From Mucilaginibacter oryzae (lineage in GTDB: Bacteria > Bacteroidota > Bacteroidia > Sphingobacteriales > Sphingobacteriaceae), in the NCBI RefSeq assembly GCF_003148845.1, contig NZ_QGHA01000010.1, positions 1 through 64,000 on the forward strand: a stretch of DNA of 64,000 bases. Reading direction: 5' to 3'. Shown here piece after piece: positions 1 to 64,000 of this stretch. Below the pieces are notes generated by a model. It did not search any database and was not told the origin of the DNA. It saw nothing but the letters and a program-made list of their open reading frames with translations. Within the stretch, counting starts at the first letter, position 1. Each line of letters begins with the position of its first letter. The translations under genes were made by a program, and so were the position numbers.

Positions 1-236
1 CATTTCCGCCGTCTTAAATGCAGGAAACATGCTTTGCCCCGAAGCGGAAAATCGCGTAATGTAACCTGATCAACAAATCCTTTGGATTCCAGTTTGTGAC
101 CCTCATACTCACCCGGGGGACGGTTTCGCTGGTCAAGATATAAATGATAGCCATCAGTTTGTTGCTCGATACGGATAAGTTCGAATTGTTCTACAAGATT
201 TGAGGGTAGCAGCAGTTTTAATAGTTCGGTTTCCAA
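1..236 (-). CDS. ISAon1-like transposase, N-terminal part (partial)
   Basis: Incomplete at the window edge; 78 codons are visible. The reading frame has an upstream in-frame TAA and its first plausible start is a TTG at 236-234, giving a protein that begins METELLKLLLPSNLVEQFEL. It continues with a YHLYLDQRNRPPGEYEGHK-like stretch and ends in a basic DFPLRGKACFLHLRRRK segment. From memory this pattern (short hydrophobic start, then a basic segment just before the zinc-binding region) matches the N-terminal protein of ISAon1-type transposons of Bacteroidota. The DDE catalytic part would lie outside the window. An ATG frame over 154-369 also exists but its protein looks like nothing known, so I prefer the TTG frame. 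Confidence 0.6.
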   Translation of the reverse strand, partial: METELLKLLLPSNLVEQFELIRIEQQTDGYHLYLDQRNRPPGEYEGHKLESKGFVDQVTLRDFPLRGKACFLHLRRRK

Positions 237-276
237 GATTATCTTTTAAGCTAACTAAACTATCAAAATATCTACA

Positions 277-363
277 GCCCCCCAACTTTTTTGCTTGATC
301 CACGTTTTGGATACCAAAGTGAGTACCAAAGTAAGATGGATCAAGCAGAACAGTTGGGGGGGC
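277..363. repeat. Long inverted repeat at the end of the ISAon1-like element
   Basis: Two arms of 26 and 27 bp (277-302 and 337-363) pair with about 24 matches; both contain a C/G run, AACT and GCTTGATCCA. The 34-base loop carries two copies of ACCAAAGT (313-320 and 325-332). It lies between the transposase start and the stop codon of the protease gene, so it is probably the terminal or subterminal structure of the insertion sequence. The exact element end cannot be fixed without the other terminus. Confidence 0.6.
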
Positions 364-368
364 ATACA

Positions 369-3233
369 TTATTTTTTTTCAGGCATCAATATCAGCTTAA
401 TGAGGTTTTTGCCGCTTAAGTATTTGTTGGCTGCATCCTTAGTGCTTTGAACGGTTATTTGTTCGAGGTTGCTTACATGGCTCAAAATCTGATCAGGGTT
501 TTCACCGTTCTGCGCCGATGCCGCCAGGTACCCCGCCCAAAAAGCGTTTTGCTTTAATTGCTGCTGGGTGCTCCGGGCTTCTTCCGCCACAAATTTCTGG
601 ATATCGGCAGGTAGGGCCCCGTTTTGTTTGATCTTACCAATCTCTTCCATGGTGGCGGCTATCAGCTTATCCACATTTTCGGGTGCGCAACCAAACGATA
701 TAGTAAAAGTATAACGCGCGCCCGGAATTTTATGGTAATTGGCCCTTACCCCCGGCGCATAAACACCGCTTTCCTGTTCGCGCAGGCGCTCAATCAATTT
801 AATGTTCAGCACCTCTTCAAGGGCGTCTATCTGGATATTGTTGGCTTCGTTAAAATCATAATCACCGCTAAATATAATCTGCACGGTGCTTTTATCGCCA
901 ACGCCCTTATTTACCGTTTTGGTAATTACACCCGGCGGCGGCTGTATGTTAAGGTTTTTATAAGTTTCCTTGCTATTGGTTGCAGGTAAACCGCCTAAAT
1001 AATGCTCAATATAAGGTTTGATGGCATCTACGGTAAAGTTACCCACAAAAGTGAAAGTGAAACCGCTGGCATCACCAAAGCGTTTTTTATAAAAGCTGTA
1101 AGCCTTATCAAGCGATGCCGCGTTTAACCTTGGTAGGGTAGTAACCATCCCACGGAAATTATAGTTACTTAACACGGCCGATACGGTATCCTGGTAAACA
1201 CTGGCCGGGTCAAGGCCGCGGTTGCTCAATACGGCCCGGGTTTGCTCCATGTTGGCATCCCAGATATCCTGGTCTTTTCTTGGCTGTGTAAAATACAGGT
1301 AAACCAGCTGCATGGCTGTTTCAAAATCGGCCGGGGATGTGTTGCCGGATACACCCTGAGTGGTTTCGCTGATATAAGTTGAGATGTTGACATTTTTACC
1401 TGCCAGTTTTTTATCAAGCATGCCCTGGTTAAACTGTGCTACGCCGCTGCCCATAATAATAGGCGCAGCAAGGTTGGCCGATGTAAATTCATCATCACTT
1501 GCAAGCGAGGTGCCGCCAAACGCGTATCCGTTTATCAGGATCTGGTCGTTGCGGTAATCGGTAGGCTTTAAAATAGCTTTGATGCCGTTGGCTAAGGTAA
1601 GGGTGGTAGTGCCCAGGTTTTCGTCGGTATCCTGTTTAACGGTTTTGCTCCCTTCCGGAATTTGGGCCAGTAACGGATCAGACGATACATTATCTACATA
1701 AGCGGTAACATTCTGACCGCCGGTGGCAATCCAGTTTAGCAGCGTTTTTTCATCGGGCAGGCTGGCCTTATCCTTTTCAGGGCCCTGTAAAATCACCACC
1801 CGGTTCTGGTCGCTTATAAATTTACCGGCCATGGCGTTCATTTCTGCCAGGCTCACTTTATAAATATTGCCGATGTAGTAATTGTATTCAAAATCAATAC
1901 CCGGAATAGCCTCGCCGGTTAAAAAATTAGCCTGGTACTCGCGTACAAAACGGGCAGAAGGTGTTTTATCCTTTTCGCGGTAGGCGTTGCCAATACCAAC
2001 AAGGGCATCCTGCTTGGCGCGCTCCAGTTCGGTAAGGGTGAAGCCAAATTTGCGGGCGCGCTCAGATTCGGCAACCACAGCTTTAACGGCTTTTTCCAGT
2101 TCACCGGGTTTAGCAACTACTAATGAAGTGTAGGCGTCCTGATCGGCAATAAAATTACCGTAGCTGGTGCGCCCGTATAAAAACGGCGGATTTGGCTTTT
2201 GAAGCAACTCGTTTAAACGGGCATTCAGCATTTGGTTAAACAACTGCACCCTCACCTGCTGCATATAATCGGCTGTGGTTTTGGTAACCGTGCCCGGGTG
2301 TTTTACAATGATCTGGGCAAGCGTGTAAGGATATTCAGGGTCGGTAACAATTTTTACAGCAGTACCCGGTGTGGCGGGCACGGTATATTTTGTACGGGGC
2401 TTTTCGGTAGCGGGGTTTTTAAGCGACGAAAAATTTTGTTTGATGAGCGCTTCAACGCGTTTAGGGTCAAAATCGCCTACGGCAATAACGGCCTGCAGAT
2501 CGGGGCGGTACCAGTCCTGGTAAAAAGCTTTAATAGTTTCGGGCTTAAAATTTTTCAGGATCTCCTCTTTACCAATGGGTAAACGGAGCGCGTACCTTGA
2601 GTTATTAAGCAGTATGGGCAGGGTTTGCTGCTGAATGCGTTCCTGCGCGTTTTTACCGCGCAGGCGTTCTTCCTCCAAAACAACACCGCGTTCTTTATCA
2701 ATTTCAGCCGGGTCAAAACTTACATAGCCTGCCCAGTTAGCCAGTATATTAAAGCCTTTTTCAAATACGGCAGCGGTATCAGTTGGTAAGGGCAGCTGGT
2801 ATACGGTTTCGTTAAAAGAGGTGTAGGCATTTAAATCGGCTCCAAATTTTACGCCCGCTTTTTGCAGGTAATCAACCATATGGTTTTTCGGAAAATCGCG
2901 CGTACCGTTAAAGGCCATGTGCTCGGTAAAGTGGGCCAGGCCCTGCTGATCGTCGTTTTCCAGTATCGAGCCTGCTTTATTAACGAGGTATAACTCGGCC
3001 CGGGTTGCCGGTTCGGCATTGGCCCGGATATAATAGGTTAAGCCGTTTGGAAGCTTACCGATAATTACATGCTGATCTACCGGTAAAACATCGCTTTTGG
3101 GCGCTATGCCGGCCGCGGTTCCCGGTTTGTTTTTAGGCGACGGAACAGGTTTCTTTTTGATTTGAGCGAAAGCGCTGCCCGCAGACAGGGTGATAGCCAG
3201 CAAGGCCAGCGGAACGTATTTGTTCAGGTTCAT
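369..3233 (-). CDS. M16 family zinc metallopeptidase (PqqL/pitrilysin-like)
   Basis: A 954-residue secreted protease. Residues 1-23 form a signal peptide ending AFA-Q. The first M16 domain carries the inverted zinc motif HFTEH at residues 101-105, with the third ligand glutamate at E181 in the following ERGVVLEEER stretch, which fits the family spacing HxxEH-x75-E. Two M16 halves make the expected length for the PqqL-type single-chain enzymes common in Bacteroidota periplasm. It is an ATP-independent peptidase that closes over peptides in a clam-shell chamber; the substrate cannot be told from sequence. The insertion sequence lies directly after its stop codon, so its original 3' flank and terminator are probably gone. 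The C-terminus (LILMPEKK) looks natural, so the protein itself seems intact. Confidence 0.93.
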   Translation of the reverse strand: MNLNKYVPLALLAITLSAGSAFAQIKKKPVPSPKNKPGTAAGIAPKSDVLPVDQHVIIGKLPNGLTYYIRANAEPATRAELYLVNKAGSILENDDQQGLAHFTEHMAFNGTRDFPKNHMVDYLQKAGVKFGADLNAYTSFNETVYQLPLPTDTAAVFEKGFNILANWAGYVSFDPAEIDKERGVVLEEERLRGKNAQERIQQQTLPILLNNSRYALRLPIGKEEILKNFKPETIKAFYQDWYRPDLQAVIAVGDFDPKRVEALIKQNFSSLKNPATEKPRTKYTVPATPGTAVKIVTDPEYPYTLAQIIVKHPGTVTKTTADYMQQVRVQLFNQMLNARLNELLQKPNPPFLYGRTSYGNFIADQDAYTSLVVAKPGELEKAVKAVVAESERARKFGFTLTELERAKQDALVGIGNAYREKDKTPSARFVREYQANFLTGEAIPGIDFEYNYYIGNIYKVSLAEMNAMAGKFISDQNRVVILQGPEKDKASLPDEKTLLNWIATGGQNVTAYVDNVSSDPLLAQIPEGSKTVKQDTDENLGTTTLTLANGIKAILKPTDYRNDQILINGYAFGGTSLASDDEFTSANLAAPIIMGSGVAQFNQGMLDKKLAGKNVNISTYISETTQGVSGNTSPADFETAMQLVYLYFTQPRKDQDIWDANMEQTRAVLSNRGLDPASVYQDTVSAVLSNYNFRGMVTTLPRLNAASLDKAYSFYKKRFGDASGFTFTFVGNFTVDAIKPYIEHYLGGLPATNSKETYKNLNIQPPPGVITKTVNKGVGDKSTVQIIFSGDYDFNEANNIQIDALEEVLNIKLIERLREQESGVYAPGVRANYHKIPGARYTFTISFGCAPENVDKLIAATMEEIGKIKQNGALPADIQKFVAEEARSTQQQLKQNAFWAGYLAASAQNGENPDQILSHVSNLEQITVQSTKDAANKYLSGKNLIKLILMPEKK

Positions 3234-3325
3234 TATAAATTTAAAATAATCAGGGTGCTAAAATGCAAAACGAAAATGTTAGTTACAAAGTATAGTTGTG
3301 TAAATTAATGTTTTGCGGACAAGCC

Positions 3326-4441
3326 TTAAATTTTTATAAAAATCTTTTTAATGTAGAACACCCACATCACCAGCCACAAAACGGCCACCGTAAATATAGC
3401 ACTTACCAACGAGGCATTCACCGGCGAAAAATATGGCGCGAACAAAGTTTGATAAATGGAATGGCCGCCAATTTTAATCATGCTCATATAGTGCGGAATA
3501 AACCCGGATAGCACATACGCTGTAATAGCATTGGTGCCGAAAACCACAAAGGGATAAGTGAAGCGTTTGTAACCCTGTACATCAATAAGCCAGTAACTTA
3601 AAGCCAAACCTATAGTTGCCAAACCGCCGGTATAAAGTACGAATGAGCTTGTCCATAAGGCTTTATTGATAGGAAAGAAAAGGTCCCAGATCAACCCCGC
3701 TATAACCGCCAGCACGCCATAGGTAAACATCCAGTTGGTTTTTACCTGGTCGTCACGGTCTTTGCATTTAAGCCAGCTGCCTACCCTGATACCGAACAGG
3801 GCTGTCGCCACAGCAGGAATGGTTCCTAACAAACCTTCCGGATCCCAGGTATGCGATTCGCGCCAGAGATGATCCGGGGTAAACACCAGCCTGTCTATCC
3901 AGGCGCCCATGTTGGTTTCGGGTTCGAGGTTGGCATAGCCTACACCGGGCACCGGTATAAAGGTCATGATAATGAAATAGCCTATCAGTCCCGCTGCAAA
4001 AATCCAGTCGCGTGTTTTTTGCGATGTTTTGAGGTAAAGCACAGTGGCTATAAAATACACCAGCGCAATCCGCGGCAGTACGCCCGGCAGGCGCAGGTGT
4101 GCTAATCCGCCATCAGGGTGAAAAATAAGTTGGGTTACCCAGGGGATGAGCAGCAGAATCACCGTCCTTTTCAGCGCTTTCAGTATCAGTTTGCTATGTG
4201 CAACCGTGGCTTTTTTGCTTTCCATGGCATAAATAACCGAAACGCCAACCATGAACAGGAAAAACGGAAACACCAGGTCGGTAGGGGTACAGCCGTTCCA
4301 TTTGGAATGCTCAAGCGGCGCGTAGATATGTCCCCAATCGCCGGGATCATTTACAAGGATCATCATGGCAATGGTGGCTCCGCGAAATACATCGAGAGAA
4401 AGGAGACGTTTGGGTTTATCGGTGGCGATTATTTCGGGCAT
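3326..4441 (-). CDS. NagX-like / heparan-alpha-glucosaminide acetyltransferase-like membrane protein
   Basis: A polytopic membrane protein of about 371 residues beginning MPEIIATDKPKRLLSLDVFR; an ATG ten codons upstream (4471) is also possible. The opening LSLDVFRGATIAMMILVN, followed by FPFFLFMVGVS, is characteristic of the DUF5009/HGSNAT acyltransferase family. Bacterial members next to N-acetylglucosamine genes are called NagX and are thought to move an acyl group or the sugar across the inner membrane. About ten hydrophobic segments cover the chain. It is immediately downstream of nagB on the same strand, with a terminator-like hairpin in between, which supports a role in amino-sugar uptake or recycling. 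The exact reaction is not established. Confidence 0.85.
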   Translation of the reverse strand: MPEIIATDKPKRLLSLDVFRGATIAMMILVNDPGDWGHIYAPLEHSKWNGCTPTDLVFPFFLFMVGVSVIYAMESKKATVAHSKLILKALKRTVILLLIPWVTQLIFHPDGGLAHLRLPGVLPRIALVYFIATVLYLKTSQKTRDWIFAAGLIGYFIIMTFIPVPGVGYANLEPETNMGAWIDRLVFTPDHLWRESHTWDPEGLLGTIPAVATALFGIRVGSWLKCKDRDDQVKTNWMFTYGVLAVIAGLIWDLFFPINKALWTSSFVLYTGGLATIGLALSYWLIDVQGYKRFTYPFVVFGTNAITAYVLSGFIPHYMSMIKIGGHSIYQTLFAPYFSPVNASLVSAIFTVAVLWLVMWVFYIKKIFIKI

Positions 4442-4618
4442 AAATATTGTTTGGTGGGTATTCAATAGCAATTGTCATTTCAACGAACAGCGCGCCGGTA
4501 AGTGATAGAAAATTTGTCTTTCGCCCACAGGTGCAAATGTCTCCAACACTTTATCGTATGACATTTTCTATAGGGATTGCTTTGTCTTTTCCCGGATCGC
4601 CATGTCTGCACGGCAATA

Positions 4619-4652
4619 AACCCGGCGCCCGTGGAGACACGGGTACCGGGTT
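4619..4652 (-). terminator. Hairpin after nagB
   Basis: Interrupted inverted repeat AACCCGG..CCGT / ACGG..CCGGGTT with loop GGAGAC, just beyond the nagB stop codon. It would end or attenuate transcription before the NagX-like gene. The T-run on the minus strand is weak. Confidence 0.5.
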
Positions 4653-4655
4653 ATA

Positions 4656-6575
4656 CTAAAACATATAGCGTTTAAACGCCTCCATGGCCTCATATTCGGC
4701 TAAGCCAAGGCGGTCGTAACGCTGGGCGGTATCGCGGGTACGGTCTTCCGCACGTACCCAGAACTCCCTTGCATCATCGCCCGGGAATACCGGTCTATCT
4801 TTTTGCGACTGGTGTTTGAAGATGGCGTTACGCTTGCGGATCACCTCCTGAGGCGACAATGGTACCGCCATTTCTATCTCGTAAGTTTCAAACTCGTGCC
4901 ATGCGCCGCGGTACATCCACAGCCAGCAATCATCCACCCATGCTTCCTTACCTTTCAATCTTTCCAGTGCTGCAAGGATAATTTTGAAACATACCAGGTG
5001 AGTACCGTTCGGGTCGGCAAAATCGCCTGCCGCGAAAATCTGGTGCGGTTTTATTTTCTGCAGCAGATCGATGGTTAACTGAACGTCTTCCTCGCCTACC
5101 GAATTCTTTTTGGTTTTGCCGGTTTCATAGAAAGGCAGCGCCATAAAATGGATATGGTCGTCCTGTAAACCGGCATATCTCGCACCCGAGATGGCTTCAG
5201 TTTTCCTGATGAAACCTTTTACATTGCGGATCTCCTGGGTGTCGATCTCATTAGGCTGTTTGGTTGGGAAAAACGCCCGCATATCTTCATATGATTTTTG
5301 AAGATGGGTAGTGTCTTCGCCGATAGATTTGGTAAAATCGATAGCGAACTCCATGTACCTTAATACGTCATCATCCCATACCGCGGTATTACCCGAAGTT
5401 TGGTAGGCTACATGTACGTCATGGCCCTGGTCAACCAGGCGGATAAAGGTACCGCCCATCGAGATCACATCATCATCAGGGTGCGGAGAGAAAATGATAG
5501 AGCGTTTTTTGGCAGGCAATGCCCTTTCCGGTCTTTGCGAATCGTCGGCATCGGGTTTGCCGCCCGGCCAGCCGGTAATAGTATGCTGGATCTGGTTAAA
5601 AATATCGATGTTGATATTGTATACCGGCCCCTGTTCAACAGCCAGCTGCGCCATGCCGTGGGTATTGTAATCTTCTTCTGTTAATTTCAGTACCGGTTTG
5701 TTAATTTCGTTGGCCAGCCAGATCACCGCTTTCTTTTTCAGCTGGTTATCCCAAACGCAGTCTTTCACCAGCCATGGGGTATCAAAACGGGTAAGTTCTG
5801 ATGCGGCATCAACGTCAAGCACAAACTCAACATTATCAGATAGCTGCAGGTAGGTGGCCGGAACCTCGCCCGAAATCTCTCCCTCTACCGCTTTTTTGAT
5901 GATCGGGGCTTTTTTTGCGCTCCAGGCCATCAATATAATTTCCCTGGCTTTGAATATGGTGCCGATACCCATGGTAATGGCTTTGGTGGGCACATTGCTC
6001 TTACCGCCAAAATCCCTCGCGGCATCGCTCCTCGTAAGGTCATCTAAGGTTACTAACCGGGTACCTGAGTTTGGCGCCGAACCCGGCTCGTTAAAACCGA
6101 TGTGGCCCGTACGACCAATCCCCAGGATCTGCAGATCTAAACCGCCAAGTTCCTCTATCTTTCGTTCGTATTCTAAACAAAAAGCCACCACAGCCTCGGT
6201 ATCCAGGATACCGTCGGGTATATGCACATTGCTTTTATCGATGTCAATATGGCCGAACAAGTTATCGTACATGAAGGTCACGTAGCTTTGGGCGGCTGTG
6301 GGCTTCATGGGATAATACTCGTCCAGGTTGAAAGTGATCACGTTTTTAAAGCTCAGGCCTTCTTCTTTGTGCTGGCGCACCAGTTCGCTGTATACCGCTA
6401 TAGGGGTTACGCCGGTGGCCAGGCCCAGTACCGCTTTTTCGCCGCGGGCCTGTTTGGCTTTAATCAGCCTTGCTATCCGGTCGGCTACTGCCACCGAACC
6501 GGCTTTAGCATCGCTGTACACGCTTACCGGTAATTTCTCATACCGTGTCTCTTCCAATAAATTTAATCGTGCCAT
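4656..6575 (-). CDS. nagB: Glucosamine-6-phosphate deaminase fused to a PIG-L/LmbE deacetylase-like domain
   Basis: A 639-residue two-domain protein. Residues 1-270 are NagB, which converts glucosamine-6-phosphate to fructose-6-phosphate and ammonia. LNLDEYYP puts the general-base aspartate at D85, and GRTGHIGFNEP puts H158 and E163 at the ring-opening positions. The Asp141 of E. coli NagB is replaced by T156. Residues about 355-560 are a PIG-L/LmbE fold with zinc motif SPHPDDD (363-369), which in relatives removes N-acetyl groups from amino sugars. This fusion is known in Bacteroidota and could let one chain deacetylate and deaminate, but that coupling is inference. It is transcribed divergently from anmK across 106 bp. 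Confidence 0.93.
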   Translation of the reverse strand: MARLNLLEETRYEKLPVSVYSDAKAGSVAVADRIARLIKAKQARGEKAVLGLATGVTPIAVYSELVRQHKEEGLSFKNVITFNLDEYYPMKPTAAQSYVTFMYDNLFGHIDIDKSNVHIPDGILDTEAVVAFCLEYERKIEELGGLDLQILGIGRTGHIGFNEPGSAPNSGTRLVTLDDLTRSDAARDFGGKSNVPTKAITMGIGTIFKAREIILMAWSAKKAPIIKKAVEGEISGEVPATYLQLSDNVEFVLDVDAASELTRFDTPWLVKDCVWDNQLKKKAVIWLANEINKPVLKLTEEDYNTHGMAQLAVEQGPVYNINIDIFNQIQHTITGWPGGKPDADDSQRPERALPAKKRSIIFSPHPDDDVISMGGTFIRLVDQGHDVHVAYQTSGNTAVWDDDVLRYMEFAIDFTKSIGEDTTHLQKSYEDMRAFFPTKQPNEIDTQEIRNVKGFIRKTEAISGARYAGLQDDHIHFMALPFYETGKTKKNSVGEEDVQLTIDLLQKIKPHQIFAAGDFADPNGTHLVCFKIILAALERLKGKEAWVDDCWLWMYRGAWHEFETYEIEMAVPLSPQEVIRKRNAIFKHQSQKDRPVFPGDDAREFWVRAEDRTRDTAQRYDRLGLAEYEAMEAFKRYMF

Positions 6576-6681
6576 GTAATTGGGAAATGTTTTGAGGTTT
6601 CAAAACAAATATATCAGATATTTACAAAGTGCTGCCATTAAAATCACTTTTAAAAACAGCGCCGGTAAAAACGTTAAGCCT

Positions 6682-7875
6682 ATGCTCCCATTAAATTCCA
6701 ACCTGCAGCAATTGTTCAATATCGCTAAAAAAACTACGAAAACGGGCATAGGATTAATGTCGGGCACATCGTTGGACGGGCTTGACATCGCACTGTGCAG
6801 GTTTACCGGAAACGGACTTAACACGCGGTTTGAATTGCTGAAATTTATAACCATCCCTTACCCGGAGGATATTAAGCATGATGTGCAGCAGATATTTGCC
6901 AAACGCCTGGCCGACCTGGAAAAAGTGACCCTGCTTAACGCCTACATAGGCACTTATCATGCCGAATTGATATTACAGGCTCTTAACCAATGGGGTATAC
7001 CCCCTGCCGAAGTTGATTTTATTGCCAGCCACGGCCAAACTATTTACCATGCGCCCAAACGCTTACATCATCATACAAACTACCCCAACGCCACCCTACA
7101 AATTGGCGATGGCGACCATATCGCCGTAAAAACAGGCATTGTTACCATATCCGATTTCCGGCAGAAACATATAGCTGCAGGCGGCGAGGGAGCGCCTTTA
7201 GCGTTATATGGCGATGTGTTGTTAGGTAACAAAACCGGCGAAAACCGGGTATTGCTCAACATTGGCGGCATTGCCAACTTAACATGGTTACCCGGAGATG
7301 GCGATTTCAGTAGGGTGCTTTGTACCGATATAGGCCCGGGCAACACCCTGATAGATGCCGCCTGCCGCACTTACTTTAATCAAGCTTTTGATGAGGATTC
7401 GTCCATAGCTTTTAGCGGCACGGTTAATAAGCCTTTATTAAACGCCTTGCTTGCCCATCCTTTCTTCGCTGAAAAAGCACCAAAAACCACCGGCCCGGAA
7501 TTATTTAATCTGGCCCTGGTTGCCGAAGCACAAAAAGCATCCGGCACAGAAAACATTGATCCTGCGGATCTGGTAAGTACCTTAAGTGCTTTTACGGCTG
7601 CCTCAATTGCCAGGTTTGTTAATGAAAATATCGATATCAACGATTTGAAGATATTCGCCAGCGGCGGCGGCGCGAGGAATCCATTTGTTGTTGCAAAGTT
7701 AAAAAAGCTATTGCCGGGCGTTAGCATTGAAGATAGCAATACATTGGGTATTGATCCGGATGCGAAGGAGGCTATACTATTCGCTTTGTTAGGGAATGAA
7801 GCATTGAGCGGGCAGCCGGTAAGTATTGGAAATAACCCTGCAGTATTGATGGGGAAGTTTAGTTTTGCGGTGTGA
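6682..7875 (+). CDS. anmK: Anhydro-N-acetylmuramic acid kinase
   Basis: Phosphorylates and opens 1,6-anhydro-N-acetylmuramic acid released from peptidoglycan, giving MurNAc-6-phosphate for recycling in the cytoplasm. The nucleotide-binding opening GLMSGTSLDGLDIALCRF, the SHGQTIYHAP stretch and DFRQKHIAAGGEGAPL are clear AnmK landmarks. I place the start at ATG 6682 (MLPLNSNLQQLF), 24 codons before that motif; an ATG at 6580 would add an unlikely 34-residue basic leader. Length is then 397 residues, near the family norm. Divergent from nagB, so wall recycling and glucosamine-6-phosphate breakdown may share a control region. Confidence 0.93.
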   Translation: MLPLNSNLQQLFNIAKKTTKTGIGLMSGTSLDGLDIALCRFTGNGLNTRFELLKFITIPYPEDIKHDVQQIFAKRLADLEKVTLLNAYIGTYHAELILQALNQWGIPPAEVDFIASHGQTIYHAPKRLHHHTNYPNATLQIGDGDHIAVKTGIVTISDFRQKHIAAGGEGAPLALYGDVLLGNKTGENRVLLNIGGIANLTWLPGDGDFSRVLCTDIGPGNTLIDAACRTYFNQAFDEDSSIAFSGTVNKPLLNALLAHPFFAEKAPKTTGPELFNLALVAEAQKASGTENIDPADLVSTLSAFTAASIARFVNENIDINDLKIFASGGGARNPFVVAKLKKLLPGVSIEDSNTLGIDPDAKEAILFALLGNEALSGQPVSIGNNPAVLMGKFSFAV

Positions 7876-7911
7876 AGTATATCAAAACCGTAGAAGTGAG
7901 CGTGTTTTCTT

Positions 7912-9537
7912 TTACTTCTCCGTCAGCACCGTGAACTTGAAATCAAGTGGTTCAAACAGGCGGATCAGCTCATCAATAAAAGCCTGTCCCCATTTTACAT
8001 ACATCAAACCGAAGTTTTCTGAACGCTCCTGTAAGCTGTCTTTAGGGAATAATTCGGCTTTTACCGTGATCAGTTGTTCAAGGCGCACACTGTAGTTCCT
8101 CTTTTCGGCTTTAACCAGTTTCTTTTCCAGGTTATCCATCGCTTTTTTAAGCCTCACCTGTACCGCTGTGGCAGATGGAGAAAGTGTTGGATCTATTTTA
8201 TAGGCGCGAAGCTTTATTTTCTCGAACAGGCTTTCCATTTCGCGCCACTCTTCGGCAATGCTCAGGTTGTGTGCGCTGTGTTTTTTAATCCAGTAGGTTT
8301 GCAGGGCGTCGCTCTGTTTAAATAGCGAAACAGCATCCAGGTCCATACGGGCTATTTTGGCGGCCTGTTCTTTTTTGATAACCAAAGCCGAGTTGCGGAG
8401 AACCAGAACAGGAAAATCAATTTGATAATAATCGAAATTTGATTTCAGTTCCAACCAGTAAACTACCTCGGCGCCGCCGCCTATGTAGGCGATGTTGGGG
8501 AGTATACACTCCTGGTATAGCGGCCGCATTACCACGTTGGGGCTAAAACGCTCGGGATATTCGGCAATTTCCTGTTTCAGTCCCGCTTCCGTAAATCTGA
8601 TCTCCGTATTTAAAACATGATAGCTGTCGTTTTCAAAAACGATGCGCTCACGCAGCTGATCTTTCAGGTAAAAAAAATTGATTTCGCGAGGGTTTACCTG
8701 GATATGCACCCCAAGCTCGTGCAGCTTGTGGTTGGTTGCGGTGATATTTTTAAAACTATGCTGACCAATGATGTCCTGCTCAATGATTGGCGCGAACTCT
8801 TTTTTAAACTCGTGGTCATCCGCGTCGATAATCACTAAACCATATCTGCCGAACAGGGCGTTAACGAGGTAACGGGTAGCATCGGCCAGTTTATCAAATT
8901 TGGTGTAGGCAGTTTCAACAATTTCGGCCAGCTCGGTAGCGTGCCCTTCCATACCCAACACGCCTTTGTACTGGTTAAGCGCCTGGCGCATGCTTACCGG
9001 GTCGATCCGGCCGGTAGCGCCCGAGGCCTCGTACCACCAATGTACTTTTTTACCGCCGATGTTGGTATAGTTGATCTCGGCAAAGTCATGATCTTCGCTG
9101 GCCATCCAGTAAACGGGCACAAAGTTTTTATCGGGATGGGCGGTTTTTAATTGCTGCGCCAGCTTAATGGCGGTGGCTATTTTGTAAAGGAAATACAACG
9201 GCCCCGCGAAAATATTTAACTGATGACCGGTTGTAATGGTATATGTATTATCTTGTTTTAAAAGCGAAATATTTTCTCCTACCCTCTCTAAAGCATCACT
9301 TTCGGACTTCCGGACTTTCGGACTTCCGGACTCCAGGCACTCGTACTGCTTCGTTAAAACACGCACCAATACTTCACGATCTGCAACAACTTTTTTAGTT
9401 TTTAAAAACTCAGCGAAGCCGGCCATGTCCGGGCGGTAGCCATAAAAAGGCTGCAGTTCGGGTTTGTTGTCGATATAATCGGCAATGGTGCTGGAGAAAA
9501 AACCGGTGTCTTTATAACTTATACAGGAAGCGTCCAT
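7912..9537 (-). CDS. bshC: Putative cysteine ligase of bacillithiol synthesis, BshC
   Basis: A 541-residue protein of the BshC family, which is proposed to add cysteine to glucosaminyl-malate as the last step of bacillithiol synthesis. Recognisable stretches include TITTGHQLNIFAGPLYFLYKI (about residues 100-120), VYWMASEDHDFAEI, and PLYQECILPNIAYIGGGAEV. The C-terminal part is rich in charged helices that form the family coiled coil. Residues about 69-80 (SGSPKVRKSES) are encoded by two exact 16-bp repeat units and appear as extra residues compared with other BshC proteins as I remember them. No other bacillithiol gene (bshA, bshB) is in the window. Confidence 0.93.
   Translation of the reverse strand: MDASCISYKDTGFFSSTIADYIDNKPELQPFYGYRPDMAGFAEFLKTKKVVADREVLVRVLTKQYECLESGSPKVRKSESDALERVGENISLLKQDNTYTITTGHQLNIFAGPLYFLYKIATAIKLAQQLKTAHPDKNFVPVYWMASEDHDFAEINYTNIGGKKVHWWYEASGATGRIDPVSMRQALNQYKGVLGMEGHATELAEIVETAYTKFDKLADATRYLVNALFGRYGLVIIDADDHEFKKEFAPIIEQDIIGQHSFKNITATNHKLHELGVHIQVNPREINFFYLKDQLRERIVFENDSYHVLNTEIRFTEAGLKQEIAEYPERFSPNVVMRPLYQECILPNIAYIGGGAEVVYWLELKSNFDYYQIDFPVLVLRNSALVIKKEQAAKIARMDLDAVSLFKQSDALQTYWIKKHSAHNLSIAEEWREMESLFEKIKLRAYKIDPTLSPSATAVQVRLKKAMDNLEKKLVKAEKRNYSVRLEQLITVKAELFPKDSLQERSENFGLMYVKWGQAFIDELIRLFEPLDFKFTVLTEK
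9298..9332. repeat. 16-bp tandem repeat inside bshC
   Basis: Two perfect copies of ACTTTCGGACTTCCGG (9298-9313 and 9314-9329) plus ACT. Each unit is itself built from two near-identical 8-mers. It lies in frame in bshC and encodes a Ser/Lys-rich loop. Confidence 0.95.
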
Positions 9538-9587
9538 TTCGTTGATTTCGGATTGGGATGTTCGATTTTGGGTTTTGGCCTAAAACA

Positions 9588-9620
9588 AAACACCAGCAAA
9601 TTAAATAAAATTGCTGGTGT
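9588..9620 (-). terminator. Intrinsic terminator after rimO
   Basis: Perfect stem ACACCAGCAA / TTGCTGGTGT with an AT-rich loop, followed on the minus strand by TTTTGTTTT. It ends the rpmB-rpmG-DUF4295-ftsY-rimO transcription unit before bshC. Confidence 0.8.
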
Positions 9621-9672
9621 CGAAATTAGATTATAAATCGCAAATCGCTTAGCAGCAAGTTGCAAATTAGCA

Positions 9673-11010
9673 TTATTTTACAATTTGTCCATAAAGATCA
9701 AAGTCTTCGGCGCTGTTTATCTGCACGTTAACAAAGCTGCCAATAGTAGCATAATCAACACTGGCATCAATCAATACCTCGTTATCCACCTCGGGCGAAT
9801 CAAATTCGGTACGGCCAACAAAGTAATCACTGTCTTTCTTATCTATCAGTACTTTGTAGGTATTGCCCACCTTCTCCTGGTTTTTATCAAACGAAATGCC
9901 CTGCTGAATTTCCATAATGGTATCGGCGCGTTGCTGTTTAACTTCTTCGGGCACATCATCCGCTAAGCTGTGCGCATGTGTTTTTTCTTCGTGCGAGTAG
10001 GTGAAACAACCTAACCTGTCAAATTTGGTATCCTCAACCCATTGCGCCATTTCTTCAAAATCCTGTTGGGTTTCGCCCGGGTAGCCGGTAATCAGCGTGG
10101 TACGCATGGCTATGCCCGGTACACGATCGCGGATTTCGTTTACAATATCAATAGTTTTTTGCTTGGTAATACCTCTGCGCATCGATTTCAGCATATTATC
10201 GGTAATGTGCTGCAACGGCATGTCCAGGTATTTGCAAATGTTTGCACGCTCGTTCATCACATCCAGAATCTCCATCGGGAAACCCGAAGGGTACGCGTAC
10301 TGCAACCTGATCCACTCGATGCCGTTTACATCAGATAAGCGGCGAAGCAGTTCATCCAGGTTGCGTTTGCCATACAGGTCAAGGCCATAGTAAGTTAAAT
10401 CCTGCGCAATCAGGATCAGCTCTTTAGTGCCGTTTTTAGCCAGTTTCTTCGCATCCTCCACCAATTGCTCCATCGGCGTACTCAGGTGCTTACCCCTCAT
10501 TAAAGGAATAGCGCAAAATGAACACGGACGGTTGCAACCTTCGGCAATTTTAAAGTAAGCGAAGTGCGATGGTGTGGTTAGCAAACGCTCGCCTATTAAC
10601 TCATGCTTGTAATTAGCGCCCACGGTAGCCAAAAGGTTTTGCAGATCGTTAGTGCCAAAATAGGCATCAACATTGGTAATCTCGGCCTCAAGCTCGGGTT
10701 TATAGCGCTCGCTGAGGCAGCCGGTTACAATTACCTTGCCTACCTTGCCCTGCTCTTTAAGCTCGCTGTATTGCAGAATGGTATCTATCGATTCCTGCTT
10801 GGCATTATCAATAAAGCCGCAGGTGTTAATTACTATAATATCATTTTTGCCTACCTTTTCGGCCTCATGCACCACATCAAACTGGTTGCCCTTCAACTGG
10901 CCCATCAATATCTCCGAATCGTAGATGTTTTTGGAGCAGCCTAATGTAACCACGTTTACACGAGGTTTGGCTTGTTTTGCCGAAGGGCGTGAAATTTCCT
11001 TTGTTTTCAT
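9673..11010 (-). CDS. rimO: Ribosomal protein S12 methylthiotransferase
   Basis: A radical-SAM enzyme that adds a methylthio group to an aspartate of ribosomal protein S12. N-terminal UPF0004 domain with VVTLGCSKNIYDSEIL, then the radical-SAM cluster motif CNRPCSFCAIP (CxxxCxxC) and a C-terminal TRAM domain ending near DFDLYGQIVK. I choose ATG 11010 (MKTKEISRPS); an upstream in-frame ATG at 11025 adds only five residues. About 445 residues, the usual size. It is last in the conserved ribosomal-protein / ftsY operon, and its substrate rpsL is also in this window (26293). Confidence 0.95.
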   Translation of the reverse strand: MKTKEISRPSAKQAKPRVNVVTLGCSKNIYDSEILMGQLKGNQFDVVHEAEKVGKNDIIVINTCGFIDNAKQESIDTILQYSELKEQGKVGKVIVTGCLSERYKPELEAEITNVDAYFGTNDLQNLLATVGANYKHELIGERLLTTPSHFAYFKIAEGCNRPCSFCAIPLMRGKHLSTPMEQLVEDAKKLAKNGTKELILIAQDLTYYGLDLYGKRNLDELLRRLSDVNGIEWIRLQYAYPSGFPMEILDVMNERANICKYLDMPLQHITDNMLKSMRRGITKQKTIDIVNEIRDRVPGIAMRTTLITGYPGETQQDFEEMAQWVEDTKFDRLGCFTYSHEEKTHAHSLADDVPEEVKQQRADTIMEIQQGISFDKNQEKVGNTYKVLIDKKDSDYFVGRTEFDSPEVDNEVLIDASVDYATIGSFVNVQINSAEDFDLYGQIVK

Positions 11011-11021
11011 AACACACTTTA

Positions 11022-11121
11022 TCACCGGGGGAGCCCCCTCTAAATCTCCCCCGGTAGGGGAGACTTTTAAATTTCTGCTTTTTTAAGCCCTCCCTACCGG
11101 GGAGGGTTTGGGTGGGGCTTA
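11022..11121. repeat. Family A palindromic repeat between ftsY and rimO
   Basis: Read on the minus strand it starts with the ftsY stop codon as TAAGCCCCACCCAAACCC and then forms two hairpins (CCTCCCCGGTAGGGAGGG; TCCCCTACCGGGGGAGA) separated by an AT-rich spacer. It is closely similar to the copy at 58862-58947. Confidence 0.85.
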
Positions 11122-12084
11122 TTGCTTAAACAAACTGTCAACAAACGCCTGCCTGTCAAACAACTGCAGGTGGTCCATCCCTTCGCCAACACCAATATAT
11201 TTTACCGGGATCTTGAACTGATCAGATATACCTATTACTACACCGCCTTTTGCCGTACCGTCAAGCTTGGTAAGCGCCAGGGCGTTTACGTTGGTAGCCT
11301 CGGTAAATTGCTTGCATTGCTCAATAGCGTTTTGCCCGGTTGATGCATCGAGCACCAGCAGTATCTCATGCGGAGCGCCGGGAATCACTTTCTGCATTAC
11401 GTTTTTGATCTTGGTAAGTTCGTTCATCAGGCCTACCTTGTTATGCAGGCGGCCTGCAGTATCTATAATTACTACATCATCCTCATTAGCCACAGCAGAA
11501 CGAAGGGTATCATAAGCTACAGAAGCCGGATCCGAGCCCATGGCCTGGGCTACTACTTTTACACCAACACGCTCGCCCCAAAGCTTAATCTGATCAACCG
11601 CGGCGGCGCGAAAAGTATCGGCAGCGCCTAATACTACCTTGTTACCGGCTTGTTTAAGTTTGTGGGCCAGTTTGCCAATGGTGGTGGTTTTGCCTACGCC
11701 GTTTACACCCACTACCATAATTACGTAGGGTTTATGGTCGCCGTATTCGAAATTGCGGAAGTCGTTGCTGTTGTTTTCGGCAAGCAGCTGCTGAATTTCG
11801 TCTTTTAGCAGCGTATTCAGTTCGTTGGTACTTACGTATTTATCGCGGGCAACGCGGGCCTGGATGCGGTCGATGATTTTGAGGGTAGTGGTTACCCCTA
11901 CATCTGATGTTACCAGGATCTCTTCCAGCTCATCAAGCACATCATCATCAACGGTTGATTTACCGGCGATGGCCTTGGTGATCTTCGAAAAAAAGTTATC
12001 CTTGGTTTTTTCCAAACCGGTATCAAGCGCCTGCTGTTCCTGCTGCGTATTTTCCTTTTTCTTAAAAAAATCAAATAATCCCAT
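11119..12084 (-). CDS. ftsY: Signal recognition particle receptor FtsY
   Basis: GTPase that docks SRP-ribosome complexes at the inner membrane. I start it at ATG 12084 (MGLFDFFKKKENTQQ), which matches Bacteroidota FtsY; a start three codons upstream lies in a repeat. About 321 residues with a short acidic A region, a helical N domain (residues 25-100) and the G domain: P-loop GVNGVGKTTTIGKLA, DTAGRLHNK and TKLDGTAKGGV. Located between DUF4295 and rimO, the usual Bacteroidota order. Family A repeats flank it at both start and stop codons, and its stop codon falls at the edge of the downstream copy. Confidence 0.96.
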   Translation of the reverse strand: MGLFDFFKKKENTQQEQQALDTGLEKTKDNFFSKITKAIAGKSTVDDDVLDELEEILVTSDVGVTTTLKIIDRIQARVARDKYVSTNELNTLLKDEIQQLLAENNSNDFRNFEYGDHKPYVIMVVGVNGVGKTTTIGKLAHKLKQAGNKVVLGAADTFRAAAVDQIKLWGERVGVKVVAQAMGSDPASVAYDTLRSAVANEDDVVIIDTAGRLHNKVGLMNELTKIKNVMQKVIPGAPHEILLVLDASTGQNAIEQCKQFTEATNVNALALTKLDGTAKGGVVIGISDQFKIPVKYIGVGEGMDHLQLFDRQAFVDSLFKQ

Positions 12085-12202
12085 AAGCCTCACCTAAATC
12101 CTCTCCAAAGGAGAGGACCTTGTTAAATAGTTTTTAAATCAGATTATTACACCAGCCTGCCTGCTTCTCCCTCTCCTTTGGAGAGGGCCGGGGTGAGGCC
12201 TA
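12085..12202. repeat. Family A palindromic repeat (variant) upstream of ftsY
   Basis: Two inverted arms: AAGCCTCACCTAAATCC with hairpin CCTCTCCAAAGGAGAGG at the left, and CTCTCCTTTGGAGAGG with GGGGTGAGGCCTAA at the right. The left end touches the ftsY start codon. A sequence variant of the elements at 11022 and 58862. Confidence 0.8.
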
Positions 12203-12204
12203 AC

Positions 12205-12238
12205 AAAAAAAGCCCTCTCGTTAAAAACAAGACGGCTT
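12205..12238 (-). terminator. Terminator after the DUF4295 gene
   Basis: On the minus strand AAGCCGTCT ... AGAGGGCTT with one mismatch is followed by seven T. It would reduce transcription from the L28/L33 genes into ftsY. Confidence 0.6.
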
Positions 12239-12260
12239 CAATATTTGAATCAAAGAGTGA

Positions 12261-12425
12261 TTATATAGTTTTACCAGCAATTGCATCCTTAACTAAATCG
12301 TTAGGGACAATTTGGGTTTTGAATGAATAAGCACCGGTTTTAGGTGATTTATTCATGGTGATCACTTTTGAATATTCTTTGCCTTTACCTGCTACTTTCA
12401 GGGTTGCAACTACTTTCTTTGCCAT
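12261..12425 (-). CDS. DUF4295 small basic protein
   Basis: A 54-residue protein, MAKKVVATLKVAGKGKEYSK then a C-terminus AIAGKTI. It is the small lysine-rich DUF4295 protein found in Bacteroidota directly after rpmB and rpmG. The position in a ribosomal operon and the composition suggest a ribosome-associated protein, but its function is unproven. Spacing to rpmG is about 105 bp, filled by an AT-rich repeat. Confidence 0.88.
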   Translation of the reverse strand: MAKKVVATLKVAGKGKEYSKVITMNKSPKTGAYSFKTQIVPNDLVKDAIAGKTI

Positions 12426-12427
12426 CT

Positions 12428-12500
12428 CTTAATTATTGAATTAGTGATTTACTGAATTAGTGATTTTATTTTGATTGTTGAATTAGCGAATCAATTACAA
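12428..12500. repeat. Family E AT-rich repeat (GAATTAGTGATT type)
   Basis: Repeated words ATTGAATTAGTGATTTA and GAATTAGCGAATCAATTA fill the spacer between rpmG and the DUF4295 gene. The same words recur around fusA and next to the DUF3098 gene. Confidence 0.65.
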
Positions 12501-12530
12501 ATCTAACTACCCAATCAAAGCTTCAACCAA

Positions 12531-12713
12531 TTATTTTATCTCTTTGTGAACAGTAACTTTACGTAAAACCGGGTTGAATTTTTTCAACTCTAATCTTTCG
12601 GTAGTGTTTTTCTTGTTCTTAGTGGTGATATAGCGAGACATGCCTGGCATACCGCTTGTTTTGTGTTCGGTGCACTCTAAAATCACCTGAACCCTGTTGC
12701 CTTTTTTTGCCAT
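12531..12713 (-). CDS. rpmG: 50S ribosomal protein L33
   Basis: 60 residues, [20 protein letters not shown]..., ending [16 protein letters not shown]. It matches Bacteroidota L33. Only one cysteine is present, so it is the zinc-free (C-minus) form. Second gene of the rpmB operon. Confidence 0.96.
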
Positions 12714-12793
12714 TTTGTTTTTATGTTGTACGTGTCACCTCACGGCTTACGTAATTTTCAATTTATTATACTGCTAAACCTGCAAGCCAACTA

Positions 12794-13027
12794 CTAAATG
12801 TAGCCTTTTTTAACAAATTTATTGATGCAGGCGGTAATACCGTTTTTGCTGATAGTTTTAACCGCCGAGGTAGATACTTTTAAAGTAATCCATTTATCCT
12901 CTTCAGGGATATAAAACTTTTTAAGTTTCAAGTTAGGATGAAACCTGCGTTTTGTTTTAACGTTTGAGTTTGAAACGTTGTTACCAACGATAGATCCTTT
13001 TCCTGTTAGATCACAAATTCTTGACAT
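12794..13027 (-). CDS. rpmB: 50S ribosomal protein L28
   Basis: 77 residues, [20 protein letters not shown] followed by [18 protein letters not shown], a standard L28. No CxxC zinc pair beyond C5. First gene of the rpmB-rpmG-DUF4295-ftsY-rimO unit, with a Bacteroidota-type promoter 45-75 bp upstream. Confidence 0.97.
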
Positions 13028-13071
13028 GACAAATATTTTTAATTATCAACCCTTTATCCAAAAAGAGTTTG

Positions 13072-13103
13072 CAAATATCAGACTTTTAAATCAAATATTC
13101 AAG
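13072..13103 (-). promoter_or_regulatory. Promoter of the rpmB operon
   Basis: On the minus strand, CTTGA, a 19-bp spacer and GATATTTG. This resembles the Bacteroidota -33/-7 consensus (TTTG ... TAnnTTTG) and the rpsL promoter in this window, which also has CTTGA at -33. Confidence 0.55.
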
Positions 13104-13162
13104 GGTGATTTAAAAATATTTGAAAAAAGATTTATGGAGTGGGCTGATAGTTATGTTATTAG

Positions 13163-13882
13163 TTAGTAATAGGTTATTTCGCGCGTTGTTGTACCCGAAT
13201 ACTTTCGTTCGGGCATTGGCTCAAAGGTGTTAGTAGCACTTATCCGTTTAAGCCAATTGCCTTTTGAATCACGTTGAGGATATGTATAAGTTGTCTTATT
13301 TAAGAGTAACTCTTCCTCATAAAAAGAGGATTCGATCAAATGGTTTTCATGATCGTATTTATATTTCCAAAAATTAGGAGCAGCGTGTACATTAAGAGCA
13401 TGCGTATTCCATTCTGTTAAATTTCCTGATTTATCATATTTAGCTAATGATTCGTACTGAAATATATCGTCCGATTTATCGGCACTGCCATACCTTGATA
13501 TATTGCCATTACTATCAAAGTCCCACTTAACCCCATAATTTCTCTCCCCGGAAAGCGTTTCGGTTAGCGCCGTCTTTTTCCCATCAGCATTATACGAAGA
13601 AACGTACCGGGTTTCCTGCCGTTCTGTTTTCTTTTCCTTTTTATTCTCATGCCCTTCAGTATAGCTCCAACTTGATTTTGAATAAATCATATCGCCCTGT
13701 TAATTAAAATCAACAACTAAAAAATAATCGCCTAATGTGCTTTTTTCAATCAAACGTTTTACGTTCCCGTTTAATTTTTCGGCATATCTGTCCGAGTACA
13801 GCATAATAGAAGCCGGTTTGGTTTTTTTATATGAGCAGGAAGTAATTAACAATAGTAGGATTAAAATTCGTCGCTTTAGCAT
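13163..13882 (-). pseudogene. Lipoprotein gene interrupted by an in-frame stop codon
   Basis: Two open segments in the same frame, 13882-13700 and 13690-13163, are separated by a single TAA at 13702-13700 and three sense codons. The first begins MLKRRILILLLLITSCSYKK with a lipobox cysteine at residue 16; the second continues QGDMIYSKSSW and contains YD-repeat-like units such as KWDFDSNGNISRYGS and KYDHENHLIESSFYEEE. Joined, they give one surface lipoprotein of about 239 residues with RHS/YD-like strands. A codon such as AAA or CAA mutated to TAA explains it. The intact reading frame downstream suggests a recent mutation. Function unknown. Confidence 0.75.
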
Positions 13883-14063
13883 AATTGCAAATAAGGTGGC
13901 TTAAATTAATAGTAAGTTATTTTACGGGTTTCTTCAACTTACGTCAATTACCAGGTTATACCATCTGTCCCGTTTATAAACATAACGCTTCGTCCAGTTT
14001 TTGTGTGCGTCAAAATTATGTTGATCTCGGGCCGGGTGGTTTATACAAAAAACCAAGTTCCTT

Positions 14064-14792
14064 TCACTTTCGATAATTCTTCAACAGGTTATAGTCGGTA
14101 AAATCCATAGCATCATCCGCGTTAATACTTCTCTTTAAAATGAGTTTTTCTTCGCCTTTTTTATCGTAGGCAAACACTTTTATGCTATCGCATTGGTCGG
14201 CCCTGGCAAAAGTTCTTAAACTATCAGCCTCAATGGTTGCGAAAATTGTGCTGTTACACCCGGAAAGCGCAAAAGCTTCTATACAATTTAACTCTTGATT
14301 ATAACTCAGGTTTGGAAACGTGTCGGAGTTTTTAATCAGTATCAGTTCATCATTTTTCTTATCGTAGATAAAAAGCGTACGGATCTCGTTGCCGCCACGT
14401 GCTGCTATTGCCGAAATAAAGGTAAAATCGTTCAGCACGTCGTTGTTAAAATCTGATACTGAGGGATCGGAACTGGTAATTCCATCCTTTGGGAGATGAA
14501 ATTCATTTTTAATTATCCATTTATCAGCATGCTTTGAAAAGAACCGGATAACAACGTAGGTGCTATCCTCAATTTTAAACTGCTCGAGACTTACCTTATT
14601 AAACCCTTTACGGCCTATATTTAAACTATCTGTAAATGATTCCGTAAGTCCGTGCTTATCTGGCATCGTTTTCGGTTTCGCTTTTATTTCTTTATGCAGA
14701 TGTTGTACAACAGGAGCAGGGCGTTTTTCCCCGCATGCGGCTAATAATAAAACCGATAATAGTATCAGGCAGGTGATAGGTTTGGGGCGCAT
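14064..14792 (-). CDS. Hypothetical lipoprotein
   Basis: 242 residues with a lipoprotein signal MRPKPITCLILLSVLLLAAC, cysteine at 20. The mature part contains DPSVSDFNNDVLNDFTFISA, which resembles the calcium-loop repeat of FG-GAP/VCBS proteins, so a partly beta-propeller-like fold is possible. I do not recognise a specific family. It lies next to another lipoprotein gene on the same strand (13163-13882), separated by about 180 bp without a clear gene. Codon use looks ordinary. Confidence 0.75.
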   Translation of the reverse strand: MRPKPITCLILLSVLLLAACGEKRPAPVVQHLHKEIKAKPKTMPDKHGLTESFTDSLNIGRKGFNKVSLEQFKIEDSTYVVIRFFSKHADKWIIKNEFHLPKDGITSSDPSVSDFNNDVLNDFTFISAIAARGGNEIRTLFIYDKKNDELILIKNSDTFPNLSYNQELNCIEAFALSGCNSTIFATIEADSLRTFARADQCDSIKVFAYDKKGEEKLILKRSINADDAMDFTDYNLLKNYRK

Positions 14793-14982
14793 TGGTTAAT
14801 CTTTCCCGTAAAAATAATTGAAAGTTGAAACTTAAAGCGGGATATCCAACAAATTTTATATCACATCCGCTAAATCAACTATCGGCCAACAATAATTCCG
14901 GTATCATGTAAATCAATAAATCATAACAATCAGGGTTCAAACCAAACTGCAAACTGCTCACTCAAAACTGCCAGCTGAACAT

Positions 14983-15085
14983 GGGCGTTGCCTGCGGCCC
15001 GGGCTATCCGTTCCAAGTCCTCGCCTTGCCCTTACACAAGTCCACCGTACGCTCCGGGCTTTCCACTACTATCCCTAACGCGGGG
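14983..15085. repeat. Family B dispersed repeat
   Basis: Begins GGGCGTTGCCTGCGGCC and contains CGGGCTATCCGTTCC and ATCCCTAACGC. Related copies are at 25918-26000 (inverted) and 30559-30638. The rest of 14793-14982 is AT-rich with no gene that I can see. Confidence 0.85.
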
Positions 15086-15118
15086 GATAGAGATTAGAGA
15101 TCAGTGATAGGAGATTAG
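15086..15118. repeat. Left arm of a GATTAGAG palindrome split by the IS3 element
   Basis: Contains GATTAGAGATCAGTGATAG and GGAGATTAG. The complementary arm is at 16545-16574, on the other side of the insertion sequence. Confidence 0.7.
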
Positions 15119-15168
15119 TTTTCTTTGTCATGTCCTGAAAATAGTAGACATTTTTATTTGTTTGTTTG

Positions 15169-15217
15169 AGCTGTTAATAAGTCGGAAACTCTTCGAGTTT
15201 CCGACTTATTAACAGCT
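15169..15217 (+). terminator. Perfect 23-bp stem hairpin inside the IS3 end
   Basis: The 23-bp arms 15169-15191 and 15195-15217 are exact complements with loop TTC, followed on the plus strand by TTTCTTTTTTT. As a terminator it would stop transcription entering the element from the left end, antisense to the transposase genes. Confidence 0.8.
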
Positions 15218-15271
15218 TTTCTTTTTTTGCTTCTTTTTTTCTTTTAAAAACGCTTTTATTTTGTTGATAAC

Positions 15272-16126
15272 TTATGCAGCCATGTGTACTTGTTGTGGCG
15301 TGGCCAGGTTCAATGACCAATGTGGCCTGTTCATATTGTACGAATTTATTGCCTCTTTTACTGCCTTTGTTGCATCCTTTACTGAAGGGAATGTGCTATC
15401 GAGGCTATATTCCTGTTTAAGTATTCCGTTGACACGTTCCGCCATCGCATTTTCGTAACAATGGTTTTCTTCTGTCATGCTGATCCCTATCCTGGCCTTT
15501 TTTAACAGTTTTGTATATTCATTGCTACAGTACTGGATCCCACGGTCTGAGTGATGGATCAGGTCATCGCCGTATTGTCGTTGCCTGATGGCCATCTGCA
15601 GGCTACGAACAGCCCCGTCAATTCTGAGGCTATCTGACAAATGCCAGCCTACCACTTTTCGTGAATATGCATCTGTGATCAAAAACAGGTATACAAAGTC
15701 TTTTGATGTGCGGATATACGTAATATCAGCTACCCAGCATTGATGGGCACCGGTAAGCAGCCTGTCCTTCATTAGGTTCCTGTAAACCCTGAAGCGGTGA
15801 TAAGAATCTGTCGTAGAAACATATTTGCGACGTCTTTTTACCAGGAGCCTATGTCGGGTTAACAACTCAAAGAACTTATCCCTACCCATCCGTATGTCTG
15901 CTTTGGCTATATCTTCCTTTAACAGAAAATATAGTTTCTTACCTCCCAGACGCGGATGGCACCGACGAACTTCATGAACCAATGATAAAACAAATGTCTC
16001 ATCTAAGGCTTGCCTGTCGGCTGCTGATACTGCTTTATAATAACCACTTCGGCTTACTTCAAAATAGCTGCATAGTTCCTTTAATCCGTGCTTTGACCCG
16101 AGCGCACAAATGCTTGACCGCCAAAC
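15272..16126 (-). CDS. IS3-family transposase OrfB (DDE integrase)
   Basis: Catalytic part of the transposase. HTH_21-like N-terminus (KELCSYFEVSRSGYYKA), then an rve integrase core with the DDE residues in WVADITYIRT, HHSDRGIQYCS and ENAMAERVNGILKQEY. The frame is open from the A9 run at 16127-16135 and has no ATG near its start; it is one base back (-1) relative to orfA. It is therefore probably made as an OrfAB fusion by frameshifting on A-AAA-AAG. A separate start at the TTG at 15982 would remove the N-terminal helices. Confidence 0.93.
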   Translation of the reverse strand, partial: VWRSSICALGSKHGLKELCSYFEVSRSGYYKAVSAADRQALDETFVLSLVHEVRRCHPRLGGKKLYFLLKEDIAKADIRMGRDKFFELLTRHRLLVKRRRKYVSTTDSYHRFRVYRNLMKDRLLTGAHQCWVADITYIRTSKDFVYLFLITDAYSRKVVGWHLSDSLRIDGAVRSLQMAIRQRQYGDDLIHHSDRGIQYCSNEYTKLLKKARIGISMTEENHCYENAMAERVNGILKQEYSLDSTFPSVKDATKAVKEAINSYNMNRPHWSLNLATPQQVHMAA

Positions 16127-16470
16127 TTTTTTTTTAAGTCCGCTCCGTATAATTTGCCCGCCTGTTTAACTACCTCTTCCGCGCAATCACGGGCCAGGTA
16201 TGCATCTGCCAAAGCCAATTTTAATTTCTTGACTTCCTGATCTAATTCTAATAACCGATCCTTCTCTGTTTTCGTTTCCACTCTTATCACCTTGTTCTGT
16301 AAATGTTGTTTGCCTAAAGTTCCAAGCCATCTGCTTACTGTCTCGGCTCCGCGGATCCCGTAACGTCGGCTCGCTTCTGCAAGACTTAAACCTTCTTCTT
16401 CGATCTCTTTGACTACTTTTTGTTTAAAGCTAATACTGTACCTGATTACTTTTACTTTACATTTTGTCAT
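16081..16470 (-). CDS. IS3-family transposase OrfA (helix-turn-helix)
   Basis: 129 residues. N-terminal HTH (SISFKQKVVKEIEEEGLSLA, then RYGIRGAETVSRWLGTLG) binds the element ends; a leucine-rich coiled coil follows (KTEKDRLLELDQEVKKLKLA). It ends shortly after LKKKFGG, where the A9 run allows a -1 shift into orfB; otherwise it stops at 16083-16081. Confidence 0.92.
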   Translation of the reverse strand: MTKCKVKVIRYSISFKQKVVKEIEEEGLSLAEASRRYGIRGAETVSRWLGTLGKQHLQNKVIRVETKTEKDRLLELDQEVKKLKLALADAYLARDCAEEVVKQAGKLYGADLKKKFGGQAFVRSGQSTD

Positions 16471-16544
16471 CTTTCCTTACTCTTTTGTTAACATTTTCTG
16501 TCAACCTATTTTAGGACAAGACACTTGTTAAACCCGGATTAAAC

Positions 16545-16574
16545 CTAACCTCTAATCTCCAACCTCTAATCACT
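16545..16574. repeat. Right arm of the GATTAGAG palindrome split by the IS3 element
   Basis: CTAACCTCTAATCTCC followed by AACCTCTAATCACT, the reverse complement type of the arm at 15086-15118. The remainder up to 16747 is AT-rich leader of acs. Confidence 0.7.
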
Positions 16575-16747
16575 CAAAATCACTTCTTAAAAAATTTTAA
16601 AAAGATGCAATTTTAGTTTACACATCACACATAATTTATTAAATTACGGCCGCCATTTAAACCAGCATGAAACCGTTACCGGCCAACACTTAATAAACAA
16701 TTTAAGCCGGAAGCAGCTTCATCTACCAACCAAACACCAACCAACCA

Positions 16748-18649
16748 ATGAAAATTACATCGTTTGAAGAGTACCAAAAAGTTTACCGGCAAAGCGTTGA
16801 GCAGCCCGAACAATTCTGGGCCGGCATTGCCGATAATTTTTTATGGAAAAAGAAGTGGGATACCGTACTCGACTGGAATTTTAAAGAACCGAAAATCAAA
16901 TGGTTCCAGGGGGCGCAGCTTAACATTACCGAAAACTGCCTCGACCGTCACCTCGAAACCCTTGGCGATAAACCGGCCATCATCTGGGAACCTAACGACC
17001 CGGAAGAAGACCACCGCATACTAACCTACCGCCAGCTGCATGATAAAGTTTGCCAGTTTGCCAACGTACTCAAAAACAACGGCGCTAAAAAGGGCGACCG
17101 GGTATGTATCTATATGCCCATGATCCCCGAGTTGGCTATCGCTGTTTTAGCCTGCGCAAGGATCGGCGCTATCCACTCGGTAGTGTTTGGCGGCTTTTCG
17201 GCGCAATCCATTGCCGATAGGATCAACGATGCCGAATGCAGCATTGTAATTACCTGCGATGGCGGTAAGCGCGGGAATAAAGAAGTGCCGCTTAAAACCG
17301 TTATTGACGATGCCCTGGTGCAGTGCCGTTCGGTTAAAAAAGTGATTGTGCTTACCCGTAGCCGTACCCCTGTATCTATGATCAAAGGGCGTGATGTTTG
17401 GTGGGAAGATGAAATTAAGAAAGTGGAAACCCAGGGTAACCCCGATTGCCCTGCCGAGGTGATGGATGCCGAAGATATGCTGTTTATCCTGTACACCTCT
17501 GGCTCAACAGGCAAGCCCAAAGGCGTGGTGCATACCTGCGGCGGTTATATGGTTTACGCCGGCTATACCTTTGCCAACGTATTTCAATACAATAAGGGCG
17601 AGGTTTACTTTTGTACCGCCGATATCGGCTGGATTACCGGTCACTCGTACATTGTTTACGGCCCCCTTTCGCAAGGAGCCACTACATTGATGTTCGAGGG
17701 GATTCCTACTTACCCCGATGCAGGTCGTTTCTGGGAGATTGTGGACAAGTTTAAAGTAAACATATTATATACCGCGCCAACGGCTATCCGCTCGTTAATG
17801 AGTTTCGGGCTGGATAACGTGAATAATAAGGACCTCAGTTCGCTTAAAAAATTAGGCTCGGTAGGCGAACCAATTAACGAGGAAGCATGGCACTGGTTTG
17901 ACGACAATATCGGCAAAAACCGCTGCCCCATTGTTGATACCTGGTGGCAAACAGAAAACGGCGGTATCATGATCTCGCCTATCGCGGGCATCACCCCAAC
18001 CAAACCCGGTTACGCTACCTTACCGCTACCGGGCGTGCAACCTGTTTTGGTTGACGAGAACGGAAAAATTATTGAAGGCAACGGCGTAAGCGGAAATCTT
18101 TGTATCAAATTTCCGTGGCCGGGCATGCTGCGCACCACCTATGGCGATCATGAGCGCTGCCGTACCACCTACTTTGCCACTTACGAGAACATGTATTTTA
18201 CCGGTGATGGCTGCCTGCGTGATGAGGACGGTTACTACCGCATTACCGGCCGTGTTGATGACGTATTGAACGTATCAGGCCACCGCATTGGCACCGCCGA
18301 AGTAGAGAACGCCATCAATATGCACAGCAGCGTGGTGGAATCGGCGGTGGTTGGTTACCCGCACGATATTAAAGGGCAGGGTGTTTACGCTTATGTAGTG
18401 AGCCCGGATAAGCACGGCGATGAGGATATTACCCGCAAGGACATCATCATGACAGTATCGCGCATTATCGGGCCGATTGCCAAGCCGGATAAGATCCAGT
18501 TTGTAACCGGTTTGCCGAAGACACGTTCGGGCAAAATTATGCGCCGTATCCTGCGTAAAATTGCCGAGGGCGATACCTCAAACCTGGGCGATACCAGTAC
18601 TTTGCTTGACCCTACGGTTGTTGACGAGATCAAGGCCGGAGCTTTATAA
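16748..18649 (+). CDS. acs: Acetyl-CoA synthetase
   Basis: 633-residue AMP-forming enzyme that activates acetate to acetyl-CoA. Clear signatures: [14 protein letters not shown] (P-loop), [30 protein letters not shown], and the C-terminal [10 protein letters not shown] holding the catalytic lysine that is acetylated in relatives. It starts ATKG-free at [16 protein letters not shown]; full length for the family. Monocistronic: preceded by a 220-bp leader and IS element, followed by a strong terminator. Confidence 0.97.
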
Positions 18650-18670
18650 TTAAAAACATTGTTATCTGAT

Positions 18671-18708
18671 ACAAAAAACGGGATAGCCTAAGCCATCCCG
18701 TTTTTTGT
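18671..18708. terminator. Bidirectional terminator between acs and the VOC gene
   Basis: Perfect 14-bp stem ACAAAAAACGGGAT / ATCCCGTTTTTTGT with a 10-base loop, usable on both strands by the convergent acs and VOC genes. Confidence 0.9.
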
Positions 18709-18738
18709 ATCTTTAAGTTACCCTACGCAAACAGCGCG

Positions 18739-19128
18739 TTATATGGCTTTTTCAATCATCCACCGGTGCCCAAACGGATCAACAAAATCACCCTGGCGGT
18801 ATCCGTAATCATAATCCTGTACTTCTGAAGCTACTTTTGCACCCGCCCGCCTTGCTTTTTCCATTACGGCATGCACATCATCAACAAAAAGGCCGATGGT
18901 TACACTGGTGGCTTTAGCGGTACCGGGGCAAAGCACACTGCTGCGTTCGGTTTCCTCGTGCACATGGAAAATGGTTCCTTCTATTGATAATTCGGCTACG
19001 TGGATGCTCCCATCATCATTACTGAATCGCCGTAGCTCTACAGCGCCCAAGGCATTACTATAAAAGCTGATATCCGTTACCCCATGGGGTATAGCCAACT
19101 GGGGGGCGAAAAATGGTTTTACTGACAT
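18739..19128 (-). CDS. VOC family (glyoxalase/PhnB-like) protein
   Basis: 129 residues with the vicinal-oxygen-chelate pattern: N-terminal ATFYSNALGAVE-like stretch (actual DISFYSNALGAVELRRF), middle GLFVDDVHAVMEKARRAGAK, and C-terminal FVDPFGHRWMIEKAI. Proteins of this PhnB-like branch bind small ligands and often a metal; substrate unknown. Last gene after the XRE regulator and two membrane proteins, 14 bp downstream, so probably part of the same transcript. Confidence 0.85.
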   Translation of the reverse strand: MSVKPFFAPQLAIPHGVTDISFYSNALGAVELRRFSNDDGSIHVAELSIEGTIFHVHEETERSSVLCPGTAKATSVTIGLFVDDVHAVMEKARRAGAKVASEVQDYDYGYRQGDFVDPFGHRWMIEKAI

Positions 19129-19142
19129 GGTTTATGGGTTGG

Positions 19143-19343
19143 TTAATCTTCTTCGTCCAGGCTAAAAATCTCCTCGACAGGCTTGCCAAATACGCGGGCT
19201 ATTTTTAGCGCCAATACCGTAGATGGCACGTACCGATTACTTTCGATGGTGTTGATAGTTTGCCTTGATACACCGATCAGTTCAGCCAGCTCGGCCTGGG
19301 TTATGTTTTTAATAGCCCGCTCCACCCTGATATTATTTTTCAT
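19143..19343 (-). CDS. XRE-family transcriptional regulator
   Basis: 66-residue single-domain helix-turn-helix protein: ITQAELAELIGVSRQTINTI is the HTH. This short form is common next to small integral membrane proteins. Its start overlaps the end of the 147-residue membrane protein by 11 bp, indicating translational coupling. Likely autoregulator of this operon; a palindrome at 20288-20305 over the promoter is a good operator candidate. Confidence 0.92.
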   Translation of the reverse strand: MKNNIRVERAIKNITQAELAELIGVSRQTINTIESNRYVPSTVLALKIARVFGKPVEEIFSLDEED

Positions 19344-19776
19344 GTCGCCCCTCTTCTTTATGGATAAGACGGTTGTTTTGAAAAATCTTCCACCTGAAAC
19401 GCACGATGAAAAACACCAGCGGCACCAGTAAATTTAAAAACAAAATATGTTCGGTGTCTTTACTTAATATTAAACTCACCACCAAAAGTATATAATTTAC
19501 ATAAATTGCCCACTGCAACGAATCCTGGCGCAACTGGAAGATCTGTTCATCTTCAATCCGCTCTTTAGCAAAGGCGATAAAAAACAAGCCAATGGACATG
19601 AGCAGCGTGGTGAGCAAAAAAAAGAGGTGATGGCTGTTAAACAGATCATCGCTCGCCGGTTCGTCAGGTGTATTAAACCCAAGCTCTTTTTTAAATAGCA
19701 TAACAGGCACATGGATCAGGAACAGCGCCAGGCCCAGGTACCTGAACCAATGCGGAAATAAAAAGCGGGATTTCAT
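19333..19776 (-). CDS. Small integral membrane protein (paralogue 2)
   Basis: 147 residues, four predicted membrane helices. Begins MKSRFLFPHWFRYLGLALFL and contains RIEDEQIFQLRQDSLQWAIY, then a helix YILLVVSLIL and a closing VFFIVRFRWKIFQNN. It is a diverged copy of the upstream gene (same MKSRFLFP start, same EDE..QLR.DSLQWA.YVNY block). Its start overlaps the upstream stop by 4 bp and its end overlaps the regulator. Resembles DUF2178-like proteins paired with XRE regulators; function unknown. Confidence 0.8.
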   Translation of the reverse strand: MKSRFLFPHWFRYLGLALFLIHVPVMLFKKELGFNTPDEPASDDLFNSHHLFFLLTTLLMSIGLFFIAFAKERIEDEQIFQLRQDSLQWAIYVNYILLVVSLILSKDTEHILFLNLLVPLVFFIVRFRWKIFQNNRLIHKEEGRHEK

Positions 19777-20243
19777 GATACACTTCCTTTAACTTCGGTG
19801 GTTAAGGCTTTGTTTAACAAAAAGATCTTCCATCTGAAACGAATGATGAAAAACACCAGCAAGGTTAGTACATTGTACATCGTGAACATCAGGAAGCCGA
19901 GCCCATACGAGGCGAAAATCAAAACCGCGAATACGGAATAGTTTACGTAAACCGCCCATTGCAACGAATCGGAGCGGAGCTGAGTGATGTGTTCGTCTTC
20001 CAAACGTTCTTTGGAGAACGCCAACAGGATCAGGCCGGATAATACCATCAACAACTGGATCTCATCGTCAAAGTTTTCATCCAATATGCTGCCCGTAAAA
20101 TTTTGCAGCGCCCTCGGAAGATTATGCCATACAAAGATTTCATTGACGCTGTTTTGCGAATAAATGTAAAACGCCAATCCCGCTAAAAGCAGGATTAATC
20201 CAAAAGAACGGGCTTTTGCCGGAAATAAAAAACGTGATTTCAT
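19773..20243 (-). CDS. Small integral membrane protein (paralogue 1)
   Basis: 156 residues, four predicted helices, starting MKSRFLFPAKARSFGLILLL. A longer frame from 20306 exists, but the promoter at 20264-20294 lies inside it and the paralogue starts with the same MKSRFLFP, so 20243 is the better start. Shares RLEDEHITQLRSDSLQWAVY with its neighbour; the two genes look like a tandem duplication. First gene of a four-gene operon with the XRE regulator and the VOC protein. Role unknown. Confidence 0.8.
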   Translation of the reverse strand: MKSRFLFPAKARSFGLILLLAGLAFYIYSQNSVNEIFVWHNLPRALQNFTGSILDENFDDEIQLLMVLSGLILLAFSKERLEDEHITQLRSDSLQWAVYVNYSVFAVLIFASYGLGFLMFTMYNVLTLLVFFIIRFRWKIFLLNKALTTEVKGSVS

Positions 20244-20263
20244 AACTGTAAAGTTTGGTTTAC

Positions 20264-20294
20264 CAAATGTAAAACAAACTTTACAAATGTCAAA
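20264..20294 (-). promoter_or_regulatory. Promoter of the membrane-protein / XRE operon
   Basis: Minus-strand TTTG (20294-20291), 19-bp spacer, TACATTTG (20271-20264): a good match to the Bacteroidota consensus. Predicted transcript start is about 14 bases before ATG 20243. Confidence 0.7.
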
Positions 20295-20305
20295 TATATT
20301 TGACA
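20288..20305. promoter_or_regulatory. Perfect 18-bp palindrome, candidate operator
   Basis: TGTCAAATATATTTGACA overlaps the -33 element of the operon promoter. A dimeric XRE regulator bound here would block transcription, which fits autoregulation by the third gene of the operon. Confidence 0.6.
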
Positions 20306-20332
20306 AATTATTTTTATGCCTGTTTTAAATAA

Positions 20333-20357
20333 AAATGCCCGTGGAGATACGGGCATT
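20333..20357 (-). terminator. Terminator of rpsP-rimM
   Basis: Stem AATGCCCGT / ACGGGCATT with loop GGAGAT, followed on the minus strand by TTTTTATTT. Confidence 0.85.
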
Positions 20358-20402
20358 GGGGTAAATCTTGTTTCTTGATGCTAAAAGTCCTGCCTCTGAA
20401 AT

Positions 20403-20930
20403 CTATCCTTCTAAATAAACATCCAGCAACCCTTCAGGTAAGTCAACATAAATTTCTCCGCCTTCCACATCAATCCCTTTAATGATTTCCAGGTTGAGCG
20501 GAAACATCACTTCTTTATTTTTATACTCAACCGTAGCTATCAGTTGCTGCGGATATTCCTGCACACTCAAAATTTCGCCCAGTTCGCCATGGGTTTCGTC
20601 GATAGCGATAAAGCCTTCCACATCGTTCAGGGTAAACTCTTCTTTCTTTTTCTTTGGCTTTAACTTGTTAGGCAGGTAAATGTCGCGCTTAACCAGCGGC
20701 GAAGCCTTTTCAATCGTATCAACATCTTCCAGGTTAAGGTAGGCGTTGTTTTTTTGCAGGTATTTAATGGATGCCACGAAGTACGGGATCAGCTTGCCTG
20801 CTATATCAATAAAAACAGCGTTAAACTTGATGTTTTCTATGCCATCAAAATCAACATAAATCTGCAACTCGCCTTTCAGGCCTTTTGTTTTTAAAACGCT
20901 GCCTATCCTGAAATGATCTTCAGTTTTCAT
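20403..20930 (-). CDS. rimM: Ribosome maturation factor RimM
   Basis: 175 residues; assists 30S assembly by binding S19. N-terminal beta barrel starting RIGSVLKTKGLKGELQIYVD, and a C-terminal PRC-barrel with FTLNDVEGFIAIDETHGELG and VEGGEIYVDLPEGLLDVYLE. Directly downstream of rpsP as in most bacteria; trmD and rplS do not follow. Confidence 0.95.
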   Translation of the reverse strand: MKTEDHFRIGSVLKTKGLKGELQIYVDFDGIENIKFNAVFIDIAGKLIPYFVASIKYLQKNNAYLNLEDVDTIEKASPLVKRDIYLPNKLKPKKKKEEFTLNDVEGFIAIDETHGELGEILSVQEYPQQLIATVEYKNKEVMFPLNLEIIKGIDVEGGEIYVDLPEGLLDVYLEG

Positions 20931-21052
20931 TTAAAAATGTTTTAAACAACAATGGCGAAGCTGTTTGCTCCGCCATTGTATTAGATTCAAGAAATCAAGA
21001 ACAAAGATTCAAGACCAAAATTGTCGATGATCCGGTTCTAACTTTCAATAAA

Positions 21053-21568
21053 TTATTCTGCGCTTTCAGTGTTTTCAGCAGCTTCTTCAGCAGGTGCTTC
21101 TTCGGCAACAGGAGCGTTTTTAGCGGCGATAGCGGCAGCTTTTTCTTCGCTCTTTTTAGCTTCGGCAGCAAGGGCAGCTTTACGGGCATCAGCTTTAGCA
21201 GTAGCTAAACCATCTTTTTTACCGGTAATTTTGCCTTCTTTTTGCTCAAGCCATGCAGCAAATTTTTCTTCAACTTGTTCTTCAGTTAAAGCGCCTTTTT
21301 TAACACCACCTTGTAAGTGTTTTTTGTAAAGCACACCTTTGTACGAAAGGATTGCACGACAGGTATCAGTAGGTTGGGCACCGTTGTTAACCCAATCTAA
21401 AGTTTTGTCGAAGTTGATATCGATAGTTGCGGGGTTAGTGTTTGGGTTGTATGAACCTAAACGCTCAATGAAGCGTCCATCACGTGGAGCGCGTGAGTCT
21501 GCTACCACGATGTAATAAAAAGGTTTGCCTTTTTTACCGTGTCTTTGTAGTCTGATCTTAGTTGCCAT
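21053..21568 (-). CDS. rpsP: 30S ribosomal protein S16
   Basis: 171 residues. Residues 1-80 are the S16 core ([40 protein letters not shown]). The rest is a low-complexity Ala/Lys/Glu extension ([20 protein letters not shown]), typical of Bacteroidota S16, probably disordered. First gene of rpsP-rimM. Confidence 0.96.
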
Positions 21569-22029
21569 TGTAAGTTTTTATGTATTCAACATTATCCCCG
21601 GAGTTCTTTCTGCGGGGATGCAAAGGTATAAATAAAAATCAAAATTAAAAACGATTGATAATTAATTGTTTGCGTTTTGGTTTTTGGGTGAATGGTTGAT
21701 TGGGTGAGTGGTTTGTTTTTATTCGGAAAGTTTGATTGATTAACAAAGCAAGGCATATTGACGCAACCAGAGATGGGTAGCTTTTAGAAACATGTATCGA
21801 TTGGGAGGTGATAACTAAGAAATTTCCACACTAATTTTTACGAATTATCGAATTACACGAATTTATTTAAATAGGATTTGAAATTCGTGTAATTCGATTA
21901 AATTTTTAACAGACAGACAGGCAATTCGTGTTAAAATTTGTTTTAAAACCATGTATCTATCTCCGGTTTGCCCCATCATTGTTAAAAACTTAACATTGCA
22001 ATCAGTTAAAAAAATCGCATTTTGCCGCC
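21569..22029. repeat. Intergenic region with Family D long palindrome
   Basis: No gene is apparent. Around 21826-21932 an imperfect palindrome carries CGAATTACACGAATTT on the left and AAATTCGTGTAATTCG on the right, with a further CAATTCGTGTT. The same words recur at 62337-62447. Confidence 0.8.
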
Positions 22030-22566
22030 ATGAGCATCACCCGTAAAACACGTATAGCTATTGATATGGATGAAGTTATGGCCGATACCATCGGTAAATT
22101 CATCACCATGTATAAAGAACGCCACAATGAAGATTTTTCATTGGGCAATATGGAAGGTAAAGAGTTTAGGGAGATATTGCCCCCGCACCTGAGCGAAACG
22201 CTGAGGGTTTACATTAATGAGCGCGGCTTTTTCAGGGATATCCCGGTAATGCCGGATGCACAGGAAGTGGTAAAAGCCCTGCATGATAAATATGATGTAT
22301 ACGTCGCTTCGGCAGCCATGGAGTTTAAATATTCGCTGGAGGATAAGCAGGCCTGGCTGGAAGAGCATTTCCCGTTCATCTCCTGGACCAACATCATTTT
22401 CTGCGGACATAAAATACTGGATGTAGATATCATGATTGACGACAGGATTAAAAACTTCGCCACGTTTAACGGGCGCAAAATACTGTTTACATCCCCACAT
22501 AATATGCTTATTACCGATTACGAAAGGGTTAATAACTGGCAGGAGGTTGCAGCTAAATTATTGTAA
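22030..22566 (+). CDS. 5'(3')-deoxyribonucleotidase-like HAD phosphatase
   Basis: 178 residues of the NT5C family. The HAD nucleophile motif is IAIDMDEVMADT (DxDxV); motif III is near IMIDDRIKNFATF with the DD metal-binding pair. The cap region fits small cytosolic pyrimidine 5'-nucleotidases that dephosphorylate dNMPs. Alone on the plus strand, with about 50 bp before the PAS protein gene. Confidence 0.88.
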   Translation: MSITRKTRIAIDMDEVMADTIGKFITMYKERHNEDFSLGNMEGKEFREILPPHLSETLRVYINERGFFRDIPVMPDAQEVVKALHDKYDVYVASAAMEFKYSLEDKQAWLEEHFPFISWTNIIFCGHKILDVDIMIDDRIKNFATFNGRKILFTSPHNMLITDYERVNNWQEVAAKLL

Positions 22567-22616
22567 CAGTTGTATTTGTGATTTAAAATATTTTAACTTT
22601 ATACTGTCCCCCTTGT

Positions 22617-23963
22617 TTGTGCATGTTAAACCCAGCCACAATCGGAAAGTATAATTGTACAATTATTTTTGATATCAACCGGCAGCATTACCTGGTTGTG
22701 AGTGATCGCTTTTGCGATATTTTTGGGGTGGATGAAAACCACCTCGGGCAAAATAATGATTTTTTAAACGGCGTAATTTCCGCAGCCGAACATAGCCGTA
22801 TCCGGGAGCTTACACATGCGCTTACCAAAGGGCAAAGTGTTACTTTAAATTACAGCCTTACAACCAATCATCGCCGTTTAACCGAGACGCGTAAACTCGT
22901 CTGTGATGCAATTACCGGTAACAGCATCCTGATAAGCGAAATAACTGATGTGGTTAGCCCTGCGGCGGAGACGGATGAAACGAGGAAAGAGCAGTTTTTA
23001 AATTCGCTGATAGATTCGCAAACTAATTTTTTGATCAGGCTTGATACCGGAGGTAATTTTACATTTATTAATAAGCAGTTCGTTAAAACTTTTGGCTACA
23101 GCAAAAGCGAAATTATAGGGCAGCATTTTTCAAAAACCGCTATACCGCTGGAGTTATACCTGTGCGAAGAAGCTTTTGCTAATTGCCTCCGCAATCCCGG
23201 CCAAATTGTAAAACTTATTCATAAAAAGCCCGACAAGCAAGGCTTTTTACACGATACCGAATGGGAGCTTATTGCGATAGTTGATGAAAACAGCGCGGTT
23301 GTGGAAGTGCAGGGGATTGGCCGCGACATCACCGCGCAGCTTCAGGCGCTTGAAGAAACCATGCGTATAAAAAACAGCCTGGAAGCGCTCATTAACAACA
23401 CCGAAGATCATATCTGGTCGGTTGATCGCCAAAAGCGCTTTGTTTACATGAACCAGGCCTATATTAAACAGGTTACTTATTTAACGGGGTTTGAACCGCT
23501 GCGCGGCGGATATTCATACAAGCACGCGGGCTTTACACAAAAGATTATTGCCGATTGGAATGTTTACTATCAGCGGGCTTTAAATGGCGAGCGCTATACC
23601 ATTATTAATGAAAGTATAGACCCTAATGGTGGCCGGCGTTTGTATTTTGAGGTAAGCTTTAATCCTATTTACACCCAAACGGGCGAGATAATAGGGGTAG
23701 GGTGTTTAGGGCACAACATTACCAACAGGCTTAAGATTGAGCAGAAATTGATTGACCAGAACGAGCGCCTCCGCAACATCGCCTCCTTAAGCTCGCACGA
23801 ATTGCGGCGGCCGGTAGCCAGTATGTTAGGACTCATCAGCCTGATAGACCGTGAAAATTTTTTCAATCCCGAAAACAAGGATGTTATAGCCCATATACTA
23901 ACCGTGAGTAAGGAAATTGATGAAGTGATCAGGTTGATTGTGGATAGTACGTTTATAAAGTAA
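22617..23963 (+). CDS. PAS-domain protein with a histidine-kinase dimerisation helix but no ATPase domain
   Basis: 448 residues, no membrane helices. Three PAS-like domains: about 10-100 (IIFDINRQHYLVVSDRFCDI), 125-245 (IRLDTGGNFTFINKQFVKTF) and 250-370 (WSVDRQKRFVYMNQAYIKQV), the last two ending in PAC-like segments. A coiled coil then leads into an H-box, SSHELRRPVASMLGLISLID, which in kinases carries the phospho-histidine. The chain stops about 40 residues later, before any N, D, F or G box of a HATPase_c domain, and no continuation is readable downstream. It is either a scaffold/phosphotransfer protein or a naturally shortened kinase. Start at 22617 or the ATG at 22623. Confidence 0.85.
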   Translation: MCMLNPATIGKYNCTIIFDINRQHYLVVSDRFCDIFGVDENHLGQNNDFLNGVISAAEHSRIRELTHALTKGQSVTLNYSLTTNHRRLTETRKLVCDAITGNSILISEITDVVSPAAETDETRKEQFLNSLIDSQTNFLIRLDTGGNFTFINKQFVKTFGYSKSEIIGQHFSKTAIPLELYLCEEAFANCLRNPGQIVKLIHKKPDKQGFLHDTEWELIAIVDENSAVVEVQGIGRDITAQLQALEETMRIKNSLEALINNTEDHIWSVDRQKRFVYMNQAYIKQVTYLTGFEPLRGGYSYKHAGFTQKIIADWNVYYQRALNGERYTIINESIDPNGGRRLYFEVSFNPIYTQTGEIIGVGCLGHNITNRLKIEQKLIDQNERLRNIASLSSHELRRPVASMLGLISLIDRENFFNPENKDVIAHILTVSKEIDEVIRLIVDSTFIK

Positions 23964-23996
23964 GTTAGCGAGAACAAAAAGTGGAGTTTGTGCGAT

Positions 23997-24469
23997 ATGG
24001 AAATCGAATATTTAAAACATCTGAATAACCATCCTTCAGCAAGCGGATTAGGCGGTTTAAGGACGCTTAAACCCATATCTATGGATGAAATCATTTGCCT
24101 GGAAAGTATATATAATGGCGGAAATCCATTCCCTAAAGCTTTAAGAGAATTGTTATATACATAGCTGATAAAAGATGTTATGTATTAGCCTACTATAGTG
24201 ATAGCCAGGCAGAAATGCAGGAAATGGCACTGGAAGATCTGGCCGATTATGAACTAAGCATACCGCGGCCATTTTATGTAGTAGATGTTTATAATGCCCA
24301 CGATCAATTTTTATTTGTTTACTTAGACGAAGGGAAAGATAACCCTACTTTGTATGAAGCAGTATTTGAAGGAGATCCCAGAGGATGGGTTCATTCATTA
24401 GATTGCTCATTAGCTGGATTTATAGGTTCGCAGCTTTCAAGCTATCTGAGGAGCGAAAATCCATTTTAA
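23997..24469 (+). pseudogene. Frameshifted SMI1/KNR4 (SUKH)-like gene
   Basis: The first part (23997-24164) encodes MEIEYLKHLNNHPSASGLGG through NPFPKALRELLYT and ends at TAG. The other frame continues from about 24164 with ADKRCYVLAYYSDSQAEMQE to SYLRSENPF and stops at 24469. Removing 2 bp in TATACATA near 24156-24162 gives one 156-residue protein. The PIS-x-DEI-x-x-LE and pFPKALRELL pattern followed by RPFYVVDVYNAHDQFLFVYL fits SMI1/KNR4-like immunity proteins of polymorphic toxin systems. No toxin gene is nearby. Family assignment is moderately certain. Confidence 0.65.
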
Positions 24470-24692
24470 GAGGCAAAAAATTAATATGTTACTTTTACTC
24501 ACTATGGCAGCAAACATTTCCCTCCATTAATTTACAATAATGGAGAATTCTTTCTAATAATCATCTCAAAGCCTATTATCAAATATTCTCTGTCTGCTAT
24601 ATTAATCTATCTGCCAATTAATCCTTTTCCATTTCCATCAGTCATACATATGTACATCTTCAATACAGATGATGAGTTAAAGAATTTACGCC

Positions 24693-24872
24693 ATGAAAAG
24701 GAAATTTGTTGCTTTGGCACTATTAATATCAACAGTAATATCGATATCAGGCTGCGTAGTACGTGAAGACTATGGCTACCATCATAGATACCGTAACGGA
24801 TATAACAACGGATACAATAATGGGTATCACAATGGTTATGATAACGGCCATTACCACGACAGAGGTTATTAA
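24693..24872 (+). CDS. Small Tyr/Gly/Asn-rich lipoprotein
   Basis: 59 residues: MKRKFVALALLISTVISISG then Cys-21 as lipobox cysteine. The mature peptide is a run of NGY units (YNNGYNNGYHNGYDNGH) with histidines, so it is probably disordered and could bind metal. A terminator hairpin follows. The 220 bp upstream hold no other gene I recognise. Confidence 0.7.
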   Translation: MKRKFVALALLISTVISISGCVVREDYGYHHRYRNGYNNGYNNGYHNGYDNGHYHDRGY

Positions 24873-24912
24873 TTTAAGTTTTCCATAGTAGTTTTATTGA
24901 GTGAGTGATGAA

Positions 24913-24944
24913 AGAGGGCGCCAGGTTTTTACCGGCGCTCTTTT
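24913..24944 (+). terminator. Terminator after the small lipoprotein
   Basis: GAGGGCGCC / GGCGCTC stem with a T-rich loop, then TTTT. Confidence 0.7.
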
Positions 24945-25027
24945 ATATGTACCCACGCCTGCAATGCCGAATACTATTTCGTAACCGATTTAAATTCCAC
25001 TCTTCTGTAAAATATAAAATAACAAAA

Positions 25028-25053
25028 CAGAATTAAATCAAAATTTAATTCTG
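25028..25053. promoter_or_regulatory. Perfect 11-bp inverted repeat upstream of a promoter
   Basis: CAGAATTAAAT CAAA ATTTAATTCTG, six bases upstream of the -33 element at 25059. Could be an operator or a weak terminator. Confidence 0.45.
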
Positions 25054-25058
25054 TTTAT

Positions 25059-25091
25059 TTTGAAATATCAAAATATTTTTCTGTATATTTG
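25059..25091 (+). promoter_or_regulatory. Bacteroidota-type promoter
   Basis: TTTG (25059-25062), 21-bp spacer, TATATTTG (25084-25091). Textbook match; start codon of the next gene is 25 bp further. Confidence 0.8.
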
Positions 25092-25115
25092 AATCATACA
25101 AAATAAACCTATAAC

Positions 25116-25796
25116 ATGACCAGCATTAAAAATACGATTAACCGTGTATGCGGGCTTGCATTTACCTTATTAATTGCATCAACTATTATCACTGCCAAAG
25201 CTAAAAGCAGAACATTTCCATTGGCAATAATTGGAAACACCGAACTCAAGGCCTTTGAGGGAATTTATCAACAAACGGATAATGAGTATAAAGTATATAA
25301 ATTAATAGCCGATGGTGATAAATTGATTGCCCAACAGCTTGGTGGCGACCAAAAACTAACGCTGAACCGAAAATCAGACCTTGAATTTGAGTTTTTAGAT
25401 GATGATGGGGACGAAAAAATTCCGCTTTTATTTAAAAAGAATGCCTCCGGTGAGATCACCGAACTTGTTTTAGCGGGTAGACAAACGTGGACGAAATTGA
25501 AAAGCTATACACCACCTAAGGAGGTACAACTGAAACCCGAACAGATACAGGTTTTGGCAGGCAAATACCAATCGGAAGAGAGAACTAATCTTTTTCTTCA
25601 AATAAGCGCTACTGCCGATGGTTTAATGATTAAACAATCGTGGGATGGCAAAGAGATTAGTCTGAAGCCTTTGTCGGACGTTTTATTTTTAAATAAGGCC
25701 TTCGGCTTTCCTTTAAAATTCACTAAAGATATTAACGGAAATGCTGTTAAAGCGCTGGCTTTTAACCGCGACACGTGGAATAAAGTAAAAGAATGA
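25116..25796 (+). CDS. Secreted protein with two DUF3471-like domains
   Basis: 226 residues with an N-terminal signal peptide (LAFTLLIASTIITAKA). The mature part is two related modules of about 85 residues: FEGIYQQTDNEYKVYKLIAD ... LVLAGRQTWTKLKS, and LAGKYQSEERTNLFLQISAT ... ALAFNRDTWNKVKE. The repeated pattern of G-x-Y, a predicted beta hairpin and a closing RxTWxK resembles the DUF3471 domain attached to many beta-lactamase-like and peptidase proteins. Here the domain stands alone, without a catalytic partner. Function unknown. Confidence 0.75.
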   Translation: MTSIKNTINRVCGLAFTLLIASTIITAKAKSRTFPLAIIGNTELKAFEGIYQQTDNEYKVYKLIADGDKLIAQQLGGDQKLTLNRKSDLEFEFLDDDGDEKIPLLFKKNASGEITELVLAGRQTWTKLKSYTPPKEVQLKPEQIQVLAGKYQSEERTNLFLQISATADGLMIKQSWDGKEISLKPLSDVLFLNKAFGFPLKFTKDINGNAVKALAFNRDTWNKVKE

Positions 25797-25917
25797 GGTT
25801 CTAAATTAAATCATCGTTGTAAGATATACGGGCCGGCCCGCTGTTTCCTAAACCAGGTCACATCGGTAACCGGCCCTTTTTATTATGCATGCATATAGTA
25901 TAAACAGAAACGAAATT

Positions 25918-26000
25918 CGCAATAGGGATGGTAGCGGATACCGGCCCTGTGGCTAAGGCCCGTGCAGTATGAGCGTACAGCCCGGGCCGGAGGCATTGCC
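25918..26000. repeat. Family B dispersed repeat (inverted copy)
   Basis: In reverse complement: GGCAATGCCTCCGGCC, CGGGCTGTACGC, TTAGCCACAGGG and CGGTATCCGCTACC. Matches the copies at 14983 and 30559. Confidence 0.85.
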
Positions 26001-26068
26001 ATTATTTTGAACTGTTGATTTTATTTTTGATGGATCACACCGATTATTTTTTGATTACAACGATTTTT

Positions 26069-26184
26069 TCTGAACCAGCATTTGGGAAGATTTTGGGATA
26101 GACAGGATTTTCTATTTCCTGAATCAGGATTTATCTGTTAAACAATCACCTTCATTCTCAAATTCTGTAAATTCTGATTCAGAC
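26069..26184. repeat. Family C palindromic repeat (TCTGAACC type)
   Basis: Left edge TCTGAACCAGCATTTGGG, right edge AAATTCTGATTCAGAC; an imperfect palindrome with a Family C consensus shared with 30644 and 58451. Together with Family B it fills most of 25797-26215. Confidence 0.8.
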
Positions 26185-26216
26185 ATTCCCCTCCAAAAAA
26201 ACTTTCACACAACTAC

Positions 26217-26247
26217 TTGAAAATCAAAAATAATGTTCGTACTTTTG
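26217..26247 (+). promoter_or_regulatory. Promoter of the rpsL operon
   Basis: TTGA (26217-26220), 19-bp spacer, TACTTTTG (26240-26247). A small hairpin TCCCG AAATG CGGGA follows at the predicted transcript start. Confidence 0.65.
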
Positions 26248-26292
26248 CAGTCCCGAAATGCGGGATAAAATAATTAGACAAAAAAGCAAGAA

Positions 26293-26706
26293 ATGCCTAC
26301 TATTCAGCAATTAGTTAGAAAAGGTAGAGTAGCTCTGGAAGACAAGAGTAAGTCGCCAGCGTTGGACAGCTGTCCACAGCGAAGAGGCGTGTGCACCCGT
26401 GTGTACACCACTACCCCTAAAAAACCAAACTCAGCAATGCGTAAAGTTGCCCGTGTGCGCTTAACCAACGGAAAAGAAGTAAACGCTTACATCCCTGGTG
26501 AAGGTCACAACTTACAGGAGCACTCTATCGTTTTGATCCGTGGTGGTCGTGTTAAAGACTTGCCAGGTGTACGTTACCACATCATCCGTGGTGCACTGGA
26601 TACATCAGGTGTAGCCGGCCGTAACCAACGCCGTTCAAAATATGGTACCAAACGTCCTAAACCAGGTCAGGTAGCAGCAGCGCCAACAAAAGGTAAAAAG
26701 AAATAA
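26293..26706 (+). CDS. rpsL: 30S ribosomal protein S12
   Basis: 137 residues, [20 protein letters not shown]; decoding-centre loops [19 protein letters not shown] and [15 protein letters not shown] are wild type, with no classical streptomycin-resistance change visible. The aspartate modified by RimO lies in the KDLPG loop. First gene of the str operon. Confidence 0.97.
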
Positions 26707-26725
26707 TTAAGGAGGATAGAAAGCA

Positions 26726-27193
26726 ATGAGAAAGTCAAAACCAAAAAAGAGAATTATCCTTCCTGATCCAAAGTTCAACGATACTTTGGTAACAAGGTTT
26801 GTAAACAATATGATGTATGATGGTAAAAAATCTACCGCTTACTCTATTTTTTACAACGCTGTTGAAATTGTTGAGAAAAAAACAAGCGAAAACGGCTTAG
26901 AAACCTGGAAAAAAGCTTTGAACAATGTTATGCCTGCTGTTGAAGTGAAAAGCCGCCGTGTAGGTGGTGCTAACTTCCAGGTACCAACAGAGGTTCGTCC
27001 GGAGCGTAAAATTGCTTTGGGTATGAAGTGGCTCATCAGCTATGCCCGTCGTCGTGGTGAAAAAACCATGATGGAGAAATTAGCCGGCGAGATCATCTCG
27101 GCAGCTAAAGGCGAAGGCGCGGCTGTTAAGAAGAAAGAAGATACGCACAAAATGGCTGAAGCTAACAAAGCGTTCTCACACTTTAGATTCTAA
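26726..27193 (+). CDS. rpsG: 30S ribosomal protein S7
   Basis: 155 residues, [20 protein letters not shown] to KAFSHFRF; standard S7. A good Shine-Dalgarno-like AAGGAGG sits between rpsL and rpsG, unusual for Bacteroidota. 19 bp after rpsL. Confidence 0.97.
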
Positions 27194-27357
27194 TTAGCGA
27201 ATTATTGAATTAGTGAATTATTGATTTAGTAATACTATGCTAATCAATAATTCATTATTTCGCCGTTTAACCGGCAAATAGTTAAAAGAACAAAGATTAT
27301 CAAACTAATTCAGTTCATTTTAAACCACTAATTCAATAAATCAATAAATCAATATTA
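27194..27357. repeat. Family E AT-rich palindromic repeats before fusA
   Basis: TAGCGAATTATTGAATTAG, GTGAATTATTGATTTAG and the inverse words CTAATTCAATAAATC / AATCAATAATTC. Similar words at 12428, 29477 and 57224. Confidence 0.75.
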
Positions 27358-27359
27358 CT

Positions 27360-29471
27360 ATGTCAAGAGATCTAAAATATACAAGAAACATTGGTATTGC
27401 CGCTCACATTGATGCCGGTAAAACTACCACTACCGAGCGTATCCTTTACTATGCTGGTGTAAGCCACAAAATTGGTGAGGTACACGAAGGTGCCGCTACC
27501 ATGGACTGGATGGCCCAGGAGCAGGAACGTGGTATCACCATCACTTCGGCTGCAACTACCGTAAACTGGAAATACCGTAACCACAACTACCATATCAACA
27601 TCATTGATACCCCGGGCCACGTGGATTTTACCGTAGAGGTAAACCGTTCATTACGTGTACTTGACGGTTTGGTGTTTTTATTCAGCGCGGTTGACGGTGT
27701 TGAGCCACAGTCAGAAACTAACTGGCGTTTGGCTAACAACTACAACGTACCGCGTATTGGTTTCGTTAACAAAATGGACCGTTCTGGTGCCGATTTCTTA
27801 AACGTGGTAAAACAGGTTAAAGAAATGCTGGGCAGCACAGCTATCCCTTTGCAGTTACCTATCGGTGCTGAAGACCAGTTTAAAGGTGTGGTTGATTTGA
27901 TCAACTTCCGTGGTATTGTTTGGAACGAGCATGATAAAGGCATGACCTTTACCGAAGTGCCAATCCCTGCCGATATGGTTGACGAGGCTACCGAGTGGAG
28001 AGAGAAATTATTAGAAGCTGTTGCCGAGTTTGACGACTCGTTAATGGAAAAATTCTTTGACGATCCTACCACCATCACTGAGCGTGAGGTATTAGACGCG
28101 TTACGCCAGGCTACTTTGGCCGGTAAAATCGTGCCTATGACCTGCGGTTCATCTTTCAAAAACAAAGGTGTACAAACCATGCTTGACTATGTAATGGAGT
28201 TAATGCCTTCACCGCTTGATTCAAAAGGTGTTGTTGGTACCAACCCTAACACAGGCGAAGAAATTTTGGTTAAACCGGATGTTAAAGAACCATTTGCAGC
28301 ATTAGCGTTTAAAATCGCTACCGACCCATTCGTAGGTCGTTTATGTTTCATCCGCGTTTACTCCGGTAACCTTGATGCAGGTTCGTACGTGTACAATATG
28401 CGTTCTGAAAACAAAGAGCGTATCAGCCGTATCTTCCAGATGCACGCTAACAAGCAAAACCCTATCAATGCTGTAGGCGCCGGTGATATTGCTGCGGTAG
28501 TAGGCTTTAAAGATATCAAAACAGGTGATACCCTTTGCGACGAGAAAAACCCGATCGTTCTTGAATCGATGGTATTCCCTGAGCCGGTTATCGGTTTGGC
28601 AATTGAGCCTAAAACTCAGGCTGACGTTGATAAATTAGGCTTAGCTTTAGGTAAACTGGCCGAAGAGGATCCTACCTTCCGCGTACAAACTGACCAGGAC
28701 ACCGGTCAAACTGTAATCAGCGGTATGGGCGAGCTTCACCTTGATATCATCATGGACCGCTTAAAACGTGAGTTTAAAGTAGAAGTAAACCAGGGTGCGC
28801 CTCAGGTAGCTTACAAAGAGGCTATCACAGGTACTGTACAACACCGCGAAACTTACAAGAAACAAACCGGTGGTCGTGGTAAATTTGCCGATATCCAGGT
28901 TATCATTTCTCCGGCCGACGATAATAAGGAAGGCTTACAGTTTGTTAACGAGATTGTTGGTGGTGCTATCCCACGTGAGTTTATCCCATCTGTTGAAAAA
29001 GGCTTTAAAGCCGCTATGGACAATGGTGTACTTGCAGGTTACCCGCTTACCAGCTTAAAAGTTCGTTTGATCGATGGTTCATTCCACGCGGTCGATTCGG
29101 ACGCGTTATCATTCGAGATCGCCGGTCGTTCTGCTTACCGTGAGGCATTGCCGAAATGTAAACCGGTATTGTTAGAGCCGATCATGAAAATCGAGATCTT
29201 AACCCCTGAAGAAAACATGGGTGATGTGATCGGTGACATGAACCGTCGTCGTGGCCAGCTGCAAGGTATGGACACCCGTAACGGCTCGCAGGTAATCAAA
29301 GCAATGGTACCACTTTCTGAAATGTTTGGTTACGTAACTCAATTACGTACTATCACTTCGGGCCGTGCAACTTCAACCATGGAGTTTGACCATTACTCAG
29401 AAGCACCTCGTAACGTACAGGACGAAGTTGTAGCCAAATCAAAAGGCCGCAAACAAGTTGCTATCGACTAA
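27360..29471 (+). CDS. fusA: Elongation factor G
   Basis: 703-residue translocation GTPase. G1 [20 protein letters not shown]2 [13 protein letters not shown]3 DTPGHVDF, G4 NKMD, then domains II-V. Located between rpsG and rpsJ as in Bacteroidota. Its flanking spacers of about 170 bp each are filled with Family E repeats. Confidence 0.98.
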
Positions 29472-29476
29472 AGTCA

Positions 29477-29553
29477 ATTTTGAATTATTGAATTAGTGAT
29501 TTAGTGAAATTTAAACGCGCTAATAGCTAATTCAGTAATTCAATAAATCAATA
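29477..29553. repeat. Family E repeat after fusA
   Basis: GAATTATTGAATTAGTGATT on the left and AGTAATTCAATAAATCAATA on the right form a loose palindrome. Confidence 0.75.
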
Positions 29554-29647
29554 ACAGTAATTGCTCTAATAAATAGCTCTTAGGGTAATTCAAAATCAAA
29601 TCGGTGAGATCATCTTAACCGCTGAGATCACTAAAAATTAATTAACA

Positions 29648-29953
29648 ATGAGCCAAAGAATCAGGATCAAATTGAAATCTTACGATTACAACCTGGTAGA
29701 CAAATCTGCCGAGAAAATCGTAAAAACAGTAAAGCCAACAGGCGCTGTAGTTAGCGGACCACTTCCGTTACCAACCGAAAAGAAAATCTTCACCGTATTA
29801 CGTTCACCACACGTAAACAAAAAAGCACGTGAGCAATTCCAGCTTTGCTCATACAAACGCTTATTAGACATTTACAGCTCTAACTCAAAAACTGTAGATG
29901 CCCTGATGAAGCTTGAATTGCCAAGCGGTGTTGAGGTTGAGATCAAAGTTTGA
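29648..29953 (+). CDS. rpsJ: 30S ribosomal protein S10
   Basis: 101 residues, [20 protein letters not shown] with [20 protein letters not shown]; standard S10/NusE. It normally heads the S10 operon (rplC, rplD, ...), but here a terminator and unrelated genes follow. Confidence 0.97.
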
Positions 29954-29991
29954 TAGACGACCGGCCTACTGAAAGGTGTAGGACTAAAAAT

Positions 29992-30027
29992 AAAAAGACC
30001 ATTTGCGTAAGCGGATGGTCTTTTTTT
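29992..30027 (+). terminator. Intrinsic terminator after rpsJ
   Basis: AAAAAGACCAT / ATGGTCTTTTT stem with a 12-base loop and a T7 run. Confidence 0.9.
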
Positions 30028-30059
30028 GATTATTAGAATATTTTGCAATAACTTTAACT

Positions 30060-30269
30060 ATGGAAGCATACATTGTATACCCCTCAAAAGCGCAGGAAAA
30101 AGTTATCAAAGCTTTTTTTGAAGCATTAAATATCCCTTTTGAAAAGAAAGAGGAAGAAACTTTACCACTCCACGTTATTGAAGATATCGCTAAAGGGCAA
30201 GCAGATATCGAAGCTGGTCGTACCATAACTTTTGAAGAATTCAAAAAGCGGCTTACCATTTCCGAATGA
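30060..30269 (+). CDS. Antitoxin of a type II toxin-antitoxin pair
   Basis: 69 residues, MEAYIVYPSKAQEKVIKAFF. Helical, acidic in the middle (FEKKEEETLP), with a C-terminal toxin-wrapping part FEEFKKRLTISE. Similar small proteins precede RelE/ParE toxins in Bacteroidota. Its stop overlaps the toxin start (ATGA), a typical TA arrangement. No DNA-binding domain is obvious. Confidence 0.8.
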   Translation: MEAYIVYPSKAQEKVIKAFFEALNIPFEKKEEETLPLHVIEDIAKGQADIEAGRTITFEEFKKRLTISE

Positions 30270-30553
30270 GTTATAGTTTAGTTTTCTCCTTACATGCCGT
30301 TGAATCATTCGATGCTATAAAATCACAATTACTGGAGAAATGGGGAATTAAAATAGTTTCAAACTTCGAAAAACGCACGATTAAAGTACTTGAAACGATC
30401 AGCATCTCGCCACTTATTTTTCAAGGTGTAAAGCATGCACCTCAAATCAGGAAAGGTTTTATTCATAAAAATTGCTCAGTATTTTACGAAATAAAGCAAG
30501 ATCATATCAATATACTTTTCTTTTGGGACAATAGACAAGAGCCTCTCTTTTAA
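30266..30553 (+). CDS. RelE/ParE-family toxin
   Basis: 95 residues, MSYSLVFSLHAVESFDAIKS. Pattern of the RelE/ParE fold: early strand, two helices, then ISPLIFQGVKHAPQIRKGFI and the C-terminal strands CSVFYEIKQDHINILFFWDNRQEP. Whether it cuts mRNA or poisons gyrase cannot be told. Overlaps its antitoxin by 4 bp. Confidence 0.85.
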   Translation: MSYSLVFSLHAVESFDAIKSQLLEKWGIKIVSNFEKRTIKVLETISISPLIFQGVKHAPQIRKGFIHKNCSVFYEIKQDHINILFFWDNRQEPLF

Positions 30554-30558
30554 TTTGT

Positions 30559-30638
30559 GGGCGTTGCCTGCGGCCGGGCAGTGGCTCATACTACACAGCC
30601 TTAGCCACAGGCCGGTATCCGCTCCCACTCCTAACGCA
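30559..30638. repeat. Family B dispersed repeat
   Basis: GGGCGTTGCCTGCGGCCGGG, TTAGCCACAGGCC, CGGTATCCGCTCCCACTCC, CTAACGC. Lies directly after the toxin gene. Confidence 0.85.
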
Positions 30639-30643
30639 ATATT

Positions 30644-30856
30644 GTCTGAACAGGGATTTGGGGAGATTTTTGGAATTTAGGGATTTTGCTTGTCCTCTCC
30701 TTTTGTCTGAACCCGAATTTGGGGGAAATTATTAGAATTTATCGAATTTGATCAGCATTCTGTCAATTCTTAAATTCAACAAATTCGAGTTCAGACAAAA
30801 ACAACCAAGACAAAAGACCCTGCCCATCCCAAAAATCCCCCAAATCCCGCTTCAGA
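30644..30856. repeat. Family C nested palindromic repeats
   Basis: An inner pair GTCTGAACCCGAATTTG / CAAATTCGAGTTCAGAC is nested in an outer pair GTCTGAACAGGGATTTGG / CCAAATCCCGCTTCAGA. No gene in 30554-30919. Confidence 0.85.
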
Positions 30857-30919
30857 AAAAATCGGTGTAATCAAAAAATAATCAACGTAATCAAAAAGAT
30901 CAACGGTTATCTTTGCCCC

Positions 30920-31999
30920 ATGCTGATATCACCCTCTACCCTACGCACCTTTACCGAAGATATTTTCAAAGCCATAGGCTGCAACCCTGAACACGCCGTA
31001 TTGGCTGCCGATGTGCTCTTAAAATCAGATTTAAGAGGCATCGACTCGCATGGTGTAGCGCGGCTAAGCGGCTATGTCCGCCTGTGGGAGAAAAAACGCA
31101 TCAACCCCACACCTAATATCCAGATCGTACACGAAACGCCCACCACTGCCACTATTGATGGCGATGCGGGCCTGGGTTTGGTAGTCGCACCATTTGCCAT
31201 GGAAGTAGCCATTAAAAAAGCGGAGTTATACGGCTCGGGCTGGGTATCGGTACGCAACTCCAACCACTTTGGTATTGCCGGCTATCATGGTTTAATGGCC
31301 GTGGAGAAAGATATGATCGGCTTCGCCATGACTAATGCAAGTCCGCTGGTGGCGCCTACGTTTTCTAATGAACGTTTGTTAGGCACAAACCCGATGTGCT
31401 ATGCCTTTCCGGCAGGTAAATATCCCCCGGTAATTGTTGATCTGGCAACATCGGCCGCCGCTAATGGCAAGCTGGAGATTGCGCAGCGCTTAGGCAAACA
31501 GGTGCCCGAAGGCTGGATACAGGATAAAGAAGGGAACTATACCACCGATCCGCATGCATTAAAAACCGGCGGTGCTCTCCTCCCCCTCGGCTCCGACCGC
31601 GACCATGGCAGCCATAAAGGTTTCGGACTGGGCGCAACGGTTGATATATTATCGGCAGTACTATCCGGCGCTAACTACGGTCCCTGGGTACCGCCGTTTG
31701 TCGCGTTTCTTGATCCGCCTGATGATCCTGTAGGCTCAGGCATAGGCCACTTTTTAGGAGCCATGCGCGTTGATGGTTTCCGCCCGGTTGACGAGTTTAA
31801 AAATCATTTAGACAACTGGATAGAACGGTTTAAATCATCAGCTACAGTTAACCCTGATCAAAAAGTGATCATCCCCGGCGAGCCGGAGTTAGAAGCGGAA
31901 GCCGATAGGTTAGCGAATGGCATACCATTAGTTGATGCCGTTGTAGAAGATTTGAATAAGCTGGCAGAAAGGTTTAAAATCGCTCCGTTAGCCCCCTAA
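30920..31999 (+). CDS. Ldh2-family malate/lactate/sulfolactate dehydrogenase-like oxidoreductase
   Basis: 359 residues of the NAD(P)-dependent Ldh_2 family (distinct fold from normal LDH). Markers: DLRGIDSHGVARLSGYV near the N-terminus, VRNSNHFGIAGYHG, LGTNPMCYAFPAG, and DHGSHKGFGLGATVDIL with the catalytic region. The 2-hydroxyacid substrate cannot be assigned. A TATCTTTG box at 30908-30915 is only 4 bp from the ATG, so the mRNA may be leaderless. The last residues (APLAP) and stop codon come from a Family A repeat. Confidence 0.88.
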   Translation: MLISPSTLRTFTEDIFKAIGCNPEHAVLAADVLLKSDLRGIDSHGVARLSGYVRLWEKKRINPTPNIQIVHETPTTATIDGDAGLGLVVAPFAMEVAIKKAELYGSGWVSVRNSNHFGIAGYHGLMAVEKDMIGFAMTNASPLVAPTFSNERLLGTNPMCYAFPAGKYPPVIVDLATSAAANGKLEIAQRLGKQVPEGWIQDKEGNYTTDPHALKTGGALLPLGSDRDHGSHKGFGLGATVDILSAVLSGANYGPWVPPFVAFLDPPDDPVGSGIGHFLGAMRVDGFRPVDEFKNHLDNWIERFKSSATVNPDQKVIIPGEPELEAEADRLANGIPLVDAVVEDLNKLAERFKIAPLAP

Positions 32000-32138
32000 C
32001 CCCCTGAAGGGGGAACAACAGTTTGATAACCAAAAGTTTTCGGTTAGATTCTCAGGACAGTATTTTTAAGCAAAAAGCCGGTTTGCTACGCAAACCGGCT
32101 TTTTGCTTAAGTTCCCCTTCAGGGGGTTAGGGGGCTTA
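31988..32138. repeat. Pair of inverted Family A repeats between convergent genes
   Basis: Left arm GCCCCCTAACCCCCTGAAGG (31988 on) and right arm CCTTCAGGGGGTTAGGGGGC (to 32135). The left arm carries the Ldh2 stop codon and the right arm ends in the lepB stop codon. A separate terminator hairpin is between them. Confidence 0.9.
32068..32108. terminator. Bidirectional terminator, perfect 19-bp stem
   Basis: AAGCAAAAAGCCGGTTTGC and its exact complement around loop TAC; serves the convergent Ldh2 and lepB genes. Confidence 0.9.
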
Positions 32139-33620
32139 ATGAATCAGGTTAAACAGCCTGCTCCACCGTATTTTATGGATAAACGAAGCGTTATCATCAA
32201 TGCTCATCCAGATAAACAGCGCCTTGCCTACAATATGATCTTCGGGCACAAAACCCCAGAAACGCGAATCTTCCGAGTTGTGGCGGTTATCGCCCATCAT
32301 AAAGTAATAATTCATTTTAAAGGTATAGCGGTCTGCTTTTTTATCGTTAATCCAGATTTCATTACCTTTTACTTCAAACTTATTGCCTTCATATACCGAT
32401 ATACAGCGGGCATACAAGGGGTAAGTAAGGCTATCCAGCTTTACCGTCCAGCCCTTTTTAGGTACTATGATGGGGCCGAAATTATCTACGTTCCATTTAT
32501 AGTCCGGAATCTTTGGTGTAAGCACAGGGTTATTAAATGCCGAAGGATAGACCACATTCATCGGATCAGATTTACCGCGGGGCGCGATCTCCATTGTTAC
32601 TGATTTGATACCGGCGTAGGTGCGCAATATCCTGGCAGACTCTTCGGTAGTATTGGTTTTGAACTCAGGGCTGCTTAAACCATCGGCAGTAACATCCGAA
32701 AGGTGCAGGTCTGTGGCAACCTGGGGGTTTAACCCGCTGCCATCAGTTTTAACCAGATAAGTCATTTCACCCTTAGGCGGCGTAACGGCGGGTTTAGAAT
32801 TGATGAACACTTGCGCGTTAACCACACTTAAAGTATCGCCCGGTGTGCCCTGGCAGCGCTTAATATAATTTTCGCGCTTGTCAACCGGGCGGTACAACGG
32901 CGAATCGGCATCCATGGGGTAATTGAATACCACCACGTCACCTTTTTTAACATCGCTTAAACCGGGCAAACGGTAATATGGCAATTCAATACCGTCCCAG
33001 TAAGCTTTAGTATTAATAAGCGGCATGGTATGATGCGCAAACGGAAATGCTACAGGCGTCATGGGTAAACGAGCGCCGTAATTAACCTTGCTTACAAAAA
33101 GGTAATCGCCGATAAGCAACGAACTCTCCATCGAGGCGCTGGGGATCACATAGGCTTCAATAAAAAGCGTACGGATCAGCGTGGCGGCTATCACCGCGAA
33201 AATGATGGCATCGGCCCATTCACGGATTTGGCTTTTACTAAGGGCTTTTTTATATTTTTCTCTAAACTCAGGACTGGCCGATTGGCCCAAATATCGTGTG
33301 TCTTTATCAAAACCCCATTTTGGAAAATATATAAACTCTAAAGCAACGGCCGCACAATGTTCTCCGAAGCCAAATTTACCATACGATTTAACGAAATCGA
33401 TAATAATCCCTATTGCAATTAAAAAACCTAAACCTGGTATTAGTAGCAAAACAAACCACCAGGTAGGTCTGCCACTTAATTTTAGCATGATATAAAAATT
33501 ATATAGCGGTATTATTGCTTCCCAACCGGGCCGGTTGGCCTTTTCAAACAACTTCCATAAGCCTACATAAGGCAGTATCACCAAAACTATAAATGCAATT
33601 ACAAATGCTACAACGTTCAC
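32136..33620 (-). CDS. lepB: Signal peptidase I with N-terminal membrane domain
   Basis: 494 residues. Residues 1-110 are an extra membrane domain with three helices (VIAFIVLVILPYVGLWKLF, WWFVLLLIPGLGFLIAIGII), DUF5684-like. The S26 domain follows from about 130: a transmembrane helix, then [17 protein letters not shown] with nucleophile S163 and the general-base lysine in [12 protein letters not shown], and the final box [20 protein letters not shown]. It cleaves signal peptides at the outer face of the inner membrane. Tandem with the second lepB 21 bp upstream, from which it differs by the added N-terminal domain. Confidence 0.93.
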   Translation of the reverse strand: MNVVAFVIAFIVLVILPYVGLWKLFEKANRPGWEAIIPLYNFYIMLKLSGRPTWWFVLLLIPGLGFLIAIGIIIDFVKSYGKFGFGEHCAAVALEFIYFPKWGFDKDTRYLGQSASPEFREKYKKALSKSQIREWADAIIFAVIAATLIRTLFIEAYVIPSASMESSLLIGDYLFVSKVNYGARLPMTPVAFPFAHHTMPLINTKAYWDGIELPYYRLPGLSDVKKGDVVVFNYPMDADSPLYRPVDKRENYIKRCQGTPGDTLSVVNAQVFINSKPAVTPPKGEMTYLVKTDGSGLNPQVATDLHLSDVTADGLSSPEFKTNTTEESARILRTYAGIKSVTMEIAPRGKSDPMNVVYPSAFNNPVLTPKIPDYKWNVDNFGPIIVPKKGWTVKLDSLTYPLYARCISVYEGNKFEVKGNEIWINDKKADRYTFKMNYYFMMGDNRHNSEDSRFWGFVPEDHIVGKALFIWMSIDDNASFIHKIRWSRLFNLIH

Positions 33621-33641
33621 TATGCTGTTTTTAAATTAAAA

Positions 33642-34781
33642 TTAATGTATGCCCCGGAACAGGCGGTTCCAGCGGATCTTATTAAAAAACGTGGCGGTGC
33701 TGTCAATACTCATCCAGGTAAACAAAGCTTTGCCTACTACGTGATCTTCGGGCACAAAACCCCAGAAACGTGAATCTTCCGAGTTATGGCGGTTATCGCC
33801 CATCATAAAGTAATAGTTCATTTTAAAGGTGTAAGTATCGGCTTTCTTTCCATCAATAAATATGTCCGAGCCTTTAACTTCTACCTTATTATTTTCATAG
33901 ATTTCGATAGCGCGACCGTATACGGGGAAGGTAAGGCTATCCAGCTTCACAGTCCATCCTTTTTTAGGGATGATAACTGGACCATAGTTATCTACGTTCC
34001 AGGTAAAATGAGGAAACTTAGGGGTGATTTTATATCTCGGATATTTAACAGGATATACCGGGTTCAGTGGATCATCAAACCCTCTGGCTGATATGGCCGG
34101 AGTTACCGACTTCACATTTGAATAGGTTTTTAATGTTGCTGCCGATGCTTTAGACATTAATGCCTTGTAACGCGTTGGCGAACTTTCCGTGATCTCTATT
34201 TTTAATTCATTCAATATCGCAGGGTTAAATTCCTCGCCGTTGGTATCGATAAAATACGCCTCTTTGCCGTTTGCGGGGTTAGCTGCCGCTTTGCCGTTAA
34301 TATAAACCTGCCCGTTAACCACACTTAGCGTATCGCCCGGCGTGCCCTGGCATCTTTTAATCAAATTTTCACGTTTATCAACCGGGCGGAAATAAGGCGA
34401 ATCTGCCTCTATCGGGGCGTTAAACACTACTATATCCTGTTTTTTGATATCGCTTAAACCAGGCAAACGGTAGTACGGTAACTTTACCCCATCCCAATAG
34501 GCCTTAGTGCCAAATGGAGTGGTATGGTGCATAAACGGGAAAGATACCGGCGTGATTGGCATACGAGCCCCGTAGTTTACCTTACTTACAAAAAGGTAAT
34601 CGCCTATCAGCAATGAGTTTTCCATCGAACCGCTGGGAATTACGTAAGCTTCAATAAACAGGGTGCGGATAAGGGTGGCGGCTATTACAGCAAAAATAAT
34701 GGCATCTCCCCATTCGCGAAGCGTGCTCTTTTTCTTTTTTACCTGGTTTGTATCTTTCTTTTTCCAGAATTTCCAATTCAT
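33642..34781 (-). CDS. lepB: Signal peptidase I
   Basis: 379 residues. One N-terminal helix ([20 protein letters not shown]), nucleophile S52 in [10 protein letters not shown], lysine in [12 protein letters not shown] and the closing [20 protein letters not shown]. The middle holds the long insert seen in Bacteroidota LepB. Highly similar to its downstream tandem neighbour, so a duplication. It belongs to a conserved group parA-parB-DUF5683-dapB-lepB. Confidence 0.94.
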
Positions 34782-35039
34782 AATCTTGATGTGCGGGTTT
34801 CAGCTATGCAAATGTGCAGATTTTTTGATGTTTATATTTCATGTATAAGATACATGTTACACGTTAAATGTTACGTTCCTTAAAGTTAATTTGATCGCGG
34901 TTAAACATCATTATCTGCAAATCCGGGCAGGTAACTTTATTTGCTTGCTATTGGCAAAATGTGCTGGTATTAACGGCAAAGCGGGCCTATAATGATATAA
35001 ACACCTATAGCCGCTATTCCTCATTCGTGTTAAAAGTAA
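34782..35039. other. Intergenic region lepB-dapB
   Basis: No gene seen. Contains a fragment GCAAATGTGCAGATTTTTTG, related to the repeat near 48723, and TACATGTTACACGTTAAATG with partial self-similarity. Confidence 0.4.
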
Positions 35040-35789
35040 TTAACTATTAAAATCAAACATGGCCTCTACCGAATAGAAACCTTTTTTATCATGCAGCCAC
35101 TCAGCCGCCAATACAGCGCCCAGGGCAAAGCCGTTGCGGTTATGCGCGGTATGCTTAAACTCGATGCTATCCACCTCCGAATCGTAGATAACCGTGTGCG
35201 TACCCGGAACGCTGTCAATCCTTAACGATTCGATCAGTAACTGATTGGGCGTAACATCTGCGTCATCTTCCTGATCATCGGTGGTTAATACGTTTACCCA
35301 CTCGCTTTTGCTGTCGGTGTTGTTGATAATCCCTTCAGCGATAGTAATAGCCGTACCGCTTGGCGAATCGAGCTTTTGGGTATGATGAATTTCTTCAACC
35401 TGTACCTCGTAATAAGGATAGCGGTTCATCACTTTAGCAAGCAGTTTATTAACATGAAAAAACACGTTAACGCCCACGCTGAAGTTCGAGGCGTATAAAA
35501 GTGAGCTGCCGCTCTCTTCGCACAGTTGTTTTACCTCTTTAAGGTTTTCATACCAGCCGGTGGTACCAACCACCACGGGTACGCCTGCGTTAAAGCAATG
35601 CTTAATATTATCCAATACCGATGCAGGCGTGGTAAATTCAATCACAACATCGGCTTTCTGAAGATTTTCGGGAGTGAGATCATGAAGCGTTTCATGATCT
35701 ATGGTCAGTACAATTTCGTGCTTGCGGCTCAGGGCTATCTTTTCGATGATCTTACCCATTTTTCCGTAGCCAAGTAACGCTATTTTCAT
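35040..35789 (-). CDS. dapB: 4-hydroxy-tetrahydrodipicolinate reductase
   Basis: 249 residues; NAD(P)H-dependent step of lysine and diaminopimelate synthesis. N-terminal Rossmann MKIALLGYGKMGKIIEKIAL, GTTGWYENLKEV, and the catalytic segment EIHHTQKLDSPSGTAITIAE (HH and K). Follows the DUF5683 gene by 23 bp. Confidence 0.96.
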   Translation of the reverse strand: MKIALLGYGKMGKIIEKIALSRKHEIVLTIDHETLHDLTPENLQKADVVIEFTTPASVLDNIKHCFNAGVPVVVGTTGWYENLKEVKQLCEESGSSLLYASNFSVGVNVFFHVNKLLAKVMNRYPYYEVQVEEIHHTQKLDSPSGTAITIAEGIINNTDSKSEWVNVLTTDDQEDDADVTPNQLLIESLRIDSVPGTHTVIYDSEVDSIEFKHTAHNRNGFALGAVLAAEWLHDKKGFYSVEAMFDFNS

Positions 35790-35812
35790 TTCGGTTATCT
35801 GGTTTTCCTTAA

Positions 35813-36502
35813 TTAAAACGTAAAGGTAACTTTTAAACCCGGAATATAGCTATTATTAAGTCCCTGTGCATATACCGGCTGGTTAATTAATCCGGGCGCT
35901 ACTTTAAACGACAGGTTGTTATCAACCGTGTACGAGTGGATGAACTTGGCATCGATATAGGCATCAATAATCTGGATACCCCAAACGCCTAAAAAGCCCA
36001 AAATGCTCAGGTCGCGGTTACGGCGGGCATTCTCACGTGCGTCGTTCAGGTTGGCATCGGGCACTACGCCCTGAAAAGCAAGGTATTCCTCGTAGTAAGG
36101 GTCGCCAGGTTTAGCCACTACTCCTGCACGGTACCTTGAAATAGTAAGATACTCTTTATAATAATGCTGGTTATCAACAATATTTTTGGCAAACAAGCCT
36201 AAACCAACGTAAATAGCAGGCATTTTCCACCACCAGCCGGTACGGTTATACCATTGCCCCCAGCCCGGTAGCATTAACGAGCGCATCACCGCCTTATGGG
36301 GGCTGTGCAAACTATCCGGGTGGTATATTTTCTCCTTAGCGGGATCGATACGCGGCGCGAATGATCCCACCTGCTTTCCGGATGCCTTCGTTTTTACTTT
36401 TTGGATAGTATCCGCCTTTTTTACCGCCGAGGTATCAACCTGGGCGTTGGCCGCAAAAGCTAAAAAAGTGAATACCCCTAAAAATAACAGATATTTATAC
36501 AT
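35813..36502 (-). CDS. DUF5683 domain protein
   Basis: 229 residues with signal peptide (MYKYLLFLGVFTFLAFAANA). The DUF5683 part starts near AVMRSLMLPGWGQWYNRTGW and includes a membrane-associated PAIYVGLGLFAKNIV segment and LSILGFLGVWGIQIIDAYID. Always close to parB and dapB in Bacteroidota as far as I remember; the role is unknown, probably envelope-associated. 14 bp after parB. Confidence 0.88.
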   Translation of the reverse strand: MYKYLLFLGVFTFLAFAANAQVDTSAVKKADTIQKVKTKASGKQVGSFAPRIDPAKEKIYHPDSLHSPHKAVMRSLMLPGWGQWYNRTGWWWKMPAIYVGLGLFAKNIVDNQHYYKEYLTISRYRAGVVAKPGDPYYEEYLAFQGVVPDANLNDARENARRNRDLSILGFLGVWGIQIIDAYIDAKFIHSYTVDNNLSFKVAPGLINQPVYAQGLNNSYIPGLKVTFTF

Positions 36503-36516
36503 TATTGATAATAGCT

Positions 36517-37428
36517 TTACCAGTCAAGCATCTCCAGGATGCGACCGAGATCATCTTCCGAAAGGAAGGGGATTTCGATAACGCCGCTACCCCGGCTGCC
36601 CACTTTCAGTTTTACCCTTGTGCTGAATTTTGAAGCCAGGTCGTCCTGGATCTTCTGCAACTGGTACGATACCGGCTCGGGCTGCTTACCCTCTTTTTTT
36701 ACCGGCGCTTTTTGCATCTCCCTTACCAGTTCTTCAGCTTTACGAACGGATAAACCTTCTTTAATAATATGCTGATGTATAAATATTTGTTTGGCAGGAT
36801 CTGTAAGTGTTAAAATAGCCTTGGCGTGGCCCATAGTAAGCTCCCCATCGCGGATTGAGGCCTGTATAACAGGCGGCAGCCTTAACAAGCGGAGATAGTT
36901 GGTAACCGTCGACCGGTTTTTGCTCACCCTGTCGCCCAGTTCTTCCTGCTTCAGGTTACATTCCTCAATCATCCGCTGAAAACTGAGGGCTACCTCAATG
37001 GCATTCAGGTTTTCGCGCTGAATGTTTTCAATCAGGGCCATTTCCAGCATCTGCTGGTCGTTGGCAGTGCGTACATACGCCGGTACCTGGGTTAAACCCG
37101 CCAGTTTGGAAGCCCGGAAGCGGCGCTCGCCCGAAATCAGCTGGTATTTGTGCGCGCTTAATTTACGCAGGGTTATCGGCTGGATCAGCCCTTGCAGGCG
37201 GATCGAGTCGGCCAGTTCAGCCAACGCCTGCTCGTCAAAATCGGTGCGGGGTTGAAACGGGTTTACTTCAATTTCCTCCAGTTTTATTTCGTTTACCGAA
37301 CCAAGCTGGTTTACCTCGGCAGGGCTTGCCGTTTCCCTGTTTTTGTTTTGGTATGGTTGTACGTTAGGCGTATCATTCAACAGCGCGCTCAGTCCCTTGC
37401 CCAGGGCATTTCTCTTTTCACCACTCAT
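36517..37428 (-). CDS. parB: Chromosome partitioning protein ParB
   Basis: 303 residues. N-terminal CTPase/ParB domain with VNPFQPRTDFDEQALAELAD and ISGERRFRASKLAG (the GERRxRA motif), a central helix-turn-helix EELGDRVSKNRSTVTNYLRL, and a C-terminal dimerisation part. Begins MSGEKRNALGKGLSALLND, as usual. 3 bp downstream of parA, so co-translated. No parS site was found in the window. Confidence 0.96.
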   Translation of the reverse strand: MSGEKRNALGKGLSALLNDTPNVQPYQNKNRETASPAEVNQLGSVNEIKLEEIEVNPFQPRTDFDEQALAELADSIRLQGLIQPITLRKLSAHKYQLISGERRFRASKLAGLTQVPAYVRTANDQQMLEMALIENIQRENLNAIEVALSFQRMIEECNLKQEELGDRVSKNRSTVTNYLRLLRLPPVIQASIRDGELTMGHAKAILTLTDPAKQIFIHQHIIKEGLSVRKAEELVREMQKAPVKKEGKQPEPVSYQLQKIQDDLASKFSTRVKLKVGSRGSGVIEIPFLSEDDLGRILEMLDW

Positions 37429-37431
37429 TTG

Positions 37432-38235
37432 TTATACTGTTGCTGCTGTAGTTTCGGGCTCGTCTTTAACCAAACCGTTTTTTGCTAAAATTTCGCGTGC
37501 CAGGTTCAAATAATTTACCGCGCCTTTACAGGTTGCATCGTGCATAATTACCGATACGCCAAAGCTTGGCGCTTCGCTCAGGCGGGTATTACGTTGTATG
37601 ATGGTATCAAAAACCATATCTTCAAAGTGGGTACGCACCTCGTCAACAACCTGGTTGCTCAGGCGTAAACGCACATCGTACATAGTAAGCAGGATGCCTT
37701 CAATCTGCAATTGCGGGTTTAAGCGCGATTGCACAATTTTAATGGTGTTTAATAATTTACCCAATCCTTCCAACGCGAAGTATTCGCATTGTACCGGTAC
37801 AATCACCGAATCGGCAGCTGTTAAAGCGTTGATGGTGATCAAACCTAATGACGGAGAGCAGTCAATGATGATAAAATCGTACTCGTCGCGTACTTTATCA
37901 AACACCTGCTTCATTTTATATTCGCGGCCGCTCAGGTTAATCATCTCAATTTCGGCACCTACCAGGTCGATATGGGCCGGCAACAAATCAAGATTAGGGG
38001 TATCCGTTTTCTGAATGGCCTCATGAGGGTCAACCTCATTGATAATACACTCGTAAATGCTGTTTTTTATATTGCGGGGATCAAAACCGATACCCGATGT
38101 AGAATTAGCCTGTGGGTCGGCGTCAACCAATAAGGTTTTATAATCTAATACAGCTAAGCTTGCAGCCAGGTTTATAGATGATGTAGTTTTTCCTACGCCA
38201 CCTTTCTGGTTAGCCAACGCAATAATTTTACTCAT
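37432..38235 (-). CDS. parA: Chromosome partitioning ATPase ParA
   Basis: 267 residues; deviant Walker A ANQKGGVGKTTSSINLA, Walker A' DADPQANSTSG, Walker B DYDFIIIDCSPSLG. Works with ParB to segregate the origin region. First gene of the parA-parB-DUF5683-dapB-lepB-lepB group. Confidence 0.97.
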   Translation of the reverse strand: MSKIIALANQKGGVGKTTSSINLAASLAVLDYKTLLVDADPQANSTSGIGFDPRNIKNSIYECIINEVDPHEAIQKTDTPNLDLLPAHIDLVGAEIEMINLSGREYKMKQVFDKVRDEYDFIIIDCSPSLGLITINALTAADSVIVPVQCEYFALEGLGKLLNTIKIVQSRLNPQLQIEGILLTMYDVRLRLSNQVVDEVRTHFEDMVFDTIIQRNTRLSEAPSFGVSVIMHDATCKGAVNYLNLAREILAKNGLVKDEPETTAATV

Positions 38236-38531
38236 TCTATAGTTTAAAAAAATTTATATTACTGTGATTTATAACAACGAAAAATAGGAACAGAAATTTC
38301 TACTTTCGTAAAGTTTTTTATCCGGTGATAAAGATACGGAATTAAATAATGCAGAATTCCACAGGTTTTGCCTATTTACAAACATAATTATTGAATTGGC
38401 AGGTTATTGGTTTAAGGCTTGGCTCAGGCTATGATATATATCATACCAAAGGCAAATTACTCAATAATAACCTATTATCAAATAAAAACACCTTGTTTGG
38501 CAAGTTTAATTATCAATTTTTTAACATATCA

Positions 38532-39053
38532 ATGATCACGATCATATCCTCAACTAACCGCCCCGGAAGCTCAACGCTTAAACTGGCTAAAATTTATCAG
38601 CAAAAGCTTAAAGAGAAAGGAGTTGAGGCCGGGATACTATCATTAGCGCAATTACCTGACAATATCATTGTAAGCGACTTGTACAACAAACGCAGCCCTG
38701 AGTTTGAACCTATCCAGCAAATAGTAAGCAATACCGATAAGTTTATATTCCTCATCCCCGAGTACAACGGCAGCTTTCCGGGTGTGCTGAAAGTTTTTAT
38801 TGATGCCTGCAACTTTCCCGAAAGCTTTTATGATAAAAAGGCCGCACTGGTGGGCTTATCAAGCGGCAAGTATGGCAACATTCGCGGGGTTGATCATTTT
38901 ACCGGCGTTTGCCATTACCTGCACCTCAATATCATGGCGCTTAAAATACATATAGCCGCCATTAACAAAGAGTTTGATGAAGATGGCAACCTGTTTAAAT
39001 CCGATACCATCAAATTTGTAAATGAGCAGATAGATAAGATCATTTCATTTTAA
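38532..39053 (+). CDS. NADPH-dependent FMN reductase family protein
   Basis: 173 residues of the flavodoxin-like FMN_red family. Start chosen at ATG 38532 (MITIISSTNRPGSSTLKLAK), where the phosphate-binding loop begins; an ATG at 38391 would add 47 unlikely residues. Contains FLIPEYNGSFPGVLKVFIDA and LVGLSSGKYGNIRGVDHF, typical of NAD(P)H quinone or chromate reductases. Divergent from parA. Confidence 0.9.
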   Translation: MITIISSTNRPGSSTLKLAKIYQQKLKEKGVEAGILSLAQLPDNIIVSDLYNKRSPEFEPIQQIVSNTDKFIFLIPEYNGSFPGVLKVFIDACNFPESFYDKKAALVGLSSGKYGNIRGVDHFTGVCHYLHLNIMALKIHIAAINKEFDEDGNLFKSDTIKFVNEQIDKIISF

Positions 39054-39095
39054 GGATAACGGTAATATTTTGCTTCGCCCCCGGTAAACGAGTAT

Positions 39096-41084
39096 TTACC
39101 GCGCTATGAAAACCCAGCCCGAACGGATGGGGTTCCCGTCCTTCAAATCGATTGTGTAGTAATAAGTTCCGGAGGGCAGTACATACCCGTGGTAGCCGCC
39201 ATTCCACGCCTTGCTATAGCCGATACTGCTAAAAACTTCCTGCCCGTTGCGGTTAAAAACCTTCACCACGCATTGCGGATAGGTTTCCAGCGCCTCTATA
39301 TTCCAGGTATCGTTGGTACCATCGCCGTTAGGGGTAAATACTGTTGGAATAATTATCTTTTTAAAAACTTTCACAAAAACATCGGCCATGGCAGTACCGC
39401 AACCCAATGCCGATGAAGCGTGCAGTGTGTAAGTGATATCATTAGTTGGGCTCGCGACCGGATTAAGCCTGGTTGGGTCATCCAATCCATCAGCAGGTGT
39501 CCATAAATAAGTATCGGCGTCTGTGGCTGTGGCATCGAGCACAGTTGATTTCCCCTCAAAAATCTTCTTCACCGGTGTAACAGTCACCATTGGCGTAGCC
39601 TTTACGGTTACTGTCACCTCGTTAAAGCTGCTGCAGCCATGATCATCGGTTACCGTTACCTTATAGGTAGTAGTTTGAGCAGGCGACACCGTTGGATTAG
39701 CAACCGCTGCGTCCGACAGCCCGTCGGCGGGCACCCAGCTGTATGTTTTTAAATTTGGGGGGCCTGCTACGCTTAAAACAGTTGAGGAACCGGCACAAAT
39801 AGCCCGCGTACCGGTAATACTGAAAACAGGCTTTTGATTAACGCTGATATTTACTGTATTTGAAAGAGAAGAACAGCCTGCCACCGAAGTTATTTTAACC
39901 TGGTAAGCGCCGGCATCCTGCGCCGAAGCATGTTGAATAGTTAAATTCTGCTGATTTTTATTGTCGCCGGTAACCCCCGGACCGGTCCACTCATAAGTAG
40001 CGCCGCCACTGGCATTTATTGTAAAAGGCTCACCCTCGCATGCCGAAACAGGCTGGATCACCGGGTTTACCGGATTATCATTTACCACTACTGTAAGCGG
40101 ACTGGAGTAAGTACGACAATTAGCCGATGAAATATTATTTCCGGCAGCCGCGGCTATCCGGTATTGATAATTCCCAGCCGGAGCATTTGCCGGAAGCACC
40201 AGGTTGTATGTTAATTGCGTTTCGCCCGCTATATCAACCCATGACACACCGTTATCCGTACTTTTCTGCCATTGGTATTTCGGATTTATATAATCGGGGC
40301 CTACCTGCGCAATTAGGTTATAGCTGTTTAAAGTGCCCGCGCATGCGCTTTGCGGCGCGTTGCTATTGATATTGCTAAAACCCGATAAAATAAGCGGACC
40401 GCAGGCCCTGAATTCGATATCATCAAGTAACAGATCATTGCCAATGCCGCCCGGCGATTTATTGGTCATTACAAGTGTTATAGCAGTATTGCCCGATGGA
40501 GTTCTGAAAGGCATGCTGTAACGCCGCCAATCATCTGCATTTACACTTTCGGGGATATCACCGGTATCATACGTAAAAGTTGTGCCATCAGCCTGGGTTA
40601 TCGAAAAAACAATATCCGGGCGGGAAATGCCCGGACCAGCATGCGCCTGAAAAATAAGATTCAAAATATAAGCAGAAAACTCATACTTTGTATCGGGACA
40701 CAGTACTCCATCAGGTATATTATAAGTAAAAAATTTACTCGGTAAGTCAGATGCATTAACAAGCATCATATAACCATTGGGATCACCCGTATGATCATGA
40801 TCAACCTCTTGCCAGCCCTCGGGATGGCAATTATTGCTCCCATTTCTTACGTTGGTATGGTTTAGTATAGTATATTGCCCATCTTCAGGGCAATCTTGTA
40901 CATAACCAAAATCCGTAAATGCTGTTCCCAAAGCCGGCCCGTATGTGTTACTGCCTGCGCCAAAGGTATATTTTAACACCGGATCACCTAAACTACCGTT
41001 GCAAACCACAGACTGCGCTCCTGCATTAACAAAAGCAAAAACGGCCATAAACAGCAAAATTATCTTAGAGGTACTTGAACGCAT
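39096..41084 (-). CDS. Type IX-secreted multi-domain surface protein
   Basis: 662 residues. Signal peptide 1-24 (MAVFAFVNAGAQS end). Residues 30-230 form a beta-rich carbohydrate-binding-like domain with WRRYSMPFRTPSGNTAITL. Then four Ig/PKD-like domains (about 235-335, 340-415, 420-495, 500-570; e.g. SYNWVPADGL-type repeats, here YSWVPADGLSDAAVANPTVS). The end, IIIPTVFTPNGDGTNDTW to SGWVFIAR, is the gliding-motility-type (type B) C-terminal sorting domain. So it is exported by the Por/T9SS and attached or released at the surface; likely an adhesin. Single gene. Confidence 0.93.
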   Translation of the reverse strand: MRSSTSKIILLFMAVFAFVNAGAQSVVCNGSLGDPVLKYTFGAGSNTYGPALGTAFTDFGYVQDCPEDGQYTILNHTNVRNGSNNCHPEGWQEVDHDHTGDPNGYMMLVNASDLPSKFFTYNIPDGVLCPDTKYEFSAYILNLIFQAHAGPGISRPDIVFSITQADGTTFTYDTGDIPESVNADDWRRYSMPFRTPSGNTAITLVMTNKSPGGIGNDLLLDDIEFRACGPLILSGFSNINSNAPQSACAGTLNSYNLIAQVGPDYINPKYQWQKSTDNGVSWVDIAGETQLTYNLVLPANAPAGNYQYRIAAAAGNNISSANCRTYSSPLTVVVNDNPVNPVIQPVSACEGEPFTINASGGATYEWTGPGVTGDNKNQQNLTIQHASAQDAGAYQVKITSVAGCSSLSNTVNISVNQKPVFSITGTRAICAGSSTVLSVAGPPNLKTYSWVPADGLSDAAVANPTVSPAQTTTYKVTVTDDHGCSSFNEVTVTVKATPMVTVTPVKKIFEGKSTVLDATATDADTYLWTPADGLDDPTRLNPVASPTNDITYTLHASSALGCGTAMADVFVKVFKKIIIPTVFTPNGDGTNDTWNIEALETYPQCVVKVFNRNGQEVFSSIGYSKAWNGGYHGYVLPSGTYYYTIDLKDGNPIRSGWVFIAR

Positions 41085-41248
41085 TGATCACGGGGTTATT
41101 CACCGGCCATCAAAAATATATTTTTTTGCTTACGATATTGCCTAAAAGCAACCTAATCATCAATATATTACACTTTTAAAAACAATTAAATATTGCCAAA
41201 CAAGCAATCCGCTCAAAAGTTAACTATTAGTATATAATCCCCGCCATA

Positions 41249-42571
41249 ATGATAAATAAAATTGCCGTATACTTTCCGGTTGCCTGTATTATGCTCGTGG
41301 CCTGCAGGCAAAAACCGCATGCCAATTATAACCGGTATCACACGGTGGTAAACCAAAGCAGGCAGGAAATTAAACTTCCTGCACCTTATGAAACTAAAGC
41401 TGTAAAAAACTTTTGCCAGGTAATTGGCTGGCCAAAAGGGAAGACGCCGGTTGCCCCCGCCGGGTTTTCAGTAAGCCTCTATGCGGATGAACTGGACAAC
41501 CCGCGCAATATTTATGTGGCAGCCAACGGGGATGTTTTTGTAGCACAGGCAAACACCGAGCTAAGCGGTTTAAAGAAAATAGGGGCAGATATTATCGGGG
41601 CAGGCCAATCGCAGCATTACGGCAAAAGCGCCAATAACATCCTGCTTTTCAAAGACACCAACGGTGATGGCCACCCCGATTCAAAAACGGTTTTTCTGAG
41701 CGGTCTGAACCAACCTTACGGGATGCTGATACTGGGTAACTGGCTTTACGTGGCCAACACCGATGGTTTATGGCGTTACCCATACCAAACGGGCTATTCA
41801 AAAGCCGCCCCGGGTGTCAAAATATTCAGTTTACCGGCAGGTGGGTACAATAACCACTGGACACGCAACCTGCGCGCCAACGCCGATGGAACTAAAATAT
41901 ATATTTCGGTTGGATCGGGCAGTAATGTGGCAGAACATGGCATGGAGCATGAGAAGCGCAGGGCCGACATCCTTGAAATTAATCCCGACGGCAGCGGCGA
42001 GCGTGTTTACGCTTCAGGACTGCGCAATCCGGCAGGGATTGACATACAGCCGGGCACGGGCATTTTATACGCTTCGGTAAATGAACGGGATGACCTTGGC
42101 GATCATCTTGTTCCTGATTACCTGACCAGTGTAAAGGATGGTGGTTTTTATGGCTGGCCCTGGGCATACTTCGGGCAACACGAAGATCCGGTGGTGAAAC
42201 AAAAAGATCCTAACCCTTCAATGATCAAAAAATCTATTATGCCTGATGTAGCCCTCGGGGCGCATACGGCTTCGTTAGGGTTAGCGTTTTATACCGGCAC
42301 CGGCTTTCCGCAAACATACCGCAACGGCGCTTTTATAGGCCAGCACGGATCATGGAACAGCTCGAAGCTGGTTGGTTACAAAGTAGTTTTTGTGCCTTTT
42401 ACCGGCCATAAGCCAACCGGCCAGGTAACCGATTTTTTAACAGGCTTTATTGCAGATAGCGCCCGAAAAGAAGTTTACGGGCGGCCAGTCGGCGTTGCAG
42501 TAGCTAATGACGGTTCTCTGCTGGTAGCAGATGACGCAGGTAACAAAATATGGCGGGTTAAGGCGCTCTGA
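41249..42571 (+). CDS. PQQ-dependent sugar/sorbosone dehydrogenase-like lipoprotein
   Basis: 440 residues. Lipoprotein signal with the lipobox cysteine in MLVACRQ (C19). The rest is a six-bladed propeller of the GSDH/sorbosone dehydrogenase family: GFSVSLYADELDNPRNIYVA, YGMLILGNWLYVANTDGLWR, NPAGIDIQPGTGILYASVNE, DGGFYGWPWAYFG, and GRPVGVAVANDGSLLVADDA. Oxidises aldoses in the periplasm if PQQ is available. A TonB receptor gene follows 143 bp later on the same strand. Confidence 0.88.
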   Translation: MINKIAVYFPVACIMLVACRQKPHANYNRYHTVVNQSRQEIKLPAPYETKAVKNFCQVIGWPKGKTPVAPAGFSVSLYADELDNPRNIYVAANGDVFVAQANTELSGLKKIGADIIGAGQSQHYGKSANNILLFKDTNGDGHPDSKTVFLSGLNQPYGMLILGNWLYVANTDGLWRYPYQTGYSKAAPGVKIFSLPAGGYNNHWTRNLRANADGTKIYISVGSGSNVAEHGMEHEKRRADILEINPDGSGERVYASGLRNPAGIDIQPGTGILYASVNERDDLGDHLVPDYLTSVKDGGFYGWPWAYFGQHEDPVVKQKDPNPSMIKKSIMPDVALGAHTASLGLAFYTGTGFPQTYRNGAFIGQHGSWNSSKLVGYKVVFVPFTGHKPTGQVTDFLTGFIADSARKEVYGRPVGVAVANDGSLLVADDAGNKIWRVKAL

Positions 42572-42714
42572 ATGTTTTGTAAGGGAGAAATTTTAACGGA
42601 TTTTAAAAAACATATTGCTGCTTTATGTCCGTAATGCCAGGATTATTACATACACGGGAACCACTTTGTAAGTATAAACACCTACTTTTGATGGTTATCC
42701 CTTGAACACCGTCT

Positions 42715-44793
42715 ATGTTAAAACCTACGATATTAACCATTGCAACAATAGCTATAGCCGCGATGGTTAGCGCGCAGCAAAAACCTCAACTTAAAAATGA
42801 TACCACCAGGCTGCAGCCGGTTATAGTAAAAGGTTACCTGGGCGAGCAACCCGTAATTAACGTACCGGCATCAGTGAGCGTACTTGGGGCGGCGCAGCTC
42901 CGCATCCAGCCAGACCAATCGTTTGTAAACGCGCTCAATACCGTGCCGGGGGTACGCACGGAAGAACGCTCACCTGGCAGCTACCGCCTGTCATTAAGGG
43001 GAAGCTTGCTGCGCTCGCCTTTTGGCGTAAGGGATGTTAAAATTTATTTTGATGATATCCCCTTAACCGATGCCGGCGGCAACAGCTACCTGAACGCCAT
43101 TGATATTGCAGCCATACAAAAAGTAGAGATACTGAAAGGCCCGGACGGCAGTTTGTTCGGGGCCAACTCGGGCGGGGTGGTGATCCTAAGTCCGCTAAAC
43201 AGGTATAATGACAGTACTTTTATTTCGGCCGGACTTAGCGGCGGCTCGTACGGTTTATTTCACGAAAAAACCAATGCCCAGCTTAAAACTGCCGGTAATA
43301 CGTTTAACATTAACCAAAGCTACCAAACCTATCACGGCTACAGGCAAAACAGCGATACCCACCGCAATTACCTGCAACTGGCGGATAGCTGGAACTACAG
43401 CGGCAAAAATACGCTGAAAGCCTTGGGCATATTTTCCGACCTTGCTTATCAAACTCCCGGCGGCCTTAACCTGGCCCAATACAATACCAATCCGCAACTG
43501 GCGCGCCAGCCAACCGCAACCTTGCCCGGCGCTATTCAGCAGCACATCGGCATCACCACTAAGATGTACCTCGGCGGTTTAACAAACGAGTATCATTTTA
43601 ACAACAACATCCGCAATGTACTTGCTGTTTTTGGTAACCGTGTTGATTTTGCCAACCCCTTTATCACCAATTATGAGCAGCGCAGCGAAAACACCTATGG
43701 CTTCAGAACCTATTTTGAATTTGCAGGCAACAAAAACACCAACCTCGACTGGAAAATAGACCTTGGCATCGAGTGGCAGCAAACCAACTCGCACATAGCC
43801 AACTATGGCAACAGGCAGGGCGTAAAGGATACCACTCAAACTATTGATGATATTCACACCAACCAGCATTTTGTATTTGCGCGTTATGCTGCCGATATTT
43901 ATAAACACCTGCATATGGAGGCCGCGGTAAGCTTAAATAACTACGGATACGATTTTAAAAATATCTATCCCCTCGCGCAAAATGATTTTACCAACCGTAA
44001 TTTCAGCGCGCAACTGATGCCGAGACTTGCACTTTCGTACCAGTTTATTAACGCTTTAGCCTGGCGGGCCAGTATGAGCCGCGGCTACTCGAGCCCCACT
44101 ACCGCCGAGGTAAGGCCTACTGATAACATTGTTAACACCAACTTGCAGGCCCAGTACGGGTGGAACTATGAAACAGGTTTTCGCCTGCGCAACAGCGATG
44201 AAACGTTGTTGCTGGATGCTTCTGTTTACTATTACCGGCTGGATAACGCCATAGTGCGCCGCCTTAATGCCGATGAAACAGAACATTACATTAACGCCGG
44301 CGGCACCAACCAGTTAGGTACCGAGGCATCGCTTTATTACTGGGTGATCCGGCCAAACAGGTATTCGTTTATCCGCGGATTGCAGTTAAACGAATCTTTT
44401 ACCTACAGCCATTTCAGGTTCAGGGATTATATAGTTACCAATGCCAACTATTCGGGCAACAGGCTTACTGGTATACCTAAAAATGTTTTTGTAACCAGTG
44501 TACAGATCAGGTTCCCCGAAAACATGGCGCTGTTTGTTCAGCATAACTTTACCTCCAGAATCCCGCTTAATGATGCGTCTACCGTTTACGCGAACCGATA
44601 CAACCTGTTACAGGCAAGACTGAGTTATCAACCACTTATTGGGCGCAAAGCCCGCCTGGAACTATTTGCTGCCGCGGATAACCTGCTGAATGAAAAATAC
44701 AGCCTGGGTAATGATCTAAACGCGGTTGGCAACAGGTATTACAATGCTGCTCCATTGAGGAATTATTCGGCGGGGATGAACTTCAGGTACTGA
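42715..44793 (+). CDS. TonB-dependent outer membrane receptor
   Basis: 692 residues with a signal peptide ending AAMVSA. Plug domain about 45-155: INVPASVSVLGAAQLRIQPD, FVNALNTVPGVRTEERSPGS, IQKVEILKGPDGSLFGANSG. A 22-strand barrel follows and the chain ends in aromatic YSAGMNFRY. Short and without a CarboxypepD_reg extension, so more like siderophore or vitamin receptors (FecA type) than SusC. A TACTTTTG box lies at 42683-42690. Confidence 0.92.
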   Translation: MLKPTILTIATIAIAAMVSAQQKPQLKNDTTRLQPVIVKGYLGEQPVINVPASVSVLGAAQLRIQPDQSFVNALNTVPGVRTEERSPGSYRLSLRGSLLRSPFGVRDVKIYFDDIPLTDAGGNSYLNAIDIAAIQKVEILKGPDGSLFGANSGGVVILSPLNRYNDSTFISAGLSGGSYGLFHEKTNAQLKTAGNTFNINQSYQTYHGYRQNSDTHRNYLQLADSWNYSGKNTLKALGIFSDLAYQTPGGLNLAQYNTNPQLARQPTATLPGAIQQHIGITTKMYLGGLTNEYHFNNNIRNVLAVFGNRVDFANPFITNYEQRSENTYGFRTYFEFAGNKNTNLDWKIDLGIEWQQTNSHIANYGNRQGVKDTTQTIDDIHTNQHFVFARYAADIYKHLHMEAAVSLNNYGYDFKNIYPLAQNDFTNRNFSAQLMPRLALSYQFINALAWRASMSRGYSSPTTAEVRPTDNIVNTNLQAQYGWNYETGFRLRNSDETLLLDASVYYYRLDNAIVRRLNADETEHYINAGGTNQLGTEASLYYWVIRPNRYSFIRGLQLNESFTYSHFRFRDYIVTNANYSGNRLTGIPKNVFVTSVQIRFPENMALFVQHNFTSRIPLNDASTVYANRYNLLQARLSYQPLIGRKARLELFAAADNLLNEKYSLGNDLNAVGNRYYNAAPLRNYSAGMNFRY

Positions 44794-44920
44794 CTGGTTC
44801 ATAGTTGATGGTTCATGGATCATAGTTAAAGCAAGCAAATTGTCAGCGCAACCGGGGGCTGCCTCTAAACTCTTTCTACAGACTAACATACTGTGGTTTA
44901 CGAATAAGTACGTCTAATAA

Positions 44921-44962
44921 AAAAGGCCTTGTGTTTTGCTGAGCAAAGCACAAAGCCTTTTA
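44921..44962. terminator. Bidirectional terminator between the receptor and hexosaminidase genes
   Basis: AAAAGGC.CTTGTGTTTTGCT pairs with AGCAAAGCACAAAGCCTTTT around loop GAG; T and A runs at both ends. Confidence 0.75.
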
Positions 44963-44983
44963 GTTTGCAAACTGCAAACCAAA

Positions 44984-47539
44984 TTACAGATTCAGGTTAT
45001 TTCCTCCCTCGGCAATATTCCCTCCCCTGCCCTTCGCATCAAAAGAGCGGAACTTAATAACACCGCCGTTGTAATTAACAGGCCCGGTATAAACCTTACT
45101 TCCGGCATCCGGATCTTTGCCGTTGGTGGTATAACGGATAGTTAAGCCCGGAAACTCTACGTTGCTCAGGTATTTGCCATCCTGCTGGCTGATACCCGGT
45201 TTGGGTACGCGGTAATCATAACCGCCATTATAATAACTTAAACGGGGCAGCTCGCGTTTACCTAAAACATTGAGAAAATTAGCCCAGGCGGCATCATATA
45301 ACTGTTTGCTTTTTATCGGATCCTTTTCCGTTGCCCAGGCAGGGTCGGGTGCCCATGCCCTTTCGGCCAGGCCCAGTAAACGGGGGAAGATCATGTATTC
45401 CATCCGTTCTGGGCTTTTTACCGTTTCGGTCCATAGTGCCCCCTGCAGGCCGACTATATTGCTTTTGCCATAGTCGGTAAGGCGTTGTTTACCAATAAAA
45501 ATGTTGCGGTTTATAGGGTTGCCCTGTTTATCCACATCGGCATTTTTAAAATAATCGTATGGTATAAAAGAGTAAAATTTATCAATCCCCAAAAATGCAC
45601 CCCAATAATAACCAGGCTCATCGAATGATTTGTAGTTAGCCATATCAAAGTATAGGTTGGTAACACAGGTTAACACTACTTTATAACCGGCATTGGCTAA
45701 ACGGTATGCCAGGTCTTCCTGTCCGCCACCCAAAACGTTATTCCAAACATCAACCTGTAAATGCTCTTTCGTAAAATCCGGATTGGGGACGTAAGCAGGC
45801 TGGCCATCAAGGGTAGTTTTGCGCAGGGCCATCTCTTCCCAGCCCGAAAGCAGGATCCCTTTTTTCTTCAGTATATCGTTAACACGGCCGTAAAAATAAT
45901 ACCACAAATCGTTGGTGCTTTGTATTTCGGGGTGACCGGCCTTCAAAGCCAGGTAGGCAGGCGATTTTTCCCAAACGTTGGCGGGAACCTCATCACCACC
46001 GAAATGAATGGTTGGCAATGGTGCGCCTGCTTCTTTATAGGTTCCGATCAGATCGTTAACTACGATTTCGATAAAATTATAGGTTGAAGGCAGCGATACG
46101 TCAATCACGTTATCATTCCAGTATTGTACCGAGCGGTAATCTGATTTATCGTTCAAATCATACAGCAAATTTTTTTCTGCTTCATTTTTTCTACCTTCGG
46201 CCATTAAACGATCGTAACGGGCATTCATCGCTTTGATAGAGGCGCGGGCATGGCCTGGGGTTTCAATCTCGGGCACTACGGTAATATGGCGGTCATTAGC
46301 ATATTTCAAAATTTCGATATACTCGGCTTTGGTATAATAACCGCTGCCTGCAGCATTGATAATATCTGGTCCGGAGCCATGAGAGGGCGGCAAATAATGT
46401 TTGCTGTCCAGCGTATGGCCGCGCTTCGCGCCTACCGAAGTAAGCTCAGGCAGGGAGGGTATCTCTATTCTCCAACCTTCATCATCTGTTAAATGCAGGT
46501 GCAGTACATTTAATTTATACAGGCTCATGGCCTCCAGTAATTTTAAAACCTCTTTTTTAGGTTGGAAATTACGCGCTACGTCCAGCATTACCGCGCGATG
46601 CGCAAAACGCGGCGCATCGGCAATTTCAACACAAGGGATTTGTACATTAGCGGGTGCCTTTGCCCAGGCACTTGCAGGCACCATGCTTTTAAACGATTGA
46701 ATGCCGTAAAACATTCCGGTATTGGTAGAAGCACGGATCACTACATCAGCAGGTTTCACACTTATTTCGTAAGCTTCATCGCCTAAACCGGCTTTATACT
46801 GAAGCGAAATCGCTTTATCCGAATACCGGTCAGAACCTTTTTTGCCCAAAATTGTGAGAACGAAATTATTTAAAAGTGATGCTTCTTTATTAAAGCGTTG
46901 ATCTGTAGCTAAAACATGAATGTTTGAAGCGAAAGTAAAATTCCCGGTGCCTATAATATAGCTCGCAGGTGTAGGGAAAACTTTTATCAGTTGATTGGCC
47001 GGGATATCGGCTACGGTTTTATTCCTGTCGTAAATTATTTCGGGGGTGATGAGGCCTTGGTATGTAGGTTTAAATGGCGTAATGTCGTACGCCCCGAACG
47101 AATAACCTTTTTCGGGCTGTGCATCCCAAACTAAATAGGGCCCCTCGGGTGCATCAGAAATATTCACCACCGGGTCATCACATACAAATTCTATGCGGGC
47201 GCTTGCGCCGGGTTTCAGATCTTTAAAACCAGGGGTTGGCGTGATGCTGTACAAATCGCCGTTCACCTGCTCAATAACCGCATTATTGCTCACCGCGTTT
47301 TTGGTAAAGCCCCGGCCCGAGTTAAAATAGATTTTCCACCCCCCGGCGGGTAAAACTTCATGACTTTTATTGGTTATAACCAGGGCTGTTAAAGCCTGGT
47401 TTTTATTCTGATAGTTATTATCAACCACCTGCCAGTTGATGAACAGATCGGCAATATCAGGTTTTTTATCGTCAGTAAATTTAAAACCGCTGCATACAAA
47501 AACAGCGGCGATTAACATCATCGTAAAAAGTTTGTTCAT
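44984..47539 (-). CDS. Family 20 beta-N-acetylhexosaminidase
   Basis: 851 residues, exported (MNKLFTMMLIAAVFVCSGFK; C16 may be a lipobox cysteine). Domains: CHB_HEX-like binding domain 30-160, GH20b 170-300, catalytic barrel 310-750 and a C-terminal FN3/CHB_HEX_C (from SNVEFPGLTIRYTTNGKDPD). Catalytic pair D516-E517 in HFGGDEVP, with HLHLTDDEGWRIEI and VVPEIETPGHARA also present. Releases terminal GlcNAc/GalNAc from chitin oligomers or glycans, feeding NagB and AnmK-linked pathways. Single gene. Confidence 0.95.
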   Translation of the reverse strand: MNKLFTMMLIAAVFVCSGFKFTDDKKPDIADLFINWQVVDNNYQNKNQALTALVITNKSHEVLPAGGWKIYFNSGRGFTKNAVSNNAVIEQVNGDLYSITPTPGFKDLKPGASARIEFVCDDPVVNISDAPEGPYLVWDAQPEKGYSFGAYDITPFKPTYQGLITPEIIYDRNKTVADIPANQLIKVFPTPASYIIGTGNFTFASNIHVLATDQRFNKEASLLNNFVLTILGKKGSDRYSDKAISLQYKAGLGDEAYEISVKPADVVIRASTNTGMFYGIQSFKSMVPASAWAKAPANVQIPCVEIADAPRFAHRAVMLDVARNFQPKKEVLKLLEAMSLYKLNVLHLHLTDDEGWRIEIPSLPELTSVGAKRGHTLDSKHYLPPSHGSGPDIINAAGSGYYTKAEYIEILKYANDRHITVVPEIETPGHARASIKAMNARYDRLMAEGRKNEAEKNLLYDLNDKSDYRSVQYWNDNVIDVSLPSTYNFIEIVVNDLIGTYKEAGAPLPTIHFGGDEVPANVWEKSPAYLALKAGHPEIQSTNDLWYYFYGRVNDILKKKGILLSGWEEMALRKTTLDGQPAYVPNPDFTKEHLQVDVWNNVLGGGQEDLAYRLANAGYKVVLTCVTNLYFDMANYKSFDEPGYYWGAFLGIDKFYSFIPYDYFKNADVDKQGNPINRNIFIGKQRLTDYGKSNIVGLQGALWTETVKSPERMEYMIFPRLLGLAERAWAPDPAWATEKDPIKSKQLYDAAWANFLNVLGKRELPRLSYYNGGYDYRVPKPGISQQDGKYLSNVEFPGLTIRYTTNGKDPDAGSKVYTGPVNYNGGVIKFRSFDAKGRGGNIAEGGNNLNL

Positions 47540-47629
47540 AATTGATTACTGTGCCTGGAGATAGCAGACAGGTAAATATAATTACTTTTTAAATTATTTT
47601 AATAAGTAATTAGTGAAGTAAGGTGAAGT

Positions 47630-47758
47630 CGAAAGTTAGAAGTTCTAAGTCAGAAGTCGAAAGTCAGAAGTTTAAAGTTCCTGGGAATTTTCGACTCCTG
47701 ACTTAGAACTTCTGACTTAGAACTTAGAACTTACAACTTTCGACTTCTGACTTAGAAC
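47630..47758. repeat. AGTCAGAAGT palindromic repeat cluster
   Basis: Left side GAAGTCGAAAGTTAGAAG, CTAAGTCAGAAGTCGAAAG; right side GACTTAGAACTTCTGAC, AACTTTCGACTTCTGAC. The right edge reaches the stop codon of the BtuF-like gene. Confidence 0.85.
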
Positions 47759-48685
47759 TTACAAAGAAAATTTGATCCAGCCCTCACCCTCGTAACCGAA
47801 TATGAATTGTTTAGGGCGGATGATTTCGGCCAGGATCTCAACCGAATCTACAATCCGCGGACCGGGACGGTTAAAATAATGGTTACCATCGGCAATATAA
47901 AAACGATCATTTTTTACCGCCTTCAGCGATGCGAAACCAGGACGATCCAAAATCAGGTTAATTTCGCGCATGGTACGTTCAATACCGAAACCGCAGGGCA
48001 TTAATATGATAATATCGGGGTCTTGCTGTAAAATATCCTCCCATTCAACATAAGGAGAGTGCTTGCCCTGCTGTGCCAAAACGGGGGTACCGCCTGCAAT
48101 ATCCACCAAACCGGGCACCCAGTTACCGGAAATCATCAGCGGATCGAGCCATTCAATACAGGCCACGGTGGGCTTGCTATCCATAAACTTAAGCTTATGT
48201 TTAATGATATCTATGCGCTCCTGTAGCTCCTCCAGTAAATCGACTCCGGCCTGCGGTACGTTCAGAGCATTGGCAACATCGGCTATATCTTTAAAAATAT
48301 CGTCAATACTGTTTGGCTGTAAAGAGAAGATGCGGGCATTCTTGTGTAAATAATTTTCAAGTGCTGCTTCCACGTCTTTCAGTGATACGGCACAAACTTC
48401 GCACTGGGCCTGTGTTATTACCACATCCGGGGTAAGCGCCCTGATCTGTTCGCGGTTTGCGGTATAAACCGAAAGCGCGTCGGCCAGGATTTCCTTCACC
48501 CTTACATCTATTTCGCCACTGCTTAAACCATCGGCTAAATTCGCTTCGGTACATACCGGCAATTGTTTTACCGATTCCGGGAAATCGCATTCATGCGAAC
48601 GCCCTACCAGATTTTGTTCCAATCCTAACGCACAAATGATCTCGGTAGCGGCCGGTAATAACGAAACTATTTTTTCTGCTGGCAT
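47759..48685 (-). CDS. BtuF-like cobalamin/iron-complex binding protein (no signal peptide)
   Basis: 308 residues of the periplasmic-binding fold type III. IVSLLPAATEIICALGLEQN and SHECDFPESVKQLPVCTEAN are close to orphan cobalamin-binding proteins. It has no signal peptide at its N-terminus (MPAEKIVSLLPAAT), and no permease or ATPase gene is near. It could be a cytoplasmic corrinoid-binding protein or the start may be mis-set, but no leader is readable upstream. Flanked on both sides by different palindromic repeats. Confidence 0.85.
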   Translation of the reverse strand: MPAEKIVSLLPAATEIICALGLEQNLVGRSHECDFPESVKQLPVCTEANLADGLSSGEIDVRVKEILADALSVYTANREQIRALTPDVVITQAQCEVCAVSLKDVEAALENYLHKNARIFSLQPNSIDDIFKDIADVANALNVPQAGVDLLEELQERIDIIKHKLKFMDSKPTVACIEWLDPLMISGNWVPGLVDIAGGTPVLAQQGKHSPYVEWEDILQQDPDIIILMPCGFGIERTMREINLILDRPGFASLKAVKNDRFYIADGNHYFNRPGPRIVDSVEILAEIIRPKQFIFGYEGEGWIKFSL

Positions 48686-48722
48686 GTTAACAAATTAAAA
48701 GATTGCAAATGTAAGAATTATA

Positions 48723-48870
48723 GAGGTGCAAATTTCAGATGTGCAGATGTGCAAATTTGAGATGTACAGATTTGAAGGTGATAGCATTCAATGAACGGTT
48801 ATTACGCTCTAAATACATCCATTTTCGTACCCCTACATCCGCGCACCTGAAAATTTGCACATCTGCACAT
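48723..48870. repeat. GTGCAAATTT palindromic repeat
   Basis: Left: GGTGCAAATTTCAGATGTGC, AGATGTGCAAATTTGAGATG. Right: CACCTGAAAATTTGCACATC, TGCACATT. The right arm provides the TTTG of the lysE promoter. Confidence 0.8.
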
Positions 48871-48886
48871 TAACAACCTATCTTTA
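48854..48886 (+). promoter_or_regulatory. Promoter of the LysE-family gene
   Basis: TTTG (48854-48857), 21-bp spacer, TATCTTTA (48879-48886). The ATG at 48892 is where the transcript would start, so the mRNA may be leaderless. Confidence 0.6.
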
Positions 48887-48891
48887 CGGCG

Positions 48892-49512
48892 ATGATATTT
48901 TTAACATTCTTCATCGGGCTTGTAGCTAATTTTATCGGCTATATACCACCCGGCAACATCAACCTAACTTTAGCTCAGATCACTATAAACCGTGGCTTAA
49001 AAGAGGCGGTACGTTTTATAACCGCGTTTTCGGCAGTCGAATTTTTCTTCACTTATTTCATCATGCACGCTGCAAGGTGGCTTTCGGGGCAACTGAGCCT
49101 TACTACTATTATAGATTGGGTTATGGTAGTACTGTTTGGCGTTATGGGCTATGTTACCTGGATTCATCGCAATAAGCCACCCAAAACAACCTATTCAGAA
49201 CATGCCAGCATCAAATACGGCATATTGCTTGGCTTTTTAAACCCGATGCAAATCCCTTTCTGGATGGTAACGGGCACCTACCTCATTACCCACGAATGGA
49301 TTTTGGACGGCCGCGTAGCCCTGGTAATTTTCAGCCTCGGATCGGCCTGCGGCTCATTTTTGTGCCTTTTTCTTTATGCCAAATTCGCCAGGTACATACA
49401 ACAAAAATTTGCGCTCAGTACCAAGCTTATCAATACCAGTATAGCAGTGCTGTTTTTCGGCTTCGCGATTTATCACATCGTAAAGCAGGCATATCTCACT
49501 TTTTCTAAATAA
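48892..49512 (+). CDS. LysE-family exporter
   Basis: 206 residues with six predicted helices. Starts MIFLTFFIGLVANFIGYIPP; the GNINLTLAQITINRGLKEAV stretch is the LysE/RhtB entry motif with its conserved small-residue and basic pattern. Exports amino acids or similar solutes from the cytoplasm; substrate unknown. Single gene convergent with ribF. Confidence 0.9.
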   Translation: MIFLTFFIGLVANFIGYIPPGNINLTLAQITINRGLKEAVRFITAFSAVEFFFTYFIMHAARWLSGQLSLTTIIDWVMVVLFGVMGYVTWIHRNKPPKTTYSEHASIKYGILLGFLNPMQIPFWMVTGTYLITHEWILDGRVALVIFSLGSACGSFLCLFLYAKFARYIQQKFALSTKLINTSIAVLFFGFAIYHIVKQAYLTFSK

Positions 49513-49573
49513 AGGGAGAGATCTATTTCGGGCGTATCACCTGTACGCATGGTATTCCGGATGTTTGTAAATC

Positions 49574-50500
49574 CTAAAAATCAAGGTTGAGGACATCCAC
49601 CTTATCCTGCGCCAGCTGCGCCTTCAACTCATCAAGCGAGGCAAATTTCACATCGCCGCGAATGTAGTGATGAAACTCCATGCGGATAGCCTGGTTATAG
49701 ATTTCTTCGCTGAAGTCAAAAATATTTACCTCGATATTTCGGGTGAGGCCGTTAACCGTTGGGCGGCTGCCTATATAAGCCATTCCCTTGTACTTTTTCC
49801 CGGCAACATTAACCTTCACGGCAAAAATACCATCGGATGGAATCAATTTATATTTTTCTTCAACTACGATATTTGCCGTAGGATAGCCTATTTGCCTGCC
49901 AATCTGGTCGCCGCGCACTACTTTACCCGTAATAAAAAACGGGTAACCAAGGCAGGTATTAGCCAAGTCGATATCGCCGTTAAGCAGCGCGTTGCGGATG
50001 CGTGTTGAGCTGATGGCCACTTCGTTAATATCCTGCTCGGGAATCTCTACCACATCGAAATCGTAAACGGGACCAAGGCGCTGCAAATCTTCCAAACCAC
50101 CCTGCCGGTCTTTACCAAAACGGTGATCGTAGCCTATCACAATTTTTTTTGTACCTATTTTATTCACCAGCACATCTTTGATGTAGCCTTCGGCTGTCTG
50201 GTTAGAAAAATCGCGTGAGAAGGGGGTAATGATCAGGTGGTTAACGCCAAGGCGCTCCATCAGTTCGGCCTTTTCATCAATAGTGGTGATCAGCTTAATA
50301 CTTTCATCTTCCGGGTGCAGAATCATGCGCGGGTGAGGAAAAAAGGTAAGGATCACCGTTTCGCCGCCAATGCTGTCTGCCAGTTCTTTAATTCCGGCAA
50401 TGATTTTCTGGTGCCCTATGTGTACCCCGTCAAAGGTACCAATGGTAACCACCGCATTATTTACCGCAGTAAATTCGTTTATATTATTGTAAACCCTCAT
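49574..50500 (-). CDS. ribF: Bifunctional riboflavin kinase / FAD synthetase
   Basis: 308 residues from ATG 50500 (MRVYNNINEFTAVNNAVVTI). FAD synthetase domain with GTFDGVHIGHQKIIAGI and YDHRFGKDRQGG, SSTRIRNALLNGDID, then the riboflavin kinase domain GKVVRGDQIGRQIGYPTANI. Makes FMN and FAD. Placed after truB as in related genomes. Confidence 0.95.
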   Translation of the reverse strand: MRVYNNINEFTAVNNAVVTIGTFDGVHIGHQKIIAGIKELADSIGGETVILTFFPHPRMILHPEDESIKLITTIDEKAELMERLGVNHLIITPFSRDFSNQTAEGYIKDVLVNKIGTKKIVIGYDHRFGKDRQGGLEDLQRLGPVYDFDVVEIPEQDINEVAISSTRIRNALLNGDIDLANTCLGYPFFITGKVVRGDQIGRQIGYPTANIVVEEKYKLIPSDGIFAVKVNVAGKKYKGMAYIGSRPTVNGLTRNIEVNIFDFSEEIYNQAIRMEFHHYIRGDVKFASLDELKAQLAQDKVDVLNLDF

Positions 50501-50571
50501 TATCTGAGTAAAACACAAAATTAATTTTTAGTCGACAGGATTAACAACCGGAGTGTTTACGCTTTGTCAAT

Positions 50572-51297
50572 TTACTTAACAGCGGTTTGCGCATCCGGTG
50601 CTTTTAGTGCCCTGATGGTATTTACGAGTTCCATCACCTCCCAGGCATCCTCAATTTTGAAGTTGCCACTGCGCGTACGCCTCAATTTCGACAGGTAAGC
50701 CCCGTTGTTTAAAGCCGCGCCAAAATCATTCACCAACGACCGGATATAGGTGCCCTTGCTGCATACCACCCTGAAATCAATTTCGGGCAAATCAATACGG
50801 GTAAGCTCAAATTCGGTTATGGTTACATTACGCAGTTTAAGCTCAACGTCTTCGCCGCGGCGCGCCTTTTCGTAAAGCCGCTCGCCGTCAACTTTAATAG
50901 CCGAATGGGCGGGCGGGTATTGCTGTATATCGCCGGTAAATTGCCTGCAATTATTACGAAGCATATCTTCGGTAAGTTGGCTGATATCAAAACTTGTATC
51001 GGGTTCTGTTTCCATATCATATGATGGCGTGGTTGCACCCATCACCATGGTACCCGTATACTCCTTTTCTTCGGCCTGAAAGGTATCTATCTGCCTGGTC
51101 ATTTTGCCGGTACAGATAATTAGCAATCCGGTAGCCAGCGGATCGAGCGTGCCGGCATGGCCAACCTTGAGTTTAAGCGGCTTAAACGAGTTGCGAAGTT
51201 TGCCTACCACATCAAAGCTGGTCCATTGATAGGGTTTATTAACCAGCAGCAACCGGCCTTCGGCAAATTCATCTATTGTAGTGTATGTGTTCTTCAA
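50572..51297 (-). CDS. truB: tRNA pseudouridine-55 synthase
   Basis: 241 residues; modifies U55 of the T loop. Motif GHAGTLDPLATGLLIICTGK holds the catalytic aspartate; YEKARRGEDVELKLR and VCSKGTYIRSLVNDFG are typical. No C-terminal PUA domain, as in Bacteroidota. In the usual order uppP would precede it directly, but a 4-kb module lies between. Confidence 0.95.
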   Translation of the reverse strand: MKNTYTTIDEFAEGRLLLVNKPYQWTSFDVVGKLRNSFKPLKLKVGHAGTLDPLATGLLIICTGKMTRQIDTFQAEEKEYTGTMVMGATTPSYDMETEPDTSFDISQLTEDMLRNNCRQFTGDIQQYPPAHSAIKVDGERLYEKARRGEDVELKLRNVTITEFELTRIDLPEIDFRVVCSKGTYIRSLVNDFGAALNNGAYLSKLRRTRSGNFKIEDAWEVMELVNTIRALKAPDAQTAVK

Positions 51298-51457
51298 ATC
51301 CTGTTAAATCCGTCCGGCTCTTTTTGCCGGATTTTCACAAAGGTACAATTTCCGCGGTGATTTAACTCAGGCACAGTAAATGGTTAGGCGAATAGATCGG
51401 TCGTTATCAGGTTATAAAATTGAGGTCATCAAGCTATAGTTAGTCAAACGTAATGCA

Positions 51458-54175
51458 TCAGAACCTGTAATAGAATTTAGCCATAAGATATCCTGGCAGC
51501 AACTTATACTGTTGCATACTGTAACTTAAGGGAGATACGCTTTGAAAGCTCAATGAACGCTGATCGAATATATTTTTTGCTGAAAGATCAAATATGATCT
51601 TATCTTTCTTTAAAATGTATCGGGCACTCGCATCTGCAAAAAACAATCCTCTGTACCCCTCGGTACCGGGGAATATATAATGCTCTCCATCAATTTCAAA
51701 ATTCAATTTTTCGTTACACTTCAAATATAATTTGGCCCGGTTTTCAAAATAACGGTTAGTGTATGTAGCCTGCCTGGCTTCTGATCGTACCTCAAGTCTA
51801 TTAAATTTAACTATCGAACTTATTGATAGATTTAAGATGCCATCCCAGGCAGATTTATAGCCCAACTCGAGGGTAATATTGTTAATTACAGATCGTGTCA
51901 AAACATCCGATGTTTGATCAGATGTTTTGGTATGAATAAAATTAGCATCAATAAATATATTTCCGCTTAGTTTGTCCCAGTATTTTTCGATTCGCGATGA
52001 GGCAAAAACTAACCCGTTATTCAATTTAGCATATGGCACCTGTGTAACTATTTCATATAAACTATTGATGTTTAAATTACTTAGATAGTAAGACGCATTG
52101 GTACCGTAACTAATAGCTCCGTTATAAAGAAGCATGGCATTAACGTAATCAGCATAATTATAACTCAAAGTAAAATTATGATCGCTTATTTTTTTAAAAA
52201 CCGCAGTGCCTCCCTGAAGTGTGCGATAATCGGCAATCCAATATGAAGGTAAGAGATCTGAAATTTGCGGGAGCCTGTTAGCAAATCTGTATTGAAAAGC
52301 TACACCTCCCTTGTTTCCCGTTTTATAATTGAAAGTTGTACGGCTTTGAATATTGCTATAGGATGTATTAATAACGGAGTTGGCTGTAGTAGTGGTTGTA
52401 TCAATTTTTAAACTTTCGTAAGCAACTGTAGTGTTATTTGCAATGCTGATTCTGGTATTTAAAATATAGCTATATAAAAAATCAATATATTCCTTTCGGT
52501 TTTTTACATTGTAAGCTTTATTAAAGTTGGCTAAATTAAATGCATTAAAGTTTTGCAAGCTGTCAATACCGTATATAAAATCGGTAAAATGATTGCTGAT
52601 TTCACTATACCCTATATTTAGATGAAAATTATCAGCATTTCTTTTACCAAGCAATCTTAAAACACCATGATATTGCCTGGTTGGCATACCAGAGTTTTGA
52701 ATGGCACCGTTTGATGCACTTGATTTTACGTTGTTAAAGGTATCTAACGCAAAAGCCTGGCTTAGATACAGCCGCTGAGGGTTATTATTATAATAGTATA
52801 AAAACTCAGCATCTAATGCCAGGCTATTGTTTAGCCGCTTTGTAAATTGCAGCCGTTGATTTGTTAATTGTGTTAGCTTATTGAGGGTTTCTCTGATATT
52901 TATATCCTGCAAACTGATATTGGCGCCATAATTAACGGCATTCCGTTCGTACTTACCTTCATATACCAATTGAGCATTTTTATCTGGCTTATAAGTACTC
53001 TCTATATTGTAACTTTGGTAAAGGCGTTTTTTATTCAGGTTGTTGCTGGTAGCATATCTTACATTACCATTGCTTGTAATATTGATAACATCTGTTAAAA
53101 TAGCCTGCGTGTTGTTATCGCCAACAATATATAGCGATGGCTTGATTTGCCATTGGGCCCCCGGTTTAATTGCCATATTTAGCGAAGCGGCTCTTGCTTT
53201 GTTAAAATTATTACGCTGCAAGTCAATGCCAGGGTAATAATATTCTTTTACACTTGTTATATCCGGAAAAGTAGGGGGATAAAGCTGACTGCCCGAATTA
53301 CTTGAACGCTGATATTCCGGATGATCCTGCCCTATTATGGAGAATGGGTCCTCGCCTGTATTATTCATCGACCCAAGCAGTATAGCCTTAAACTTAGGTG
53401 AAATACCGAGCAGGTTTAACTTGCTGTCATATCTATTATCCGGAATGCCGCCACCTAAATTGATATTACCTTCTGTAACTATTCTGTTTCTGTTTTTTAA
53501 TTTCAGATTCAACACCTGCATATCGCCCGGTGTAATGCCCGCCAGCACGGAATTGTTATTAAACTTATCAATAACTTCGATTTTATTAATTACACCCGCC
53601 GAAAGGTTTTTGGTAAGCATTTTATAATTATCGTCAAAAAGATCTTCCCCTTCTACCATAACCTTATCAATTGGCCTGCTGTTAAATTTGATATTCCCGT
53701 TATCATCAACAGTCATGCCTGGCAGTTTTTTAATTATATCCTCAACAGTGGTTTCGTTATTATTACTATAAGCATCCAACAAAAACGAAGTTGTATCACC
53801 TTTTTGTACAACTTTTCTGTTAGCTCTTACACTTACTTCCTTTAAAGCTGTACTCGCAGCCTTTAAAACCACATTAAATTGTGCAGGCTGATTGTATTGT
53901 ATACTTATTGTTCGAGTATCAAACCCCAACGAATTAACCTCTATTGTAACTTCCGACCAGCTTTTATTGTAAGCAAAAGTAAAATCACCGTTATTATCCG
54001 GCAACTGATAGCTTGACTGGACTTTTCCCTCATTACTATATTTAATTATAATACTGCCAAAAGTAACCGGCTTTCCAAGGCTATCTGTTAAGTGCCCTTT
54101 AAACGTTTTAAATTGCGAAAATGCTTTACTACCAAAACATAAACTAAAAAACAAACATAAAGTTAGCAAGCGCAT
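51458..54175 (-). CDS. TonB-dependent-receptor-like outer membrane barrel protein
   Basis: About 905 residues from MRLLTLCLFFSLCFGSKAFS. Mature N-terminus is a CarboxypepD_reg-like domain (GHLTDSLGKPVTFGSIIIKY to about 105), then a plug (NNNETTVEDIIKKLPGMTVD, NLSAGVINKIEVIDKFNNNS) and a long barrel of the OMP_b-brl_3 type that ends LLPGYLMAKFYYRF. It is paired with the GLPGLI gene 34-43 bp upstream; this pair is common in Bacteroidota. Visibly more AT-rich than the neighbouring truB and uppP genes. Substrate unknown. Confidence 0.88.
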   Translation of the reverse strand: MRLLTLCLFFSLCFGSKAFSQFKTFKGHLTDSLGKPVTFGSIIIKYSNEGKVQSSYQLPDNNGDFTFAYNKSWSEVTIEVNSLGFDTRTISIQYNQPAQFNVVLKAASTALKEVSVRANRKVVQKGDTTSFLLDAYSNNNETTVEDIIKKLPGMTVDDNGNIKFNSRPIDKVMVEGEDLFDDNYKMLTKNLSAGVINKIEVIDKFNNNSVLAGITPGDMQVLNLKLKNRNRIVTEGNINLGGGIPDNRYDSKLNLLGISPKFKAILLGSMNNTGEDPFSIIGQDHPEYQRSSNSGSQLYPPTFPDITSVKEYYYPGIDLQRNNFNKARAASLNMAIKPGAQWQIKPSLYIVGDNNTQAILTDVINITSNGNVRYATSNNLNKKRLYQSYNIESTYKPDKNAQLVYEGKYERNAVNYGANISLQDINIRETLNKLTQLTNQRLQFTKRLNNSLALDAEFLYYYNNNPQRLYLSQAFALDTFNNVKSSASNGAIQNSGMPTRQYHGVLRLLGKRNADNFHLNIGYSEISNHFTDFIYGIDSLQNFNAFNLANFNKAYNVKNRKEYIDFLYSYILNTRISIANNTTVAYESLKIDTTTTTANSVINTSYSNIQSRTTFNYKTGNKGGVAFQYRFANRLPQISDLLPSYWIADYRTLQGGTAVFKKISDHNFTLSYNYADYVNAMLLYNGAISYGTNASYYLSNLNINSLYEIVTQVPYAKLNNGLVFASSRIEKYWDKLSGNIFIDANFIHTKTSDQTSDVLTRSVINNITLELGYKSAWDGILNLSISSIVKFNRLEVRSEARQATYTNRYFENRAKLYLKCNEKLNFEIDGEHYIFPGTEGYRGLFFADASARYILKKDKIIFDLSAKNIFDQRSLSFQSVSPLSYSMQQYKLLPGYLMAKFYYRF

Positions 54176-54217
54176 TGGCGGCAACAGATGTAGGTAAACC
54201 TATTAACAACTTTAATT

Positions 54218-55099
54218 TTAACGGGCGTCTTTAAATTCCATATTAACCAACTTTATAACCTGTATAAATTGCTTGGTGTTTTGTGTTTGCGAACTTGATG
54301 CTCTCAACATTTTTCCAATTTCATCGTTTCGTTTCTGTTGTGCGGCTATAAATTCTTTCTGCGTTACAACCTTACCTTCGGGTTGTGGTTTTTTAATTGT
54401 CACCTCATCAGCCGATGGTATATTTAATGCTGTTAGTTGTATAACAATTTCCTTAGTATCATCATAAGCCTCCAAAATTAATCCAGGCAAACCACTAAGT
54501 TTCCACGGGCCTGCAGGTACCGGGATTTTTTTAGCATACCATGCGGTATAGTTACGCCCTCTAAACTGTCCGATTGCTTTATTTACAGCAAAACCAGATA
54601 TCGTTTTTTCTTCGGGTTCCAATTTCCATTGAATAGAAGGTAGCGTATCATTCACTACCACGGCAATATTGTAAGCAGATTGCCTTACCGAATAAAATTC
54701 AGGACTATTGTAAACGTGATACGAAGTATTTAAAACTGCCGGAGAGTTTATTGGTACTGCCGCCGCATGCTTATAGGCATCCATTAAGTCTTCTTTTCCG
54801 GCAATGGCTTTTTTACTAAGTTCGGTTGTATCTTTTTTAAGCGAGATAAATTTGGGGTCCTTCATCTGCGCGGTTGGCAATGTTTCAATATTTAATGATG
54901 CCTGTTTGCCAAAGTATAAACTATGCATTTGGATATAGTATTTTTTTGCGGTGTCTTTATCTGATACGGGCACATATGCAACTTTAATTTGATAATCCAG
55001 GCGGCCAAGGGCTTTGTCATCGCTTTGAGCTCCGGCATGAACAGCGACTGATAGAAATAAAACGACTAAAGTGAACTTAACAAGATTTAAAAATTTCAT
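54218..55099 (-). CDS. GLPGLI family protein
   Basis: 293 residues, signal peptide ending VHAGAQ. The family motif is exact: WKLSGLPGLILEAYD. Before it, KAIGQFRGRNYTAWYAKKIP is the usual companion stretch. Secreted or periplasmic beta-rich protein of unknown function, nearly always near an outer-membrane barrel gene, as here (51458). Third gene from the small secreted protein on the same strand; AT-rich like its neighbours. Confidence 0.93.
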   Translation of the reverse strand: MKFLNLVKFTLVVLFLSVAVHAGAQSDDKALGRLDYQIKVAYVPVSDKDTAKKYYIQMHSLYFGKQASLNIETLPTAQMKDPKFISLKKDTTELSKKAIAGKEDLMDAYKHAAAVPINSPAVLNTSYHVYNSPEFYSVRQSAYNIAVVVNDTLPSIQWKLEPEEKTISGFAVNKAIGQFRGRNYTAWYAKKIPVPAGPWKLSGLPGLILEAYDDTKEIVIQLTALNIPSADEVTIKKPQPEGKVVTQKEFIAAQQKRNDEIGKMLRASSSQTQNTKQFIQVIKLVNMEFKDAR

Positions 55100-55158
55100 A
55101 GGGGAAAAATTTGAAAAAAAACAGGTACACGTTTGTTTTTAAACTTAGTGAATAAAAT

Positions 55159-55479
55159 TTATGGGCAAGGTATTTCAGTTACGGTTGTCTCATAAATAGG
55201 GAATGTGTTGGTCACGTTGCCATTAGCATCGGTAACAACACCTGTCCCTATTTGTACGGTGCTTACTTTGTAACACTTATCAACTTTAAATATCTTTTTT
55301 AAAGTTGTAGCGCTTCCATACTCAATAAACGAGGTGCTCTTACCAATTGCTGTTGGCAATAATACCTGTACGCCATTAATGGTTATTTTTGAATTTGATT
55401 TTAGTTTAGCAATGCTCTTTGCGTTTGCAAATGTGCTGATAAATAAACCGATAAGGAATAAGAAGATAATTTTTTTCAT
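55159..55479 (-). CDS. Small secreted protein with two C-terminal cysteines
   Basis: 106 residues: MKKIIFLFLIGLFISTFANA signal peptide, then a Thr/Val-rich beta-like mature part with C at DKCYKVSTV and at the very end TEIPCP, which could form one disulfide. I know no family for it. It precedes the GLPGLI and barrel genes by about 60 bp, so it is probably co-transcribed and might be a ligand, substrate or cofactor of that pair. Confidence 0.7.
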   Translation of the reverse strand: MKKIIFLFLIGLFISTFANAKSIAKLKSNSKITINGVQVLLPTAIGKSTSFIEYGSATTLKKIFKVDKCYKVSTVQIGTGVVTDANGNVTNTFPIYETTVTEIPCP

Positions 55480-55992
55480 AGCTGTAATTTTAAGGCTTTA
55501 ATTTATTTGTACCTGTTTTTTATAAATATATTTTTATTATTTATAAAAAACAATAAAAACAAAAAATATTTTTTACGCTTTTGTTTTTTAACCTAAAATT
55601 TAAAAATTAACCAAAATAAAATTTAAATAAATAAAAAAAAATAAAGAAGCCAAAATTTCCACAAACTACAACATTCTCAATAACTCACAAGCTCATAAAC
55701 CCCTTAAAACATAACCAAAATCATGAAAAATACTTTTTTTAATAATTTAACAAAACATCCGTTTAACCAAAACGCCATTAAACCCAAATTACGCAATAGA
55801 TATAAAGTCTGGCATCAATTAATTGACAATCAATGATTTTAGTTGCCTTTTTCTGCTGCTACGCGATAGAAACTAATTGAATATCAATCGTATATAATTT
55901 GATTGTTTTTTTATTGCGTAATTTAGGTTAAAAATTACCTTATAACAATGCAGGCAATTACTTGCCGCAAAATGAGTTTGTATTAGCACAAA
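55480..55992. other. AT-rich intergenic region
   Basis: No convincing gene in 513 bp of very AT-rich DNA. It contains the 149-bp inverted-repeat element at 55781-55929 and a doubtful 37-codon frame at 55723-55836. Confidence 0.6.
55781..55929. mobile_element. Possible MITE-like element with 18-bp inverted repeats
   Basis: Left end AACCCAAATTACGCAATA (55781-55798); right end TATTGCGTAATTTAGGTT (55912-55929), matching at 17 of 18 positions in inverse. The 113-bp interior shows no gene. No clear target duplication. Confidence 0.45.
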
Positions 55993-56031
55993 AAAAGGGC
56001 ACATATAGCATAACGCTATGTGTGCCCTTTT
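55993..56031. terminator. Terminator after uppP
   Basis: AAAAGGGCACATATAGC pairs with CGCTATGTGTGCCCTTTT; T-run on the minus strand. It separates uppP from the GLPGLI module. Confidence 0.88.
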
Positions 56032-56056
56032 GGTAAGAAAGAAATATGTGTACTCC

Positions 56057-56851
56057 TTATACGTTTTGCAACTGGTATCCACTCAACATAAGACCGATGA
56101 TCACCGCGCCGATTATGATCCGGTACCAACCAAATACTTTGAAGCCCTTGCGCTCAACAAAGGTTATAAAGGTTTTTATAGCCAGCAGGGCTACTATAAA
56201 GGCAATAACATTACCTATAGCAAGATACCTGATCTCCTGACCGGTAAAAGCGTGGCCTTCCTTATAAAAGTCGAATAGTTTTTTTCCGGTTGCTGCAAAC
56301 ATGGTTGGCACTGCCAGGAAAAACGAAAACTCCGCGGCGGCAGTACGGTTCAGTTTTTGAGTCATCCCACCCACGATTGTAGCTGCGGAGCGTGAAGTAC
56401 CGGGAATCATGGCAAGGCATTGAAAGAAGCCTATTTTAAGCGCGGTTAAGTTGCTGATATCTTTTTCTTCTTTAATTACCGGTTTATTAAACCATTTATC
56501 AACAAATAACAAAATGATACCGCCTACAAACAAGGTTATACCTACTACATACACGCTCTCTAACAAAGCGTCGATTTTTTTACTGAAAAGCACACCGAAA
56601 ATTGCAGCGGGAATAAACGCGATAAACAGTTTCAAATAAAAGTTAACGGATTGCAGAAACCTTTTCCAATACAGGATCACCACCGAAAGGATGGCGCCTA
56701 ATTGTATGGCGATGGTAAAAAGCTTAACAAAAGGATCAGCCGCTATGCCCATTACGGATGAAGCTATGATCATATGCCCGGTTGATGATACGGGCAAAAA
56801 TTCGGTTATCCCTTCAATAATAGCCAGGATAATCACATGGATGAGTGTCAT
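56057..56851 (-). CDS. uppP: Undecaprenyl-diphosphatase
   Basis: 264 residues, eight helices. Active-site motifs [18 protein letters not shown] and [15 protein letters not shown]. Recycles the lipid carrier of wall synthesis on the outer face of the inner membrane; also gives bacitracin tolerance. Follows the DUF3098 gene as in other Bacteroidota. Confidence 0.96.
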
Positions 56852-56934
56852 TAGGGGTTAGGGGTGTTGATTGGGGTATAATATTTATTTGGCAGGCAAA
56901 TTACCTGCCCCGAAAAGGCAGTTGTTAATATTTA

Positions 56935-57213
56935 TTAATTAGCCGACGGCTTTTTTAAGATGGCGTAAAAACCTAAGCCAAAACCGGCCAAAACCACAAT
57001 TGGAGCTATAACTATTTTGGTAGTGCTGTAAATATCTGTGGTGCCCGACATCAGTACGAAACCAAAAGCAACAATGGCTACACTGATGATCAGGAACCTG
57101 TAATTGCTTTTATCAAATATAAACTGCACCGGTTGTGCAGGCGTTACCGTTTTAGCAGCCTGCGCCGAGGCTGTGGTTTTTATAGTGGCGGTTGGTTTAA
57201 TTTTTTGTGCCAT
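56935..57213 (-). CDS. DUF3098 small membrane protein
   Basis: 92 residues: a Thr/Ala/Lys-rich start, then YRFLIISVAIVAFGFVLMSG and IVIAPIVVLAGFGLGFYAIL as two helices. DUF3098 proteins sit between ftsX and uppP in Bacteroidota; function unknown, probably with FtsX at the division site. Confidence 0.9.
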   Translation of the reverse strand: MAQKIKPTATIKTTASAQAAKTVTPAQPVQFIFDKSNYRFLIISVAIVAFGFVLMSGTTDIYSTTKIVIAPIVVLAGFGLGFYAILKKPSAN

Positions 57214-57223
57214 ATCTTTTTAA

Positions 57224-57256
57224 TTAGTGAATTATTGATTTAGTGATTAAAACACC
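57224..57256. repeat. Family E repeat
   Basis: TTAGTGAATTATTGATTTAG TGATTAA directly upstream of the DUF3098 start. Confidence 0.6.
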
Positions 57257-57287
57257 GTTAAAATCTTCTGTTTTTAACCTTATTAGT

Positions 57288-57393
57288 GGCTAAGCGCAGT
57301 TAAAAACCCTTCAGCTTTTACCTTTCGCCTTTAACCTTATTCAGCAGGCTAAGCGCAGTTAAAAACCCTTCAGCTTTCGCCTTTAACCTTACC
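57288..57393. repeat. Direct repeat across the ftsX 3' end
   Basis: GGCTAAGCGCAGTTAAAAAC followed by CCTTCAGCTTT and CGCCTTTAACCTTA occurs at 57288-57340 and again at 57348-57393. The second copy includes the ftsX stop codon. Confidence 0.9.
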
Positions 57394-58267
57394 TGTACAG
57401 ATCGTATATTTTTAAACGTAAAAATTTGTTAACTGCCAAAAAGGTGCTAAAACCCGAAATAAATATCCCGAGGCCAACTACCCCTAAAAACACTACCCCA
57501 AACTCGTAGTAGTTTTGCAGAAACACCAGTTCGGGTACGTTATCATAAGCTATATATAAAGTGCCTATCAGCAAAATAATAGCGATCAGCCCGCCTAACA
57601 AGCCGTGCCAGATGCCATATAACAAAAACGGCTTGCGGATAAACCCTTTGGTAGCGCCTACCAGCTGCATTGATTTAATCAGGAAACGCTGTGAATAAAT
57701 AGCCAGCCTGATGGTATTATTGATCAGGGCCACTGAAAGCACCACAAAAATACCCGCGAAAGTCAGGATGATCAAACTGATGGTAGTTACGTTCTGGTTC
57801 ATCTGGTCAACCAACGATTGCTGGTATTTTACCTCTTTAATCAAAGGGTTTTTTAACAGTTCGGCCTTAAATTTTTCAATATCCTTGTTATTGGCGTAAT
57901 CAGCCTTCAAATAGATATCTACCGATTGTGACAGCGGGTTATAACCTAAAAACTTTACAAAGTCTTCACCAAGATCTTTTTGAAGGTTACGGGCAGCCAG
58001 TTCTTTGCTCACATACTGGGTTTGCTTTACCATAGGATTGCCATCCAGCTGTTTTTGAAGCTGCAGCACATCGCTTTCGTGAGCGGCATCATCAACAAAA
58101 ATATTCAGCACAATATTTTCCTTTACGTAGCTCGAGATATTTTTAGCGTAAACCAAAAACAGGCCTAAAAGCCCAACCATTAATAGCACCATGGCTATGC
58201 CAAATACAGTTGATATGTATATGGTTTTGGTTTTTTTTGAGGATGCGCTTGCTTCAAATTCTTCCAT
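57389..58267 (-). CDS. ftsX: Cell division protein FtsX
   Basis: 292 residues, four helices with a periplasmic loop after the first (LLMVGLLGLFLVYAKNISSY). ABC-permease-like partner of FtsE that controls wall hydrolases at the septum. IRLAIYSQRFLIKSMQLVGA is the typical FtsX segment before helix 3. ftsE is not in the window. Head of the ftsX-DUF3098-uppP-truB-ribF group. Confidence 0.94.
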   Translation of the reverse strand: MEEFEASASSKKTKTIYISTVFGIAMVLLMVGLLGLFLVYAKNISSYVKENIVLNIFVDDAAHESDVLQLQKQLDGNPMVKQTQYVSKELAARNLQKDLGEDFVKFLGYNPLSQSVDIYLKADYANNKDIEKFKAELLKNPLIKEVKYQQSLVDQMNQNVTTISLIILTFAGIFVVLSVALINNTIRLAIYSQRFLIKSMQLVGATKGFIRKPFLLYGIWHGLLGGLIAIILLIGTLYIAYDNVPELVFLQNYYEFGVVFLGVVGLGIFISGFSTFLAVNKFLRLKIYDLYR

Positions 58268-58450
58268 GTATTTGTTTTAGATATGAGGTTTGAGACATGA
58301 GATTTGAGACACGCTGTCTCCTCATGCTTTCATCATACTTGTGCGAAAATAAGAAACCCACCATAAAGGTAAAAGTTTATTGCTTATAATATTGTTTAAT
58401 TACACCGTAGCTAAACAGATTTAACATTTATTAACACGGCCCGTTTGATT

Positions 58451-58587
58451 TCTGAACCATGATTTTTGTCTGAACTCAAATTTCAGGAAATTCAAGGAAC
58501 GATCAGAATACTAAGCAAATTCTATAATTTTTTATAATTCCTTAAAATTCGAGTTCAGGCAATCCACCCAAATCCCAGTTCAAACAA
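58451..58587. repeat. Family C palindromic repeat
   Basis: TCTGAACTCAAATTTCAGG at the left and AAAATTCGAGTTCAGGC at the right, nested in TCTGAACCATGATTT / AATCCCAGTTCAAAC. It fills most of 58268-58663, which has no gene. Confidence 0.8.
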
Positions 58588-58663
58588 ATAAACCATCCAA
58601 TTCTGATATAAATCTGAAGTACCAAACTTAAACAAAGCGGCATTGCAACTGTTATTCATCATT

Positions 58664-58864
58664 ATGACAAAGCCAGCAAATCAAAAAGACAAACCTTCAC
58701 CATCAGATACACCGACCGAAAGACCGGCAGATGAAGGGCATAAAAGCAAAGTACGTAAAGAAGATAAGCAATACCACGCAGATAACCCACATGGCGGTGA
58801 TATAGCTCAAAAACATGAAAAGGAAGAGCAACCGGTACACCCGGTAAAGAGTGTGCCGAAATAA
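58664..58864 (+). CDS. Small hydrophilic disordered protein
   Basis: 66 residues from MTKPANQKDKPSPSDTPTER; rich in Lys, Glu, His and Pro, with no hydrophobic core, so probably disordered. Starting seven codons earlier (58643) is possible. No family recognised. A Family A repeat directly follows its stop. Confidence 0.55.
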   Translation: MTKPANQKDKPSPSDTPTERPADEGHKSKVRKEDKQYHADNPHGGDIAQKHEKEEQPVHPVKSVPK

Positions 58865-58947
58865 ACCCCCTCTAAATCTCCCCCGGAAGGGGAGACTTTT
58901 AAAATTCAAATCAAGCCCTCCCTACCGGGGAGGGTTGGATGGGGCCG
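58862..58947. repeat. Family A palindromic repeat
   Basis: CCCCCTCTAAATCTCCCCC GGAAGGGGAGACTTTTAAAA, then CCCTCCCTACCGGGGAGGG and GGATGGGGCC. Near-identical arms to 11022-11121. Its left edge contributes the stop of the small hydrophilic gene (TAA), its right edge lies at the stop of the ABC exporter gene. Confidence 0.88.
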
Positions 58948-60801
58948 CTACCTCGCAATCCCCGCCGAGTTAAACTGCAGATCATAAAGTTTACGGTAAT
59001 GGCCATTTTCAATTTTAAGCAGTTCCTGGTGTGTGCCCGTTTCCATGATCTCGCCATGGTCGAGTACAATAATCCTGTCGGCATTTTGGATGGTGGATAA
59101 GCGGTGGGCTATTACTATGGCTGTGCGGCCCTGCATTAGTTTGTTAATGGCATTTTGAATCAGGATTTCGGTTTCGGTATCTACAGACGAAGTAGCTTCA
59201 TCCAGTACCAGGATAGCCGGATTATATACCAGCGCACGTATAAAGGAAATAAGCTGCGACTGCCCGGCCGACAGCGTTGAACCGCGTTCCATTACATTAT
59301 AATCATATCCGCCCGGCAGTCGCTCAATAAAATCGTGCGCGCCTACATCTTTGGCGGCGGCTATAATCTCATCGCGGGTGATGGCCGGGTTATTCAAGCT
59401 GATATTGTTGGCGATGGTATCGCTAAACAAAAACACATCCTGTATCACAGTGGCTATTTGCGACCGCAGATAGCTTACATCATAATCATGAATATCATGC
59501 CCGTCAACTTTCACACAACCCTGCCCTATCTCGTAAAAACGGTTAAGAATATTGATTGTTGATGATTTGCCCGCGCCGGTAGCGCCCACCAATGCAAGTG
59601 TTTCGCCGGGTTTGATGTGGAAGCTGATGTTTTTAAGCACCCAGTTATCATCGTTATAGGCAAACCAAACTTTATCAAAACTGATATCGCCCTGCAGCCT
59701 GCCGGTGCGTAACGTACCTTTGTTTTCGGCAACCTCATCGGTATCCAGCACTTTAAAAATCCTGTCGGCGCCAACCATACCCATTTGCAGGGTATTAAAT
59801 TTATCAGCCAGCTGACGGATCGGCCTGAACAGCATATTAAGCAATACGATAAAACTGGTGATCAAACCGGGGGTAATACCTTTACCAGATGCCGTAAGGG
59901 CAATCATTTGACTATCCGAGAGCATCCGTTTGCAACCGTACCATACTAACAGCCCCATACAAAGGGCAAACAGGATTTCCACCACCGGGAAAAATATGGA
60001 ATAATACCAGTTTGAGCGGATGTTGGCATCGCGGTATTTTTCGTTTACGGCTTTAAACTTGCGCATCTCCTGGTCTTCCCGGGCAAAGATCTGGATCACG
60101 CTCATTCCCGAGATATGCTCGGCCAAAAAAGTGTTAAGCCTGGCCACCTGGGTGCGCACTTCCTGGAAGGATGATTTGATAGCCTCTTTAAATACATAGG
60201 TAGAGGCAAACAAAAACGGCATGGGGATGAGGGTAATCAGCGCCAGTTTCCAGTCCTGCCAAAGCATATAACCAATAACCGCTATTACCAGCAACATATC
60301 GCCCATAATAGAGATCAAACCTTCCGAAAATATATCGGCAATGGTTTCCAGGTCAGATACCGTACGGGTAATGAGCATGCCGATGGGCGTACGGTCAAAA
60401 TATTTCAACCGCAAACTGGTGATATGGTTAAAAATATCTATCCGCAAATCGCGGATCACGTACTGGCCCAGCGCGTTGGTTAAATAAGTTTGATAATACT
60501 GGGCTATGGTTTGGATAAACAGCTGACCGATCATCAGCTCCACCATAAATACCAGGCCGTTATAGTCATCGTTCAAAATATTAACATCCAGCGTACGCTG
60601 AATAAGAATGGGCTGCAGCAGCGCATTGGCAGCAATAAAAATGGTGAGGAAAGTAGCAATGCCAAACGTTTTGTTGTATGGCTTAACATAGTGCATTACA
60701 CGGCCCAGCAACCGCCAATCCAAAGCCTTTCCGGTTACGCCCCCCCCGCCCCCTGAAGGGGGTGCCTCTTGTTTGGTTTCTTTTTTTTGTTGTTTTGCCA
60801 C
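58948..60801 (-). CDS. MsbA-like ABC exporter (fused permease-ATPase)
   Basis: 617 residues. Six-helix ABC1 membrane domain about 30-330, ATPase 370-610: Walker A VGATGAGKSSTINIL, Q-loop VIQDVFLFSDT, signature TLSAGQSQLISFI (LSAGQ rather than LSGGQ), Walker B ILVLDEATSSVDTETE, H-loop AHRLSTIQNAD. Exports lipids, peptides or drugs as a homodimer or heterodimer. Residues 12-22 (EAPPSGGGGGV) are encoded by a Family A repeat arm, making the soluble N-terminus element-derived. Confidence 0.94.
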   Translation of the reverse strand: MAKQQKKETKQEAPPSGGGGGVTGKALDWRLLGRVMHYVKPYNKTFGIATFLTIFIAANALLQPILIQRTLDVNILNDDYNGLVFMVELMIGQLFIQTIAQYYQTYLTNALGQYVIRDLRIDIFNHITSLRLKYFDRTPIGMLITRTVSDLETIADIFSEGLISIMGDMLLVIAVIGYMLWQDWKLALITLIPMPFLFASTYVFKEAIKSSFQEVRTQVARLNTFLAEHISGMSVIQIFAREDQEMRKFKAVNEKYRDANIRSNWYYSIFFPVVEILFALCMGLLVWYGCKRMLSDSQMIALTASGKGITPGLITSFIVLLNMLFRPIRQLADKFNTLQMGMVGADRIFKVLDTDEVAENKGTLRTGRLQGDISFDKVWFAYNDDNWVLKNISFHIKPGETLALVGATGAGKSSTINILNRFYEIGQGCVKVDGHDIHDYDVSYLRSQIATVIQDVFLFSDTIANNISLNNPAITRDEIIAAAKDVGAHDFIERLPGGYDYNVMERGSTLSAGQSQLISFIRALVYNPAILVLDEATSSVDTETEILIQNAINKLMQGRTAIVIAHRLSTIQNADRIIVLDHGEIMETGTHQELLKIENGHYRKLYDLQFNSAGIAR

Positions 60802-60889
60802 TATCTCAAATGTAATTATAAATCATAAAATGTTTCCCCCAACTCTCCGCTATTGTTCCCCCTTCAGGGGGTTAGGGGGTTAGGGGGTA
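60739..60889. repeat. Two inverted Family A arms spanning the exporter start and the truA stop
   Basis: Left arm CGCCCCCTGAAGGGGGTGCC inside the exporter gene; right arm GTTCCCCCTTCAGGGGGTTA with a duplicated TTAGGGGG that carries the truA stop codon. Confidence 0.88.
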
Positions 60890-61648
60890 TGGATATTTCA
60901 CCTCTGTTAAATACAAACCGCAGGCCGGTACGCTGGTACCCGCGTTTGATCTGTTTTTACTCTCAATAATCTGGCGGATTCCTTCGGGTTTTATTTCGCC
61001 CCGGCCAATCATCATCAACGTACCAACAATAGCCCGCACCATATTACGTAAAAACCTGTCGGCAGTAATATGGAATACGATACCATTTTCTGTTATAACC
61101 CATTCGGCCCGGCTAATTTTGCAGTTATTGGTTTTTACCTGGGTATTTGATTTGCTGAAACAGCTAAAATCAACATACTGCATCATTGTGGCCGCCGCTT
61201 CGTTCATCAAATCCAGGTTGGGCATATCACGCAATTGCCATGAAAAGCCATTCAAAAACGGGTCTTTATTAAAATGGATATGGTACTGATAGGAACGTGC
61301 GGTGGCATCAAAGCGTGCGTGCGCGTCGGCGTGTACCGGGATAACGTTTTTGATGGCGATATCATAGGGCAGCAAGGCGTTTAGGCCCCCCCGCCCCCTG
61401 AAGGGAGTGCTCTCGAGCGGATTAGTCTCTCCTTCGGCCAAATGGACGTCGAAGTGTGCAAAAAATTCTTTGGCGTGAACGCCCGTATCGGTACGGCCGC
61501 AACCGGTTGTTTCTATAGACTGGCGTAGTACGGTGCTCAGGGCTTTGTTTAACAGTTCCTGTACGCTTACCGCGTTTTGCTGCACCTGCCAGCCGTGGTA
61601 ATTGGTACCGTTATAGGCGAGTTCAATAAAATAGCGTTGTTGGCTCAC
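60872..61648 (-). CDS. truA: tRNA pseudouridine synthase A
   Basis: 258 residues; modifies U38-40 of tRNA. Catalytic aspartate in TTGCGRTDTGVHAKEFFAHF; LRNMVRAIVGTLMMIGRGEI near the end. Residues about 86-92 (ESTPFRGRGG) are encoded by a Family A arm at 61384-61412 within a loop, and the last residues YPLTP with the stop come from another arm. Confidence 0.95.
   Translation of the reverse strand: MSQQRYFIELAYNGTNYHGWQVQQNAVSVQELLNKALSTVLRQSIETTGCGRTDTGVHAKEFFAHFDVHLAEGETNPLESTPFRGRGGLNALLPYDIAIKNVIPVHADAHARFDATARSYQYHIHFNKDPFLNGFSWQLRDMPNLDLMNEAAATMMQYVDFSCFSKSNTQVKTNNCKISRAEWVITENGIVFHITADRFLRNMVRAIVGTLMMIGRGEIKPEGIRQIIESKNRSNAGTSVPACGLYLTEVKYPYPLTP
61384..61412. repeat. Single Family A arm inside truA
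   Basis: GGCCCCCCCGCCCCCTGAAG GGAGTGCTC; same order as the arm at 60739. In frame. Confidence 0.9.
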
Positions 61649-61775
61649 AATGGCAAAGTTAACAATATGCCGGTGTTACAAACTCATAATTTGGTCATAG
61701 TGGCGCGGTGTACTTTAAATACATTTACAGGCAATAAGCAAAACATTTATATTTGCCCATATAATTTTTAACGCC

Positions 61776-62243
61776 ATGCTGCAACGCATTCAAAGTATTT
61801 ACCTTTTATTTGCCGGCCTTGTGCTGCTTGCCCTGTTCTTTTTCCCGCTTGCCCACAACGTTTATATTGATGATAAGCCATCAAGCATAATGGTTACAGG
61901 TATTTACCAGGATGTAAACGGTGTACAACAACACACTCAATCGTTTGTAGCGCTTTCGGTAATTACCGGCATCGTTGCACTTGTTCCACTGGTGATCATT
62001 TTCTTATATAAAAACCGCAAACAGCAAATAGCCTTATGTTACAGCGCCATGCTGGTGCTTATTGGTTACAGCTTTTGGATGGCCCAAACCGTTAAAAGCG
62101 CGGCAGGCAGCATCACGCTCGATACCCATACGATGGGTATCGGTTTATTTTTAACATCACTAAGCATTGTGCTGATCATCCTGGCCAAAAAAAACATCCA
62201 GAAGGATGAAAAACTGGTGCGTTCTGCCGACAGGTTAAGATAA
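61776..62243 (+). CDS. DUF4293 membrane protein
   Basis: 155 residues, four helices, MLQRIQSIYLLFAGLVLLAL start typical of DUF4293. The last helix LFLTSLSIVLIILAKKNIQK precedes a short charged tail. Divergent from truA, a common Bacteroidota neighbour. Function unknown. A TATATTTG box (61748-61755) lies upstream. Confidence 0.9.
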   Translation: MLQRIQSIYLLFAGLVLLALFFFPLAHNVYIDDKPSSIMVTGIYQDVNGVQQHTQSFVALSVITGIVALVPLVIIFLYKNRKQQIALCYSAMLVLIGYSFWMAQTVKSAAGSITLDTHTMGIGLFLTSLSIVLIILAKKNIQKDEKLVRSADRLR

Positions 62244-62796
62244 GCTGCGGTAACCAGCTTGCGATAAACCCAGACCAAAAACACCTAAATCAAAGGATCT
62301 GTAGTTTCAAAATAGTTGTTGCTCTCATAGAAATTTTCACACGAATTACTTTTAAGCCGGACTCAATTAAACGAATTACACGAATGGTCATCTCTCTATT
62401 ATCATACCATTCGTGTGATTACGATAATTCGTAACAATTCGTGTGCATTTTTTTTATTCTATATATACCGATAATTTTCGTGCCGGGTTAAAAGCGATCT
62501 CCCTGCCTGGCCGATAATAAAGGCATTACCAACATGTAAATTATGGGTAATTATTTAAAACCAGCTGAATTATAGAAACCCATTGCATAAAATTCCCTGT
62601 AAACCGAGTGTAAAAACGCCAGTTGGCTACCTGTTTTTTCATCTTAAAACCAGCTACAAGCCCAATATTTACCATTTAAACCGAACAAGAAGAGCGAGAT
62701 TTATTATCAAACTCGCAATTAAGTTGCTTTTTTTCAGTAATTTAAAACAATTATCGCAATAATCACCACCCCTCCGTTTTAATTTAAGTACAGCTA
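62244..62796. repeat. Long intergenic region with Family D palindrome
   Basis: No gene recognised in 553 bp. At 62337-62447 the words ACGAATTAC, AAACGAATTACACGAATGG, CCATTCGTGTGATTACG and AACAATTCGTGTGC form an imperfect palindrome as at 21826. Confidence 0.75.
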
Positions 62797-62827
62797 TTGC
62801 AATTAAAAATAATAAACACTATCTTTG
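62797..62827 (+). promoter_or_regulatory. Promoter of the DEAD-box helicase gene
   Basis: TTG (62797-62799), 20-bp spacer, TATCTTTG (62820-62827); leader of about 37 nt. Confidence 0.6.
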
Positions 62828-62868
62828 CGCCCGATTTGGCGATGTTGCCAAATTCGTTATTTTAATTC

Positions 62869-64000
62869 ATGAACAACCCATTTATTGAACTGGGAATCCG
62901 TCATGATATTGTTAATGCCATCTCTGAGTTAGGATTTGAAAATCCTACACCAATCCAGGAGCAGTCAATCCCGGTATTGTTAACAGGCAGCAACGATTTT
63001 GTCGGATTAGCCCAAACCGGGACCGGAAAAACTGCTGCCTTTGGCCTACCTCTGTTAGAACTGCTTGATTTCGAAGAAAATCATCCACAGGCACTTGTTT
63101 TATGCCCCACACGCGAACTTTGTTTACAAATCGCGAACGACATTAAGAACTACTCCAAAAAAATGAGCAACGTACACGTTGTTGCCGTTTATGGCGGAGC
63201 AAGCATTATGGATCAGTTACGCCAGATTAAACGCGGCGTACAGATTGTAGTTGCTACACCAGGGCGTATGCTTGATATCATTAACCGTAAGGCTATTGAT
63301 TTTTCGGCTGTGAAGTATGTAGTATTGGATGAGGCTGATGAAATGCTCAATATGGGCTTTCAGGAAGACATTGATAGTATCTTATCTACCACACCCGAAG
63401 AGAAAAAAACCTGGCTGTTCTCGGCCACCATGCCTGCCGAAGTAAGGCGGATCGCTAAAAAATACATGACCGATCCGTTTGAGCTGACCATGGGCGCAAA
63501 AAACACCGGCAATGCCAACATTGAGCACGAGTACTATATTGTACGTGCCCGTGATAAATATGCCGCGTTTAAACGCATTGTTGATTTTAACCCTGATATT
63601 TTTGGTATCGTATTTTGCCGTACCAAAATTGAAACCCAGGAAATTGCCGAATCGCTGATTAAAGACGGCTACAATGCCGATTCGTTACACGGCGACCTTT
63701 CGCAACAACAACGCGATAAAGTGATGAAACGTTACCGTGAGCGCAGCCTGCAGTTGTTAATTGCTACAGATGTTGCCGCCCGTGGTATCGACGTTAACGA
63801 CGTAACACACGTAATTAACTATTCATTGCCTGACGAGGTTGAAAACTACACCCACCGCAGCGGCCGTACAGCCCGTGCCGGTAAAACCGGTGTATCAATC
63901 TCGATAGTTAACGCTAAAGAGTTAGGTAAAATCCGCCAGATTGAGCGTGTTATCGGTAAAAAATTCGTAAAAGCGGAGATTCCAACAGGTTTTGATGTTT
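62869..64000 (+). CDS. DEAD-box RNA helicase (partial, 3' end outside)
   Basis: 377 codons visible from ATG 62869 (MNNPFIELGIRHDIVNAISE). All helicase motifs are present: Q motif FENPTPIQEQSIP, AQTGTGKTAAF, PTRELCLQIA, VATPGRML, VLDEADEML, SATMP, then ATDVAARGIDV and HRSGRTARAGKTG. Remodels RNA, probably in ribosome assembly or cold growth. A long basic tail, as in Bacteroidota DeaD-like proteins, would lie beyond the window edge. Confidence 0.95.
   Translation, partial: MNNPFIELGIRHDIVNAISELGFENPTPIQEQSIPVLLTGSNDFVGLAQTGTGKTAAFGLPLLELLDFEENHPQALVLCPTRELCLQIANDIKNYSKKMSNVHVVAVYGGASIMDQLRQIKRGVQIVVATPGRMLDIINRKAIDFSAVKYVVLDEADEMLNMGFQEDIDSILSTTPEEKKTWLFSATMPAEVRRIAKKYMTDPFELTMGAKNTGNANIEHEYYIVRARDKYAAFKRIVDFNPDIFGIVFCRTKIETQEIAESLIKDGYNADSLHGDLSQQQRDKVMKRYRERSLQLLIATDVAARGIDVNDVTHVINYSLPDEVENYTHRSGRTARAGKTGVSISIVNAKELGKIRQIERVIGKKFVKAEIPTGFDV

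Follow-up and report, generated by a model that had tools for sequence, protein, structure and literature searches.

A peptide–GLPGLI–barrel module between uppP and truB in Mucilaginibacter oryzae, and its possible role as an exchangeable peptide cassette

What are three AT-rich genes doing between uppP and truB in Mucilaginibacter oryzae? In the window (the whole stretch of 64,000 nucleotides that we analyzed, positions 1 to 64,000 of contig NZ_QGHA01000010.1), the minus strand reads ftsX, DUF3098, uppP, then genes for a 106-aa peptide precursor, a GLPGLI family protein and an outer-membrane protein (OMP), and then truB and ribF. This order, read from open reading frames (ORFs) and family profile matches, is the one that an earlier sequence-only reading had described; the features are collected in Table 1. 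Rfam returned nothing in the window at gathering scores.

Table 1. Features of the uppP–truB interval, with positions in the window (for the OMP domains, approximate limits within the protein)
Feature	Position	Strand	Basis or remark
truB promoter element TAnnTTTG (presumed)	51338..51345	-	also visible in close relatives' spacers
Insertion, approximate extent	51361..55990	.	lies between the terminator-like hairpin of uppP and the promoter of truB
Outer-membrane protein (OMP), 908 aa	51458..54184	-	ORF, profiles, AlphaFold2, fold matches
OMP domains	carboxypeptidase-regulatory-like about 25-107; plug-like about 125-231; beta-barrel about 232-908		limits from predicted strands
GLPGLI family protein, 293 aa	54218..55099	-	TIGR01200 and PF09697; N-terminal hydrophobic helix (signal peptide)
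Small secreted peptide precursor, 106 aa	55159..55479	-	ORF; signal peptide by eye and by a crude rule
Perfect 15-bp AT-rich hairpin, 9-nt loop	55514..55552	.	just upstream of the peptide start codon
Imperfect inverted repeat	55778..55932	.	arms 55778-55809 and 55901-55932, 25/32 paired, inner 13 bp perfect
20-mer in the inverted-repeat loop	55874..55893	-	exact match among 100 genomes of the genus only here and in the G080 uppP-truB spacer
Terminator-like hairpin, 17-nt arms, 94%, T run	55993..56031	-	directly 3' of uppP; inverted-repeat search

The module had been thought to “split” a conserved operon. This is not supported: uppP is followed by its own terminator-like hairpin with a T run (one that is absent from the list of a terminator consensus scan) and truB is preceded by its own TAnnTTTG element, which we take to be the Bacteroidota promoter consensus and label as the truB promoter on that basis. 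The two genes therefore belong to separate transcription units and do not show the adjacency, free of a terminator and promoter of their own, that would mark an operon.

The gain of an accessory cassette at this site is, in contrast to the split operon, supported. In the 16 genomes whose truB matches best, the site lacks the module and the uppP–truB spacer measures only 77–502 bp. A truB match was found in 93 other genomes of the genus; in the 58 of these that were inspected, uppP lay at most 1 kb from truB in 34 and about 5.4–5.5 kb away in two, and was not found beside truB in the remaining 22 (2.6–10 kb of sequence examined in each). When the spacers of 13 close relatives (152–426 bp) are set beside the window, homology resumes near the truB promoter; because these spacers diverge, the exact insertion junctions cannot be fixed. 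The low GC content remarked upon earlier is also borne out: the module has 36.0% GC (GC3 0.32–0.34), vs. a mean of 0.448 ± 0.034 (GC3 0.485 ± 0.059) for the 41 other non-overlapping window ORFs of at least 150 aa, and the OMP ORF has the lowest GC of the 43 ORFs compared. Low GC is usual in related modules, however, lying below that of their own flanks in every one of the 19 related loci that had sufficient flank (mean difference −6.0 points, smallest −0.2; L104 and L236 are not AT-rich relative to their flanks), and so may be a property of the module itself. This would suit a locus that is ancestral at the site, has been lost in the relatives, and is AT-rich by selection rather than by transfer; such a history is nonetheless highly improbable, since the spacer is short in each of the 16 genomes best matched in truB and the closest OMP relative found is only 34% identical and belongs to another genus. 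Absence from the site, low GC, the distant OMP relative and a peptide unmatched elsewhere in the genus thus uphold the view of a gained cassette; its horizontal transfer is something that we infer, as we saw neither a donor nor, within the module, a mobility gene.

The inverted repeat that the sequence-only reading placed near 55781–55929 does exist, and its best run (scored +1/−2) reaches 15, a value that 2 of 300 shuffled versions of the 513-bp region 55480–55992 also attained; the best-scoring inverted repeat in the region scan, also at 15, is the perfect hairpin upstream of the peptide gene. As a multi-copy mobile element or MITE the repeat can be set aside: it gave a single genomic match at E ≤ 0.001 and hence no second copy, its arm motif (at most one mismatch) occurs at 21 sites vs. 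28 for a reversed control, showing no enrichment, and no target duplication was seen by eye. The 20-mer in its loop, searched for in 100 genomes of the genus, has the same orientation to truB in G080, and may belong to the site rather than to the cassette.

The OMP was earlier called a TonB receptor, a label that its fold makes plausible and that no Pfam plug or barrel profile backs, none having reached 0.001. Its AlphaFold2 model (pLDDT 81.4) is predicted to resemble TonB-dependent transporters overall. Foldseek gave a best E of 3.2e-16 and 217 chains at E ≤ 0.001, the best 50 of which are all TonB-dependent transporters (TM-scores 0.32–0.38 by query, rmsd 12.7–18.6); VIA gave Z 12.8–15.5 to such transporters, behind 16.6 to the barrel of the Mtr complex, and this single best match counts against a transporter-type reading. 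A plug-like stretch, read from predicted strands, precedes the barrel. Among PDB sequences, a SusC homolog matches the N-terminal domain, which gave 27.9 bits with PF13715 (CarbopepD_reg_2), below the cut-off of 32.2; LKEVSVRA, a possible TonB box, follows this domain. In fold and in this carboxypeptidase-like domain the protein thus appears similar to SusC-type TonB-dependent transporters; unlike these, it lacks the Pfam plug and barrel matches, finds the Mtr complex as its top VIA match, and has GLPGLI and peptide genes as neighbors. A single-sequence search of the genome contigs found no relative, and a three-sequence OMP alignment used as the query did. Across the barrel family, the N-terminal domain is the least conserved part (0.41) and the plug the most (0.72), with the barrel in between (0.56).

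The middle protein is a clear member of the GLPGLI family (TIGR01200, 146.3 bits against a cut-off of 50; PF09697, Porph_ging, 38.7 bits against 25), for which no published function was found in the literature searched. Its AlphaFold2 model (pLDDT 77.7) predicts a half-barrel or “bowl” of the LolA/RseB kind, with VIA Z scores of 14.9 to 7zgn, 10.0 to LolA (2w7q_B, rmsd 3.6 over 140 residues) and 9.3 to RseB (3m4w). In predicted fold it is therefore like the LolA and RseB/MucB carriers and the bowl domain of PNGase F-II, to which there is also a weak sequence match (PNGF-II); it differs from LolA carriers in that no LolA family match was found by sequence. The bowls LolA, VioE and EPDR1 bind hydrophobic ligands.

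The remaining gene encodes a precursor whose mature part has two cysteines flanking a strand-turn-strand-like stretch. An ORF of at least 106 codons arose in 11 of 2000 Markov sequences, so that a chance origin is unlikely, and this one has a first-position purine bias of 0.73 (vs. 0.40 and 0.48). The protein reaches no Pfam or NCBIfam family at a curated cut-off, and searches of 99 other genomes of the genus and of plasmid sequences found no match for it; in the wider family, 6 of 398 other genomes gave weak matches (L095–L100), which were rejected on inspection as chance or signal peptides. In position and two-cysteine pattern it is like 41 other peptides aligned with it, and, as it has no close relative, it is placed in this group by its position, signal peptide and cysteine pattern. 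When all 42 were scanned against Pfam and NCBIfam (curated cut-offs given for the first member only), the matches were scattered, with no family in more than three members and a best E of 1.9e-5, for one member, to an NCBIfam lipoprotein model; the peptide profile, run against PDB sequences, matched weakly and at the signal-peptide end.

Is the small gene a regular partner of the other two? From 60 GLPGLI genes in loci found via the barrel, six in tandem and four near the locus start were dropped, and in 38 of the 50 eligible regions left, GLPGLI is preceded by a gene for a small secreted protein with two or more cysteines, compared with 1 of 35 and 1 of 70 control regions. The signal-peptide and cysteine rule was set once the first peptides had been inspected and then kept unchanged for the 50 regions, the controls and the later surveys; in three of the 38 (L190, L195, L197) the signal peptide begins some codons after the first ATG, and the misses include two-cysteine ORFs with no detectable signal peptide (L161, L164, L182 and twice in L194), which were not added. 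Of 296 genomes sampled from the class, 115 have GLPGLI genes above the curated cut-off, and only 2 of 33 eligible regions before the top-scoring TIGR01200 genes pass the same rule, so that the peptide-bearing loci are a subset of the family. Within the genus, 5 of the 19 best GLPGLI matches pass, but three of these seem, by eye, to be fragments of ordinary genes, and only the window and G079 remain. Both G079 and G256, whose barrel pairs with that of the window in the barrel tree (support 100/99), repeat the gene order of the module with two peptides each. The pair groups with mostly peptide-less barrels (fork 87/82, with long-branch warnings), outside the large peptide-bearing clade, which counts against placing the window in a peptide system. 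Elsewhere the architecture is multiplied or worn: a Flavobacterium plasmid carries, between flanking transposase genes, the barrel followed by three peptides, two GLPGLI genes and one more peptide, and one Nonlabens locus holds repeated and decayed units. A Flammeovirga plasmid, with a 58-aa signal-peptide protein containing several cysteines before GLPGLI and a long protein after it, is a possible further case; Chryseobacterium and Riemerella plasmids with GLPGLI have no such peptide gene annotated directly before it. When ORFs of at least 120 aa were clustered, no accessory family was shared by more than 5 of the 44 loci, and no dedicated exporter family was found beside them. As most GLPGLI genes sampled outside the barrel-derived loci have no recognizable peptide, GLPGLI and the barrel appear to be useful without one.

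The three partners vary to very different degrees. Mean protein identity over 253 pairs (near-duplicates L157/L159 kept) is 0.22 for the peptide, 0.30 for GLPGLI and 0.48 for the barrel, and barrels 82–84% identical carry peptides only 19–22% identical. On the Flavobacterium plasmid the first 21 residues of the peptides are 90–100% identical and the remainder 19–41%; in nucleotide comparisons of 9 locus pairs, the opening 60 nt of the peptide gene are 0.82–0.90 identical in 5 and only 0.38–0.62 in the other 4, vs. 0.36–0.50 for the mature part in all 9. Cysteines after residue 20 are mostly even in number (two in 31, four in 8 and one in 1 of 40 peptides; one of the Flavobacterium plasmid peptides has three). 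Peptide and GLPGLI co-vary (Mantel r 0.65, p 0.0002, for 40 hand-picked pairs with duplicates and two ORFs without cysteines omitted), also when the barrel is taken into account (partial r 0.77, p 0.0003, 23 triplets; L159 omitted and L187 added in these sets, and L199, with a broken OMP, left out of the triplets), whereas the peptide–barrel correlation is weak (Pearson 0.17, p 0.003; rank 0.11, p 0.085). In the first triplet set the peptide–GLPGLI rank correlation of identities was only 0.16. A cognate protein that co-varies with the peptide is thus seen across the relatives, and not for the window alone.

These observations sharpen the earlier suggestion of import or export at the outer membrane, plausible in itself, into our tentative reading, held at a little below even confidence: the locus may be a self-contained, exchangeable cassette of secreted peptide, cognate GLPGLI protein and barrel, encoding a polymorphic, bacteriocin-like peptide for competition or recognition. 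The signal peptide would take the precursor across the inner membrane, and the peptide cysteines would probably close a disulfide in the periplasm, where the GLPGLI bowl may bind the peptide as carrier or protector; the barrel would then handle it at the outer membrane, its variable N-terminal domain presumably facing the periplasm. Peptide and GLPGLI would form a matched, variable pair; the barrel is conserved, and in many cases so is the signal peptide. Interbacterial competition is, we infer, the likeliest use. By analogy, class II microcins and bacteroidetocins are likewise small secreted peptides with a conserved leader, a variable mature part and a cognate partner gene (here the leader pattern holds for one plasmid and the five locus pairs, and the window has one peptide only); our peptides differ in their Sec-type signal peptide, judged by eye, and in the want of a dedicated exporter family beside the loci. 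An export model must also face the fact that the SusC/TonB-type fold usually imports. More doubtful is the wider claim of an undescribed polymorphic class, spread by plasmids and insertion, in which a conserved signal peptide, a disulfide peptide, a LolA-fold GLPGLI partner and a barrel that releases the peptide belong together; the released peptide would serve competition or kin recognition, with GLPGLI as carrier or immunity protein. Usual immunity proteins are smaller than GLPGLI and, to our knowledge, are not usually LolA-like, and the fold counts against an immunity role.

The cassette might instead be an uptake system, in which the barrel imports a ligand that GLPGLI binds in the periplasm, and the peptide, secreted or at the surface, is a partner that captures this ligand. 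Most fold matches of the barrel are importers, the GLPGLI fold matches include bowls that bind hydrophobic ligands, and GLPGLI genes often stand with a barrel but no peptide; we still think it unlikely, because barrels so similar with such divergent peptides ill suit a fit to the outer barrel face, and the most variable barrel part is the N-terminal domain. Decidedly unlikely is a display role, with the peptide remaining attached at the surface of the cell and giving the barrel a variable element for recognition, adhesion or phage shielding: a hypervariable mature part behind an often conserved leader, the conserved barrel and the Nonlabens units would fit, yet no anchor or repeat was seen by eye in the peptides, and they co-vary with GLPGLI much more than with the barrel.

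It is very unlikely, finally, that this is an ordinary accessory GLPGLI–barrel pair with an incidental small gene in front. The window peptide's lack of sequence relatives, the want of a peptide before most GLPGLI genes sampled in the genus and the position of the window barrel outside the large peptide-bearing clade all speak for it; the excess over controls in related loci, the coding signal in the 106-aa ORF and the repetition of the layout in G256 (the closest barrel relative) and G079 speak against it.

Linking a subset of the GLPGLI family to a hypervariable secreted peptide, together with the predicted LolA-like bowl, offers a testable model for a family so far known by name alone in the literature searched. 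If the barrel does move the peptide outward, it would give an export role to a transporter fold known mainly for import.

On the minus strand, the genes run in the order ftsX, DUF3098, uppP, a 106-aa signal-peptide protein, a GLPGLI protein, a 908-aa outer-membrane protein (OMP), truB and ribF. The three genes between uppP and truB, separated by gaps of 59 and 33 nt, have a GC content of 36.0% and a GC3 of 0.32–0.34, compared with 0.448 ± 0.034 and 0.485 ± 0.059 in the 41 other window ORFs of at least 150 aa, in keeping with the lower GC that the sequence-only reading had ascribed to this module. The AT content of 12000–14500 and 24000–26000 is near that of the module.

Coordinates of the module genes and neighboring elements in the window
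Feature	Position	Strand
Stem-loop in truB leader, just past promoter	51314–51330 (stretch 51314–51345)	
908-aa outer-membrane protein	51458–54184	minus
GLPGLI protein	54218–55099	minus
106-aa signal-peptide protein	55159–55479	minus
Imperfect inverted repeat	55778–55932	

A truB search of 100 genus genomes, including the window's own, returned 94 matches; 58 of the 93 others, mostly the best-scoring, were inspected. In these, uppP lay less than 1 kb from truB in 34, about 5.4–5.5 kb away with other cargo in between in two, and was absent from the examined 2.6–10 kb around truB in 22. All 16 genomes with the best truB scores had a short gap (77–502 bp by tblastn ends) and lacked the module there, as expected of the accessory gain proposed earlier, and homology between the window and 13 relatives, read side by side, picks up again near the truB promoter. 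Because of these short gaps and the point at which homology resumes, we infer that about 4.6 kb was gained and placed between two transcription units, which contradicts the earlier claim that the module splits a conserved operon. Hairpins after uppP differ between the spacers of the compared relatives; the stem-loop of the truB leader seems conserved in kind among close relatives (by eye, spacers L003–L009). The uppP–truB gap may be an insertion hotspot, since two genus loci (L039 and L048) carry about 5.4–5.5 kb of different cargo there, with ORFs that we take to resemble sigma-factor, SDR, transporter and TetR genes.

The inverted-repeat element noted near 55781–55929 is real and statistically unusual (score 15, equalled in 2 of 300 shuffles), single-copy in the genome and located outside genes. 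A 20-mer from its loop has two exact occurrences among 100 genomes, one in the window and the other in the spacer of G080, where 426 bp separate uppP from truB; the repeat may have long belonged to the site or may mark an insertion point common to both.

The window peptide matched nothing in the genus's 99 other genomes; among 398 other genomes of the family, 6 gave weak matches, which were rejected on inspection. The best genus GLPGLI match covered residues 115–237, at 38%. For the OMP, the best match (34%) in 300 other genomes of the family came from a different genus (G256), in a search that scored three candidates per genome, so that further relatives may exist. G256 has two small two-cysteine signal-peptide proteins directly before GLPGLI; its GLPGLI gene (L104, 5512–6356) is split over two frames, either really or by assembly error. 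The second GLPGLI gene of the window's genome (L106, G000:C19, 2383–5985) sits after a barrel gene, not before, and no peptide was detected near it. One contig of a prokaryote genome (L095, G107:C179), possibly a stray, has virus-like ORFs, presumably akin to the packaging ATPase, capsid protein and cysteine protease of a polinton-like virus.

The same architecture recurs elsewhere. Among the best 80 of 118 loci from an OMP-alignment search, 43 had a GLPGLI gene, one barrel (L179) lay close to a contig end, and 36 had a barrel without GLPGLI in the sequence examined. A small signal-peptide ORF preceded GLPGLI in 41 of 50 eligible regions, with at least two cysteines in 38; control regions before barrels without GLPGLI gave 1 of 35, and other large ORFs at these loci were preceded by a signal peptide in 9 of 70 cases and by cysteines too in 1 of 70. 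Record titles place this architecture in, among others, Flavobacterium, Nonlabens, Lutibacter, Maribacter, Aquimarina, Aequorivita, Subsaximicrobium, Bizionia, a Chryseobacterium gleum MAG and Hydrotalea. Within the genus of the window, G079 carries it at a different site, with two peptides, a GLPGLI gene and a barrel. A Nonlabens locus (L178, 128–8655) with four GLPGLI genes, a peptide ahead of each, and a truncated barrel piece is an array containing decayed units. On a Flavobacterium plasmid, four tandem peptides lie between transposase genes and the barrel comes first. On a Flammeovirga plasmid (L241), GLPGLI is preceded at 3799–3975 by a 58-aa protein that has a signal peptide and several cysteines, possibly a further case.

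The peptide nevertheless marks a subset of GLPGLI loci, since the two-cysteine arrangement was found in only 2 of 33 eligible regions (from 30 loci of top TIGR01200 matches in the class, chosen without regard to the barrel) and, in the genus, only the window and G079 looked genuine after inspection; it occurred in 5 of the 19 best genus matches, three of which resemble pieces of ordinary genes by eye. Arrays in two further genomes (L274, L278) have helical-looking two-cysteine peptides, and six others retrieved alongside them gave no convincing one. On a tree built from 39 selected barrels, the peptide label takes 4 changes, compared with 9.8 for shuffled labels, and none of 500 shuffles was as low. 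The window and G256 barrels pair (support 100/99) and group with mostly peptide-less barrels (fork 87/82), in a tree that flags long branches. The Pedobacter duraquae barrel (L158/L105), from Sphingobacteriaceae, is a likely transfer because it sits beside Subsaximicrobium (100/100); no cysteine peptide was detected at that locus.

The peptide is hypervariable and the barrel conserved: over 23 triplets, identity averages 0.22 (mature peptide), 0.30 (GLPGLI) and 0.48 (barrel). In two Nonlabens pairs the barrels are 82–84% identical, the peptides 19–22% and GLPGLI 26–30%; in L174/L185 DNA identity is 0.90 over the peptide gene's first 60 nt, 0.39–0.49 over mature peptide and GLPGLI, and 0.67–0.83 over the barrel. 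Across nine pairs, leader DNA identity was 0.82–0.90 in five and 0.38–0.62 in four, and mature-peptide identity 0.36–0.50 in all nine; the Flavobacterium plasmid peptides have leaders 90–100% identical and remainders 19–41%, one with three cysteines. The 40 peptides carry two cysteines in 31 cases, four in eight and one in one; as two were mostly an inclusion condition, the telling point is the absence of three or five. Peptide and GLPGLI similarity are correlated over the 40 pairs (Mantel r 0.65, p 0.0002; Spearman 0.29) and with the barrel held constant (r 0.77, rank 0.34, p 0.0003; 23 triplets, a set slightly different from that of the identity means, where the rank correlation of identities is 0.16), the large Pearson values depending on a few similar pairs. 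For peptide and barrel (23 triplets), r is 0.17 (p 0.003) and the rank value 0.11 (p 0.085).

The GLPGLI model (41 sequences, pLDDT 77.7) comes closest to the PNGase bowl domain (Z 14.9, rmsd 3.2, 170 residues), and Foldseek likewise points to the PNGases. Next in the ranking by Z are an uncharacterised protein from Thermus (11.4), VioE and ependymin-related proteins (10.6), LolA (10.0) and RseB (9.3). That the OMP is a TonB receptor, as originally read, holds as a likeness of fold: for the barrel model (pLDDT 81.4), TonB-dependent transporters fill 50 of the 50 Foldseek rows shown, but with large rmsd, and the VIA list is headed by the Mtr complex (16.6), its other rows being TonB-dependent transporters (12.8–15.5). 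Within the barrel family, the N-terminal domain, which we take to face the periplasm as in SusC-type transporters, has a conservation of 0.41, the plug one of 0.72 and the barrel one of 0.56.

The GLPGLI family appears in lists of regulated genes in two articles (PMC9603813, PMC8757827), and the name also occurs in PMC5771137. Outside subscription journals and preprints, the family names and accessions gave no literature match, and no description of the three-gene peptide system was found.

Architecture, predicted folds, co-variation and often conserved leaders are computational observations. If the peptide had to match the barrel's outer face, its variation should track that of the barrel; it tracks GLPGLI far more, which favors handling from the periplasmic side but is no proof of export. 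The peptide would form a disulfide, GLPGLI would serve as its carrier or protector and the barrel as a conduit, and the purpose of the whole may be competition.
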